Assembly: GCA_949295465.1 (NCBI GenBank)
Contig: CASFKY010000052.1
Location: forward strand, 1 to 44,058
Direction: 5' to 3'
Source: an uncultured Oscillospiraceae bacterium
GTDB lineage: Bacteria; Bacillota; Clostridia; Oscillospirales; Ruminococcaceae
Length of the DNA: 44,058 nt
The notes under the pieces are model-generated. The model was not told the origin of the DNA. It worked only from the letters and a program-made list of their open reading frames with translations, and did no database searches. This document shows positions 1-44,058 of the stretch, piece after piece (within the stretch, counting starts at the first letter, position 1; each line of letters begins with the position of its first letter). A program made the translations under genes and the position numbers.

Positions 1-15
1 AAACCGAACACCGAC

Positions 16-52
16 GGGCCGCGACGCTTTTGCAAAGCGTCGCGGCCCTTTT
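16..52 (+). terminator. Intrinsic terminator of an upstream plus-strand gene
   Basis: A perfect 15-bp inverted repeat (16-30 with 34-48) has a 3-nt loop and is followed by TTTT on the plus strand. It ends a gene that lies outside the window. The next promoter starts two bases after it. Confidence 0.85.
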
Positions 53-53
53 G

Positions 54-83
54 TTGACCTTCGGCCCTCTGCCACCGTATAAT
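54..83 (+). promoter_or_regulatory. Sigma-A promoter of the TSUP exporter
   Basis: TTGACC (54-59) and a perfect TATAAT (78-83) are separated by 18 bp. Transcription should start near 90, giving a leader of about 40 nt before the ATG at 128. Confidence 0.8.
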
Positions 84-127
84 GAGAGAAAAGGGGGCCC
101 TTACCCCACGGAAAGGCGGTGCCCGGG

Positions 128-895
128 ATGGATTATCTCTCTTCGCTCTGGTGGCTCTGCCCCGGCCTGTTTGCTGCCGGCCTGGTGGATGCCATTGCCG
201 GCGGCGGCGGGCTGATCTGCATGCCTCTCTACCTGATGACCGGGCTGCCGGTGCGCAGCGTGTACGGCTGCAACAAGTTTCAGTACCTGTCCGGCTGCGC
301 CGCCACCGCCTGGCGCTACGCCAAAGGAGGCTATCTGGACTGGCGCCCCGCCCTGCTGGGGGCGCTGGGGGCGGCCGCGGGCGGGCTGGCCGGCACCCGG
401 GTGGTCTACCTGCTCACCGAGGAGCAGATCCGCGCCATGCTGCTGGTGCTGCTGCCGGCGGCGGCGATTTTTTCTATTTTGGTAAAAAATGTCTGGACCC
501 ACACCTCCCTGCGCTGTGACCTGAGCCGGGGCCGCAACCGGGCCCTGCTGCTGGGCTGCGGGCTGGTGATCGGGCTGTACGACAGCATCGTGGGGCCGGC
601 GGGGGCCACCGTGAGCATGCTGCTGCTCTCCCACTTTCTCCACTATGACATCCGGGCCGCCAGCGCCAACACCCGGCTGGTTCTGATGGGCAGCACCCTC
701 ACGGCCTTCTGCATCTATCTCTTCAACGGGGCGATCGTCTGGCAGATCGCCATTCCCTGTGCCCTTTCCAACATTGCCGGGGGCTATGTGGGGGCCGGGC
801 TGGCCCTGAAAAAGGGCCCCGGCTTTGTGCAGTTTGTGGCCATTGGGGTGGTGCTGGCCTATGTGGCCAAAACCCTGGCCGAGCGATGGCTCTGA
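128..895 (+). CDS. TSUP (TauE/SafE) family membrane exporter
   Basis: An integral membrane protein of 255 residues from the TauE/SafE (TSUP) family, whose members move small anions such as sulfite, sulfoacetate or other organosulfur compounds across the inner membrane. The N-terminal signature GLVDAIAGGGGLICMPL and the second-half repeat beginning GLYDSIVGPAGATVSMLLL are the two pseudo-symmetric family motifs, and about eight hydrophobic segments can be seen. I start it at ATG 128 because AAGGCGG sits about nine bases upstream; an in-frame GTG at 119 has no proper ribosome site. It is a single-gene unit with its own promoter and a terminator shared with the convergent reductase gene. The substrate cannot be read from the sequence. 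Confidence 0.88.
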   Translation: MDYLSSLWWLCPGLFAAGLVDAIAGGGGLICMPLYLMTGLPVRSVYGCNKFQYLSGCAATAWRYAKGGYLDWRPALLGALGAAAGGLAGTRVVYLLTEEQIRAMLLVLLPAAAIFSILVKNVWTHTSLRCDLSRGRNRALLLGCGLVIGLYDSIVGPAGATVSMLLLSHFLHYDIRAASANTRLVLMGSTLTAFCIYLFNGAIVWQIAIPCALSNIAGGYVGAGLALKKGPGFVQFVAIGVVLAYVAKTLAERWL

Positions 896-906
896 GTCTT
901 GCAAGC

Positions 907-940
907 AAAAAGCGCGCGGGAAAATCCCGCGCGCTTTTTT
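907..940. terminator. Bidirectional terminator between convergent genes
   Basis: A GC-rich 14-bp stem (about 908-921 with 925-938) is flanked by A-runs and T-runs on both sides, so it can stop transcription from either direction. The TAA stop of the minus-strand gene (939-941) lies in its distal T-run. The stem has the same AAAAAGCGCGC-GGAAAA style as the hairpins at 15585 and 17159. Confidence 0.9.
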
Positions 941-1568
941 ACAGGCTTTTGGAGCCATGCCTCTTTCGGACTTTCTCCGCCAGCAACAGGGTATCGGCCA
1001 AGCGATTGCCCGCCCGCCGGGCCCTTTCCAGCTGTTCCTCGTCCTTCTGGGCTTCACCCCGGGCAAAAAGCCTCAGGGCCTTGACGCTGTCCACCACCCG
1101 GTAGCCCACGGCCTGGAGGGTGCGGTCCATGGCAATGGAGGTGTACCCCATATCCGCCTCGTCCCGCTGCTCGCAGACGGCCACCGTGACGGCGTATTTC
1201 AGCCCGAACACCTCGTTGGGAGAAAGCCAGACCGACCGATCCTTTTCATCAAAAGCCTCGTAGACATAGAGCCGGTCCAGGAAAAGCTTGGTCAGCCCGG
1301 TGACCTGATAAAAATAGGTGGGCGAGCCCAGCACCAGACCGTCGGCCTCCTCCAGCTTTTGGCAGAGGGGCTGCATATCGTCCTGCAATACGCATCGAAA
1401 GGTTTCGGCGCACTGGTTGCAGCCCAGGCATTCCCCGATCTGAAGCCCGCCCAGGCTCACCAGTTCCGTATCGCAGCCCCGGGCCGCCGCACTTTCCAAT
1501 ACAGCCCGGACAAGGGTCTCGGTGTTGCCGCCCCGCCGGGGGCTGCCGGAAATGCCCAAAATTTTCAT
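939..1568 (-). CDS. Flavodoxin-fold NAD(P)H-dependent FMN reductase-like protein
   Basis: A cytoplasmic flavodoxin-fold protein of 209 residues. It opens with the FMN phosphate-binding loop GISGSPRRGGNTETL, followed by a CLGCNQC cysteine motif near residue 55 and the GSPTYFYQVTGLTK segment typical of the NADPH-dependent FMN reductase / iron-sulfur flavoprotein group. The start is ATG 1568, with GGGGAGAG about eight bases upstream; a longer frame to 1616 would overlap nspC. It is the last gene of the polyamine operon, only 19 bp after nspC, and ends inside the shared terminator. Only one cysteine pair plus a further cysteine are visible, so a full Fe-S cluster is uncertain. Its link to polyamine metabolism rests on position only; the electron acceptor is unknown. 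Confidence 0.8.
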   Translation of the reverse strand: MKILGISGSPRRGGNTETLVRAVLESAAARGCDTELVSLGGLQIGECLGCNQCAETFRCVLQDDMQPLCQKLEEADGLVLGSPTYFYQVTGLTKLFLDRLYVYEAFDEKDRSVWLSPNEVFGLKYAVTVAVCEQRDEADMGYTSIAMDRTLQAVGYRVVDSVKALRLFARGEAQKDEEQLERARRAGNRLADTLLLAEKVRKRHGSKSL

Positions 1569-1587
1569 AGCCACACTCTCCCCGGCT

Positions 1588-2742
1588 TTAGCCCAGCCGG
1601 CTCTTGAAGTCCTCATAGCCGAAGGTCTTCAGCACCTGACAATCCCCGTTTTCTTTCTGCACCGCAATGGCGGGCAGGGGCATGCCGTTGAAGGTGTTGG
1701 TCTTGACCATGGTGTAGATGGCCATATCCTCAAATTCCAACAGATCTCCGATCCCGGGACAGGCCTCAAAGCTGTACTCCCCGATCACGTCCCCCGCCAG
1801 ACAGGTGGGGCCGCCCAGCCGGCAGGTCACCGCCTTTTCGCCCGGCAGGCCGCTGCCCGCCAGGGGCGGGCGGTAGGGCATTTCCAGCACATCCGGCATG
1901 TGGCAGGCGGCGCTGGCGTCCAGGATCAGCCGCACCGGCTCCCCTTCGTCCATGCGGGGCAGCACGTCCAGCACCCGGGTGAGCAGGTTGCCCCCGTTGA
2001 GGGCTACCGCCTCCCCCGGCTCCAGATAGACCAGCAGGCCGTACTGTTCGGTGAGGTGGCGGATACACTTTTCCAGCCGGGGCAGGTCGTACCCGGGCCG
2101 GGTGATGTGATGGCCGCCTCCCAGGTTCAGCCACTTCATCCGCCCAAAGAATTCCCCGAACTTTTCCTCTGCGGCCCGCAGGGTGGTCTCCAGGGCATCG
2201 CTGTCCTGCTCGCAGAGGGTGTGGAAGTGGAGCCCGTCCAGCAGCCCCAGCAGCTCCGGGGTCATGGCCGCGTCCCACTCGGCCCGGCGCACCCCCAGCC
2301 GGCTGCCAGGGGCGCAGGGGTCATAGATGGCGTGGCCCTCCTGGGTGGAGCACTCCGGGTTGAGACGAAGCCCCACCTGGCAGCCCGCCGCCTTGGCGGC
2401 CGGGCCAAAGCGGGCCAGCTGGCCGATGCTGTTGAAGAGGATGTGGTCGGCGTACCGGGTGAGCTCTTTGAACTCATCCGGCCGGTAGGCCGCCTCAAAG
2501 ACGTGCACCTCTTTGCCGGGCATCTCCTCGGCCCCCAGCCGCGCCTCATACAGACCGCTGGCCTCGGTGCCCGCCAGGTATCGGGACAACAGCGGATAAA
2601 ACCCGAAGCAGGAAAAGCATTTCTGGGCCAGCAGCACCCGGCAGCCGGTGCGCTGCTGGAGCCCTTGCAGGATCTCCCCGTTGCGGCGCAGGGCCGCTTC
2701 ATCGATGAGATAACAGGGGGTGGGCAGGTCTCGCTTATCCAT
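1588..2742 (-). CDS. nspC: Carboxynorspermidine/carboxyspermidine decarboxylase NspC
   Basis: A PLP-dependent decarboxylase of 384 residues with the alanine-racemase-type fold (group IV). It removes CO2 from carboxyspermidine or carboxynorspermidine to give the triamine, the second step of the aspartate-semialdehyde route. Visible marks are the PLP lysine K41 in LLAQKCFS, the glycine-rich WLNLGGGHH segment, LEPGEAVAL, and the C-terminal GGPTCLAGD motif carrying the active-site Cys and Asp. Length matches the family. It starts three bases after the stop of the dehydrogenase gene that makes its substrate, so the two are surely translated together. It sits in an operon that also holds speD and speE, a second way of adding an aminopropyl group. 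Confidence 0.93.
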   Translation of the reverse strand: MDKRDLPTPCYLIDEAALRRNGEILQGLQQRTGCRVLLAQKCFSCFGFYPLLSRYLAGTEASGLYEARLGAEEMPGKEVHVFEAAYRPDEFKELTRYADHILFNSIGQLARFGPAAKAAGCQVGLRLNPECSTQEGHAIYDPCAPGSRLGVRRAEWDAAMTPELLGLLDGLHFHTLCEQDSDALETTLRAAEEKFGEFFGRMKWLNLGGGHHITRPGYDLPRLEKCIRHLTEQYGLLVYLEPGEAVALNGGNLLTRVLDVLPRMDEGEPVRLILDASAACHMPDVLEMPYRPPLAGSGLPGEKAVTCRLGGPTCLAGDVIGEYSFEACPGIGDLLEFEDMAIYTMVKTNTFNGMPLPAIAVQKENGDCQVLKTFGYEDFKSRLG

Positions 2743-2745
2743 GGC

Positions 2746-4005
<1,260 letters not shown>

Positions 4006-4062
4006 CTTGTTGTTTCCTTTCTCTTGGGGCCTCAAAGGGCCGTTTTGGTTCGGGACATCCCC

Positions 4063-4917
4063 TCAGCCCTCCTGGGCTTTCAGGGCATTGAGCACATAGT
4101 TGGGCAGGGAAAACGCCCCCCGGTGCAGATCGGTATTGTAATATCGGGTTTGCAGCCCCCGCCAGTTCCAGCGTTCCTCGTCCAGATCCCGCACCGGGTG
4201 GTATTTCTTGCTGGCAAAGCCGAAAAGCCAGTGGCCGGAGGGATAGGTGGGGATGTGGGCCTGGTACACCTTGGCGATGGGGAAACTGCCCACGATCCGC
4301 TTGTGGGCCCGCTGCATGGCCCGCCGGTCCTCCTCATAGAAGGGGCTCTCGTGCTGGTTGATGAGGATGCCGTCCTCATGGAGGGCCTTGTTGCAGTTGC
4401 CGTAAAATTCCTTGGTGAACAGCCCCTCTCCCGGGCCGAAGGGGTCGGTGGAATCCACCACGATCAAGTCGTAGGCGTCCTCCTTGCCCCGCACAAACTT
4501 GAGGCCGTCCTCATAAAAGATGTGGAGCCGCTCGTCGTCCAGGCAGCAGGCGGTCTTTGGCAGAAAACGGCGGCTCACCTCCACCACCCGCTCGTCGATC
4601 TCCACCATGTCGATCCGCTCGATTTCCGGGTAGCGGCAGAGCTCCCGCACCGCGCCCCCGTCCCCCGCGCCGATGAGCAGCACCCGCCGCACATGGGGAT
4701 GCACCGCCATGGCCGGGTGGACAATCATCTCATGGTAGATGAACTCATCCTTTTCGGTGAGCATCATCAGCCCGTCCAGGGTGAGAAAGCGTCCGAATTC
4801 CTTGCTCTCAAACACGTCGATGCGCTGGAATTCGCTCTGCTCGGTGTACAGCTGTTTGTCCACCCGGATGGAAAAATCCACCCCTTCGCTGTGATGTTCG
4901 GTAAACCAGAGTTCCAT
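4063..4917 (-). CDS. speE: Polyamine aminopropyltransferase (spermidine synthase) SpeE
   Basis: A soluble aminopropyltransferase of 284 residues that moves the aminopropyl group from decarboxylated S-adenosylmethionine to an amine acceptor, normally putrescine giving spermidine. The N-terminal beta domain (MELWFTEHHSEGVDFSI) and the Rossmann domain with VLLIGAGDGGAVREL, MVEIDERVV and the catalytic LIVVDSTDPFGPGEGLF loop are all present. Start is ATG 4917, preceded by GGGAGAAGAA; this site overlaps the end of speA, whose stop is 11 bp upstream. A longer in-frame extension to 5097 overlaps speA and has no family counterpart. Some family members prefer agmatine or cadaverine; the acceptor cannot be settled by eye. 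Confidence 0.94.
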   Translation of the reverse strand: MELWFTEHHSEGVDFSIRVDKQLYTEQSEFQRIDVFESKEFGRFLTLDGLMMLTEKDEFIYHEMIVHPAMAVHPHVRRVLLIGAGDGGAVRELCRYPEIERIDMVEIDERVVEVSRRFLPKTACCLDDERLHIFYEDGLKFVRGKEDAYDLIVVDSTDPFGPGEGLFTKEFYGNCNKALHEDGILINQHESPFYEEDRRAMQRAHKRIVGSFPIAKVYQAHIPTYPSGHWLFGFASKKYHPVRDLDEERWNWRGLQTRYYNTDLHRGAFSLPNYVLNALKAQEG

Positions 4918-4928
4918 TTCTTCTCCCT

Positions 4929-6395
4929 TCACTCCTTCAGCGCGTTCAGCCGCCGGATCTCCAGATCCTCCGGGCCGGTCATGCTGCAGCCCTTGGCCTG
5001 GGCGTAGAGGATATAGTCGATGATCTCCTGGGTGACCAGCTCGCCGGGGGCCAGGATGGGAATACCCGGCGGGTAGCACATCACATATTCGGTGCACACC
5101 TTGCCCAGGGCCTCCTTGAGGGGCAGGCTCACCTTGGGGCCGTAGAAGGCCTTCTGGGGGCCGCAGACCACCGTGGGTTCGATGTACTCGCTCTTCATCA
5201 GGTCGGCCCCCGGCTTGCCGAACCGGCGGCGGATCTCGGCCAGTGCCCCCACCAGCCGCTCCACATCCCGCACCCGGTCGCCCACCGAGATGTAGGCCAG
5301 GATGTTGCCCAGGTCCCCGAATTCGGTCTGGATATCGTACTCGTCCCGCAGCAGATCGTACACCTCGATGCCCGCCAGCCCCACCGGCAGGGTGTTCACC
5401 AAAAGCTTGGTCTCGTCAAAGTCGTAGACGCTGTCCCCGTTGCGCAGCTCCCGCCCGTAGGCGTAGTAGCCGCCGATGTTGTTGATTTCGTCCCGGCCGT
5501 ACTGGGCCAGGTTGCGCACCTTTTCAAAGATCTCGTCCCCGTGCAAAGCCAGGTTGCGCCGGCTCAGATCCAGGCTGCTCATGAGCAGATAGCTGCCGCT
5601 GGTGGTCTGGGTCAGGTTGATGATCTGGCGCACATAGCCCTCGCTCACCCCGGGCCCCGAGAGGAGGATGCTGCTCTGGGTAAGGCTGCCGCCGCTCTTG
5701 TGCATGCTGACGGCGGCCATGTCCGCCCCGGCCTCCATGGCGCTGAGGGGGAGGTTCTTGTCAAAATAAAAGTGGGTGCCGTGGGCCTCATCGGCCAGCA
5801 CCAGCATCCCCTTCTGGTGGGCCATCTGCACGATGCTGCGCAGATCGCTGCAAATGCCGTAGTAGGTGGGGTTGTTCACCAGCACGGCCACCGCCGCCGG
5901 GTGGGCCTGGATGGCCGCCGCCACCGCCGCCCGGCGCATGCCCAGGCAGATGCCCAGGTCCTCGTCGGTCTCCGGGTTCACATACACCGGCACCGCCCCG
6001 CAGAGCATCACCGCGTTGAGGACGCTGCGGTGGACATTGCGGGGCAGGATGATCTCATCCCCCGGCTTGCAGGCGGTAAGCACCATGGCCTGGACGCTGC
6101 TGGTGGTGCCCCCCACCATAAAATAGGCGTGGGCCGCCCCAAAGGCCTCGGCGGCCAGCTCCTCGGCCTCCTTGATCACTGAGACCGGGTGGCAGAGGTT
6201 GTCCAGGCATTTCATGCTGTTCACGTCCACATCCATGCACTGCTGGCCCAGGAAGGCGGTGAGCTCCGGGTTGCCCCGGCCCCGCTTGTGGCCGGGCACG
6301 TCAAAGGGCACGATGCGTGCCTCCTTGAATTCCTTCAGCGCCTCGTAGAGGGGCGCGGCAGCCTGCCGGCTGTCGGGATCAAACAAAGGGCTCAA
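4929..6395 (-). CDS. speA: Orn/Lys/Arg decarboxylase, SpeA/YaaO type
   Basis: A PLP decarboxylase of 488 residues with the aspartate-aminotransferase fold, of the Gram-positive SpeA/YaaO group. [10 protein letters not shown] near the N-terminus, [11 protein letters not shown], and the PLP lysine in [13 protein letters not shown] are the diagnostic segments. In Bacillus this enzyme makes agmatine from arginine; relatives act on lysine or ornithine. It shares a 4-base ATGA overlap with speD, so translation is coupled. No agmatinase or agmatine deiminase gene lies in this operon, so either it is elsewhere or the enzyme makes a diamine directly. Substrate specificity is therefore open. Confidence 0.9.
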
Positions 6396-7147
6396 TAGAT
6401 ATTCCTCCCGCTGAAGATCTCGATCATCTCCCGCCGCAGCGAGTCGGTGATGGCCAGCCGCTCGGCCGGCGGCAGCTCGTACACGTCGGTCTTGAACAGG
6501 TAGTTTTGCAGATCGATCTCCTTGATAAGCATTTTGGTGTGGAAGAGGTTGGCCTCATACACGTTGATGTCCACACTGTCGTACCGGCGCAGGGTGGCGT
6601 CGTCGATATAGTCCTGGATAGAGGTGATGCGGTGGTCGGTGAAGAGCTTGCGGCCGGTCACGTCCCGGGTAAAGCCCCGCACCCGGTAATCCATGGTGAT
6701 GATGTCGCTGTCAAAGCTGCCGATCAGATAGTCCAGGGTGGACAGGGGGGTGATGGCCCCGCAGGTGGCCACGTCGATATCCACCCGGAAGGTGGCCAGG
6801 CAGGTGTCGGGGTGGTACTCCGGGTAGGTGTGCACCGTCACATGGCTTTTGTCCAGATGGGCCACCACCGTGTCTCCCACCGGCACCATGCTGTCCTCGG
6901 CCACCAGCAGGGTGACGCTGGCGCCCTGGGGGTCATAGTCCTGCTTGGAGATGTTCAGCACCCGGGCGCCGATCATCTCGGTGACATGGGTGAGGATGTC
7001 GGTGAGCCGGTCGGAATTGTACTGCTCGTCGATGTAGGCGATATAGTCTTTCTGCTCCCGGGGGGTCTTGGCATAGCAGACATCGTAGATATTGAAGCTG
7101 AGGGCCTTGGTGAGGTTGTTGAAACCGTAGAGTTTCAGTTTTTCCAT
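6392..7147 (-). CDS. speD: S-adenosylmethionine decarboxylase proenzyme SpeD (class 1A)
   Basis: A proenzyme of 251 residues that cleaves itself to form a pyruvoyl cofactor and then decarboxylates S-adenosylmethionine, supplying the aminopropyl donor for SpeE. The cleavage site is [13 protein letters not shown]: the chain should break before Ser101, leaving it as the pyruvoyl group. The catalytic cysteine is in [19 protein letters not shown] (about C129). Length and sequence fit the long E. coli-type class 1A rather than the short Bacillus SpeH form. It is the first gene of the operon, preceded by a leader of about 420 nt with a structured RNA and a terminator-like hairpin; the next gene begins inside its stop codon. 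Confidence 0.95.
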
Positions 7148-7183
7148 GGCAGTAATCCCCTATCCTGTTTGATGGGCCCCGGC

Positions 7184-7226
7184 AAAAAGAAAAGCGCGTG
7201 CGGGGCGATGAGCCTCACATGCGCTT
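7184..7226 (-). terminator. Terminator/attenuator-like hairpin before speD
   Basis: On the minus strand AAGCGC (7221-7226) pairs with GCGCTT (7192-7197), extended inward by an imperfect stem, and TTTTCTTTTT follows. The hairpin ends about 37 nt before the speD start, downstream of the folded leader RNA, so operon expression must read through it. The plus strand also carries a T-run, but no plus-strand gene leads into it. Confidence 0.6.
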
Positions 7227-7323
7227 GTGTTTTTTCATATTGCGGCCTCGGGGCCACCCGCCGGGCACAAATAGGGCGGGAAAGCAGAGACGCGCGGCAT
7301 AAGAAAAAGGGAATGGACAGGTT

Positions 7324-7544
7324 CGAGTCTATATAGCAAACGACTTACTTTTACTACTCTTATTGACCGTTTCACAAGTTTTGTGTGGGGCGCACACTGG
7401 TTATAAAGGAACCAACTTATAAAATTTGAGCTTTTAACTCAATCAATAAGGCAAACCAAGTTGCCAATCGGCTTTTGACCCGGCTGTCCGTATGGCCTTG
7501 ACTGCCCGAAAGCAGTGGTCAAAACATTTGCTGGGAAAGACTCG
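7324..7544 (-). ncRNA. Large structured leader RNA upstream of the polyamine operon
   Basis: About 220 nt with nested long-range pairing on the minus strand. P1 joins 7538-7544 to 7324-7330 (7 bp). P2 joins 7525-7532 to 7335-7342 (8 bp with one G-U). P3 joins 7517-7524 to 7473-7480 (8 bp) and encloses a small hairpin (7512-7516 with 7501-7505). Another long stem joins 7443-7450 to 7359-7366 (8 bp, with G-U extension). Several short hairpins fill the rest. The G-U pairs would be A-C mismatches on the other strand, which favours the minus strand, as does the promoter at 7576-7603. It could be a riboswitch-like leader or an independent non-coding RNA; I do not recognise the family with certainty. 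Confidence 0.6.
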
Positions 7545-7575
7545 TTGAGAACTCCCGTTTTCTTTCCTTAAATAA

Positions 7576-7603
7576 AGAATAGCAATTTTTTGAAAAAAGT
7601 CAA
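7576..7603 (-). promoter_or_regulatory. Promoter of the leader RNA / polyamine operon
   Basis: On the minus strand TTGACT (7598-7603) and TATTCT (7576-7581) are 16 bp apart in an AT-rich stretch. Transcription should begin near 7569, about 420 nt before the speD ATG, so the structured RNA lies wholly in the transcript. Confidence 0.65.
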
Positions 7604-7675
7604 TGAAATTTTCAGAATTTTTCCTTTTTATTACAGTTTATCCGCATTTCTTTTTCTTTGTGGAGCCCGGGCGGC

Positions 7676-8308
7676 TCACACCAGATTTTCCTCAGGCTGG
7701 CGCACCGCCGGGAAAGGCATATCCGGCAGGTCCGGCCGGAACTTTTCGGGCGCCACGCCGTACAACTCCACCTTCCAGCCGTTTTCCCGCCGCCGCAGCC
7801 GGCTGATGCCCCCGTTGGGGATGTCGTAGCCGCTGAGGGCCAGACGGTCATTGGTGATCAGAGAGAGGGTACAGCAGATGATGCTGCCGTGGGAGACCAC
7901 CAAAATATCCTGCTCGGGGTACTGCCCGGCGGCCCAGGCCAGGAAATCCTCCATCCGGCTGCCCGCCGAGAGCTTGGTCTCCTGGCCGCCGGTACCCCCG
8001 TGGGCGGCCAGATAGGCCTGTCCTTCGGGCAGGGTCATCCCCTCCAGGGCGCCGAAGCTGCGCTCGATGAGCCGCTCGTCGGTGACCACCTTTGCGCCGC
8101 CGGTATAGCCGGCAATGATCTGGGCGGTCTGCCGGGCCCGGTGCAGAGGGCTGGAAAACACCGCCGCAAAGGTGATGCCCTCCAGGGCCTTTCCGCTGGC
8201 CATGGCCTGGGCCCGGCCCCGCTCGTTCAGCGGGATGTCCCGCTGGCCCTGAAATCGCTTTTCAATATTCCAATTGGTCTCTCCGTGCCGGACCAGATAC
8301 ACAGCCAT
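7676..8308 (-). CDS. Histidine phosphatase family protein (phosphoglycerate mutase-like)
   Basis: A cytosolic protein of 210 residues from the histidine phosphatase superfamily. The phosphohistidine motif LVRHGETNWN is at residues 5-14, the second arginine lies in SSPLHRARQTA, the acid residue in ERSFGALEG, and the second histidine in LVVSHGSIICC, so all four catalytic positions are present. The family includes cofactor-dependent phosphoglycerate mutases and many broad-specificity phosphatases such as CobC-like and PhoE-like enzymes; a gpmI gene at 37125 makes a glycolytic role for this one less likely. ATG 8308 follows AAAGGAG by eight bases. It is a single-gene unit with its own promoter and no strong terminator of its own that I can see. 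Confidence 0.87.
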   Translation of the reverse strand: MAVYLVRHGETNWNIEKRFQGQRDIPLNERGRAQAMASGKALEGITFAAVFSSPLHRARQTAQIIAGYTGGAKVVTDERLIERSFGALEGMTLPEGQAYLAAHGGTGGQETKLSAGSRMEDFLAWAAGQYPEQDILVVSHGSIICCTLSLITNDRLALSGYDIPNGGISRLRRRENGWKVELYGVAPEKFRPDLPDMPFPAVRQPEENLV

Positions 8309-8377
8309 TTTTCCTTCTCCTTTGGGCGAGGTGCGCTTTTTTGGGGCCCCGGCCCGCCGTTTGGCCTGCCCCGTCCT

Positions 8378-8406
8378 ATCTTAGTACGGCGCACCGACCT
8401 TGTCAA
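8378..8406 (-). promoter_or_regulatory. Sigma-A promoter of the histidine phosphatase gene
   Basis: On the minus strand a perfect TTGACA (8401-8406) and TAAGAT (8378-8383) are 17 bp apart, about 70 bp before the start codon. Confidence 0.78.
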
Positions 8407-8518
8407 TCCGGCCCAAAATACAAAAAAACTTTTTATTTTCTCGCTTTTTCGACAAATAATTTAAAATTCATTTCCCTTTTATCCGCAAAAAAATATGGAT
8501 TTCCCTTCCTGATTGTGC

Positions 8519-8524
8519 TAAGAT
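8519..8524 (+). promoter_or_regulatory. Extended -10 element before the zinc-ribbon gene
   Basis: TGC precedes TAAGAT (8519-8524), an extended -10 form. The -35 region (around 8496-8501, TGGATT) is poor. It lies in a 150-bp AT-rich stretch and points at the small gene starting near 8560. Confidence 0.45.
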
Positions 8525-8559
8525 AATAGCATCATCCGCCAAGGAAAAGGAGGGCATGG

Positions 8560-8718
8560 ATTACGGTTTTTCAATGTCAAAAGTGCGGTTTCATCTTTGA
8601 GCGCCATTCTGAGCCTTCCGCCTGTCCCCAGTGCGGCGCCGAGTACATTCTGCCCCGGCCCGCTGCCTGCGCCGGGACGGCTCCTGCCGAGCCGCCGCCC
8701 TCCGCCCCCAAATCCTGA
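8560..8718 (+). CDS. Small zinc-ribbon protein with an ATT start or a frameshifted start
   Basis: A 52-codon frame carrying two CxxC knuckles, FQCQKCGFIFE and ACPQCGAEYIL, that is, a rubredoxin-like zinc ribbon, followed by a Pro/Ala-rich tail. No ATG, GTG or TTG opens this frame after the upstream in-frame stop. AGGAGGG (8548-8554) lies five bases before ATT at 8560, an ideal distance, whereas the out-of-frame ATG at 8556 is only one base from it and leads to a stop after 14 codons. Either ATT is used, giving MTVFQCQKC, or one T too many in the run at 8567-8571 broke an original MDYGFQCQKC start. It precedes a terminator shared with the convergent cca gene. Function unknown. Confidence 0.6.
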   Translation: MTVFQCQKCGFIFERHSEPSACPQCGAEYILPRPAACAGTAPAEPPPSAPKS

Positions 8719-8773
8719 GCAGGCGGGCTGCCCTCACAGGCAAAGCGGCATATCCATTTTCGGTTGCAAGTCC

Positions 8774-8815
8774 AAGAGCCCGGCCCCTTTACAGGGGGTC
8801 CGGGCTCTTCTTTTC
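8774..8815 (+). terminator. Terminator between the zinc-ribbon gene and cca
   Basis: A 10-bp stem (8774-8783 with 8800-8809), extended by C/G pairs around a short loop, is followed by a T-rich tail on the plus strand. The TAA stop of cca (8789-8791) lies in the loop, so the convergent genes share this structure. Confidence 0.8.
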
Positions 8816-10177
8816 GGCATTTTGGGCATCGGAGTCGGCGATCCGGGCCGCCGCCCGGCGCAGGGCACCGGCCTCGTTGGGCAGGTTTCCCTCCTCCACC
8901 TGTCGGAATATTTCCCACAGGATCCGGCCCATCCCGGGGCCCGGCTCCACCCCCAGCTCCATCAGGTCCCGGCCGGAAACGGCCAGATCTCCCAGCCCCC
9001 GCAGGGGCGGCTGGGCCAGCACCTGTTCCAGCAGGACCTCAAAGCGCAGCCGGTCCTCTTCGGCCCGGCGGATGGAGGGGATGGGCCGGTGGGCCGCCAG
9101 GTCGCACCGCTTCACCTCCAGCAGGCGGCGCAGGGTCTGCTCCCCCGCCTTTCGCAGCCAGACCCGGGCCCTTTTTTCGGTGAGAGGCAGTGCGTCATCG
9201 TGGTGGCGCACCAGAAACTCCACCTCGTCCCGCAGCCTGTGGGGGGCACGCAGCCGGTCCAGAATCTGCCGGGCCTGGTCCGCCCCCAGGGCCCCGTGGC
9301 CCGGGGCGTGGCCCCGGCCCGCCTCATCCACCCCAAAACAGCGGGGTTTTGCCAGATCGTGAAGCAACAGCGCCCACCGCACCGATAGGTCAGGTTCGGA
9401 AAGCTCCAGGGCTGCCAGGGTATGGCCCCACACGTCCCGGTCGTGGGAGGGATGAAGGGTCTCGAACCCCCGGCAGGGACCGATCTCGGGCAGCACCACC
9501 TGCACCGTCCCCGCAAATCTGCCCAGCACCCCGGCCGCCTCCGGCCCGGTGAGCAGGCGGCAGAGCTCGGCATATACCCGCTCCCGGCTGATGGCTTCCA
9601 ACAGAGGCGCGGCCTGCTCCAGGGCGGCGGCGGTGGCCTCTTCCACCTCAAAGCCCAGGCAGGCCGAAAAACGCAGGGCCCGCAGGATGCGCAGGGCATC
9701 CTCCTCAAAGCGCCGGCGGGCCTCGCCCACACAGCGCAAAAGGCCCGCCTCCAGATCCCGCTGCCCGCCGAAGGGGTCGGCCAGCCGGCCCGGCCGGGCA
9801 GCCATGGCATTGACGGTGAAGTCCCGTCGGGCCAGGTCTTCCTCCAGCCGGCCCACAAAGCGCACCCCGTCCGGCCGGCGATGGTCGGTGTAGGCGCCGT
9901 CCACCCGATAGGTGGTCACCTCATAGGGCACATGGTCCACCAGCACCGTGAGGGTGCCGTGGGCAAGGCCGGTGCCGATCACCGGCAGCCCCGCAAAGCA
10001 CTCCTCCATCTGGGCCGGCAGCGCGTTGGTACACAGGTCCCAGTCATGGGGGGTGCGGCCCATCAGGCTGTCCCGCACACAGCCCCCTACGGCCCAGCCC
10101 TCGTACCCCTTGGCCCTCAGCCGCTCCATCAAAAACAGCACCGGCCGGGGGAAGTGGACCACCTGCTTTTGAGTCAT
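8789..10177 (-). CDS. cca: CCA tRNA nucleotidyltransferase with HD domain
   Basis: The enzyme adds or repairs the 3' CCA end of tRNA in the cytoplasm; 462 residues. The class II nucleotidyltransferase head shows WAVGGCVRDSLMGRTPHDWD with metal-binding Asp45 and Asp47, and RRDFTVNAMA near residue 115. An RNA-binding helical body follows, then an HD domain with LLHDLAKPRCF and VRHHDD. A Pol-A-polymerase role is possible for this family, but a single copy with the HD domain fits the CCA enzyme of clostridia. ATG 10177 follows a G-rich ribosome site. The divergent aroD has its own promoter. The frame ends inside the terminator at 8774. Confidence 0.93.
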   Translation of the reverse strand: MTQKQVVHFPRPVLFLMERLRAKGYEGWAVGGCVRDSLMGRTPHDWDLCTNALPAQMEECFAGLPVIGTGLAHGTLTVLVDHVPYEVTTYRVDGAYTDHRRPDGVRFVGRLEEDLARRDFTVNAMAARPGRLADPFGGQRDLEAGLLRCVGEARRRFEEDALRILRALRFSACLGFEVEEATAAALEQAAPLLEAISRERVYAELCRLLTGPEAAGVLGRFAGTVQVVLPEIGPCRGFETLHPSHDRDVWGHTLAALELSEPDLSVRWALLLHDLAKPRCFGVDEAGRGHAPGHGALGADQARQILDRLRAPHRLRDEVEFLVRHHDDALPLTEKRARVWLRKAGEQTLRRLLEVKRCDLAAHRPIPSIRRAEEDRLRFEVLLEQVLAQPPLRGLGDLAVSGRDLMELGVEPGPGMGRILWEIFRQVEEGNLPNEAGALRRAAARIADSDAQNAEKKSPDPL

Positions 10178-10223
10178 CTTCCCCCTCCCCCTTTCGCTCC
10201 CTTTTCGGGCCCTCTTTTCCCTG

Positions 10224-10252
10224 ATAGTACCATTCTCCCGACGCTATGTCAA
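10224..10252 (-). promoter_or_regulatory. Sigma-A promoter of cca
   Basis: On the minus strand a perfect TTGACA (10247-10252) and TACTAT (10224-10229) are 17 bp apart, about 47 bp upstream of the start codon. Confidence 0.8.
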
Positions 10253-10294
10253 AATTATCCGCGCCATTCGGGCTTTTTTTCAGCGGTTCTTTCC

Positions 10295-10324
10295 TTTACC
10301 AGCCGCCCGGGGCTGTGCTATAAT
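10295..10324 (+). promoter_or_regulatory. Sigma-A promoter of aroD
   Basis: TTTACC (10295-10300) and a perfect TATAAT (10319-10324) are 18 bp apart. Transcription should begin near 10331, about 58 nt before the GTG start. Confidence 0.75.
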
Positions 10325-10388
10325 ATCGTTGATTTCGGCGGCCTCCGGGCAGCCGGACCTTCATGTCTTTTCAAAGGGGGATTTGTCC

Positions 10389-11159
10389 GTGTCCGCCGCC
10401 TGCGCTTGTAGTGTGCGGGGGCTCTGCCTGGGGCAGGGCCGCCCCAAGATCTGTGTGCCCCTGGTGGGGCGGAATCTGCCGGAACTGCTGGAAGAGGCCC
10501 GGGAGCTAAACCAGCTGCCCGCCGATCTGGCCGAGTGGAGGGTGGACAGCTTTGAGGCCCATCGGGACATTCCGGCGGTATTGCAGGCGCTGGATGCCCT
10601 GCGCCAGGCGTTGGGGGACAAGCCCCTTCTCTTCACCTGCCGCACCTGCCCCGAGGGGGGCGCGGCCCGGCTGGATTTTGCGGCCTATCGGGAGCTGAAC
10701 CTGGCGGTGGCCCGCTCGGGCCAGGCCGACCTGCTGGATCTGGAGCTGTTCAGCGCCCCGGAATCGGAACTGGAGGCGCTGATCGCGCAGATGCACCAGC
10801 TGGGCCGGAAAGTGGTGGTGTCCAGCCACGATTTTGAAAAGACACCCCCCGAAGAGGAAATCCTTCGCCGTCTGCTTCTGGCCCGCCGGCTCGGGGCCGA
10901 TCTGCCCAAGGTGGCAGTGATGCCCCAGCGGGAAGAGGACGTGCTGAGCCTGCTCTCGGCCACCCTGAAGGCCAACCGCCAGGGGGCCGGGCCGGTGATC
11001 ACCATGAGCATGGGGGCCTTGGGCGGCATCAGCCGGCTGTGCGGCGAGGTGTTCGGCAGCGCCCTCACCTTTGGCTGCGCCCGGCAGGCCTCGGCGCCCG
11101 GCCAGTTCCCCGCCGGTCAGCTGGACCGGATTCTGGAAGCCTTCCACCGCAGTTTATAA
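10389..11159 (+). CDS. aroD: Type I 3-dehydroquinate dehydratase AroD
   Basis: The third enzyme of the shikimate pathway, converting 3-dehydroquinate to 3-dehydroshikimate through a Schiff base; 256 residues. Visible are EWRVDSFE and FTCRT (substrate arginines), the catalytic histidine in VVSSHDFEKTP, the Schiff-base lysine in LPKVAVMP, and GEVFGSALTFG near the end. I choose GTG 10389 because AAAGGGGG (10373-10380) is eight bases upstream; an in-frame TTG at 10383 is too close and a TTG at 10329 lies near the predicted transcription start. No other shikimate gene is nearby. It is probably co-transcribed with fprA, which begins 42 bp later. Confidence 0.93.
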   Translation: MSAACACSVRGLCLGQGRPKICVPLVGRNLPELLEEARELNQLPADLAEWRVDSFEAHRDIPAVLQALDALRQALGDKPLLFTCRTCPEGGAARLDFAAYRELNLAVARSGQADLLDLELFSAPESELEALIAQMHQLGRKVVVSSHDFEKTPPEEEILRRLLLARRLGADLPKVAVMPQREEDVLSLLSATLKANRQGAGPVITMSMGALGGISRLCGEVFGSALTFGCARQASAPGQFPAGQLDRILEAFHRSL

Positions 11160-11201
11160 ACTGCCGGTTTGATTTTCATCTCTTTCAACAAGGAGGTTTT
11201 T

Positions 11202-12401
11202 ATGCATTGCACCCGCAAATTGGCCCAGGACATCTACTGGGTGGGCGCTGATGACCGGCGCCTGGAAAAATTTGAGAACCTGTTCCCCATTCCCCGGGGC
11301 GTTTCTTACAATTCCTACCTGATTCTGGACGAAAAGACGGTTCTGATGGACGGTGCCGACGAGGCAGTGGGCAAGGTCTTTGAGGAGAATGTGCAGTACG
11401 CCCTGGGCGGCCGCCCTCTGGACTACCTGATCATCCAGCACATGGAGCCGGACCATGCCGCCTGCATCGCCCGGATGGTGCATCTCTACCCGGAGCTGAA
11501 GCTGCTGGGCAGCGCCCAGGCCGGCATGATGCTCAAGCAGTTCTTCCCCTTTGATCTGGGCGATCGGTTCGAGACGGTAAAGGAAGGGGACATCTTGGCC
11601 ACCGGCAATCACACCCTCTCCTTCATCGCGGCCCCCATGGTCCACTGGCCCGAGGTGATGATGACCTACGACATGGCCACCCAGACCCTCTTCTCCGCCG
11701 ATGCTTTCGGCACCTTCGGCGCCCTGGACGGCCATCTCTTTGCGGATGAGCTGGATTTTGAGCGGGAGTGGCTGGCTGAGGCCCGCCGCTACTATGCCAA
11801 CATTGTGGGCAAATACGGCGGCCCGGTGCAGGCGGTGCTGAAAAAGTTTGCCAACCAGCAGGTCTCGGTGATTGCCCCCCTTCACGGGCCGGTGTGGCGC
11901 CAGAACCTGGAGTACATTCTCCACAAGTACGATCTGTGGAGCCGCTACCAGCCCGAGACCCAGGGTGTGGTGATCTGCTACGGCTCCATGTACGGCAACA
12001 CCGCCAACGCGGCTGCCGCCCTGGCCTGCCGGCTGGGAGAGGCCGGTGTGAAGGACCTGGCCGTCTATGATCTGTCCACCACCCATCTCAGCACGGTGAT
12101 GGGCGAGATCTGGCGGGCCGGCACTCTGGTGATCGCCTCGCCTACCTACAACGGCGGCCTGTACCCCCCGGTGGAGGCGCTGCTGAACGACATGAAGGCC
12201 CTCTCGGTGCAAAACCGCCGGGTGGCCCTCATCGAGAACGGCAGCTGGGCCCCCGCCTCGGGCCGGCTGATGCGCACCGCCCTGGAGGGGATGAAGAACA
12301 TCACCCTGCTGGGAAACACCCTGACCCTGCGCAGCGCCCTGAAAGAGAGCGCCGAAGAGCAGCTGGACGCCCTGGCAAAGGAGATCCTGGCCGGGCTGTG
12401 A
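11202..12401 (+). CDS. fprA: FprA-type diflavin flavoprotein (oxygen or NO reductase)
   Basis: A cytoplasmic A-type flavoprotein of 399 residues that reduces O2 to water, or NO to N2O, with electrons from rubredoxin or coenzyme; it protects anaerobes from oxygen. The N-terminal metallo-beta-lactamase domain holds the non-haem diiron ligands: H80-x-E82-x-D84 in IIQHMEPDHAA, H148 in APMVHWPE, D167 in FSADAFG and the histidine in APLHGPVW. The C-terminal flavodoxin domain begins with the FMN loop YGSMYGNTA near residue 265. All ligands are present. ATG 11202 follows a strong AAGGAGG by five bases; an in-frame ATT/ATG-like extension upstream has no site. No rubredoxin gene is adjacent. Confidence 0.93.
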   Translation: MHCTRKLAQDIYWVGADDRRLEKFENLFPIPRGVSYNSYLILDEKTVLMDGADEAVGKVFEENVQYALGGRPLDYLIIQHMEPDHAACIARMVHLYPELKLLGSAQAGMMLKQFFPFDLGDRFETVKEGDILATGNHTLSFIAAPMVHWPEVMMTYDMATQTLFSADAFGTFGALDGHLFADELDFEREWLAEARRYYANIVGKYGGPVQAVLKKFANQQVSVIAPLHGPVWRQNLEYILHKYDLWSRYQPETQGVVICYGSMYGNTANAAAALACRLGEAGVKDLAVYDLSTTHLSTVMGEIWRAGTLVIASPTYNGGLYPPVEALLNDMKALSVQNRRVALIENGSWAPASGRLMRTALEGMKNITLLGNTLTLRSALKESAEEQLDALAKEILAGL

Positions 12402-12422
12402 TTCCCCCGTTCTGAAATTCCA

Positions 12423-12467
12423 AAAGCCCCCGCCTGCCGGAAATCCCGGCAGACGGGGGCTTTTTTG
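12423..12467. terminator. Terminator between fprA and the convergent dehydratase gene
   Basis: A long stem, AAGCCCCCG and CTGCCGG with their complements around a short loop, is followed by TTTTTT on the plus strand and preceded by AAAA, so it serves both directions. Confidence 0.9.
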
Positions 12468-12487
12468 GGATTGCAAAGAGCCGGGGC

Positions 12488-13450
12488 TCAATCCTCCTGG
12501 CTCAGCCACTGGGCCAGCAGGCCCAGGTCGTTGTTGCCGCCGCTCAGCACAAAGCAGACCTTCTGCTCCGGCTGAAAATGCAGGCCGCCGCCCAGCACAG
12601 CGGCCACCCCCATGGCGCTGGAGGGCTCGGCCACCAGCTTGGCTTTGGACACCAGCAGCTTCACCGCTTTTCGGATCCACTCATCCTCGGCCCGGGCCAG
12701 CTGATCCACCCGCTGGCGGATCACCTCAAAGTTTCGCTCCACCCCGTGGTCGGTGCGGGTACCGTCGGCAATGGTGTCCACATGGTCCAGCTGTACCGGG
12801 TGCCCGGCCTTCAGGCTCTCGGCATACCGAGGCGCGCCAGCCGGCTCCACCCCGATCATCCGGCAGTCGGGTGCAAGCCCCTTCACCGCCGTGGCAATAC
12901 CCGAGATCAGTCCGCCGCCGCCGATGGGCACCACCACCGCGTCCAGGTCCGGCTCGTCCTCCAGAACCTCCAGCCCGATGGTGCCCTGACCCGCCGAGAC
13001 CTGGGCGTTGTCAAAGGGATGGATGAACACCCGCCCCTCGGTCTCCACCAGATGGGCGGCCGCAGCCTCCCGCTCGCTGCTCAGGGTGCCCACCAGCAGG
13101 GTGCGGGCACCGAAGGCCTTGCAGCCCTCCAGTTTCACCGGGTTCACATTGGTGGGCATCACGATCACCGCGTCCACCCCCAGACGCTGGGCCGCGCAGG
13201 CCACTCCCTGGGCATGGTTGCCCGAAGAGGCCGCCACCACGCCCCTGCGCCGCTCCTCCTCGGTGAGGCTGAGCAGGGCGTTGGTGGCCCCCCGCAGCTT
13301 GAAGGAGCCGGTAAACTGGAACCCCTCGTGCTTGAGATATACCTGGCAGCCCAGGATGGGGTCCAGGGCAGGCTGGCGCAGCAGCGGGGTGCGGAGGACA
13401 TAGGGCTGAATCCTCTTTTGGGCCTGCTGTACGTCGGTAAGCTGAATCAT
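12488..13450 (-). CDS. Threonine/serine ammonia-lyase (dehydratase), short form without ACT domain
   Basis: A PLP enzyme of fold type II, 320 residues, that deaminates L-threonine to 2-oxobutyrate or L-serine to pyruvate. The PLP lysine is in FTGSFKLRGATNA, followed by ASSGNHAQGVA, the phosphate-binding PIGGGGLISGIA, and SGGNNDLG near the C-terminus. It lacks the C-terminal ACT regulatory domain of IlvA, so it matches the catabolic TdcB-like or short TdcB/serine dehydratase forms; serine racemase is a less likely alternative. ATG 13450 is chosen (AAAGGG upstream) over an in-frame ATG at 13486 that lacks a ribosome site. It has its own strong promoter. Confidence 0.88.
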   Translation of the reverse strand: MIQLTDVQQAQKRIQPYVLRTPLLRQPALDPILGCQVYLKHEGFQFTGSFKLRGATNALLSLTEEERRRGVVAASSGNHAQGVACAAQRLGVDAVIVMPTNVNPVKLEGCKAFGARTLLVGTLSSEREAAAAHLVETEGRVFIHPFDNAQVSAGQGTIGLEVLEDEPDLDAVVVPIGGGGLISGIATAVKGLAPDCRMIGVEPAGAPRYAESLKAGHPVQLDHVDTIADGTRTDHGVERNFEVIRQRVDQLARAEDEWIRKAVKLLVSKAKLVAEPSSAMGVAAVLGGGLHFQPEQKVCFVLSGGNNDLGLLAQWLSQED

Positions 13451-13525
13451 CTGCAAAACACCCTTTCTCTCCCCCTCTGCCGGCATGGCTGACCGCCCCG
13501 GCCGGGGGCTTTTTAGTACAGTTTC

Positions 13526-13554
13526 ATGATATACTTTCCGCCCTTTTCTGTCAA
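13526..13554 (-). promoter_or_regulatory. Sigma-A promoter of the threonine dehydratase gene
   Basis: On the minus strand a perfect TTGACA (13549-13554) and TATCAT (13526-13531) are 17 bp apart, about 75 bp upstream of the start codon. Confidence 0.8.
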
Positions 13555-13624
13555 TCAGACAGAAAAATTCGAAATTGCAAGTTTAAATTTTCGTTTATTC
13601 GATATTTTTCTGACGTCTCGATTA

Positions 13625-13651
13625 TTAGCACTCTTTTAATTCAAGTGCTAA
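13625..13651 (+). promoter_or_regulatory. CIRCE element (HrcA operator)
   Basis: TTAGCACTC (13625-13633), nine bases, then AAGTGCTAA (13643-13651). This is the canonical CIRCE inverted repeat with one changed base in the right arm (A instead of G). The symmetry continues outward to 13621-13655. HrcA binds this operator to repress heat-shock genes, so the Hsp20 gene downstream is probably HrcA-controlled. A candidate -10 (TACAAT, 13703-13708) lies further down, but I cannot place a convincing -35. Confidence 0.88.
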
Positions 13652-13842
13652 TAATTTACAATTTGTTCACAATATTGAAATAAAAAGAACAAACTTGCCG
13701 GGTACAATAAAAGCGTCGAAAGGGAAAAAGCCCCGAAGACAACAACAGCCCCGGCGCCCTGCATGGGCCCCCTTCCCCCGGAAGGGATGACGCCCGCGGG
13801 GTGCGGGCAAACCAATATCATCTACAACAGGAGGTATGTACC

Positions 13843-14283
13843 ATGTCTGTTTTTAATCTGATGCCTTTTGATCGCCGTGTAAACCTGGAAGCCACCAATC
13901 CTTTCCGCGATATGGAGAACTTCGCCAGCGGATTCTTCCGCGACAGCGCCTTCACCGCCATCCGCACGGATATTCAGGATAAGGGCGACCACTACCTGCT
14001 GGAGGCAGATCTGCCCGGCTTCAAGAAAGAGGATATCCAGATCGACGTGGACGGCGACACCCTCACCATCCAGGCCCAGCGCCGCAACGAGACCAAGGAA
14101 AATGGCGAGGAAGGTCATTACGTTCGGTGCGAGCGCAGCTACGGCGGTTTCAGCCGGAGCTTTGACATTTCGGCTGTGAAGGCCGACCAGATCCACGCCA
14201 AATACGAGAACGGCGTTCTGACCCTGGAGCTGCCTAAGAAGGAGCCCGCAGCGCCCACCTCTCGCCGGCTGGAAATCGAATGA
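13843..14283 (+). CDS. Hsp20/alpha-crystallin family small heat-shock protein
   Basis: An ATP-independent chaperone of 146 residues that holds unfolding proteins in the cytoplasm. The alpha-crystallin domain runs from about residue 44 (TAIRTDIQDKGDHYLLEADL) through PGFKKEDIQIDVDGDTLTI and ends in the NGVLTLELPKK motif; the short tail ARRLEIE-like end (TSRRLEIE) matches the family IxI-type tail loosely. ATG 13843 is preceded by AGGAGG at a good distance; an in-frame GTG-type extension to 13801 has none. The gene follows a CIRCE element and a leader of over 130 nt that is GC-rich. It stands alone, without groES or dnaK. Confidence 0.93.
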   Translation: MSVFNLMPFDRRVNLEATNPFRDMENFASGFFRDSAFTAIRTDIQDKGDHYLLEADLPGFKKEDIQIDVDGDTLTIQAQRRNETKENGEEGHYVRCERSYGGFSRSFDISAVKADQIHAKYENGVLTLELPKKEPAAPTSRRLEIE

Positions 14284-14343
14284 TCTTCTCCCTGCCCCCT
14301 CGGGGGCAGTCAGTATTACTCCTCAATTGTGCTCCTTTTTGAT

Positions 14344-14402
14344 GCCTTTCGCAAGGCAAAGCGGCAGGGCCGCCCGGAAAATCCGGGCGGCCCTGCCGCT
14401 TT
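14344..14402. terminator. Two-hairpin terminator, copy 1 of a repeated element
   Basis: A small hairpin (GCCTT 14344-14348 with AAGGC 14353-14357) is followed at once by a perfect 21-bp stem (14358-14378 with 14382-14402) and a T-run. It separates hsp20 from the convergent aldo/keto reductase gene. The same two-hairpin design, with a very similar sequence, recurs at 17019-17086. A further short hairpin (14293-14309) without a T-run lies just after hsp20. Confidence 0.88.
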
Positions 14403-14417
14403 TTTCGTCTTTTGTGC

Positions 14418-15440
14418 TCAGAGGGGTTTGCCCGCCAGCACTTCCTTGTAATCCTGATAGTTGCGGGCCAGCAGGTCCGGGGTGTCCAGCCCGTAGGGGC
14501 ATTTGCTCACACAGTGGTTGCAATGGAGGCACTGATCGATCCGGGCCATTTTCTCCTGCCATTCCTGGGTGAAATAGGGCTCCGCAGGGCTGCGGCGGAT
14601 CAGCAGGCTCATGCGGGCCGCGTTGTTGATGGGGATTCCCACCGGGCAGGGCATGCAGTAACCGCAGCCCCGGCAGAAATCTCCCGAGAGCTGGGCCCGG
14701 TCCCGATCGATCTTGGCCTTGATCTCCTCGGTCATGGGCACTATTTTCTCCATGCAGGCCAGGAACTCTTCCAGCTCCTGGGACCGCTGGACGCCCCAGA
14801 TGGGCTCCACGTTGTCAAACTGGTCCATCCAGGCGATGGAGAGCCGGGCCTCGTTCAGCAGCCCGCCGCTCATTCCCTTCATGGCGATAAAGCCCATGTC
14901 GTGCTCCTTGCACAGCTTTACCAGCTCCATATCCTGGTCGCTGGCCAGATAGTTGAAGGGGAACTGGAGCGTCTCATACAGACCGCTCTCAATGGCCTCC
15001 TTGGCCACCGCCAGCCGGTGGTTGGTGATACCGATGTGGCGCACCTTGCCCTGCCGTTTTGCCTCCAGCATGGCCTCATAGACCCCGCTGCCGTCCCCGG
15101 GCTTGGGGCAGAAGGAGGGGTTGTGGAACTGGTAGATATCCACATAGTCGGTCTTCAGCCGGCTCAGGCTCTCCTCCAGGTCGGCCCAAAAGGCCTCCGG
15201 CGTCACCGCCTCGGTCTTGGTGGCAATGATGATCTTATCCCGCACCGGGCTCAGGGCCAGGCCCAGCTTGTTCTCGCTGTCGGTGTACATGCGGGCGGTA
15301 TCGTAAAAATTCACGCCGCAGTCATAGGCCCGCCGCAAAAGCGCGGCCGCCTCCTCGTCGCTGATGCGCTGGATGGGCAGGCAGCCGAACCCGTTCTTGC
15401 TGACCGTGAGGCCGGTGCGCCCCAGTTTTACTGTCTTCAT
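14418..15440 (-). CDS. Aldo/keto reductase with C-terminal double 4Fe-4S motif
   Basis: A 340-residue fusion of an aldo/keto reductase barrel (residues 1 to about 250) with a ferredoxin-like tail. The barrel shows GFGCLPIQRI, the active-site FYDTARMYTDSE (Asp and Tyr) and the lysine in IIATKTEA. The tail has two cysteine clusters, CRGCGYCMPCPVGIPI and CLHCNHCVSKCPYGLDTP, each able to hold a 4Fe-4S cluster. This architecture is common in anaerobic Firmicutes; the substrate is usually unknown. ATG 15440 follows GGAGGAGAT. The gene has its own extended -10 promoter and is separated from the TRAP locus by a terminator. Confidence 0.9.
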   Translation of the reverse strand: MKTVKLGRTGLTVSKNGFGCLPIQRISDEEAAALLRRAYDCGVNFYDTARMYTDSENKLGLALSPVRDKIIIATKTEAVTPEAFWADLEESLSRLKTDYVDIYQFHNPSFCPKPGDGSGVYEAMLEAKRQGKVRHIGITNHRLAVAKEAIESGLYETLQFPFNYLASDQDMELVKLCKEHDMGFIAMKGMSGGLLNEARLSIAWMDQFDNVEPIWGVQRSQELEEFLACMEKIVPMTEEIKAKIDRDRAQLSGDFCRGCGYCMPCPVGIPINNAARMSLLIRRSPAEPYFTQEWQEKMARIDQCLHCNHCVSKCPYGLDTPDLLARNYQDYKEVLAGKPL

Positions 15441-15535
15441 TCAGATCTCCTCCCTTTTCAGGCCGGAACAAGCGCGCGGCCTTTGTCCGGCCTCTGGCGC
15501 GCCCGCAAGGGCCCGCAAAGCATTTTCTTGCTTTC

Positions 15536-15541
15536 AGTATA
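15536..15541 (-). promoter_or_regulatory. Extended -10 promoter of the aldo/keto reductase gene
   Basis: On the minus strand TGC precedes TATACT (15536-15541). No clear -35 is seen, which is tolerated with an extended -10. Confidence 0.55.
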
Positions 15542-15584
15542 GCACATTTTTCCTTTTCTTCCCATATCCACCCCACCTCAGCCA

Positions 15585-15620
15585 AAAAAGCGCGCCCGGA
15601 AAATCCTGGGCGCGCTTTTT
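15585..15620 (-). terminator. Terminator after the orphan TAXI binding protein
   Basis: A perfect 13-bp stem (15585-15597 with 15608-15620) with A/T flanks on both strands. It and its flank up to 15660 are nearly the same as the terminator and 3' end of the permease gene at 17159-17235, so it was copied with the locus. Confidence 0.88.
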
Positions 15621-15647
15621 CGTCTTTTCAGGAAGGGCAAAGCCTTT

Positions 15648-15683
15648 TCAGGCCGCAGATGCCCGAAGTTTGTACTGGTTCGC
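15648..15683 (-). pseudogene. Relic of a DUF1850 gene fused to the last codons of a TRAP permease
   Basis: Twelve codons that read ANQYKLRASAA and stop. The first part matches the start of the DUF1850 gene at 19778 (NKYKLRVAAA), with its GTG start changed to GCG. The last part, GCGGCCTGA and the bases after it, matches the end of the permease gene (GCCGCGGCCTGA at 17227-17238) and runs on into the copied terminator. It is a deletion scar: the middle of a DUF1850-permease pair was lost between short GCGGC matches. It is not expected to be expressed as a functional product. Confidence 0.8.
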
Positions 15684-15710
15684 AGAACTTGGTGTCTGCC
15701 TTGCGGCTCA

Positions 15711-16751
15711 TCACTCGACGGTCATGCCGTTCTCCTCAAAGAACTTGACGGCGCCGGGATGATACGGCAGGCTGACACCCTGGGTAGCAGCCTCGAGACT
15801 CATGTTCGCAAACTTGGCATGGCCAGCACTCAGGTCGTCCAGGTTCTCAAACATAACGTTCATCAGCTCGTACACCACGTCCTCGGGGACGTCGTTGCGG
15901 CAGGCCAGCATGGCGCGCACAGAAACGGTGTTCACATCGGTATCCAGACCATCATAAGTACCGGCAGGGATCGTAATTTCAGTATAAAAGGAGTAATCCT
16001 CCATCAACCCCTGAATATGCTCAGGTTCAAGGCTAATGATATTGATGGGCTTGTCGGCAGTGGCTGCCAGGTCCACCAGCGCGGTGGTGGGAGCACCGCC
16101 CACGCAGAAAGCGGCGTCGATCTTGCCGTCCTTCATGCCCTCAGCGGAATCGCTGTAGGACTGGTAAACCGCGTTCACATCGTCAAAGGTCATGCCGTAC
16201 TCGTCAAAGATCTGGCCAGCGGCGAAGTTGTCGCCGGAACCGGCAGCGCCCACGGAGACGGTCTTGCCCTTCAGGTCGGTGAAGGTCTTGATGTCGGGGT
16301 TCAGGGTGAAGATCTGCACGGTCTCATCGTACATGGCGCACAGGGCGCTCCAGTCGGTGTAGGAGCCCTCAGCCTCGAACAGATCGGTGCCGGTGTAAGC
16401 ATAGTAGGCAACATCATTCTGCACGATGCACATGTTCGCCTCACCGTCCTGCAACAGCTGGACGTTGGCCTTGGAAGCGCCGGTGGAAGTGACGGTGATG
16501 TTGGACAGGCTGAGCTTGTCATTCAGCACAGTGCTCATCACGCCGCCGATGGCGTAGTAGTTGGCGCTGGTGGAGCCAGTGGCCAGGGTGATCTCGGTCT
16601 TTTCGCCGGAAGCGGCGGGAGTGCTGGCGGCCTCGGAAGAGGTGCCGGAAGCGGCGTTGGAGGCTGCGGCGGAGCTGGAAGCGGAGCCGCCGCAGGCAAC
16701 CAGGGCCAGCGACATGGACAGTGCCATCACGATTGCTAAGGTCTTTTTCAT
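15711..16751 (-). CDS. TAXI family TRAP transporter solute-binding lipoprotein, orphan copy
   Basis: A membrane-anchored extracellular binding protein of 346 residues that captures a substrate for a TRAP transporter. The signal peptide ends in the lipobox LVAC at Cys20, followed by a Ser/Ala-rich linker. The TAXI core begins at ITLATGSTSANYYAIGGVMS, with GKTVSVGAAGSGDNFAAGQI in the second lobe. From residue 49 on I count 18 differences in 298 positions from the copy at 19806. ATG 16751 has AGGGGGG upstream; the frame's extension to 16883 covers the promoter. It lacks its own permease, which was deleted, and probably feeds the one at 17227. Family ligands include glutamate and other carboxylates; the ligand here is unknown. 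Confidence 0.93.
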   Translation of the reverse strand: MKKTLAIVMALSMSLALVACGGSASSSAAASNAASGTSSEAASTPAASGEKTEITLATGSTSANYYAIGGVMSTVLNDKLSLSNITVTSTGASKANVQLLQDGEANMCIVQNDVAYYAYTGTDLFEAEGSYTDWSALCAMYDETVQIFTLNPDIKTFTDLKGKTVSVGAAGSGDNFAAGQIFDEYGMTFDDVNAVYQSYSDSAEGMKDGKIDAAFCVGGAPTTALVDLAATADKPINIISLEPEHIQGLMEDYSFYTEITIPAGTYDGLDTDVNTVSVRAMLACRNDVPEDVVYELMNVMFENLDDLSAGHAKFANMSLEAATQGVSLPYHPGAVKFFEENGMTVE

Positions 16752-16839
16752 GTGTGTAATCCCCCCTATTTGGTTTATTTTATGGAGAATCTGCATCCGC
16801 ATTTCAAAAACATACGAACTACCGCTCCATATGAGCCAG

Positions 16840-16868
16840 ATTATAGCGTCTTTTTCACAGGCTGTCAA
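16840..16868 (-). promoter_or_regulatory. Consensus sigma-A promoter of the orphan TAXI binding protein
   Basis: On the minus strand TTGACA (16863-16868), 17 bp, TATAAT (16840-16845): full consensus at both boxes. The same boxes occur at 20922-20950 before the other copy. Confidence 0.9.
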
Positions 16869-17018
16869 TTTTAAAAACGTCAAAAACTTTCAAAAAACAT
16901 CATTTTTCATCATTTTGACTGCTTTTGGTCGAAGACAAACAAAGGCAAGACAATAATACAGAAATTTTTTTGCGGTGATTCAGTTCATTTTCTTCTATCA
17001 TTTTATTCTCTTTGCGAT

Positions 17019-17086
17019 GCCCTTTCTCAGGGCAAAGCGGCAGGGCCGCTCGGATGTTTCGGGCAGCCCTGCCGCTTTCTGTTTTT
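17019..17086 (+). repeat. Two-hairpin terminator-like element, copy 2
   Basis: GCCCT (17019-17023) pairs with AGGGC (17029-17033), then AAAGCGGCAGGGC (17034-17046) pairs with its complement (17066-17078), with TTTTTT a few bases later on the plus strand. Compared with copy 1 at 14344, the small stem has changed on both sides so that pairing is kept. No plus-strand gene leads into this copy, so its role as a terminator is unclear. The rest of 16998-17158 shows nothing else I can name. Confidence 0.65.
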
Positions 17087-17158
17087 TGATTTGGATACCC
17101 AGATGGTCAGAGCAATTTGCCCGCCAAGACTCTTTTCACGTATCCATTTCTCTTCAGC

Positions 17159-17195
17159 AAAAAAGCGCGCCCGGAAAACCCCGGACGCGCTTTTT
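17159..17195 (-). terminator. Terminator of the TRAP operon
   Basis: The stem AAAAAGCGCG with its complement, continued by CCGG pairs after one mismatch, lies 30 bp after the permease stop. T-runs stand on both sides. It is the parent of the copy at 15585. Confidence 0.85.
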
Positions 17196-17226
17196 CATCT
17201 TTTCAGGACAGAGGGCCAAAGCCTTT

Positions 17227-19176
17227 TCAGGCCGCGGCACCCTGACGCTTATGCCGCATCACCTGGAACACGCCCACCAGAACGATGAGTGCCGCACCGA
17301 TCAGGTCGGTCACAGTGCCCGGGTCGAGCATCATCAGGCCGCCGACGACGGACATAATCCGCTCGAAGGGATTCATGTTGCCCATCAGGTAGCCCTCGAT
17401 ACCGGCGGCCACGCCCGCCATGCCGATGGAGCTGGTGATGATCACCTGGACGACCTCAAAGGCCGTGGTGTCAATAAACAGCATAGCCGGGTTGAGGGCA
17501 AAGATGTAGGGGATCAGGAAAGCGGCAATGGCCAGACGAGTGGCCTGGAAAGCCGTCTTCATGGGGTTGGCCTTGGCGATGGCAGAGCCCGCGTAGGCGG
17601 CCAGAGCCACAGGAGGCGTGATGTCCGCCACGATGCCGAAGTAGAACACGAACATGTTGGCGGCGATGGAATCCATGCCCATGCCGGTGACCAGAATGGG
17701 CGCGCAGGTGGTGGCCATGATGATGTAGTTGGCCGTGGTGGGAACGCCCATGCCCAGGATAATGCAGGTGACCATGGTGAGGAACAGGGCAATGAGCAGC
17801 TGACCGTTGGCCACGCCCACAATGGCGGAGATGAAGATCTGGCCCAGGCCGGTCATGGTAACCACGCCGGCAATGATGCCGGCCACGCCGCAGGCGATGC
17901 CGATGGACAGGCAGTTGCGGGCGCCGGCCTCCAGCGCATTGAAGAAGCCGTTCACGGTCATGCGCTGCTCCTTATTGAACAGGCTCACCACGATGCACAG
18001 GCCGGTGGCGATGATGGCCGAGCGGGCCATGGTGCGGCCGCTCATGATCATGACTACCAGGACCACCAGGGGAATCAGCAGGTAAAGTTTGGGCCACAGG
18101 TTCTTCCACTTGGGCAGCTCCTCACGGGGGATACCCTTCAGGCCCATCCGCTTTGCCCGCAGGTGCACCTGCAGGAAGATGCCGGCAAAGTACAGGATGG
18201 CGGGCAGGATGGCCCGGACAATGATGTCCGAATAGGGCACGCCCACCATTTCGGCCATCAGGAAGGCTGCGGCGCCCATGATGGGGGGCATGATCTGGCC
18301 GCCGGTGGAGGAGGCAGCCTCCACAGCGCCTGCAAATTCAGGCGGATAGCCGGTGCGCTTCATCATGGGGATGGTAACGGAGCCGGTGGTCACGGTATTG
18401 CCCACCGAAGAGCCGGACACCATGCCGCACAGGGCGCTGGAAATAACGGCCACCTTGGCCGGGCCGCCGGAAGCAAAGCCGCAGACCGCGTTGGCGCAGG
18501 AAATAAAGAAGTTGCTGATGCCGGTGGCCTCCAGGAAGGCACCGAAGATGATGAACAGAGCAATATAGGTGGAGCACACGCCGATGGGGGTGCCGATAAT
18601 GCCGGTGGTGGTGTAGAACAGATCGTACACCACCCGCTTCAGGGTCTTGCCGGTGCTGAAGGCGTAGATGATAAAGCAGGTGGCCACGCAGAGGATGGGC
18701 AGACCCACCACCCGGCGGCAGCACTCAAACAAGACCAACGCGCCGATCACGCCCAGGACGATCTCCAGCTGGGTGATACGAGTGGCCCGCATCATCAGGT
18801 CCTGCTCGTTGATGACGAAGTAAAAATAAGGCCCCGCCCCGGCAACCGCCAGGATGATGTCATAGATGGGGATGGAGTTGACTTTCTGCACGCCGCCCTT
18901 GCGCATGGGGAACACAATAAAGACGAACAGGATCACAATCCCCAGAAACAGCGGACGGCGGACCGTCTCGCTCCAGTTGGCAAACAGGTTCATCCACATC
19001 AAAAACAGGCTGAACGCCGCCAGCGTGTAGTGAACGATCTGTTTGGGCACACCTTCCCAAATACGAACGTTGGACTCACGGTCGTATTTCTTCATAATCT
19101 CGTCCACATCGGCCTGCACGTTTTGCTCTTCCGACGCAGGCGCGGTGTCGACGGACTTCTTCTCCAGGTCTGACAC
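17227..19176 (-). CDS. TAXI-type TRAP transporter permease, fused DctQ-DctM subunits
   Basis: An integral membrane protein of 649 residues that imports the substrate delivered by the TAXI binding proteins, driven by an ion gradient. The first part (about 40-180) holds four membrane helices of the small DctQ-type subunit; the rest is the large DctM-type subunit with about 12 segments, including GISNFFISCANAVCGFASGGPAK-like and SSTGGQIMPPIMGAAAF segments and GMGVPTTANYIIMATT, which are diagnostic. The start is GTG 19176, with GGGAGG about eight bases upstream. It follows the DUF1850 gene by 113 bp and the nearest binding protein lies just before that. It probably serves both binding proteins, since the second permease copy is gone. 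Confidence 0.92.
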   Translation of the reverse strand: MSDLEKKSVDTAPASEEQNVQADVDEIMKKYDRESNVRIWEGVPKQIVHYTLAAFSLFLMWMNLFANWSETVRRPLFLGIVILFVFIVFPMRKGGVQKVNSIPIYDIILAVAGAGPYFYFVINEQDLMMRATRITQLEIVLGVIGALVLFECCRRVVGLPILCVATCFIIYAFSTGKTLKRVVYDLFYTTTGIIGTPIGVCSTYIALFIIFGAFLEATGISNFFISCANAVCGFASGGPAKVAVISSALCGMVSGSSVGNTVTTGSVTIPMMKRTGYPPEFAGAVEAASSTGGQIMPPIMGAAAFLMAEMVGVPYSDIIVRAILPAILYFAGIFLQVHLRAKRMGLKGIPREELPKWKNLWPKLYLLIPLVVLVVMIMSGRTMARSAIIATGLCIVVSLFNKEQRMTVNGFFNALEAGARNCLSIGIACGVAGIIAGVVTMTGLGQIFISAIVGVANGQLLIALFLTMVTCIILGMGVPTTANYIIMATTCAPILVTGMGMDSIAANMFVFYFGIVADITPPVALAAYAGSAIAKANPMKTAFQATRLAIAAFLIPYIFALNPAMLFIDTTAFEVVQVIITSSIGMAGVAAGIEGYLMGNMNPFERIMSVVGGLMMLDPGTVTDLIGAALIVLVGVFQVMRHKRQGAAA

Positions 19177-19289
19177 GAAGATACCTCCCTATACACAAAT
19201 TTTATCTGCCATAAAAGGTGCCGCCGCAGAGCTGGCCTGGCCGCCCCTTCGGCTCATCCCTTCAAAGCCGTTTTGAAAAACGCCGCCTC

Positions 19290-19778
19290 TCAGAACCGGC
19301 GCTCCTCATACCGAATGCGGACCTTTGCATTTCGCCCGCACAAATCTCTCAAACTGACCTCTTCCCCTGCGATGCCAAGAGTGTGGTCGGACACGGTGCC
19401 CACAAAGATCAGGAAATCCGGGATCTCCCGGTCGATGCCGGTGATCACCATGGCTCCGTCCTCGGCATACTCCAGGCTCTCTCCCTCGTTCAGGTCAAAG
19501 GGCACGCCGGCTCCGAAATCATAATAGATGGTCCGGCGCAGCCAGATATTGCCGTCTTCGGCCACATCATAGCAATCTGTGACCGGGCTTTTGTTCACCG
19601 AGTGGATGAAGGTGATGGAAAACGTCTCCCCTTTGTTCAGCCGATAATGGGCATATTCCTCCCCTGTGTTGCCGTTGCTCAGGACAAGATACCCTTTGGG
19701 CCGGCCGAAAACAAAAGCGGCTGCAATAGCCAGACAGACTATTGCAGCCGCAGCTACCCGAAGTTTGTACTTATTCAC
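19290..19778 (-). CDS. DUF1850 domain protein of the TAXI-TRAP operon
   Basis: A 162-residue protein with an N-terminal membrane helix (about 7-25) followed by a beta-rich outer domain; FSITFIHSVNKSPVTDCYDV is the DUF1850 hallmark. Such proteins are found with TAXI-TRAP permeases, but their role in transport is not known. The start is GTG 19778, 27 bp after the binding-protein stop; the ribosome site is weak (AAGG about 15 bases away), so translation may depend on coupling to the gene before it. Its first codons were copied to 15683 in the tandem duplication. Confidence 0.82.
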   Translation of the reverse strand: MNKYKLRVAAAAIVCLAIAAAFVFGRPKGYLVLSNGNTGEEYAHYRLNKGETFSITFIHSVNKSPVTDCYDVAEDGNIWLRRTIYYDFGAGVPFDLNEGESLEYAEDGAMVITGIDREIPDFLIFVGTVSDHTLGIAGEEVSLRDLCGRNAKVRIRYEERRF

Positions 19779-19805
19779 AGAACTTGGTGTTTGCCTTGCG
19801 GCTCA

Positions 19806-20834
19806 TCACTCGACGGTGATGCCGTTCTCCTCAAAGAACTTGACGGCGCCGGGATGATACGGCAGGCTGACGCCCTGGGTGGCGGACTCGAGAGACAGGT
19901 TCTCAAACTTGGCATGGCCAGCCTTCAGGTCGTCCAGGTTGTCGAACATGGCAGTCATCAGCTCGTAAACCACGTCCTCGGGGACATCGTTGCGGCAGGC
20001 CAGCATGGCGCGCACGGAAACGGTGGTCACGTCGGTATCCAGACCGTCATAAGTACCGGCAGGAATGGTGGTCTCGGTGTAGAAGGAGTAGTCCTCCATC
20101 AGGCCCTGGATGTGCTCGGGCTCGATGGTGATGATGTTCAGGGGCTTGCCGGCAGTGGCGGCCAGGTCCACCAGCGCGGTGGTGGGAGCGCCGGACACGC
20201 AGAAGGCAGCGTCGATCTTACCGTCCTTCATGCCCTCAGCGGAGTCGCTGTAGGACTGGTAAACCGCGTTCACATCGTCAAAGGTCATGCCGTACTCGGC
20301 AAAGATCTGGCCAGCGGCGAAGTTGTCGCCGGAACCGGCAGCGCCCACGGAGACGGTCTTGCCCTTCAGGTCGGTGAAGGTCTTGATGTCGGGGTTCAGG
20401 GTGAAGATCTGCACGGTCTCATCGTACATGGCGAACAGGGCACTCCAGTCGGTGTAAGAGCCCTCAGCCTCGAACAGATCGGTGCCGGTGTAGGCGTAGT
20501 ACGAAACGTCGTTCTGCACGATGCACATGTTCGCCTCACCGTCCTGCAGCAGCTGGACGTTGGCCTTGGAAGCGCCGGTGGAGGTGACGGTGATGTTGGA
20601 CAGGCTGAGCTTGTCGTTCAGCACAGTGCTCATCACGCCGCCGATGGCGTAGTAGTTGGCGCTGGTGGAACCAGTGGCCAGAGTGATCTCGGTCTTCTCG
20701 CCGGAATCGGCGGGAGTGCTGGCAGCGCCGGAAGCGGCAGTGGAGGCCGCGGTAGAGCTGGAAGTAGAGCCGCCGCAGGCAACCAGGGCCAGCGCCATGG
20801 ACAGAGCCAGCACGATCGCTAAGGTCTTTTTCAT
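19806..20834 (-). CDS. TAXI family TRAP transporter solute-binding lipoprotein, operon copy
   Basis: A lipoprotein of 342 residues with lipobox LVAC at Cys20, a Ser/Thr/Ala linker four residues shorter than in its paralogue, and the same TAXI core (ITLATGSTSANYYAIGGV, VSVGAAGSGDNFAAGQI, VSLPYHPGAVKFFEENG). It binds the substrate at the outer face and hands it to the permease at 17227. It heads the operon binding protein-DUF1850-permease and has a full consensus promoter. Differences from the other copy include Cys/Phe in WSALxAMYD and Gly/Ser in AFCVxGAP, so the two could differ in affinity or ligand. ATG 20834 follows an AAGGGGG-type ribosome site. Confidence 0.93.
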   Translation of the reverse strand: MKKTLAIVLALSMALALVACGGSTSSSTAASTAASGAASTPADSGEKTEITLATGSTSANYYAIGGVMSTVLNDKLSLSNITVTSTGASKANVQLLQDGEANMCIVQNDVSYYAYTGTDLFEAEGSYTDWSALFAMYDETVQIFTLNPDIKTFTDLKGKTVSVGAAGSGDNFAAGQIFAEYGMTFDDVNAVYQSYSDSAEGMKDGKIDAAFCVSGAPTTALVDLAATAGKPLNIITIEPEHIQGLMEDYSFYTETTIPAGTYDGLDTDVTTVSVRAMLACRNDVPEDVVYELMTAMFDNLDDLKAGHAKFENLSLESATQGVSLPYHPGAVKFFEENGITVE

Positions 20835-20921
20835 GTGTGTAGTCCCCCTTATTTGGTTATTTCATGGAGAGCCCAGATCCGCATTCAAAAAACATACGAA
20901 TCATCGCCCCATGTCAACTAA

Positions 20922-20950
20922 ATTATAGCGTTTTTTCTGTAGGCTGTCAA
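20922..20950 (-). promoter_or_regulatory. Consensus sigma-A promoter of the TRAP operon
   Basis: On the minus strand TTGACA (20945-20950), 17 bp, TATAAT (20922-20927). The leader to the start codon is about 80 nt. Confidence 0.9.
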
Positions 20951-21277
20951 TTTCCTGGCAAAGCCAAAACTTTCAAAAAACATCGTTTTCCGTCTCTCGG
21001 GGCCTTCTGGCCGAAGGGCGGAAGTACCCAAAACGACGATACAGAATCTTTTTGCGCTGATTCAGTTTATTTTCTTCCATTTGCGTTTTGTATTCCTTTT
21101 GTAACCTGGATTTTACACCCAAAAGTGCAAAAAAAGAGACAAAAGCTCCTTCAAAAAGATTCAAATTCCCTCTTTGTGAGGATACAAAAAGGGGCAGGAC
21201 CACCGGGGTTGCATGCCGATCGGGAAAAGCGAAACGGAACAAAGAGGGGGATCCTGCCACAAAGAAATACAAAGCGC

Positions 21278-21313
21278 GGGCGCGGCGGCTATTGAGGGCG
21301 AACCGCCGCGCCC
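21278..21313 (-). terminator. Hairpin after gdhA
   Basis: An 11-bp GC-only stem (21278-21288 with 21303-21313) lies about 35 bp after the gdhA stop. The T-run on the minus strand is broken (CTTTGTATTTCTTT), so termination may be partial. The stretch from 21081 to 21277 is an AT-rich spacer in which I see no gene; CCCTCTTTGT and ACAAAGAGGG (about 21169 and 21239) form a distant inverted repeat. Confidence 0.6.
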
Positions 21314-21346
21314 GGGATAGACAAGCTAAAAAATCAGGGGATCGGC

Positions 21347-22699
21347 TTAGAAGATGCCCTGCGCCATCATGGCGTCGGCCACCCGCTGGAAGCCCACCAG
21401 GTTGGCGCCGGCCACCAGGTCGTAGCCCAGGCCATACCGCTCGGCCACCTCCACAGAGGCGTCATAGATGTTCTTCATGATGCCGGTGAGCTTCTGGTCC
21501 ACTTCCTCAGCGGTCCAGTACAGGCGCTCGGCGTTCTGGGCCATCTCCAGCTCGGACACGGACACGCCGCCGGCGTTGACCGCCTTGGAGGGAGCCACGA
21601 CCATATGCTTCTGGCTGCGCAGCAGCTCCAGAGCGTCGTTGGTGGTGGGCATGTTGGCCACTTCGATGTAGTACTTCACGCCGGAATCCACGATCTTCTT
21701 GGCCCATTCCAGATTCACATCGTTCTGGGTGGCGGCAGGCATGTAGATGTCCACATCCTTGACGCCCCAGCACTTCTGGCCGGGCACGAACTCGCAGCCG
21801 AACTTCTTGGCATAGGGCTCGCAGTGCATGGGATCCTTGGCGCGCATCTCCAGGATGTAGTTCAGCTTCTCCTCAGTGGAGACGCCGTCGGGATCATGGA
21901 TGTAGCCGTCGGGGCCGGCGAAGTAGGTGACCTTGGCGCCCAGCTCGTTGGCCTTCTTGATGATACCCCAGCCCACGTTGCCGTAGCCGGAGATGGCGAT
22001 GCGCTTGCCGGCCAGATCCTCGCCGTCGTGGCGCAGCACTTCCCGCAGGTAGTACACGGCGCCGTAGCCGGTGGCCTCGGGGCGCAGGATGGAGCCGCCG
22101 GTGCAGACAGCCTTGCCGCTGACGGCGCCGAACTCGGCAGCGCCCACCAGGCGGCGGTACTGGCCGTACAGGTAGCCGATCTCACGGCCGCCGCAGCCCA
22201 GATCGCCGGCGGGGCAGTCGATGTCCTGGCCGATGTGACGGTACAGTTCGGTCATAAAGGCCTGGCAGAAGCGCATGACCTCGGCATCGCTGCGGCCGCG
22301 GGGATCAAAGTCGCTGCCGCCCTTGGCGCCGCCGATGGGCAGGCCGGTCAAAGCGTCCTTAAAAGTCTGCTCAAAGCCCAGGAACTTGATGATGGACAGG
22401 TTGACGGAGGGGTCGAAGCGCAGGCCGCCCTTGTAGGGGCCCAGCGCGGCGTTGTACTGCACGCGATAGCCGCGGTTGACATGGTACTGGCCGTTGTCAT
22501 CCATCCAGGTGACGCGGAACTCCACCGTGCGCTCGGGCTCCACGATCCGCTCCAGCAGGCTGGCTTTCTCGTACTCGGGGTGAGCATTGATCACAGGCTC
22601 AAGAGAGGAGAAGACCTCTTCCACAGTCTGCAGGAATTCGGGCTCGGAAGCGTTCTTTTTCTTGGTGGCTTCCAACACACGTTCGATGTATGCATTCAT
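21347..22699 (-). CDS. gdhA: NADP-specific glutamate dehydrogenase GdhA
   Basis: A cytosolic hexameric enzyme of 450 residues that makes glutamate from 2-oxoglutarate and ammonia, the main ammonium-assimilating step in many gut clostridia. The substrate-side motif GPYKGGLRFDPSVN, GLPIGGAKGGSDFDPRGRS with the catalytic lysine, PAGDLGCGGREIGYLYGQY, and the Rossmann motif SGYGNVGWG are all there. Length matches the bacterial NADP form. ATG 22699 follows AGGAGG by about 11 bases. It is the next gene after the two-component pair at 22968-25156, on the same strand, with 268 bp between that hold a likely promoter, so it may be a target of that regulator. Confidence 0.95.
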   Translation of the reverse strand: MNAYIERVLEATKKKNASEPEFLQTVEEVFSSLEPVINAHPEYEKASLLERIVEPERTVEFRVTWMDDNGQYHVNRGYRVQYNAALGPYKGGLRFDPSVNLSIIKFLGFEQTFKDALTGLPIGGAKGGSDFDPRGRSDAEVMRFCQAFMTELYRHIGQDIDCPAGDLGCGGREIGYLYGQYRRLVGAAEFGAVSGKAVCTGGSILRPEATGYGAVYYLREVLRHDGEDLAGKRIAISGYGNVGWGIIKKANELGAKVTYFAGPDGYIHDPDGVSTEEKLNYILEMRAKDPMHCEPYAKKFGCEFVPGQKCWGVKDVDIYMPAATQNDVNLEWAKKIVDSGVKYYIEVANMPTTNDALELLRSQKHMVVAPSKAVNAGGVSVSELEMAQNAERLYWTAEEVDQKLTGIMKNIYDASVEVAERYGLGYDLVAGANLVGFQRVADAMMAQGIF

Positions 22700-22804
22700 A
22701 TCCTTTTCCTCCTGAAAGCTTTTTTTCTCTGCACTTTCATTCCAAACACCTTGAACGAAAGCCGACGCCGTCTTTGGAAAAATCCACGGCGGTTTCGCTT
22801 TCTT

Positions 22805-22832
22805 TTTATACGGTATCTCACTGGCGTCAGAA
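22805..22832 (-). promoter_or_regulatory. Possible promoter of gdhA
   Basis: On the minus strand TTCTGA (22827-22832) and TATAAA (22805-22810) are 16 bp apart, about 110 bp before the start codon. The boxes are only moderately good. The rest of 22700-22967 shows no other clear signal. Confidence 0.4.
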
Positions 22833-22967
22833 TTCTACAGAATAATACGTTTGTGATAAAATTTCCAGGGAGTTGCGGTAAACTTTCAGCAGATTGACGA
22901 TTTCCTCCTTTCCCTGTTAGGCACTTTTACCGCCGTGCTCCCCGACCGTACCTGATTTGAAGGGGGT

Positions 22968-23813
22968 TCACTCCTGCGCGATCAGCACCAATCCGTCCAG
23001 AAACTTCTTGAGGCTGATCTTGCCGCCGGCCGCCCGCCGGCCCCGGATGTAATCCATCTCCGCCCGCAGTTCCTCAAAATTGAAGAGGGTGGAGGAATAC
23101 TGGGCGAAGGTGTCGTTCATGAAGTCCTCGATGCCCAGGTGGGCCAGGTTGGCCATGCCCACCGCGATGGCCCGGCGCACCCGCTGCTCCATGTTCTTGG
23201 GGTTGTCGCTGAGGCTCTCGCACAGCTGCCCCACGCTCATCTGGCTCACATCCAGCTGGTTTTCCAAAAGATAGCGGCAGAGCCGCAGGATGTCGGCGCA
23301 GCCCTTTTCTCCCGACATGCCCATCTGGGCCAGGGCGTTCTGCACCCGCTTCATCCGGGTATCCAGGGTGACCACCGGCGCGGCGGGCCCGGCCGCCCCC
23401 GGCTGCTGCTGGAAGATGCTGCGGATGCTCTCCAGGGTCTTTTCATTTTGCAGCTGCTTGGCCGCGTTGGAGATCACCGCCTGCACCTCGATCACATTGA
23501 TGGGCTTGGAGATGAAGAAATCCACCCCTGCCCGGTAGGCCTTGGCGATCATCTCCTTGGAGGAGACCTGGCTGAGCATGATGCACTTGGCGTCACAGCC
23601 CATCTGCCGCAGCCGGCTCACCACCTCGATGCCATCCCGCTGGGGCATGAGGAAATCCACCAGGATCAGGTCCGGCTTGGCCGCCAGGATCTGCTCCAGG
23701 GGAGGCACCGCGCTCATGGTGTCGCCGCACACCTCCCCCAGGCCCTGCTCTTCCACAATCCGCCGCAGAACCTGGATCACCGAGGGGTCGTCTTCTATAA
23801 TATAAATTCTCAT
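22968..23813 (-). CDS. GlnL/YcbB-type response regulator
   Basis: A two-component response regulator of 281 residues. The receiver domain (1 to about 120) has the acidic pair in IIEDD (D8, D9), the phospho-acceptor D53 in LILVDFLMP, and K103 in FISKPIN. After a Pro/Ala-rich linker near 140 comes an output domain from about 155 (KGCADILRLCRYLL, SLSDNPKNMEQRVRRAI) that fits the YcbB DNA-binding domain of Bacillus subtilis GlnL, which answers to glutamine. It overlaps the sensor gene by four bases (start at 23813, sensor stop at 23810), so the two are translated together. The next gene is gdhA, which fits a nitrogen-related role; the true targets are unknown. Confidence 0.85.
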   Translation of the reverse strand: MRIYIIEDDPSVIQVLRRIVEEQGLGEVCGDTMSAVPPLEQILAAKPDLILVDFLMPQRDGIEVVSRLRQMGCDAKCIMLSQVSSKEMIAKAYRAGVDFFISKPINVIEVQAVISNAAKQLQNEKTLESIRSIFQQQPGAAGPAAPVVTLDTRMKRVQNALAQMGMSGEKGCADILRLCRYLLENQLDVSQMSVGQLCESLSDNPKNMEQRVRRAIAVGMANLAHLGIEDFMNDTFAQYSSTLFNFEELRAEMDYIRGRRAAGGKISLKKFLDGLVLIAQE

Positions 23814-25156
23814 GTCTCACTCTCCAATTTCCGGGCCGGTATTTCCAGATAAAAGGCCGTCCTCTTGCCGGGCTCACTGCTGACCATCAGGCTGCCCTCC
23901 AGCTGTTCCTCCACCGAGAGCTTGACCCCCGGCAGGCCCATGCCCCGGCTCATGTTTCCTGTTTTTTCGTCATATTTTGTGGAAAATCCCATCTTGAACA
24001 CCGAGCGCATCAGTTCCGGCGGGATGCCGGGGCCATTGTCGATGACGGTGATGAGGTACTTGTCCCCCTGTTTTTCCTCCTCAATGCGCACCTCGCCCCG
24101 GCCGCCGGCCGACTGGATGGCCTCCACCGAGTTGGTGACCAGGTTGTAGAGGATGGACATGAGGGCGTAGTGATGGCGGGTGGTGAAATCCTGCTGACAG
24201 CGGAAATCCAGCCGGATCCGCTCCTCGTCCACATCCTTCATCCGATAGGTGGACTCCCGCAGGATCCGCAGAATGCTGGAAAAGCTCATGGCTCCCTCCT
24301 CCGCGCTCTCCCCGATCTGGCTCTCGATGCCCTGGGTGATGCGGATATAGTCCTTTTTGATGTCGTGGACATCGCAGGCGATCTGAAGGGCCAGCTTCTG
24401 GGTTTCGGGAGGGATCTCCATGCCGGAGAGTTCCTCGTACAGCCGGTAGGCATTGCGCACGATCCCCTCGATCTGCTCGGAGCTGCGGCGCATGAAATAG
24501 ATCTCGGTTTTGAGGCCGGTCTTCATCAAAAAGAGCTTCTGGTACCGCTCCTCGTGGCCGGCCTGGCTGAGCAGGCTGAAATAGCTCCAGTACAGCGCCA
24601 GCAGCGTGCCCGCGCACAGGGTGCGGAAACAGGCCACCAGCAGCAGCAATATGTAAAAGGTGTACTTCTGGCTGTCATAGCGCAGGCCGGTCTCAAAGCC
24701 CACCTCCACCAGGTTGGCCCCGAAATCGCACAGCAGGATGGTGACCATGATCCGCACCGTGGGCACTACGCTCTTTTTCTGCACCAGCAGAATGAAGAAG
24801 AGCCCGTACCAGGTATAGAACAGGGCCCCGTAAATGTTGCGGGTGAAGGCCTCCACCATACCCTGCCCCTGCAAAAGGCCCAGCCCGAAGCGGAAAACCG
24901 CCACCATGGCCGAGGTAAACAGCCCGGTGAGGAAGGGGTTGCTCTCCCGGGTGAGGGTCATCAGCAGTACCGGGAAAACCGCCACCGAGAGGCTGATGCG
25001 GAAGTCCTGCAAGGCAAAGTTGAAATACAGCTCGCTGAACAGGATGACCACCAGGCCGGTGAGGAGGATCTGCCGGTATTCTTTCAGCGTCCCGCTGACC
25101 GAAAGCCGCCTTGCGGGCAGCCGGGGGGGGCGCAGATTTTTCTCGTGAAATGGCAT
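23810..25156 (-). CDS. GlnK/YcbA-type membrane sensor histidine kinase
   Basis: A sensor kinase of 448 residues. The first 200 residues hold about six membrane helices with little outside the membrane. The cytoplasmic part carries the likely phospho-acceptor H264 in CDVHDIKKDY, an N box LYNLVTNSVEAI (338-346), the G1 box DNGPGIPPE and the G2 box SRGMGLPGVKL. This ATPase core is of the HPK class seen in GlnK (YcbA), CitA-like and agr-like kinases. It is translationally coupled to the response regulator gene. Its promoter, TTTACA-17-TATAGT, sits just upstream and leaves a very short leader. The signal sensed is not visible; glutamine is the analogy from Bacillus. Confidence 0.85.
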   Translation of the reverse strand: MPFHEKNLRPPRLPARRLSVSGTLKEYRQILLTGLVVILFSELYFNFALQDFRISLSVAVFPVLLMTLTRESNPFLTGLFTSAMVAVFRFGLGLLQGQGMVEAFTRNIYGALFYTWYGLFFILLVQKKSVVPTVRIMVTILLCDFGANLVEVGFETGLRYDSQKYTFYILLLLVACFRTLCAGTLLALYWSYFSLLSQAGHEERYQKLFLMKTGLKTEIYFMRRSSEQIEGIVRNAYRLYEELSGMEIPPETQKLALQIACDVHDIKKDYIRITQGIESQIGESAEEGAMSFSSILRILRESTYRMKDVDEERIRLDFRCQQDFTTRHHYALMSILYNLVTNSVEAIQSAGGRGEVRIEEEKQGDKYLITVIDNGPGIPPELMRSVFKMGFSTKYDEKTGNMSRGMGLPGVKLSVEEQLEGSLMVSSEPGKRTAFYLEIPARKLESET

Positions 25157-25171
25157 CCGTTTTCTTCCTTC

Positions 25172-25200
25172 ACTATAACGAATTTCTTATATTATGTAAA
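25172..25200 (-). promoter_or_regulatory. Promoter of the two-component operon
   Basis: On the minus strand TTTACA (25195-25200) and TATAGT (25172-25177) are 17 bp apart. The predicted start is only about 10 nt before the ATG, so the ribosome site AAGGAA sits at the very 5' end of the transcript. Confidence 0.6.
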
Positions 25201-25292
25201 GAGAAGCTCCGCTTTTCCTTTCGTTTTTCTCTATTTTTTACAAAAAGCCGCATATTTTCTTCACAGGCCGCTCCTGCCTGCCGGGCGGCGCC

Positions 25293-26372
25293 TCAAAGCG
25301 CCGCTTCCAGCGCCAGGGTCCGGCAGATGTTCCGGGCAAAGGCCTGTGTCCGCTGCCCGATGCCGGGCAGCCGCAGGGCGGCCCCCGCGTCGTTGGCGGT
25401 CTCCATCATGCAGAAGCGGGGCGGCAGATAGAAAGATTTGTTCATGTTGAGGGCCGAGATGAGCTGCCGGGCCACCAGGTCGCTGCCGGAATAGCCTGAC
25501 ACCACAATGGCAAACAGGGCCTTGTCATAAAACCGCCGGGTGCGGAACAGGGCCGTGAGCCGGTTGATGAAGGCGGTGAGGTTGGCCGACACCGCGTCGT
25601 TGTAGTTGGGGCAGAGCAGCAACACCCCGTCGGCGGCGCTCACCGCCGGGTAGACCTGGCGCACCATCACCCCGCCGTAAAAACAGCTGCCCTGCTCGCC
25701 GAAATGCAGGCAGGTCTTGTAGGGGCAGCCGGCGCAGTCCTCCAGGGTGCCGTTGCGCAGCCCGATCTCCTGGATCTCGCAGCCCCCCTCCAGCTGTTCC
25801 TTCACCTGCTGCCAGAGGGCCAGGGTGTTGCTGGTGGAGCGGTTGGAGGCGTGAAGCACCAGAAGCCGGGGCGGCCGGGCCGGACACAGGGGCCGGAAAT
25901 CCAGCAGGCGGCCGGCCAGCTCCCTCACCTCCTGCCGGTAGGCGTCCTCCAGGCCGGCGCCCAAGAGGCCCGCCCGCACCCGAAAGTTTTCCAGCGAGCC
26001 GGTGGCCTCCACCAGGGGCCGGCCCACAAAGGCGCAGCCCGCCTGGTTGGCGGCCAGCACCAGTTCCCGGGCCACCGCCTTGGTGTACAGCTCTCCCTCG
26101 CCGTCCACCACCAGGCCGCCGACGCAGCCTTCCAGGGGGCAGCCCCCGCCCCGCAGAGCCCCCAGCAGGGAATAATAGGCCGGGTTGAGGCCGTTTTGGT
26201 CCAGGGGCAGACAGAACAGCACCGGGCCGGGCCGTTCCAGGCGGCCAAGGCCTTCGGTATCTGTCAGCCGGCAGGGCAGGCCCTCCAGAGCCTTCTGAAG
26301 CACCCGGCGCATCCGGCCGGGCAGGTGAGCCGGGTCGGCGCCCGGCAGCCACACCGTGAGCACAGTGGACAT
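25293..26372 (-). CDS. Protein with two flavodoxin-like halves
   Basis: A soluble protein of 359 residues. The second half (from about 168) is a clear NAD(P)H-dependent FMN reductase/flavodoxin-like domain: LLVLHASNRSTSNTLALWQQ is the flavin phosphate loop, ENGTLEDCAGCPYKTC-like cysteine motif follows (DCAGCPYKTC seen), then LLLCPNYNDAVSANLTAFINR. The first half (1-160) repeats the same fold pattern weakly (PGPVLFCLPLDQNGLNPAYYS) and has lost the phosphate loop. It is the last gene of the cluster with the 1610-residue protein, 38 bp after the dehydrogenase-like gene. ATG 26372 fits, although the ribosome site (AGAGAAAAGAAG) is only fair. A role in electron transfer to a partner is inferred. 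Confidence 0.75.
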   Translation of the reverse strand: MSTVLTVWLPGADPAHLPGRMRRVLQKALEGLPCRLTDTEGLGRLERPGPVLFCLPLDQNGLNPAYYSLLGALRGGGCPLEGCVGGLVVDGEGELYTKAVARELVLAANQAGCAFVGRPLVEATGSLENFRVRAGLLGAGLEDAYRQEVRELAGRLLDFRPLCPARPPRLLVLHASNRSTSNTLALWQQVKEQLEGGCEIQEIGLRNGTLEDCAGCPYKTCLHFGEQGSCFYGGVMVRQVYPAVSAADGVLLLCPNYNDAVSANLTAFINRLTALFRTRRFYDKALFAIVVSGYSGSDLVARQLISALNMNKSFYLPPRFCMMETANDAGAALRLPGIGQRTQAFARNICRTLALEAAL

Positions 26373-26410
26373 TTCAGCAGCACTTCTTTTCTCTTTCTCT
26401 CAAAGGGCGT

Positions 26411-27658
26411 TTATTCCAGCGGAGTGGCCAGGCCGGCCAGATGATCCGCCGCCTTTTGGATGCGCCGGAGCAGGGGCTCCGGCAGGGGCGCCAGCTCGGT
26501 TTCCAGCCCGAGGGGGGTATAGCGGTTCTTGCAGCCCATATATACGCCCCCCAGAAAGACCGAGCCGTAATGCCACTGCCCCCGCAGGGTGAGCAGCAGG
26601 CTGAGGGCCCCCGAGGAGAAGGCCGGCGCCACATAGGGCTTATAGCCCAGGGCCCGCATTTCCAGGTTGGCCCGCACCGCCTTTTGGGTCAGCTCGTCGC
26701 TGAGGGCCGGGTCGTAGTGCTCCAGAGAGTTGGCGATGACCAGGTCCTCCCCGTGGGGGCCGAAGGCCCGGCCCTGGGTGAGGAAGGAGGAAAACCGCTC
26801 CTCCTTTTTGGCGTAATAGGCCGCCCGGGCGTTCATCACCCCCAGGCCGTAGCCCTGGATCTGCTCCGGGCGCAGTCCCTTGCCGTCCCAGCGGCCCTCT
26901 TCGTCCCGGTTGCTCTCCTCGAACATCACCCGGGCCAGGGGGTCCACCGGGTCGCTCACCTGGCAGAACAGCCCCTCAAAGCCCTCCTGCCGGGCCTGGC
27001 GGGCATAGCCCGCCACGATCTGCCGGTTGGCCTCAAACTGGGCCATACGCACGTCCTGCACCTGGCTGCCCACCGGTGGGATGCTGCGGCTGGCAATGAA
27101 GGCCGCCGCGTCACACTGGAAAAACTCCTTGGGAGAGATGACCTCCACCGGGGGCAGGGCGTCGTACTCCCAGGGATAGGCGATCTGGTTTGCCTCAAAC
27201 TCCCACCGGGCGGCGGCCTTTTCGTTCAGGTCACAGATGCCGATGCTCTCGATCACATCCCCGCCCAGAAGCCGCAGGCCGGTGAGCAGGGTGCCCCCCA
27301 CATCCCCCATGGCCAGCAGGTTCACCCGCTTTTTGCCGGTTTTGGGGGCAGGCGCCACCAGTTTCTCCCAGCCGGGATACCGCCGGTTCACCGCCCGCAG
27401 TCCTCCCTGACGGAAGGCCTGCCGCACTGGCTCGTCCAGCCGGGCCGGCCCGGCGCAGGAATGTTCGTCCAGCCAGGCCACGCTCTCGGGCCCGGCCCCC
27501 AGCAGCTCCGGCCGGGTAAGGGCAAAGCTGGCACGGCAGCGGCGGGGGTCCGCCTCAAAGAGGTAGCCCCGGGGCATCTGGGGCCGTGGCAGCGGCTCCA
27601 GCCCCTCGCAGGGGGTCAGAGAGCAGCAGACCGTGCCCTCCACAAGATAATAGTACAT
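26411..27658 (-). CDS. Lactate/malate dehydrogenase-like protein with N-terminal extension
   Basis: A 415-residue protein. From about residue 108 it follows the lactate/malate dehydrogenase plan: the NAD loop VNLLAMGDVGGTLLTGL, Asp143 in GICDLNEK at the end of the second strand, CQVSDPVDPLARV (compare NPVD), GYGLGVMNARAAYYA (compare GLDSARF), and GPHGEDLVIAN with the catalytic-type histidine. The first 105 residues are not part of that family and include cysteines at 11, 12, 17, 41 and 68. Sequence is far from ordinary LDH or MDH, so the substrate is probably different. It starts 18 bp after the 1610-residue gene and is surely co-transcribed with it. Confidence 0.72.
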   Translation of the reverse strand: MYYYLVEGTVCCSLTPCEGLEPLPRPQMPRGYLFEADPRRCRASFALTRPELLGAGPESVAWLDEHSCAGPARLDEPVRQAFRQGGLRAVNRRYPGWEKLVAPAPKTGKKRVNLLAMGDVGGTLLTGLRLLGGDVIESIGICDLNEKAAARWEFEANQIAYPWEYDALPPVEVISPKEFFQCDAAAFIASRSIPPVGSQVQDVRMAQFEANRQIVAGYARQARQEGFEGLFCQVSDPVDPLARVMFEESNRDEEGRWDGKGLRPEQIQGYGLGVMNARAAYYAKKEERFSSFLTQGRAFGPHGEDLVIANSLEHYDPALSDELTQKAVRANLEMRALGYKPYVAPAFSSGALSLLLTLRGQWHYGSVFLGGVYMGCKNRYTPLGLETELAPLPEPLLRRIQKAADHLAGLATPLE

Positions 27659-27676
27659 GAAAGCTTCCTTTCTGCC

Positions 27677-30600
27677 TCAGCCCAGGATGCGCCGGGCGCG
27701 GCGGAGCATATGCAGATCATTTTCCAGATACACCGAGGGGGAGAGGTTGGGGTCATAGGCCAGGCAGCTGCCCTTGTCCGGGCAGAGGGGCAGGATGACC
27801 GCCTCATTCAGGCGGCTGAGGGTCAGGTTGCGGCCAAACTGATGGCGGTACTCCGACTCCAGCACCAAAAAGATCTCCCGGGCGTTGGACAGGCAGCACT
27901 CGGAGAACTCAAACAGGGCCTTCTGGCTGCACCCCTTCATCCGGGGCACCGCGTAGGGCAGAATGAAGTTCACCGAGGGCATCAGCCCGGCCACCTGACG
28001 GGTGGCCCGGCGCACGGTGTCGCCGCCGATGAAGGGATAGAGGGTGGACTCCACAAACCAGCGGCGCAGGCTGGGCAGGGAGTAGACCGCGTCCACCGGC
28101 AGGCCGGTGGAGGCCACCAGGTCCCGGCCATGGGCCGAGAGCACCCCCAGCAGCACCCCTTTCACCTCCACCCCCTCTTTGCGGAAGAGGGGCAGCACCG
28201 CTTGAAGCCGTCCGGGCCGGTGGAGGATGTCGTCCAGCAGCACCACCGGGCGGCCGAAGCTCTTGATAACCCGGATCTGGCTTTCCAGGCTGGTATAGCC
28301 GGGGAAGGGCTCGATGGCGTCCTGCTCCAGGGTGGGATTGTACACCTTGTCGGTGTGGAGGGTCTTGGTGACGGTGTTGGGCACCACCCGCCCCCGCATC
28401 AGCTTGCCGAAGGGCACGCACATGAGGGGACCCAGCTGCCTGGGCTGGGTGGGCTGACGGGGCACCCCGTTCTGGGCGGTCATCTTGGTGACCATCTCCT
28501 CCAAAAGCAGGCTGGAGGGCAGGCTCAGCACCAGCTGGCCGGGGTAGAGCCCGGTCATGGCCAGTTGCAGCCGGCTGTGGGCCTCCTGAATGGCCCGCAG
28601 CAGCCGGGGGCTGGAGGAGAAGGGAGCCTTGAAGGTGGTCTCCAGGTTTTGCAGCAGCACCAGCGGCTGGTGCATATCCACCAGGGCCACCGGCTCGTCG
28701 GCGGTGGAGGAGGAGGCCATCACAAAGCCCTGGCGCTCCAGCGCCCGCCGCACACCGGCAGTGAGGGAGAGATGGGGGATGAAGGCCGCGAAGTTGCAGC
28801 CCCGGGCCAGCCCCTCGGCCAGGGCCTGGGCCAGGATCCACTGCTCCGGGTCCGGCAGGCCGGACTGGCGGGCCACATACAGCCCGCTCAAAAGCAGCAG
28901 CCGGCCGCAGGCGCTCTCCTGGCGCACCTGCTCGGCCAGGGCCACCGAGCCCAGGGCCTCCAGCAGGTCCTCGCTCTCCACCACCCGCAGCCGGGCAAAG
29001 CCGGCGGGCAGGCCGCTGTCCGCATGGCGCAGCACCAGCAGCATGTCCCCGGTAACCGCGATGGAGGTGAGCACATCCCGGGCATAGGGGTGCTTGTGGA
29101 GGACGGTGTCCCCCAGCTGGCGCAGCAGCCCCTCGGCAGGGCGGCTCACCAGTTCCTTATAGAGGGTGCGCTTGTCCAGCACCATCTTGAATTTGTTCTC
29201 CCGCAGGTAGCGGCCGTCGGAGTAGATATATTCCTGCACCACCGGGTCGATCAGATTGGAGATATCCCGGTTCAGGTCGATGTTCTCCCGGATGCGGGTG
29301 GAACTGATGTCCTCCAGATCCGGCGGCAATTGCAGCCGGATGATCTCCCCCTCGATGCAGCTCCAGCTCTTTTCCTCCTCGGCCCGTCGGGAGGGCTCGA
29401 TGCGGCTGAACAGGATGTGGTTGAGGGAGTGGACGCTGCCCGGGCTGGGCGGGTCCCGGTAGGCCGAGGCCCCCCGGATCACGTCGCCTCCCGCCACCAG
29501 GTAGAGGGGCCGCCCCTCAAAGATCCGACGCAGCCGGTTCAGATCGCCGGGGTTGGCGATGTTCACCGGGATGTTGTCCGGGAAGAGGTGGACATGGAAC
29601 TCGTCCGCCACCGACATGTTCACGATCTGACGGCGCACCAGATGGGGCTGGGTGTTTTTGGACCAGGAAAACTCGTCCACCGCCAGGTACACCTCATACC
29701 CCAGATCCCGGATGAGGCGCACGATCCCCTTGTGGGAGAGGGTGAAGGGGTCGAAGGTGCCGGGGAAAAAGGCCACCCGCCGGTATTCCTGGGTTTGCAG
29801 ACGGCCCCGGTCGATGTTGTACACCGACAAAAAGCGGCACAGATGGCTCAGCAGGGCCGCCCGGTAGTAGACGTTCAGCTCGCCGGCCTTGTTCTCCTCC
29901 ATCAAAAAGAGGATCTTCTTGTAGGCCAGGCTCAGCACCCAGCCCTTGAGCCGCTCGCTGGGCACATCCGACTCGAAGAAGCGGGCCAGGGCCCACATGG
30001 CCTCCTGGCGCACCTCCTCCCGGTAGTTGGCCATGCCGCCCAGCAGGATGCCCAGCAGCCCCTCCTGCCGGTGGAGGCCCTGCTCCCCTTTTTCCAAAAA
30101 GCGGCCGCCGTACTCCTCATAATAGCTCAGCATGATGCCGATGGTCTCCAGGGCCACGCTGGCGATCCGCTCGTTGGCGCTGGCCAGATAGGAGTGGAGG
30201 CTCATGATCAGCTCATCCAGCTGCTCGGGGGGCAGCCAGAGGGCGAACCGGCCCAGGCAGCCGGGGATGTACTTGGAAAACTCGTACTCCCCCACTTCCA
30301 GGCCCTTCACCAGTTCCACCGCGATCTCGTTGCGCTGGTCCGGGCTGAGCCGCCCCACCAGCCGCAGCAGGGCCGTGCCCGCGTCCATGCGCACCACCAC
30401 ATGCTCGCTCACCTTTACCAGATTGGACAGGTGGGTGGCAATGTGGAGCAGGTGATCCAGCCGGCCGTGGTCCACCTGGTCCACCAGCAGCTTGATGTTC
30501 ACTGCCTTCAGGATCCAGGGAGTGGAGGTCTTGAGATTGTCCAGGAAAATCTCGCTCACCACATCGGTGCCGTAGAGGATCTTCTGCTGGCTGGCGGTGT

Positions 30601-32509
30601 CGCAGCCCAGGTTGCTCAGGATGCGGTACTGCAAAAACAGGGTGGTGATGTCGCTTTCCACCGGCATCCGCCGGGCCATCTCCTCCACCCCCGCAAGGGC
30701 CGGGTGATCTTTGGGCAGGGCCGCGGTGAGGATCTTGAAATACCGGGACGCGGCAATCCGCAGCCGAAGCCGATCGTCCTCAAAATACCGGGCCGCAAAG
30801 CCCGCCAGGCATTTCAGGTCCTCCTCCTCGGCCAGCTCCATGGGCAGGTCGTACAGAGCATCCAGCAGCGCAAAGGCGGTGTCCTCGTCCTCTTGCCAGT
30901 TCTCATACCGCCTGAGCAGTTCCTTATAGAAGATCCTGGCGTCCTGCGGGCTGCTCCGGCCGAACAGGGAGGCCACCACGATCTTGAGGGTGTAGCCCAG
31001 CCAGCTCTTGTGCCGGGCCGTGAGCTTGTGGTCGGGCTGGGTGATCACGTCCAGGGTCTGGTTCCACAGGGCCACCGCGTCCACCTCGTCCCGGTCCCGG
31101 GTGTGGGCGGGATGCTCTTTGCGGTAGCCGGCGTCGTACTCGGCAATCACCTGACCCACCAGCATGGCGGCATACCGGCGGATGTCTCCCTCCCGGTGCA
31201 TGAGCAGCTCGTACAAAAAGCCCAGGGTCTGCTTTTTCTGGGCAAAGCTCAGGTAGGTGGAATATTCCTGGAAAACCGTCAGGTAGGCCCGGATGTGCTT
31301 CCAGTTTTTCTCGCTGCGGGCGGCCTCCAGCAGGTTGCCGAACTGCCGCTCGGTGGAGAGAGTGTGCATCACCCGGATGTTGTGGTCAATGCCCATGTAG
31401 GCCAGGCTCTTGAGGGTGTCCTCGGCGCTGCGCAGGGCGATATCCGGCAGGACGGCCGGCTTCTGGGGATGGCCGGTCAGGTCCACATCCACCCCCAGCG
31501 AGCGCATGTAGCCCTCAAAATCCTCCAGGCGGGAGTAGACGAACTTGTACCGGCGCAGCTTGGCCTGGTCCACATTGTCCAGCTTTTCCAGGATCACGTC
31601 AAAGGAATCCTTCAGGGAGTAGATGCGGGCGATCTCCCGGCCCTTCTCGTCCTTTTCCTGCTTGACCCGGAAATCCGCATAGATGAGGCAGAGGTTTTCG
31701 GCCGAGAGGTTTTCCAGCTCCAGGTCCCAGGTGGAGTGATTGGCGGCGATGTGGCCCAGCTCGTCCAAGTTCATCTGGTGGAACCACTGGTCGGTGTAAT
31801 AATAGTGCAGGTAGGGCACCCGCTCGCCGGGGCGGCAGCCGAACTTGCCCAGGTCGTGCCCGGCGCAGGCGCCGCTGGTGAGGGAGAGGTCCAGCGGCAG
31901 GCCCGCCGCCAGCATCCCCCGGGCCACTGTCACCGCCACATAGTGCACCCCGGCGATGTGCTCCAGGGTGCGGTAGGGGGTGACCTCCTCCCCCAGCCGC
32001 AGCATCTCATAGATGTACTGGCTGTGCCAGGCCGCCTTGAAGCGCAGATAGGCCCGGCCGTTGGGATATTGGAGCGCCTCCTCGTCCCGGAGGAATTCCA
32101 GGTCCACCATGGGGTCGAAGGGCTCCTGCTGGCGCTCGGCGTCCAGGAAAAACTGGAGCACTCTCAGATAAAAATACAGGGCCGCCCGGCTCTTTTCCAG
32201 GGGCGCCATATATTCCTTCTGGCCGAACATGGTGTAGCGCACCAGGTGATAGGCCCCCTCCATCCAGCCGCACTCCGGCGCCGGGGTCAGCCGCTCCATG
32301 GCCGGGCGGCACAGCTCCAGGATGGCGGCGCAGTCCACCCGGCCGCTCAGGGGCCACAGCCCGGCCAGGGCCGTCTCCCACTCCTCCCGGCGCAGGGCGG
32401 TTTCCAGCGCGCCCCTGGAAAGGCCTGCCTGGCGCAGAAAACCCCGGTCGGTCAGGGTCTGGGTGATCTGCTGATACAACGCGTGGATCTGCTGCTTGTG
32501 AGTCATCAT
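27677..32509 (-). CDS. 1610-residue multidomain protein: HD, helical repeats, NadD-like, GNAT-like, PRT-like
   Basis: A very large cytoplasmic protein. Residues about 170-260 look like an HD phosphohydrolase (EHIAGVHY, CAGHDLGKFG with H218-D219, HIAANHS). About 350-900 is a run of amphipathic helices resembling HEAT-like repeats (RREVRQEAMWALARFF-type units). Residues 911-1095 are a NadD-like nucleotidyltransferase: FFPGTFDPFTLSHKG, where TxSH stands for the usual (H/T)xGH, and DISSTRIRENI at 1067-1077. About 1130-1265 resembles a GNAT acetyltransferase. About 1290-1500 has RPVVLLDDILHRPGRL (1420-1435), like the PRPP loop of phosphoribosyltransferases. Two ATGs stand in tandem (32509 and 32506) after GGGAGG. 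The domain calls are mine by eye; the function is unknown, but the mix points to nucleotide or cofactor chemistry. Confidence 0.8.
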   Translation of the reverse strand: MMTHKQQIHALYQQITQTLTDRGFLRQAGLSRGALETALRREEWETALAGLWPLSGRVDCAAILELCRPAMERLTPAPECGWMEGAYHLVRYTMFGQKEYMAPLEKSRAALYFYLRVLQFFLDAERQQEPFDPMVDLEFLRDEEALQYPNGRAYLRFKAAWHSQYIYEMLRLGEEVTPYRTLEHIAGVHYVAVTVARGMLAAGLPLDLSLTSGACAGHDLGKFGCRPGERVPYLHYYYTDQWFHQMNLDELGHIAANHSTWDLELENLSAENLCLIYADFRVKQEKDEKGREIARIYSLKDSFDVILEKLDNVDQAKLRRYKFVYSRLEDFEGYMRSLGVDVDLTGHPQKPAVLPDIALRSAEDTLKSLAYMGIDHNIRVMHTLSTERQFGNLLEAARSEKNWKHIRAYLTVFQEYSTYLSFAQKKQTLGFLYELLMHREGDIRRYAAMLVGQVIAEYDAGYRKEHPAHTRDRDEVDAVALWNQTLDVITQPDHKLTARHKSWLGYTLKIVVASLFGRSSPQDARIFYKELLRRYENWQEDEDTAFALLDALYDLPMELAEEEDLKCLAGFAARYFEDDRLRLRIAASRYFKILTAALPKDHPALAGVEEMARRMPVESDITTLFLQYRILSNLGCDTASQQKILYGTDVVSEIFLDNLKTSTPWILKAVNIKLLVDQVDHGRLDHLLHIATHLSNLVKVSEHVVVRMDAGTALLRLVGRLSPDQRNEIAVELVKGLEVGEYEFSKYIPGCLGRFALWLPPEQLDELIMSLHSYLASANERIASVALETIGIMLSYYEEYGGRFLEKGEQGLHRQEGLLGILLGGMANYREEVRQEAMWALARFFESDVPSERLKGWVLSLAYKKILFLMEENKAGELNVYYRAALLSHLCRFLSVYNIDRGRLQTQEYRRVAFFPGTFDPFTLSHKGIVRLIRDLGYEVYLAVDEFSWSKNTQPHLVRRQIVNMSVADEFHVHLFPDNIPVNIANPGDLNRLRRIFEGRPLYLVAGGDVIRGASAYRDPPSPGSVHSLNHILFSRIEPSRRAEEEKSWSCIEGEIIRLQLPPDLEDISSTRIRENIDLNRDISNLIDPVVQEYIYSDGRYLRENKFKMVLDKRTLYKELVSRPAEGLLRQLGDTVLHKHPYARDVLTSIAVTGDMLLVLRHADSGLPAGFARLRVVESEDLLEALGSVALAEQVRQESACGRLLLLSGLYVARQSGLPDPEQWILAQALAEGLARGCNFAAFIPHLSLTAGVRRALERQGFVMASSSTADEPVALVDMHQPLVLLQNLETTFKAPFSSSPRLLRAIQEAHSRLQLAMTGLYPGQLVLSLPSSLLLEEMVTKMTAQNGVPRQPTQPRQLGPLMCVPFGKLMRGRVVPNTVTKTLHTDKVYNPTLEQDAIEPFPGYTSLESQIRVIKSFGRPVVLLDDILHRPGRLQAVLPLFRKEGVEVKGVLLGVLSAHGRDLVASTGLPVDAVYSLPSLRRWFVESTLYPFIGGDTVRRATRQVAGLMPSVNFILPYAVPRMKGCSQKALFEFSECCLSNAREIFLVLESEYRHQFGRNLTLSRLNEAVILPLCPDKGSCLAYDPNLSPSVYLENDLHMLRRARRILG

Positions 32510-32600
32510 TTTCCTCCCTGTCCCGGCCGGGGCCGGCGGTCATCCATTTTCAGCACAAAGGCCGCAGCCGCCGCAAAGGGCAGCTGCGGCCGGGGTCGCC

Positions 32601-33128
32601 TTACAGGATCTCCAGAAGCCGCCCTTCCTTGCGGGGCGCGCCCTCTGCCGGCTGGCTGGCCGGATAGCCCAGGATGCAGTGTCCGACCCCCCGGTACTCG
32701 CCTTCCAGCCCCCAGGAGGCCAGAAGCCGCTTGCCCTCTTCGCTCTCAAACACTTCCCGGGCCCGGTGGATCCAGCAGCTGCCCAGCCCCAGGCTGGCGG
32801 CCGCGTTCATCATATTGCCCATGGCCAGGCTGCCGTCCTCCACGGCGGTGGGGATGTCGGCCTTCACCAGCACCACCACCACGGTGGGCGCCCCGTAGAA
32901 GGGGTCCATCTCCGGCTTGCCCAAGATCTGCGCGTTCAGGCGGCTGAGGGTGTCCCGGGTGGCCTTGTCCTGCACGGCCACAAACAGCACCGGCTGGCGG
33001 CCCATGCCGCTGGGCGCCCAGGCCCCGGCCTCGATCACCGTCTCCATCTCTTCCAGGCTGATCTGACGGTCCTGATAAGCGCGGCAGCTGCGGCGCTGGC
33101 GCATATTCTGCAAAACAGCGTTATCCAT
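32601..33128 (-). CDS. Nitroreductase family FMN protein
   Basis: A 175-residue flavoprotein of the nitroreductase family, which uses FMN and NAD(P)H to reduce nitro groups, quinones or other acceptors. RRSCRAYQDRQI at the N-terminus is the FMN phosphate-binding arginine cluster, APSGMGRQPVLFVAV the usual second motif, and MNAAASLGLGSCWIHRA the helix that closes the fold. ATG 33128 has GGAGGA about nine bases upstream; the frame's extension to 33218 covers the promoter. It lies 91 bp before the 1610-residue gene, with a weak stem (GGCCGCAGC and its complement, about 32549-32600) between them, so co-transcription is likely but may be reduced. Confidence 0.88.
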   Translation of the reverse strand: MDNAVLQNMRQRRSCRAYQDRQISLEEMETVIEAGAWAPSGMGRQPVLFVAVQDKATRDTLSRLNAQILGKPEMDPFYGAPTVVVVLVKADIPTAVEDGSLAMGNMMNAAASLGLGSCWIHRAREVFESEEGKRLLASWGLEGEYRGVGHCILGYPASQPAEGAPRKEGRLLEIL

Positions 33129-33189
33129 CTCTTCATTCCTCCATTTCTGAGTGAAACGCCGAAAACCGGCGTGGTTTTGTTCCAAATTA

Positions 33190-33218
33190 AGTATACTCTG
33201 CCTGTTTTTTTCCGTCAA
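33190..33218 (-). promoter_or_regulatory. Sigma-A promoter of the nitroreductase and 1610-residue protein cluster
   Basis: On the minus strand TTGACG (33213-33218) and TATACT (33190-33195) are 17 bp apart. I see no other convincing promoter before the genes downstream. Confidence 0.75.
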
Positions 33219-33338
33219 TCAGCAGTTTGCGCTCCCCCGCCGGTTTGAGGTCTTTTCTGCCGCGCGCAAAGGACGCAAACCGGCAAAAAAATTTTTGCGC
33301 CGGGCCCCGCCCCTCTGCCATCCGCCCCCGACGTCTGA

Positions 33339-33344
33339 TATAAT
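33339..33344 (+). promoter_or_regulatory. -10 box of the AI-2E family gene
   Basis: A perfect TATAAT lies 45 bp before the start codon in otherwise GC-rich sequence. The matching -35 position (about 33316-33321, TGCCAT) is poor. Confidence 0.55.
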
Positions 33345-33389
33345 GGAGACAGAAACCGGCGAATTTTGTCGAGGAGGGAGGCGATACCC

Positions 33390-34778
33390 ATGAAGCGGAA
33401 CTTTTGGGCCATCCGGGGGCACACCGCCTCCAAGCTGGTGGTGGTGCTGTGGGGCGTGCTGTTTTTTGTGGCCCTCTCTCATCTGGACCTCTGCCTGCGG
33501 CTGATCGGGCAGGTGGGGGATGCGTTCCACCCCATCCTCATCGGGCTGGCCCTGGCCTACCTCATCGATCCCCTGGCCCGCTGGCTGGAGGCCCGGAAAC
33601 TCTCCCGGCGGCTGGCCGTCTGGCTGGCGTTCCTCTTTTTCCTGCTGGTGGGCGGGGCGGCGCTGGGGCTGGGGCTGCCCCGGCTGTTCAAGAGCCTTGT
33701 AGCCCTGCTGGTGAGCGTGCCCTTCTATTTTTCCCAGTTGCAGGATCTGATGGGCTGGGTCCAGGAGGCCTACGGGTTTGACGCCTCCCCGGTTCTGGAT
33801 TTGATGGGCACCTATGTGGGCTTTATGGATCATGCCCTGGAGTGGTCCCTGGCCCATCTGCCCCTGCTCTTGAGCTACGGCCAGAGCCTGGCCGGAGAGC
33901 TGGTGGATTTTTTCACCGGCCTGATCCTGGCGGTCTACCTGCTGTTCAGCAAAAAGACCCTTTTGCGCCAGTGCCAGAAGACGGTGTGGGCGCTCTGCCC
34001 GCCCGCGGCTGCCCGGCGGATCTTCCACATCTGCGGCACCGCCTCCCGGATGCTGCGGGGCTTTATCGGGGGCAAGGTCCTGGAGAGCATGGTGATCTGG
34101 TTTTTCTGCCTTCTCATCTCCTCCCTGGCGGGCATCCCCTATGCCGCCCTGCTGAGCCTGGTGGTGGGGCTGGGCAACATTGTGCCGGTGCTGGGCCCCC
34201 TGGCGGCGGGCGTCGTCTGCTGCCTGCTTCTGTTGGTGCTGAACCCCTTCAAGGCCCTGGTGTTCGCGGTGATCCTGCTGGTATTGCAGCAGGCGGACAG
34301 CAAGATCCTCTCCCCCCTCATCCTGGGGGACGCCACCGGCCTCAAGACCTTCTGGGTGCTGGTGGCCATCCTGGCCGGCGGCGGGGTGGCCGGGGTGCCC
34401 GGCATGGTGCTGGGGGTGCCGGTCTTTGCAACCCTGTACACCCTGGGCCGGGAATGGATGGACGGGCGGCTGGCCCGCAAGGGCATTGACGAGGAGGGCG
34501 AGCCGGTCCAGGAGGCGCCCCCCTATCAGGAGACCTTCGAGGCCGCCAAAAGCCGGGCCGGGGACTATATGCAGGTGGAACTGCGCCTGGAGGAAAAGAC
34601 CCTCACCGACATCTGGGGCGACGCCGAAAGCGCCCTTACCCCGGGGCTGGAAGACCTGGCCGGCCTGCCCGGCGAGCCTCAAAAGGCCGGCAGCCCCCCG
34701 GCCTCCCCGGAGGGCAAGGGCCCCGAAGCCGGCCGCGCCCCCGATTCGCCCGAAGGCCCCGGGCCTTCGGAGCCCTGA
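33390..34778 (+). CDS. AI-2E/PerM family membrane protein
   Basis: An integral membrane protein of 462 residues. The AI-2E (PerM) family consists of about eight-helix exporters or permeases; members export autoinducer-2 or take part in ion homeostasis, and most are uncharacterised. Typical segments are FHPILIGLALAYLIDPLARW, the central helices, GNIVPVLGPLAAGV and the C-terminal QQADSKILSPLILGDATGL. After residue 370 comes a long Glu/Pro/Gly-rich cytoplasmic tail that most family members lack. ATG 33390 has GAGGGAGG upstream at a good distance. It is followed by a terminator-like hairpin and is not obviously tied to the glycolytic genes behind it. Confidence 0.88.
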   Translation: MKRNFWAIRGHTASKLVVVLWGVLFFVALSHLDLCLRLIGQVGDAFHPILIGLALAYLIDPLARWLEARKLSRRLAVWLAFLFFLLVGGAALGLGLPRLFKSLVALLVSVPFYFSQLQDLMGWVQEAYGFDASPVLDLMGTYVGFMDHALEWSLAHLPLLLSYGQSLAGELVDFFTGLILAVYLLFSKKTLLRQCQKTVWALCPPAAARRIFHICGTASRMLRGFIGGKVLESMVIWFFCLLISSLAGIPYAALLSLVVGLGNIVPVLGPLAAGVVCCLLLLVLNPFKALVFAVILLVLQQADSKILSPLILGDATGLKTFWVLVAILAGGGVAGVPGMVLGVPVFATLYTLGREWMDGRLARKGIDEEGEPVQEAPPYQETFEAAKSRAGDYMQVELRLEEKTLTDIWGDAESALTPGLEDLAGLPGEPQKAGSPPASPEGKGPEAGRAPDSPEGPGPSEP

Positions 34779-34811
34779 AAAGCCGCTCTGCCGCGCCGGC
34801 CGGGCGGCTTT
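34779..34811 (+). terminator. Hairpin after the AI-2E family gene
   Basis: AAAGCCGC pairs with GCGGCTTT across a GC-rich loop directly after the stop codon; only a short, broken T-run (GGGCTATTTT) follows. Termination may be partial. Confidence 0.55.
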
Positions 34812-34867
34812 GGGCTATTTTGACAAATTCCGCCCCAAAAGGCTGTTAAAAAATTATCATCACCTGC

Positions 34868-34896
34868 TTGTTTCTTGCCCTTACTTCGTTTATAAT
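34868..34896 (+). promoter_or_regulatory. Promoter of the pgk-tpiA-gpmI genes
   Basis: TTGTTT (34868-34873), 17 bp, a perfect TATAAT (34891-34896). A perfect TTGACA stands further up at 34820-34825 but has a poor -10. The leader (about 34903-34978) contains a 7-bp GC hairpin (GGCCCGG with CCGGGCC) followed by TTTTAAAAAA. Confidence 0.7.
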
Positions 34897-34978
34897 AAGG
34901 TCAGTATGGACAAACTGGCACCAGAGGCCCGGGTCTGCCGGGCCCTGCCGTTTTAAAAAATGAGGGAGGCTATTCACT

Positions 34979-36187
34979 ATGGGTTTAGGCAAAAAGACCG
35001 TGGACGACCAGAACTACCAGGGCAAGCGGGTCCTGGTGCGCTGTGATTTCAATGTCCCCATGAAAGAGGGCGTCATCACCAATGACAACCGCATCCGGGC
35101 GGCCCTGCCCACCATCCAGAAGCTGGTGAAGGACGGCGCGCGGGTCATCCTGTGCAGCCATCTGGGCAAGCCCAAGAACGGCCCCGAGGCCAAGTTCAGC
35201 CTGGCTCCCGTGGCCGTGCGCCTCTCTGAGCTGCTGGGGCAGCCGGTGGCCTTTGCCGATGACGACACCGTAGTGGGCGAAAAGGCCCGCGCCCTGGCCC
35301 AGAATTTGCAGAACGGCCAGGTGATGCTGCTTCAGAACACCCGTTTCCGCAAGGAGGAGACCAAGAACGACCCCGCCTTCAGCAAGGAACTGGCCAGCCT
35401 GGCCGAGGCCTATGTGGACGACGCCTTCGGCAGCTGCCACCGGGCCCACTGCTCCACCGCCGGCGTCACCGACTACATCTCCGACACCGCCGTGGGCTAC
35501 CTGATGGAGAAGGAGATCCGCTACCTGGGCAATGCGGTGAACGATCCCCAGCGGCCCTTCACCGCCATCCTGGGCGGCGCCAAGGTGGCCGACAAGCTGA
35601 ACGTGATCTCCAACCTGCTGGAGAAGGTGGACACCCTGATCATCGGCGGCGGCATGGCCTACACCTTCCTGAAGGCCCAGGGCTGCGAGATCGGCAAGAG
35701 CCTGGTGGACGACGAGAAGATCGGCTACTGCAAGGAAATGATGGAAAAGGCCGAAAAGAACGGAGTCAAGTTGCTTTTGCCGGTGGATACCGTCTGTGTT
35801 TCCTCCTTCCCCGACCCCATCGACGCCCCGGTGGAGACCGTCACCGTGCCGGTGAGCAAGATCCCCGCCGACATGGAGGGCTGCGACATCGGCCCCGAGA
35901 GCGCGGCCCTGTTTGCCAAGGCCGTAAAGGAGAGCCGCACCGTGGTGTGGAACGGCCCCATGGGCGTGTTTGAGAACCCCACCCTGGCGGCGGGCACCCT
36001 GGCGGTGGCCAAGGCCATGGCCGAATCGGACGCCACCACCGTGATCGGCGGCGGCGACTCGGCAGCAGCTGTGCAGCAGATGGGGCTGGGCGACAAGATG
36101 ACCCACATCTCCACCGGCGGCGGCGCCAGCCTGGAATACCTGGAGGGCAAGGAGCTGCCCGGCATCGCCTGCATTCAGAACAGCTGA
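34979..36187 (+). CDS. pgk: Phosphoglycerate kinase
   Basis: The glycolytic enzyme that makes ATP from 1,3-bisphosphoglycerate; 402 residues, a usual length. [14 protein letters not shown] is the N-terminal signature, followed by [45 protein letters not shown], and the nucleotide-binding [10 protein letters not shown] and [14 protein letters not shown] near the C-terminus. ATG 34979 follows GAGGGAGG. Codon use is strongly biased to C-ending codons, as expected for a highly expressed gene. It leads a three-gene glycolytic run with tpiA and gpmI; no gap gene precedes it here. Confidence 0.97.
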
Positions 36188-36205
36188 GGCGCAAACTTTG
36201 TTTTC

Positions 36206-36239
36206 AAGGGGCGCGGTGGCCTGCGCCGCCGCGCCCCTT
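36206..36239 (+). terminator. Intercistronic hairpin between pgk and tpiA
   Basis: A perfect 11-bp stem (36206-36216 with 36229-36239) ends in TTTCT. The T-run is short, so it probably reduces rather than stops transcription, or protects the 3' end of pgk mRNA. Confidence 0.5.
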
Positions 36240-36296
36240 TCTGCCTGCGGCCCGCCTTGGCCGGGCCCATCCAAACAAAAGGAGAGAGGAAGTACC

Positions 36297-37067
36297 ATGG
36301 ATAAGAAAAACCGCAAGGCCGTCATTGCCGGCAACGGGAAAATGAACAAGACCGCCACCGAGGCGGCCGCCCTGATCGATCAGCTGATTCCCGCCGTGAA
36401 GGGGGCCGACTGTGAGGTGGTCATCTGCACCCCCTTCACCAGCCTGTCGGTGGCGGTGGAAAAGTGCCGGGGCACCAACATCCATGTGGGCGCCGAGAAC
36501 GTCCATTTTGAGAAGAGCGGCGCCTTCACCGGCGAGATCAGCGCCGACATGCTCACCGACCTGGGGGTGGAGTATGTGATCACCGGCCACTCGGAGCGGC
36601 GGCAGTATTTTGCCGAGACCGACGAGACCGTGAACAAGCGCACCCTGGCGGCTCTGGCGGCCGGGCTGAAGGTGATCGTCTGCGTGGGCGAAAACCTGAC
36701 CCAGCGGGAACAGGGCGTCACCGAGGAACTGGTGCGCACCCAAACCAAGATTGCCCTGCAGGGGGTGAGCGCCCAGCAGCTGGCCAACGTGATCATCGCC
36801 TATGAGCCGGTTTGGGCCATCGGCACCGGCCGCACCGCCACCAGCGCCCAGGCCCAGGAGGTCTGCGCCGCCATCCGCAAGGTGGTGGGCGAATTGTACG
36901 GCCAGCAGGCCGCCCAGGGTCTCACCATCCAGTACGGCGGCAGCATGAACCCGGGCAACTGCGCCGAGCTGCTGGCCCAGCCGGATGTGGACGGCGGCCT
37001 GATCGGCGGCGCCTCCCTGAAGGCCGACCAGTTCAGCGTGATCGTGGAGGCCGCCTCCAAGGGCTGA
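36297..37067 (+). CDS. tpiA: Triose-phosphate isomerase
   Basis: The enzyme that interconverts dihydroxyacetone phosphate and glyceraldehyde 3-phosphate; 256 residues. The catalytic lysine lies in IAGNGKMNKT, the histidine in VITGHSERR, the glutamate in IAYEPVWAIGTGRTA, and the phosphate-binding YGGSMNPGN near the end. In most of the family the first motif reads GNWKMN; here Trp is replaced by Gly. ATG 36297 has GGAGAGAGGA just upstream; an in-frame extension to 36198 covers the intercistronic hairpin and is rejected. It lies between pgk and gpmI, 110 bp after the former. Confidence 0.96.
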   Translation: MDKKNRKAVIAGNGKMNKTATEAAALIDQLIPAVKGADCEVVICTPFTSLSVAVEKCRGTNIHVGAENVHFEKSGAFTGEISADMLTDLGVEYVITGHSERRQYFAETDETVNKRTLAALAAGLKVIVCVGENLTQREQGVTEELVRTQTKIALQGVSAQQLANVIIAYEPVWAIGTGRTATSAQAQEVCAAIRKVVGELYGQQAAQGLTIQYGGSMNPGNCAELLAQPDVDGGLIGGASLKADQFSVIVEAASKG

Positions 37068-37124
37068 GTCTTTGGCGGGCCTCTGCCCCGCCCCATTTCA
37101 ATTCAGATAGGAGAACCGCATTTT

Positions 37125-38657
37125 ATGTCTGAGAAAAAACCTGTACTGCTCTGCATCATGGACGGCTTCGGCTGGGTGCCCGATCAGGTCAAGGGCAACG
37201 CCATCGTGGCGGCCCGCACCCCCAACCTGGACCGCCTTTTTGCCCAGTATCCCTATACCACCATCGGGGCCTCCGGCATGGACGTGGGGCTGCCTGACGG
37301 ACAGATGGGCAACAGCGAGGTGGGCCACACCAACATCGGCGCCGGCCGCATCGTCTACCAGCAGCTCACCCTCATCACCAAGAGCATCCGGGACGGCAAG
37401 ATGGCCAAGAACCCGGTGCTGGTGAACAACATGCAGGCCGCCATCCAGGCCGGCAAGGCCATCCACCTGATCGGCCTCACCGGCACCGGCGGGGTGCACA
37501 GCCATTCCGACCATCTCTTTGGGCTGCTGGACACCGCCAAGGCCCTGGGCGCCAAAGAGATCTATGTCCACTGCATCATGGACGGCCGGGACACCGACCC
37601 CCACTCCGGCCGGGAGTTCCTGGCCCAGGTGGAGGAGAAGCTGGCCCAGCTGGGCGTGGGCAAGATCGCCAGCGTGGTGGGCCGCTACTACGCCATGGAC
37701 CGGGACAATCGTTGGGACCGGGTGGAAAAAGCCTACGCCGCCTTTGTGTACGGCGAGGGCCGCCAGGCCGACAGCGCCGACGAAGCCATCCAGGACAGCT
37801 ATGCCCGAGAGGTCACCGACGAATTCGTGGAGCCCTGCGTGATCCGGGGCACCCGGCCGGTGCAGGCCGGGGACACGGTGATCTTCACCAACTTCCGCCC
37901 CGACCGGGCCCGGGAGATCACCCGCACCTTTGTGGACGATGACTTCACCGGCTTTGAGCGGCGCTTTGGCCGCTTCCCTGTCCACTATGTGTGCATGACC
38001 CAGTACGACGCCACCATGCCCAACGTGGAGGTGGCCTATCCCCCCGAGGAGCTCACCAACGTGCTGGGCGAGTACCTGGCCGACAAGGGCCTGACCCAGC
38101 TGCGGATCGCCGAGACCGAGAAGTACGCCCATGTGACCTTCTTCTTCAACGGCGGCCGGGAGGCCCCCTTCGCCGGGGAGGACCGATGCGTCATCCCCAG
38201 CCCCAAGGTGGCCACCTACGACCTGCAGCCCGAGATGAGTGCCTATCTGGTGGCCGACGAGTGCGTCAAGCGGATCGAGAGCGGCAAGTACGACGTGATC
38301 ATCCTGAACTTCGCCAACTGCGACATGGTGGGCCACACCGGCGTGTTTGAGGCCGCCGTCAAGGCAGTGGAAGCGGTGGACGAGTGCGTGGGCCGGGTGA
38401 TCGGCGCAGTGCTGAAGGCGGGCGGCAAGGTCCTGCTCACCGCCGACCACGGCAACGCGGACAAGATGCTGGCCGACGACGGGGTGGACCCCTTCACCGC
38501 CCACACCACCAACCCGGTGCCCTTCCTGGTGGCCGGCTGCGGCGATGTGAAGCTGCGCACCGGCGGTGTGCTGGCGGACATCGCCCCCACCATGCTCAAG
38601 CTGATGGGGCTGCCCCAGCCCGCCGAGATGACCGGCGAGAGCATCGTGGTGGATTGA
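37125..38657 (+). CDS. gpmI: 2,3-bisphosphoglycerate-independent phosphoglycerate mutase
   Basis: The manganese-dependent glycolytic mutase turning 3-phosphoglycerate into 2-phosphoglycerate; 510 residues, a normal length. CIMDGFGW at the start supplies the first metal aspartate, GQMGNSEVGHTNIGAG holds the phospho-acceptor serine, HIHCIMDGRDTDP-type residues are seen in YVHCIMDGRDTDP, and the second metal site is in FANCDMVGHTG and LLTADHGNADKM. ATG 37125 follows AGGAG by about 11 bases. It lies 57 bp after tpiA and is closed by a strong terminator. No enolase gene follows. Confidence 0.97.
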   Translation: MSEKKPVLLCIMDGFGWVPDQVKGNAIVAARTPNLDRLFAQYPYTTIGASGMDVGLPDGQMGNSEVGHTNIGAGRIVYQQLTLITKSIRDGKMAKNPVLVNNMQAAIQAGKAIHLIGLTGTGGVHSHSDHLFGLLDTAKALGAKEIYVHCIMDGRDTDPHSGREFLAQVEEKLAQLGVGKIASVVGRYYAMDRDNRWDRVEKAYAAFVYGEGRQADSADEAIQDSYAREVTDEFVEPCVIRGTRPVQAGDTVIFTNFRPDRAREITRTFVDDDFTGFERRFGRFPVHYVCMTQYDATMPNVEVAYPPEELTNVLGEYLADKGLTQLRIAETEKYAHVTFFFNGGREAPFAGEDRCVIPSPKVATYDLQPEMSAYLVADECVKRIESGKYDVIILNFANCDMVGHTGVFEAAVKAVEAVDECVGRVIGAVLKAGGKVLLTADHGNADKMLADDGVDPFTAHTTNPVPFLVAGCGDVKLRTGGVLADIAPTMLKLMGLPQPAEMTGESIVVD

Positions 38658-38678
38658 GATTTCCCTTATAGATACAGC

Positions 38679-38711
38679 AAAAGCCCTGTGCCGGCGGCAC
38701 AGGGCTTTTTT
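38679..38711. terminator. Terminator after gpmI
   Basis: AAAAGCCCTGTGCC pairs with its complement around a very small loop, followed by TTTTTT on the plus strand; the A-run on the other side lets it serve the convergent YitT gene as well. Confidence 0.92.
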
Positions 38712-38721
38712 GCGGGAATTT

Positions 38722-39345
38722 TCAGGAGGGCAGCCGCCGGGGGCCCGGCAACGGAAGGCGCTGCACCAGCCCGATCACCTGGCCGGAGATGACCACCGTC
38801 AGCACCGAGTACCCGATGCGGCCCAGGGGAATGTAGCTCAGGGAGAGGGCCAGCACGATCAGGTCGGAGAGGAGATAGATCTTTTCCACCCCCACCCCGC
38901 TGGCGGCGTGGATGCTCATGGCCAGGGCATCGTCGCCGCCGGTGGCCCCGCCGCACCGCACGCAGACCCCCGCCCCCAGGCCCACAAAGAGGGCCCCCAG
39001 CACCGCGGCCGCCAGCGGCATCTGGGCCAGCTGGGGCCACAGGGGCTCAAACTGTTCAAAGATTCCGTAGGCCGCCGAAAAGCTCAGGGTGGAAAGGGCC
39101 GAATAGATCAGGAAACTGCGGCCCAGCATCCTCCAGCCCGCCAGATAGCACAGCCCGTTCAACACAAAGCCGGACACCGAGGGGGAGATGGAAAACAGCT
39201 GTTCCAGCAGCAGGGTCATGCCCAGCACACCCCCTTCGGTGACCCCGGAGAGGGAGTGGACGTTGTACAGCCCAAAGGCCAGGAAGGCGCTGCTGAGAGC
39301 CACCATCAGGCAGTTGGGCGCCCGAATACCCCATTTGGAAAACAA
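38722..39345 (-). CDS. YitT family membrane protein
   Basis: A membrane protein of 207 residues with about five hydrophobic segments. LSGVTEGGVLGMTLLLEQLF and GAGVCVRCGGATGGDDALAM are the repeated G-rich motifs of the YitT/DUF161 family, whose function is unsettled. This form lacks the C-terminal cytoplasmic DUF2179 domain that many YitT proteins carry. The start is most likely TTG 39345, because AGAGAGG lies about seven bases upstream and 28 bp separate it from the stop of the MarR-type gene; the frame continues to 39501 only through that gene. It is almost certainly co-transcribed with, and controlled by, the regulator before it. Confidence 0.82.
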   Translation of the reverse strand: MFSKWGIRAPNCLMVALSSAFLAFGLYNVHSLSGVTEGGVLGMTLLLEQLFSISPSVSGFVLNGLCYLAGWRMLGRSFLIYSALSTLSFSAAYGIFEQFEPLWPQLAQMPLAAAVLGALFVGLGAGVCVRCGGATGGDDALAMSIHAASGVGVEKIYLLSDLIVLALSLSYIPLGRIGYSVLTVVISGQVIGLVQRLPLPGPRRLPS

Positions 39346-39373
39346 ACTAAAACCTCTCTTTCCTGGTGAATTT

Positions 39374-39838
39374 TCAGGGGCTCTTGTCGCCGGATTCCTC
39401 TTTTGGGGGGCAGGGCGAGCCCATCTCCCGGCACAGGGCCCGGGCAAAGGCCTCAAATCCCTCCACAAAGGCTCCGCCCGCCTGTCCCAGCACCTCCTCA
39501 AAGGCCCGCTGCTCCGCCTGGTACACCGGCGGCAAGATCTTTTGCCCCCAGGCCTGCCCCGCCGGGGTGAGCCGCAGGTATTTTTCCCGGGTGTGGGGCT
39601 GGGGTTCCAGCATCACCAGCCCTTTCGCCACACACTCCTTTACGATGGTGTTCAGGGTGGTTCTGGGCATCATCCAGTTGCGGCTGATCTCCACCTGGGA
39701 GTGGGCCCTGCCGTCATCCAGGGCATACAGCAATACCAGCAGGTTTTCTTTGATGCCCAGGCGGCGGGAAATCTCGTCATAGCTGCCCTCGATGATGTTT
39801 ACCCCGATCATTACCCGGCGGATCTGTTCCCGGTCCAA
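39374..39838 (-). CDS. MarR family transcriptional regulator
   Basis: A 154-residue winged-helix repressor. The DNA-binding part reads GIKENLLVLLYALDDGRAHSQ, EISRNWMMPRTTLNTIVKECVAKGLV (recognition helix) and a wing EPQPHTREKYLRLTPAG, followed by a C-terminal dimer helix. Start: a TTG at 39838 has AGGAGG eight bases upstream, while the TTG at 39844 is only two bases from it, so 39838 is preferred. It is first in an operon with the YitT gene and its promoter is covered by a palindrome, which points to self-repression. The signal is unknown. Confidence 0.85.
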   Translation of the reverse strand: MDREQIRRVMIGVNIIEGSYDEISRRLGIKENLLVLLYALDDGRAHSQVEISRNWMMPRTTLNTIVKECVAKGLVMLEPQPHTREKYLRLTPAGQAWGQKILPPVYQAEQRAFEEVLGQAGGAFVEGFEAFARALCREMGSPCPPKEESGDKSP

Positions 39839-39862
39839 GCGCAATTCCTCCTGTTTCGCATA

Positions 39863-39880
39863 AAATCCGAATTCGTATTT
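39863..39880. promoter_or_regulatory. Second, weaker operator-like palindrome
   Basis: AATCCGAATTCG within an imperfect palindrome shares ATCCGAATT with the main operator at 39886-39905. It lies between the -10 box and the ribosome site of the MarR-type gene. Confidence 0.5.
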
Positions 39881-39882
39881 AT

Positions 39883-39911
39883 ATCATAATCCGAATTAGG
39901 ATTATTGTCAA
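39883..39911 (-). promoter_or_regulatory. Promoter of the MarR-YitT operon with overlapping operator
   Basis: On the minus strand TTGACA (39906-39911), 17 bp, TATGAT (39883-39888). A 20-bp palindrome, ATAATCC-GAATTA-GGATTAT (39886-39905), fills exactly the spacer and enters the -10 box. A dimer bound there would block RNA polymerase. Confidence 0.82.
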
Positions 39912-39924
39912 GGGACTGCGGGCG

Positions 39925-39952
39925 CAAAAAAGGGCGGCCCGTGGGGCCGCCC
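39925..39952 (-). terminator. Terminator of the GT-C-like membrane protein gene
   Basis: A 9-bp stem (39932-39940 with 39944-39952) with a 3-nt loop is followed by seven T on the minus strand. It separates the gene at 39969 from the MarR promoter downstream. Confidence 0.88.
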
Positions 39953-39968
39953 TCGCTTTTAAATTTAC

Positions 39969-42224
39969 TTATTTTCCCTCGTCGGGGGCAGTGCGGCTCC
40001 TCCAAAGCCGCCTGCCTTGTACCCCCAGGGCCCCCAGCCCCAGAACTGTGACCAGGCTGACCCCCTCGGCCAGCCGGAACAGACGCCGCTCGGCGTATAC
40101 CACTGTGACGGTGCCGCTCTGATACTCCGCCGGCACGCTGACGCAGACAAGGCCGCTCTCCTCCCATCGGGTAACGGTCAGCTGAGTGCCGTCTTCCAGA
40201 AATGCCCGGTGCATTCCATAATAATACAGGGGCACCTCAAAAGCTGCCGGCTCGCCGCTGGTATTCTGGAACTGGAAGGTGACCTGCAGGTTTTCCCGGC
40301 TGCCGCTGATCACCTGGGCCTGCCCCAGAGAACGGACATTCCCCTCCTTCAGCCGGTTGCACAGGTCAACGGTGTCATCCTGGACCAAAAGATACTGCCC
40401 ATCATAGAGGGTGTTGTGGTCCCAGATGTCCGACTTGGTTTTCATGGCGCAGGAGTTGCAGTACAGATAACCGCTGCCCATGAGGGAGGCCCCCGACAGG
40501 GTGAACACCGCCAGCACCGTGGCTGCCATCTTCTTTTCCTGCCGCAGCTGCCGGAACACCACCGCCAGCACCAGACAGTACATGACGCTGGAGATGATCA
40601 GACAGCGCCAGGCAAACTGGATCTTGGAAGCCAGGGCGTCCAGCACCGGGATCTGCTGGATCTGCTGCCAGGGGAAGAGATCCGAAGCCATGAAGAGGGC
40701 GATGGTCCCGACCCAGAAGGCCGCCAGCGCCTTGGTGCGCAGGTCTTCGTCCTCTCCGGGGCCGGGCCTGCGGGCCAGACAGCACACAAACAGCACCAGC
40801 CCGATGAGCACCGCCATCCCCAGAGAAACCACGATCTCCCCGGTGGTGGTGGTATCCCCGTTTTCTCCCGTGGTGGAGTAATATTCCACAAAGGCCTGGA
40901 ACAGATAGACCGAAGCCGAGCCCACATCCGGCCGGGCCTCATAGATCTTCAGCCCCCAGCCGGAATAGAACGCGAAGGGCACCAAGAACCACAGGTTCAG
41001 CGCCAGGGTAGCTGCCGCCGAGCCGCACAGGGTCAGCATCCGCCGCCCCTGCCTCAGCAGCCGGCCCCGGGTACCGATGAGCACCGCCAGGGCATAGCCC
41101 GCCCCGAAAAAGAGCACCAGCAGGGTGGTGATCAGATGGGACTGGAACACCCCGGTGATCCCCAGGCAGGCGCAGAAAAATCCCTTTTTATACTCCTGCT
41201 GGAACAGCTGCCACAGCCCCACTGCCACCAGGGGCAGGAAGATCATAGCCAGTGCCTCCCCGATGGCCGCCCGCACATACACATCCCCCAGCCGGTAGGG
41301 GTTGAGCAGATAGAACAGGGCAAAATACAGCGCCTTTTCCCGGCCCAGCATCTGCCTGGCAGCCCCATAACCCACAAAGGCGGTGGCCAGATGGATCAGG
41401 GCGCAGAGCACCTTGAAGGCAAACAGCACCGAGGCCCCCAGCGCACAGAGCACCCCGGGCAGATACAAAAACAGTTCCGGGTACATCACCGGGGAGAGGT
41501 AGCCTCCCCCGTACAGGAAATCCGGGTTGAGCCGCACCGGGAACTGACCACTTAAAAGGGCCTGGGCGATGCCGTCGATACGGGTGAGGTGAAAATCCAG
41601 GTCGTGGCCCCGCTGGAGGTGTTGGGTCAAAAGGGGCAGGCTCACCAGCACCGAGGCCCCCAGCAGCACAAGGGGCTCCTGCCTGCCTTTCCGCCAGGCC
41701 CGCAGCGCCGCCCAGAACCCGGCTGCCAGCAACAGCGCCAGCGCCAGGCCCCAGAAAGCGTCGGTATACACCGGCTTCAGCGAGAGAGCCTGGCAGCTGT
41801 TCAGGGTCAGCTCTCCCTCCTCCAGATAGCTGCGCACCACCACACAGGCCAGACGGCTGTCAAGGGATGCAAAGACGGTGACGCTGCCGCTGTCCGGCTC
41901 GTACCGGCCCTCCGCCAGCACCTGACAGCTGTCCCGGTCCAGGATCTCAAAGCGATTCTGGGCACTGGTACTGCTGTATTCCAGGGTAAACTCATAATCG
42001 CCCGGGTAAAAGCCGTTCATCTCAAAACCCTCGGCGATCATCTGCCCTTCAAACCCGCTTTTATCCCCGGCTTCCTCATAGCCGTCCACATAGCGTGGTT
42101 CCTCGCTCTTATATTTATAATAATCCTTGGGACGGGCACCCCAAAAAATCAGGAGCAGCGACAGCACCAGTGCTACCGCCGTCCACAGTTGGACAGGGCC
42201 TGCTGTTTTGAATCTTCTCTTCAT
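39969..42224 (-). CDS. Large polytopic membrane protein, GT-C-like
   Basis: A 751-residue protein with one membrane helix near the N-terminus (about 12-30), an outer beta-rich domain of about 130 residues, then 11-12 membrane helices and a C-terminal outer domain ending in a last helix. After the second helix comes TQHLQRGHDLDFHLTRIDGI, an acidic loop placed as in GT-C glycosyltransferases that use lipid-linked sugars, and GGGYLSPVMYPELFLYLPG. It resembles the YfhO-like and 6-pyruvoyl-tetrahydropterin-synthase-related membrane families. A role in cell-surface glycan or lipid glycosylation is likely but not shown. It follows the gene at 42336 with a promoter and a hairpin between them. Confidence 0.68.
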   Translation of the reverse strand: MKRRFKTAGPVQLWTAVALVLSLLLIFWGARPKDYYKYKSEEPRYVDGYEEAGDKSGFEGQMIAEGFEMNGFYPGDYEFTLEYSSTSAQNRFEILDRDSCQVLAEGRYEPDSGSVTVFASLDSRLACVVVRSYLEEGELTLNSCQALSLKPVYTDAFWGLALALLLAAGFWAALRAWRKGRQEPLVLLGASVLVSLPLLTQHLQRGHDLDFHLTRIDGIAQALLSGQFPVRLNPDFLYGGGYLSPVMYPELFLYLPGVLCALGASVLFAFKVLCALIHLATAFVGYGAARQMLGREKALYFALFYLLNPYRLGDVYVRAAIGEALAMIFLPLVAVGLWQLFQQEYKKGFFCACLGITGVFQSHLITTLLVLFFGAGYALAVLIGTRGRLLRQGRRMLTLCGSAAATLALNLWFLVPFAFYSGWGLKIYEARPDVGSASVYLFQAFVEYYSTTGENGDTTTTGEIVVSLGMAVLIGLVLFVCCLARRPGPGEDEDLRTKALAAFWVGTIALFMASDLFPWQQIQQIPVLDALASKIQFAWRCLIISSVMYCLVLAVVFRQLRQEKKMAATVLAVFTLSGASLMGSGYLYCNSCAMKTKSDIWDHNTLYDGQYLLVQDDTVDLCNRLKEGNVRSLGQAQVISGSRENLQVTFQFQNTSGEPAAFEVPLYYYGMHRAFLEDGTQLTVTRWEESGLVCVSVPAEYQSGTVTVVYAERRLFRLAEGVSLVTVLGLGALGVQGRRLWRSRTAPDEGK

Positions 42225-42242
42225 AATTTCCCCGATCTGCTG

Positions 42243-42292
42243 AAAAAATCCGGCCCGGCACTGTCTGCTGAAAAGAGCACAGCGCCGGGCCG
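42243..42292 (-). terminator. Hairpin with T-run just before the 751-residue gene
   Basis: CGGCCCGGC (42251-42259) pairs with GCCGGGCCG (42284-42292), with more pairs inside, and six T follow on the minus strand. It lies 18 bp before the start codon at 42224 and downstream of a promoter, so it may act as an attenuator. Confidence 0.75.
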
Positions 42293-42310
42293 TCCGCTTG
42301 TTCCACCCGC

Positions 42311-42339
42311 ATTGTACACCCTGAAGGGGACAAAATCAA
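42311..42339 (-). promoter_or_regulatory. Promoter inside the end of the 518-residue gene
   Basis: On the minus strand TTGATT (42334-42339), 17 bp, TACAAT (42311-42316). It overlaps the stop codon of the upstream gene and would give a transcript that meets the hairpin at 42243-42292 after about 15 nt. Confidence 0.6.
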
Positions 42340-43892
42340 CCGGGGCAGGTCACAAACTGTTCTTTCACCCGGTTTTCCATCTGTCCAATGGCTGCGCTCA
42401 GCCCTCTGGCAGCATACAGGGTGGCCAGCCAGAAATAGGGCAGCACATACTGGCTTTTGCCCTCCCAGAGCAGGCTGAACAGAAAACCTCCCAATATCAC
42501 CAGGCCCGGCAGCAGCTGGGCAGCAGACCGGTTTTTCCGGCAGACCCAGATCCCGGCAGCGGCCAGCACCCACACGGCCGACTGGTACCCGTTCATCAGC
42601 CTTATCAGCCATTCGCTTATCCGGCCTTTATAAATACTCTGCATCCGGGCGTCATATTTATCCGGGTTCAGAATGTCGTAACTGATGAGGAATCCCTGAT
42701 AGGTAGGTTCCGCCCATTGGGACACGACCTTTTTCCCGTAGAAGGTCGCCGCCATCGGCGGGTCAGCTGCAAACTGTGCCGCCCGGTCCCGGATTGACTG
42801 CATGGCCAGCGCCGTGCTTTCCCCGGCGTCAAAGCCGGTCTCCCGATAGGTGGCGTAGTTGTACATATTATACCAGCCGGGAGCTCCGTGCTCTGCCCAG
42901 CTCTCCTGCATGCCCATGGCGATCCACAAAAGTTTTGGGACTCCCTCGGGCAGTTTGCGCTCTGCCCGCAGGGAATACACCCCGTTCAGCCCCGCATTGG
43001 CCGCCAGGCAGACCAGGCAGAGCCCCGCCGCCAGGGCCGCCGGCTTCCAGCTGCGCCGGTCCAGCCCTTCCAACAGAAGGAACAGAGCCCCGGCAATGAG
43101 AAAAATCAAGCTGAACGACTTGAGCAGCACCCCTGCCGCCAGGCTCAGGGCCCCCTGCACAAAAGCAGCTTTTCGGCCGGTATCCTTCCAGGCAAGCAGG
43201 CGTTCCATCCCCAGCAGGGCAAAAAATGCCCCGCCCACATTGCCATATACATAATTGATGAACAGCAGCGGCGGCAGACAGAACAGCAGGATCCCCGGCT
43301 GCAGCCGGGCCGTGTCCTCCCCGGCCCGCCCTCCAAACAGCCGGCGGGAGACGCGGCAGAGCACCAGCGCCCCGCCCACCACGCACATCAGATTGAACAG
43401 GGTCAGCGGCCAGGTGTTGCCGCCCCCAAACATCCGATACAGCTGTTCCAGAAAAGCGGCAAACCCCAGCTGGAAGGGATAGTAGAACAGATATTCCCCC
43501 GGGTCCATATCAAAGAAGTTGTTTTCCAGCATATTCCAGGCTGCGCAGTACAGGCTGTGCTGGTCGCTGCGATGGGCGTAGCCGCTGTGGGTCATCCACC
43601 AGGCTCCCGCCAGAGCCAACCCCGCCGCCATGATCCCCCTCAGCACCCGGGGCGAAATCCGGCGCCAGAGGCCCCGGGTCAGGTACACCAGGACTGCCCC
43701 GCACACAAACACCGCCCAGAACAACCACCCTGTATCCTGCCGGTACAGCACATATTCATTTTTGGCCCAGTCCCCCTCAAAGCTGAAAAAAGCTGTATAC
43801 CGCAGATTCATCAGCGCCAGCAGCAGGAACAGCCCTGTCTCCATCCCCCACAGCGCCCACAGGGCCGCTCTAGACAACATCGGCTTTTGCAT
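42336..43892 (-). CDS. Polytopic membrane glycosyltransferase-like protein (GT-C/ArnT-like)
   Basis: A 518-residue protein with about 11 membrane helices. Near residue 105 the loop after the third helix reads MTHSGYAHRSDQHSLYCAAWN, which has the Asp of the GT-C family position, and NNFFDMDPGEYLFYYPFQLG follows, as in bacterial GT39/ArnT-like enzymes that move sugars from polyprenyl phosphate. I start at ATG 43892, which has AGGAG seven bases upstream; the frame extends to 43961 through an inverted repeat and has no better site. It is the first of two adjacent membrane genes and is probably part of an envelope glycan pathway; the acceptor is unknown. Confidence 0.72.
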   Translation of the reverse strand: MQKPMLSRAALWALWGMETGLFLLLALMNLRYTAFFSFEGDWAKNEYVLYRQDTGWLFWAVFVCGAVLVYLTRGLWRRISPRVLRGIMAAGLALAGAWWMTHSGYAHRSDQHSLYCAAWNMLENNFFDMDPGEYLFYYPFQLGFAAFLEQLYRMFGGGNTWPLTLFNLMCVVGGALVLCRVSRRLFGGRAGEDTARLQPGILLFCLPPLLFINYVYGNVGGAFFALLGMERLLAWKDTGRKAAFVQGALSLAAGVLLKSFSLIFLIAGALFLLLEGLDRRSWKPAALAAGLCLVCLAANAGLNGVYSLRAERKLPEGVPKLLWIAMGMQESWAEHGAPGWYNMYNYATYRETGFDAGESTALAMQSIRDRAAQFAADPPMAATFYGKKVVSQWAEPTYQGFLISYDILNPDKYDARMQSIYKGRISEWLIRLMNGYQSAVWVLAAAGIWVCRKNRSAAQLLPGLVILGGFLFSLLWEGKSQYVLPYFWLATLYAARGLSAAIGQMENRVKEQFVTCPG

Positions 43893-43926
43893 CTCCCGGC
43901 TCCTCCCTGGTTTCTGCCGAAACTGG

Positions 43927-43949
43927 CGATATAGTAGGGATCTATATCG
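43927..43949. repeat. Inverted repeat in the upstream region of the GT-C-like gene
   Basis: CGATATAG (43927-43934) and CTATATCG (43942-43949) form an 8-bp perfect inverted repeat with a 7-bp centre. It overlaps a weak -10 candidate (TATAGA on the minus strand), so it may be an operator. A further palindrome, TCTGATCAGA, lies about 60 bp upstream. Confidence 0.5.
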
Positions 43950-43971
43950 ACCGCAGAACATATTTTTCAGT

Positions 43972-44002
43972 ATAAAGCGGCCCCTCCGCTTTATGATTTT
44001 TT
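43972..44002 (+). terminator. Terminator-like hairpin near the window edge
   Basis: ATAAAGCGG (43972-43980) pairs with CCGCTTTAT (43986-43994), followed by GATTTTTT on the plus strand. No plus-strand gene leads into it, so it may belong to an antisense or short transcript, or be part of the minus-strand leader. Confidence 0.5.
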
Positions 44003-44058
44003 ACGTCTGATCAGATGTAAAATCCGGCACTTTTGCAGGGGTAAGATATAGTTGTCTT

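Follow-up and report, generated by a model that had tools for sequence, protein, structure and literature searches.

The window, i.e. the whole stretch of 44,058 nucleotides that was analyzed, carries a gene for a 1610-residue protein for which we use the working name BIG. The preliminary description had placed an open reading frame of 1610 codons at 27677-32509 without naming a strand; we find the frame at exactly this position on the minus strand, and the sequence features listed for it, namely H218-D219, GTFDPFTLSHKG (from residue 917), ISSTRIRENI (from 1068) and VVLLDDILHRPGRL (from 1422), are all present. The window genome is close to Fournierella, as judged from the 95% protein identity of both a same-genus genome (G001) and the Fournierella massiliensis locus L038. 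Compared with L038, the BIG frame differs at 68 first, 38 second and 369 third codon positions, and of 427 codon changes 353 were synonymous and 74 non-synonymous. Thus, the frame is under protein-level selection and represents a real gene. The sequence GGGAGG, read by eye, lies immediately 5' of its ATG. A plus-strand open reading frame of 2168 codons (26441-32947) overlies BIG and LDHL, the gene that follows it. An antisense artifact of GC-rich third positions (GC3 of 0.89) accounts best for this frame; the longest frame on the antisense strand of L038 has 1053 codons. Directly downstream of BIG lie LDHL and then FMN, and all features are summarized in Table 1.

Table 1 Features of the BIG locus, with window coordinates and the evidence for each assignment.
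Feature	Position	Strand	Evidence
BIG, whole gene, 1610 aa	27677..32509	minus	ORF list, coding pattern
N-terminal variable region, residues 1-150	32060..32509	minus	mean top-residue frequency 0.43
HD domain, residues 151-345	31475..32059	minus	Pfam HD in members, invariant residues
HEAT-like helical repeats, residues 346-905	29795..31474	minus	Pfam HEAT in 20/41 members
NadD/NMNAT-type nucleotidyltransferase, residues 908-1105	29195..29788	minus	Pfam, TIGR00482, PDB, profile-profile
Motif GTFDPFTLSH	29732-29761	minus	in nucleotidyltransferase domain
Motif ISSTRIR	29288-29308	minus	in nucleotidyltransferase domain
GNAT-like domain without acetyl-CoA loop, residues 1110-1284	28658..29182	minus	hhalign 75.5%
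PRT-like domain and C-terminal tail, residues 1285-1610	27680..28657	minus	Pfam, hhalign, motif check
Altered PRPP motif	28208-28246	minus	in PRT-like domain
LDHL (partner 1), 415 aa, lactate-dehydrogenase-like, extra N-terminal part	26411..27658	minus	profile matches, co-occurrence
FMN (partner 2), 359 aa, NADPH-dependent FMN reductase domain	25293..26372	minus	Pfam FMN_red, co-occurrence
Two-component pair, HATPase kinase and YcbB-type response regulator	22968..25156	minus	neighbor, not obligate
Glu/Leu/Phe/Val-family dehydrogenase, read as glutamate dehydrogenase (GDH)	21347..22699	minus	associated, not obligate

Several further features were observed in the window, all on the minus strand. 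At 7468-7521, an Rfam SpF59/ldcC RNA (RF02440; 70.1 bits, E = 2.8e-10), of a family named for a Streptococcus sRNA, lies upstream of the S-adenosylmethionine decarboxylase gene (6392-7147) of this Clostridia genome. A 487-residue open reading frame upstream of a nitroreductase gene (33219-34682) matches no Pfam family at cut-off; it shows a sub-threshold Cas6 match (0.0097) and has a 65% identical counterpart in L038. A frame of 751 residues at 39969-42224 is likewise without a Pfam match.

No model in the libraries searched covers full-length BIG as a whole, and neither these libraries nor our literature searches returned a description of BIG or of the triad that it forms with LDHL and FMN. 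We therefore describe the protein region by region, using a conservation alignment of 112 rows, two of which have no HD region; motif counts over 110 rows leave out two near-copies, L005 and L038. The HD domain was recognized by Pfam in 16 of 41 BIG members (best E = 6.4e-7), and no HD model was reached by the window's sequence on its own. Residues H184, H218, D219, H235, H258, D262 and D279 are invariant in all 110 rows having a letter there, and the metal-ligand pattern H...HD...H...D of the HD phosphohydrolase superfamily is complete in BIG (110/110). We considered YqeK as the identity of this domain and rejected it, as the profile similarity of 7.3% did not rise above noise (10.1% for a reversed profile, 13.0% for an unrelated GNAT-like profile). 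Pfam HEAT matched 20 of 41 members (best E = 2e-5) in the helical region that follows. PDB sequence relatives of the HD and HEAT regions are weak.

The nucleotidyltransferase domain gave the clearest similarity to a known family. Aligned by hhalign to 25 NadD-like sequences from related genomes, which had been chosen by their HxGH motif, it reached a probability of 99.3% (E = 4e-20, 192 columns), compared with 0.2% for the reversed control. Pfam CTP_transf_like was found in all 43 BIG members scanned, and the NadD part is mainly what the window's sequence shows when searched alone (Pfam E = 4.8e-4, slightly short of the family threshold; TIGR00482, 8.3e-7). The curated NCBIfam NadD equivalog cut-off of 112 bits was missed by the window protein (29.2 bits) and by that of A. 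noterae (44.9 bits). PDB relatives by sequence include human NMNAT (2.8e-6), the best being an uncharacterized protein (3h05, 2.6e-7). H926, S1069, S1070 and R1074 are invariant in 112 of 112 rows. The preliminary description had read TxSH in place of TxGH as an alteration, which the alignment does not bear out: residue 925 is Ser in 96 of the 112 rows and Gly in the other 16, so that TxSH is the family norm, and the catalytic His does not vary. SYTxDT, the NaMN-recognition loop of NadD, occurs in 0 of 110 BIG rows. The pattern itself finds only 11 of the 25 NadD-like sequences, but the alignment of BIG with these has a gap at the place of the loop; NaMN is therefore not the expected substrate of BIG. 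At another locus of this genome, a CTP_transf_like gene (C54:33648-34115, 70 bits) adjoins a YqeK gene (C54:32986-33474), and the two look like an ordinary nadD-yqeK pair.

The two C-terminal parts showed weaker similarity to known families. The GNAT-like part matched 22 GNATs, a narrow set chosen by the GNAT loop motif, with a probability of 75.5% (E = 2.4e-5, 123 columns), and yielded no Pfam or PDB sequence match. The acetyl-CoA loop pattern (R/Q)xxGx(G/A) was present in 5 of 110 rows, the three printed ones falling upstream of the expected place. Pfam Pribosyltran was detected in 7 of 43 members (best E = 2.6e-4), and the window's sequence alone matched an adenine-PRT model at 0.0086. By hhalign, the PRT-like part scored 54% against all 30 PRTs, which had themselves been chosen by the PRPP motif, and 44% and 20% against the sets that we presume to be hypoxanthine-type and PyrR-type from their motifs, in each case over 20-30 columns round the PRPP motif. 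When reversed or unrelated profiles were compared with the GNAT and PRT sets as controls, probabilities did not exceed 1.2%. Against the PDB, the PRT-like profile retrieved nothing but designed repeat proteins, and we regard these as chance. Within the PRT-like loop, D1426 and R1434 do not vary. The TGxT part of the PRPP motif DDxxxTGxT is absent in 110 of 110 rows, in agreement with the loss of TGT pointed out earlier for the window protein, and this makes a normal PRPP-dependent reaction unlikely for BIG. A search for stand-alone relatives of the PRT-like domain returned none in the phylum sample of 398 genomes, in which all eight matches fell within open reading frames of 1573-1667 residues.

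Mean conservation was 0.71 for the HD domain, 0.73 for the nucleotidyltransferase, 0.68 for the PRT-like core, 0.55 for the HEAT region and 0.42 for the GNAT-like part. Judging from these values together with residue invariance and motif loss, the HD and nucleotidyltransferase domains look catalytically intact, while one domain appears rebuilt and one structural. Taken together, the HD, HEAT and NadD-type parts of the five-part architecture proposed in the preliminary description were found, and its GNAT-like and PRT-like parts were detected weakly to moderately. Both this architecture and the idea of a nucleotide-linked chain are supported, and a lack of any HD, nucleotidyltransferase or PRT similarity in profile searches, the outcome named there as refuting the reading, was not observed.

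The preliminary description had included neither the two partner genes nor the glutamate/ammonia neighbors of some loci. The LDHL profile matches L-lactate dehydrogenases of the PDB (best 4m1q, 9.3e-6), and its scores of 17.8 and 29.3 bits are far under the LDH cut-off of 303.55. The printed alignment pairs R204 with the Arg of the LDH loop. Two further residues, R278 and H302, do not vary, and we take them to be the substrate Arg and the catalytic His of LDH; M275 presumably sits at the position of the usual catalytic Asp. As the Asp is lacking by this motif reading, a redox role of LDHL is not certain. FMN carries a Pfam FMN_red domain (5.1e-23) and four invariant cysteines, C213, C216, C221 and C230, which suggest an iron-sulfur flavoprotein. 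A search of PDB sequences with its profile came back empty at E up to 0.01.

Both partners accompany BIG closely. LDHL (E up to 1e-20) was present in 31 and FMN (E up to 1e-30) in 30 of 32 BIG-positive genomes, and each in 0 of 48 BIG-negative genomes, the latter hand-picked from class-scan genomes with NadD-like matches only. The genomes with misses, G234 (both partners) and G296 (FMN), are 84% and 82% complete, and each has only a partial BIG match. LDHL was also found in all eight phylum-sample genomes having the PRT-like domain, six of them outside the class. Among 81 loci, comprising the best 80 of at least 572 relatives from one contig scan plus A. noterae, the LDHL cluster was present at 68 and the FMN cluster at 61; some loci end before the partners. 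The gene order BIG-LDHL-FMN is preserved in most loci. BIG copies without adjoining partners include those of L203, L223 and L215 and the second copy in L056, and the genome of L215 carries LDHL on a different contig.

Beyond the triad, we detected no general fixed neighbors, other clusters being confined to particular groups. A dehydrogenase of family PF00208 (Glu/Leu/Phe/Val type, read as GDH) is found no more than 10 kb from the unit in nine of 37 BIG-positive genomes (G000, G001, G167, G189, G212, G255, G276, G332 and G401), compared with about half a genome expected by chance in a rough hand estimate; the 37 genomes contain 47 PF00208 places. These nine genomes are not independent, since they are confined to two families. 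Anaerovorax odorimutans and STD2_228 provide a third GDH arrangement. Over 111 loci, a GDH match was seen at 12, among which the window and L038 belong to one genus and L079, at 33%, is weak. The YcbB-type two-component pair, which we take to be GlnK/GlnL-like, is near six loci and a Na/glutamate symporter near three. Between BIG and LDHL, G082 and G191 carry three genes for a split glutamate synthase together with one for an ammonium transporter (Amt). Within the stretches examined, 97 of the 111 loci have neither GDH nor glutamate synthase nor Amt, and the positives come from few lineages; the nitrogen link may therefore be partly chance or lineage habit.

Riboswitches were considered as a clue and rejected. 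Of 19 sources scanned, two (L197, 1867-1986; L199, 2467-2585) have an FMN riboswitch followed by an ECF transporter gene ahead of BIG, the transporter having been assigned from a scan of the L197 copy. At the remaining 17, no riboswitch adjoins BIG on its upstream side, the c-di-AMP riboswitch of L205 being about 2 kb away.

Two of the 37 genomes from the window's family have long BIG matches, as do 32 of 391 genomes of its class (a few of them contig fragments, and the remaining matches listed almost all pieces of the NadD region) and 8 of 398 genomes of the phylum sample. The triad has been kept together in gut genera as well as in Acetoanaerobium and Anaerovorax, across many families of Clostridia and some outside the class. 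A FastTree tree of 109 rows places the window in a supported group of 18, whose other 17 rows carry 13 Lachnospiraceae and four Clostridiaceae labels. This placement and the rarity of BIG in the window's family suggest a horizontal gain, although the tree method is quick and some branches are long. One contig labeled Anaerolineaceae (Chloroflexota; L113) carries BIG, LDHL and FMN and is placed within an Oscillospiraceae-rich group, which would reflect either a recent transfer or a mis-binned metagenome-assembled genome. Out of 72,556 records of a plasmid collection, one has a long BIG match. This 2.6-Mb Acetoanaerobium record (L007, NZ_CP154629.1), filed as a plasmid in PLSDB with four annotated features, looks like a chromosome, judging from the ordinary-looking chromosomal genes in the stretch read. 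A role of BIG as a defense or phage gene was rejected: the window's BIG, LDHL and FMN gave no PADLOC or PHROGs profile match at E up to 0.01, and pattern-based scans of IMG/VR returned no relatives of BIG or LDHL.

We tentatively propose, at somewhat less than an even chance, that the BIG triad is a metabolic module, perhaps nitrogen-linked, organized around an enzyme able both to form and to break down a nucleotidylated small molecule. BIG would be the central enzyme of this three-protein module. Its NadD-type domain would load a small acceptor other than NaMN with a nucleotidyl group, most likely AMP taken from ATP; we infer both 'adenylyl' and 'small acceptor' from the superfamily only. The HD domain, with its full metal-ligand set, may take phosphate or the nucleotidyl group off the same or a related compound, and the HEAT region would act as a spacer between the two active sites. 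The rebuilt loop (DD..H.G.R) of the PRT-like domain might hold the acceptor or a phosphorylated ligand, with no PRPP bond being made, and the GNAT-like domain would be structural or sensory. Redox steps on, or aided by, the nucleotidylated product could fall to the two partners, the NAD-binding LDH-like protein and the flavoprotein, and the neighbors in some lineages would indicate glutamate/ammonia metabolism. The proposal builds on the observed architecture, residue conservation, co-occurrence, gene order and neighbors; activity of both catalytic domains, the direction of flow and the link to nitrogen are elements that we infer. BIG copies lacking adjoining partners and the many loci with no core nitrogen gene count against it. 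It is also possible, if doubtful, that the triad makes and uses an undescribed adenylylated compound in gut Clostridia, either a new nucleotide cofactor or a nitrogen-status signal, with BIG as writer and eraser and its PRT fold re-purposed for a non-PRPP ligand.

BIG could instead be a GlnD-like controller of nitrogen status acting on a protein or signal compound, to which the nucleotidyltransferase would attach a nucleotidyl group and from which the HD domain would take it off again, with the degenerate GNAT-like and PRT-like domains as sensors replacing ACT and with LDHL, FMN or glutamate enzymes as targets. Two conserved, possibly opposing catalytic domains, two domains with lost catalytic motifs, and the GDH, GOGAT, Amt and YcbB two-component neighbors at some loci would all fit such a design. 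However, GlnD uses a nucleotidyltransferase of the Pol-beta type fold, and neither this nor an ACT Pfam family was detected at E up to 0.05 in the two scans of 43 and 41 BIG members. To our knowledge, the substrates of NadD-fold enzymes are small phosphate esters or carboxylates and not protein side chains. The PRT-like core is also conserved nearly as strongly as the active domains, beyond the needs of a mere sensor, and core nitrogen genes are absent at most loci. We consider a controller of this kind unlikely.

Alternatively, BIG might build a novel cofactor of the nucleotide type, consisting of a base or ring, ribose phosphate and AMP, for use by the LDH-like and flavin partners, in which case the altered PRT would still form or remodel a ribose-phosphate bond. 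In NAD salvage, a phosphoribosyltransferase acts before an NMNAT-type enzyme, an order mirrored by PRT-type and NMNAT-type domains in one chain, and both partners have cofactor-using folds and were found in none of the 48 sampled BIG-negative genomes. The absence of TGxT from every row and the merely local PRT similarity speak against this route, to which we assign a low probability. The GlnD-like and new-cofactor readings overlap with the metabolic module that we favor, and the three are not separable by sequence. A spare NAD-salvage enzyme, combining NMN/NaMN adenylyltransferase and phosphatase, appears quite improbable: NadD is the nearest single family, and the nadD-like gene of this genome adjoins one for an HD protein, YqeK, yet the genome thereby already has such a pair, the NaMN-binding loop is absent and BIG is tied to two redox partners. 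Given the nadD-yqeK-like pair, we also judged BIG unlikely to be the housekeeping NAD enzyme.

BIG and its two redox partners constitute a sizeable unknown in common gut bacteria. Should the favored reading of nucleotidyl transfer and HD activity hold, the triad would point to a nucleotide-linked compound that is new, or to a route of nitrogen control in bacteria not known to use GlnD, and it is directly testable because co-occurrence is near all-or-none.

Compared with known systems, GlnD shares with BIG a nucleotidyltransferase, an HD domain and possible sensor domains, as well as a nitrogen context at some loci, but differs in its nucleotidyltransferase fold; BIG has no detected ACT domains and no sign of a protein target. 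LDHL resembles L-lactate dehydrogenase in its PDB profile match and in three invariant positions (Arg, Arg and His), of which two are assigned from LDH motifs, and departs from it by the extra N-terminal part, the Met at the Asp position and the sub-cut-off score. PurR/PyrR-type proteins use PRT folds for binding and would offer a parallel for the changed use of a PRT fold proposed for BIG, but they keep the PRPP motif, whereas BIG does not. NadD-YqeK fusions exist, and this pair likewise brings NadD-type and HD domains together; BIG adds the HEAT spacer and two more domains, and its HD domain is not YqeK-like above noise. In contrast to NadD, BIG is without the NaMN loop, has TxSH/TxGH for HxGH, embeds the domain in a chain of 1600 residues and is found in a genome with an additional nadD-like gene. 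With NadD (TIGR00482), BIG nevertheless has in common the fold over the whole length of NadD, the GxFDPxxxxH and ISSTxIR motifs and the C-terminal YI....LY stretch.
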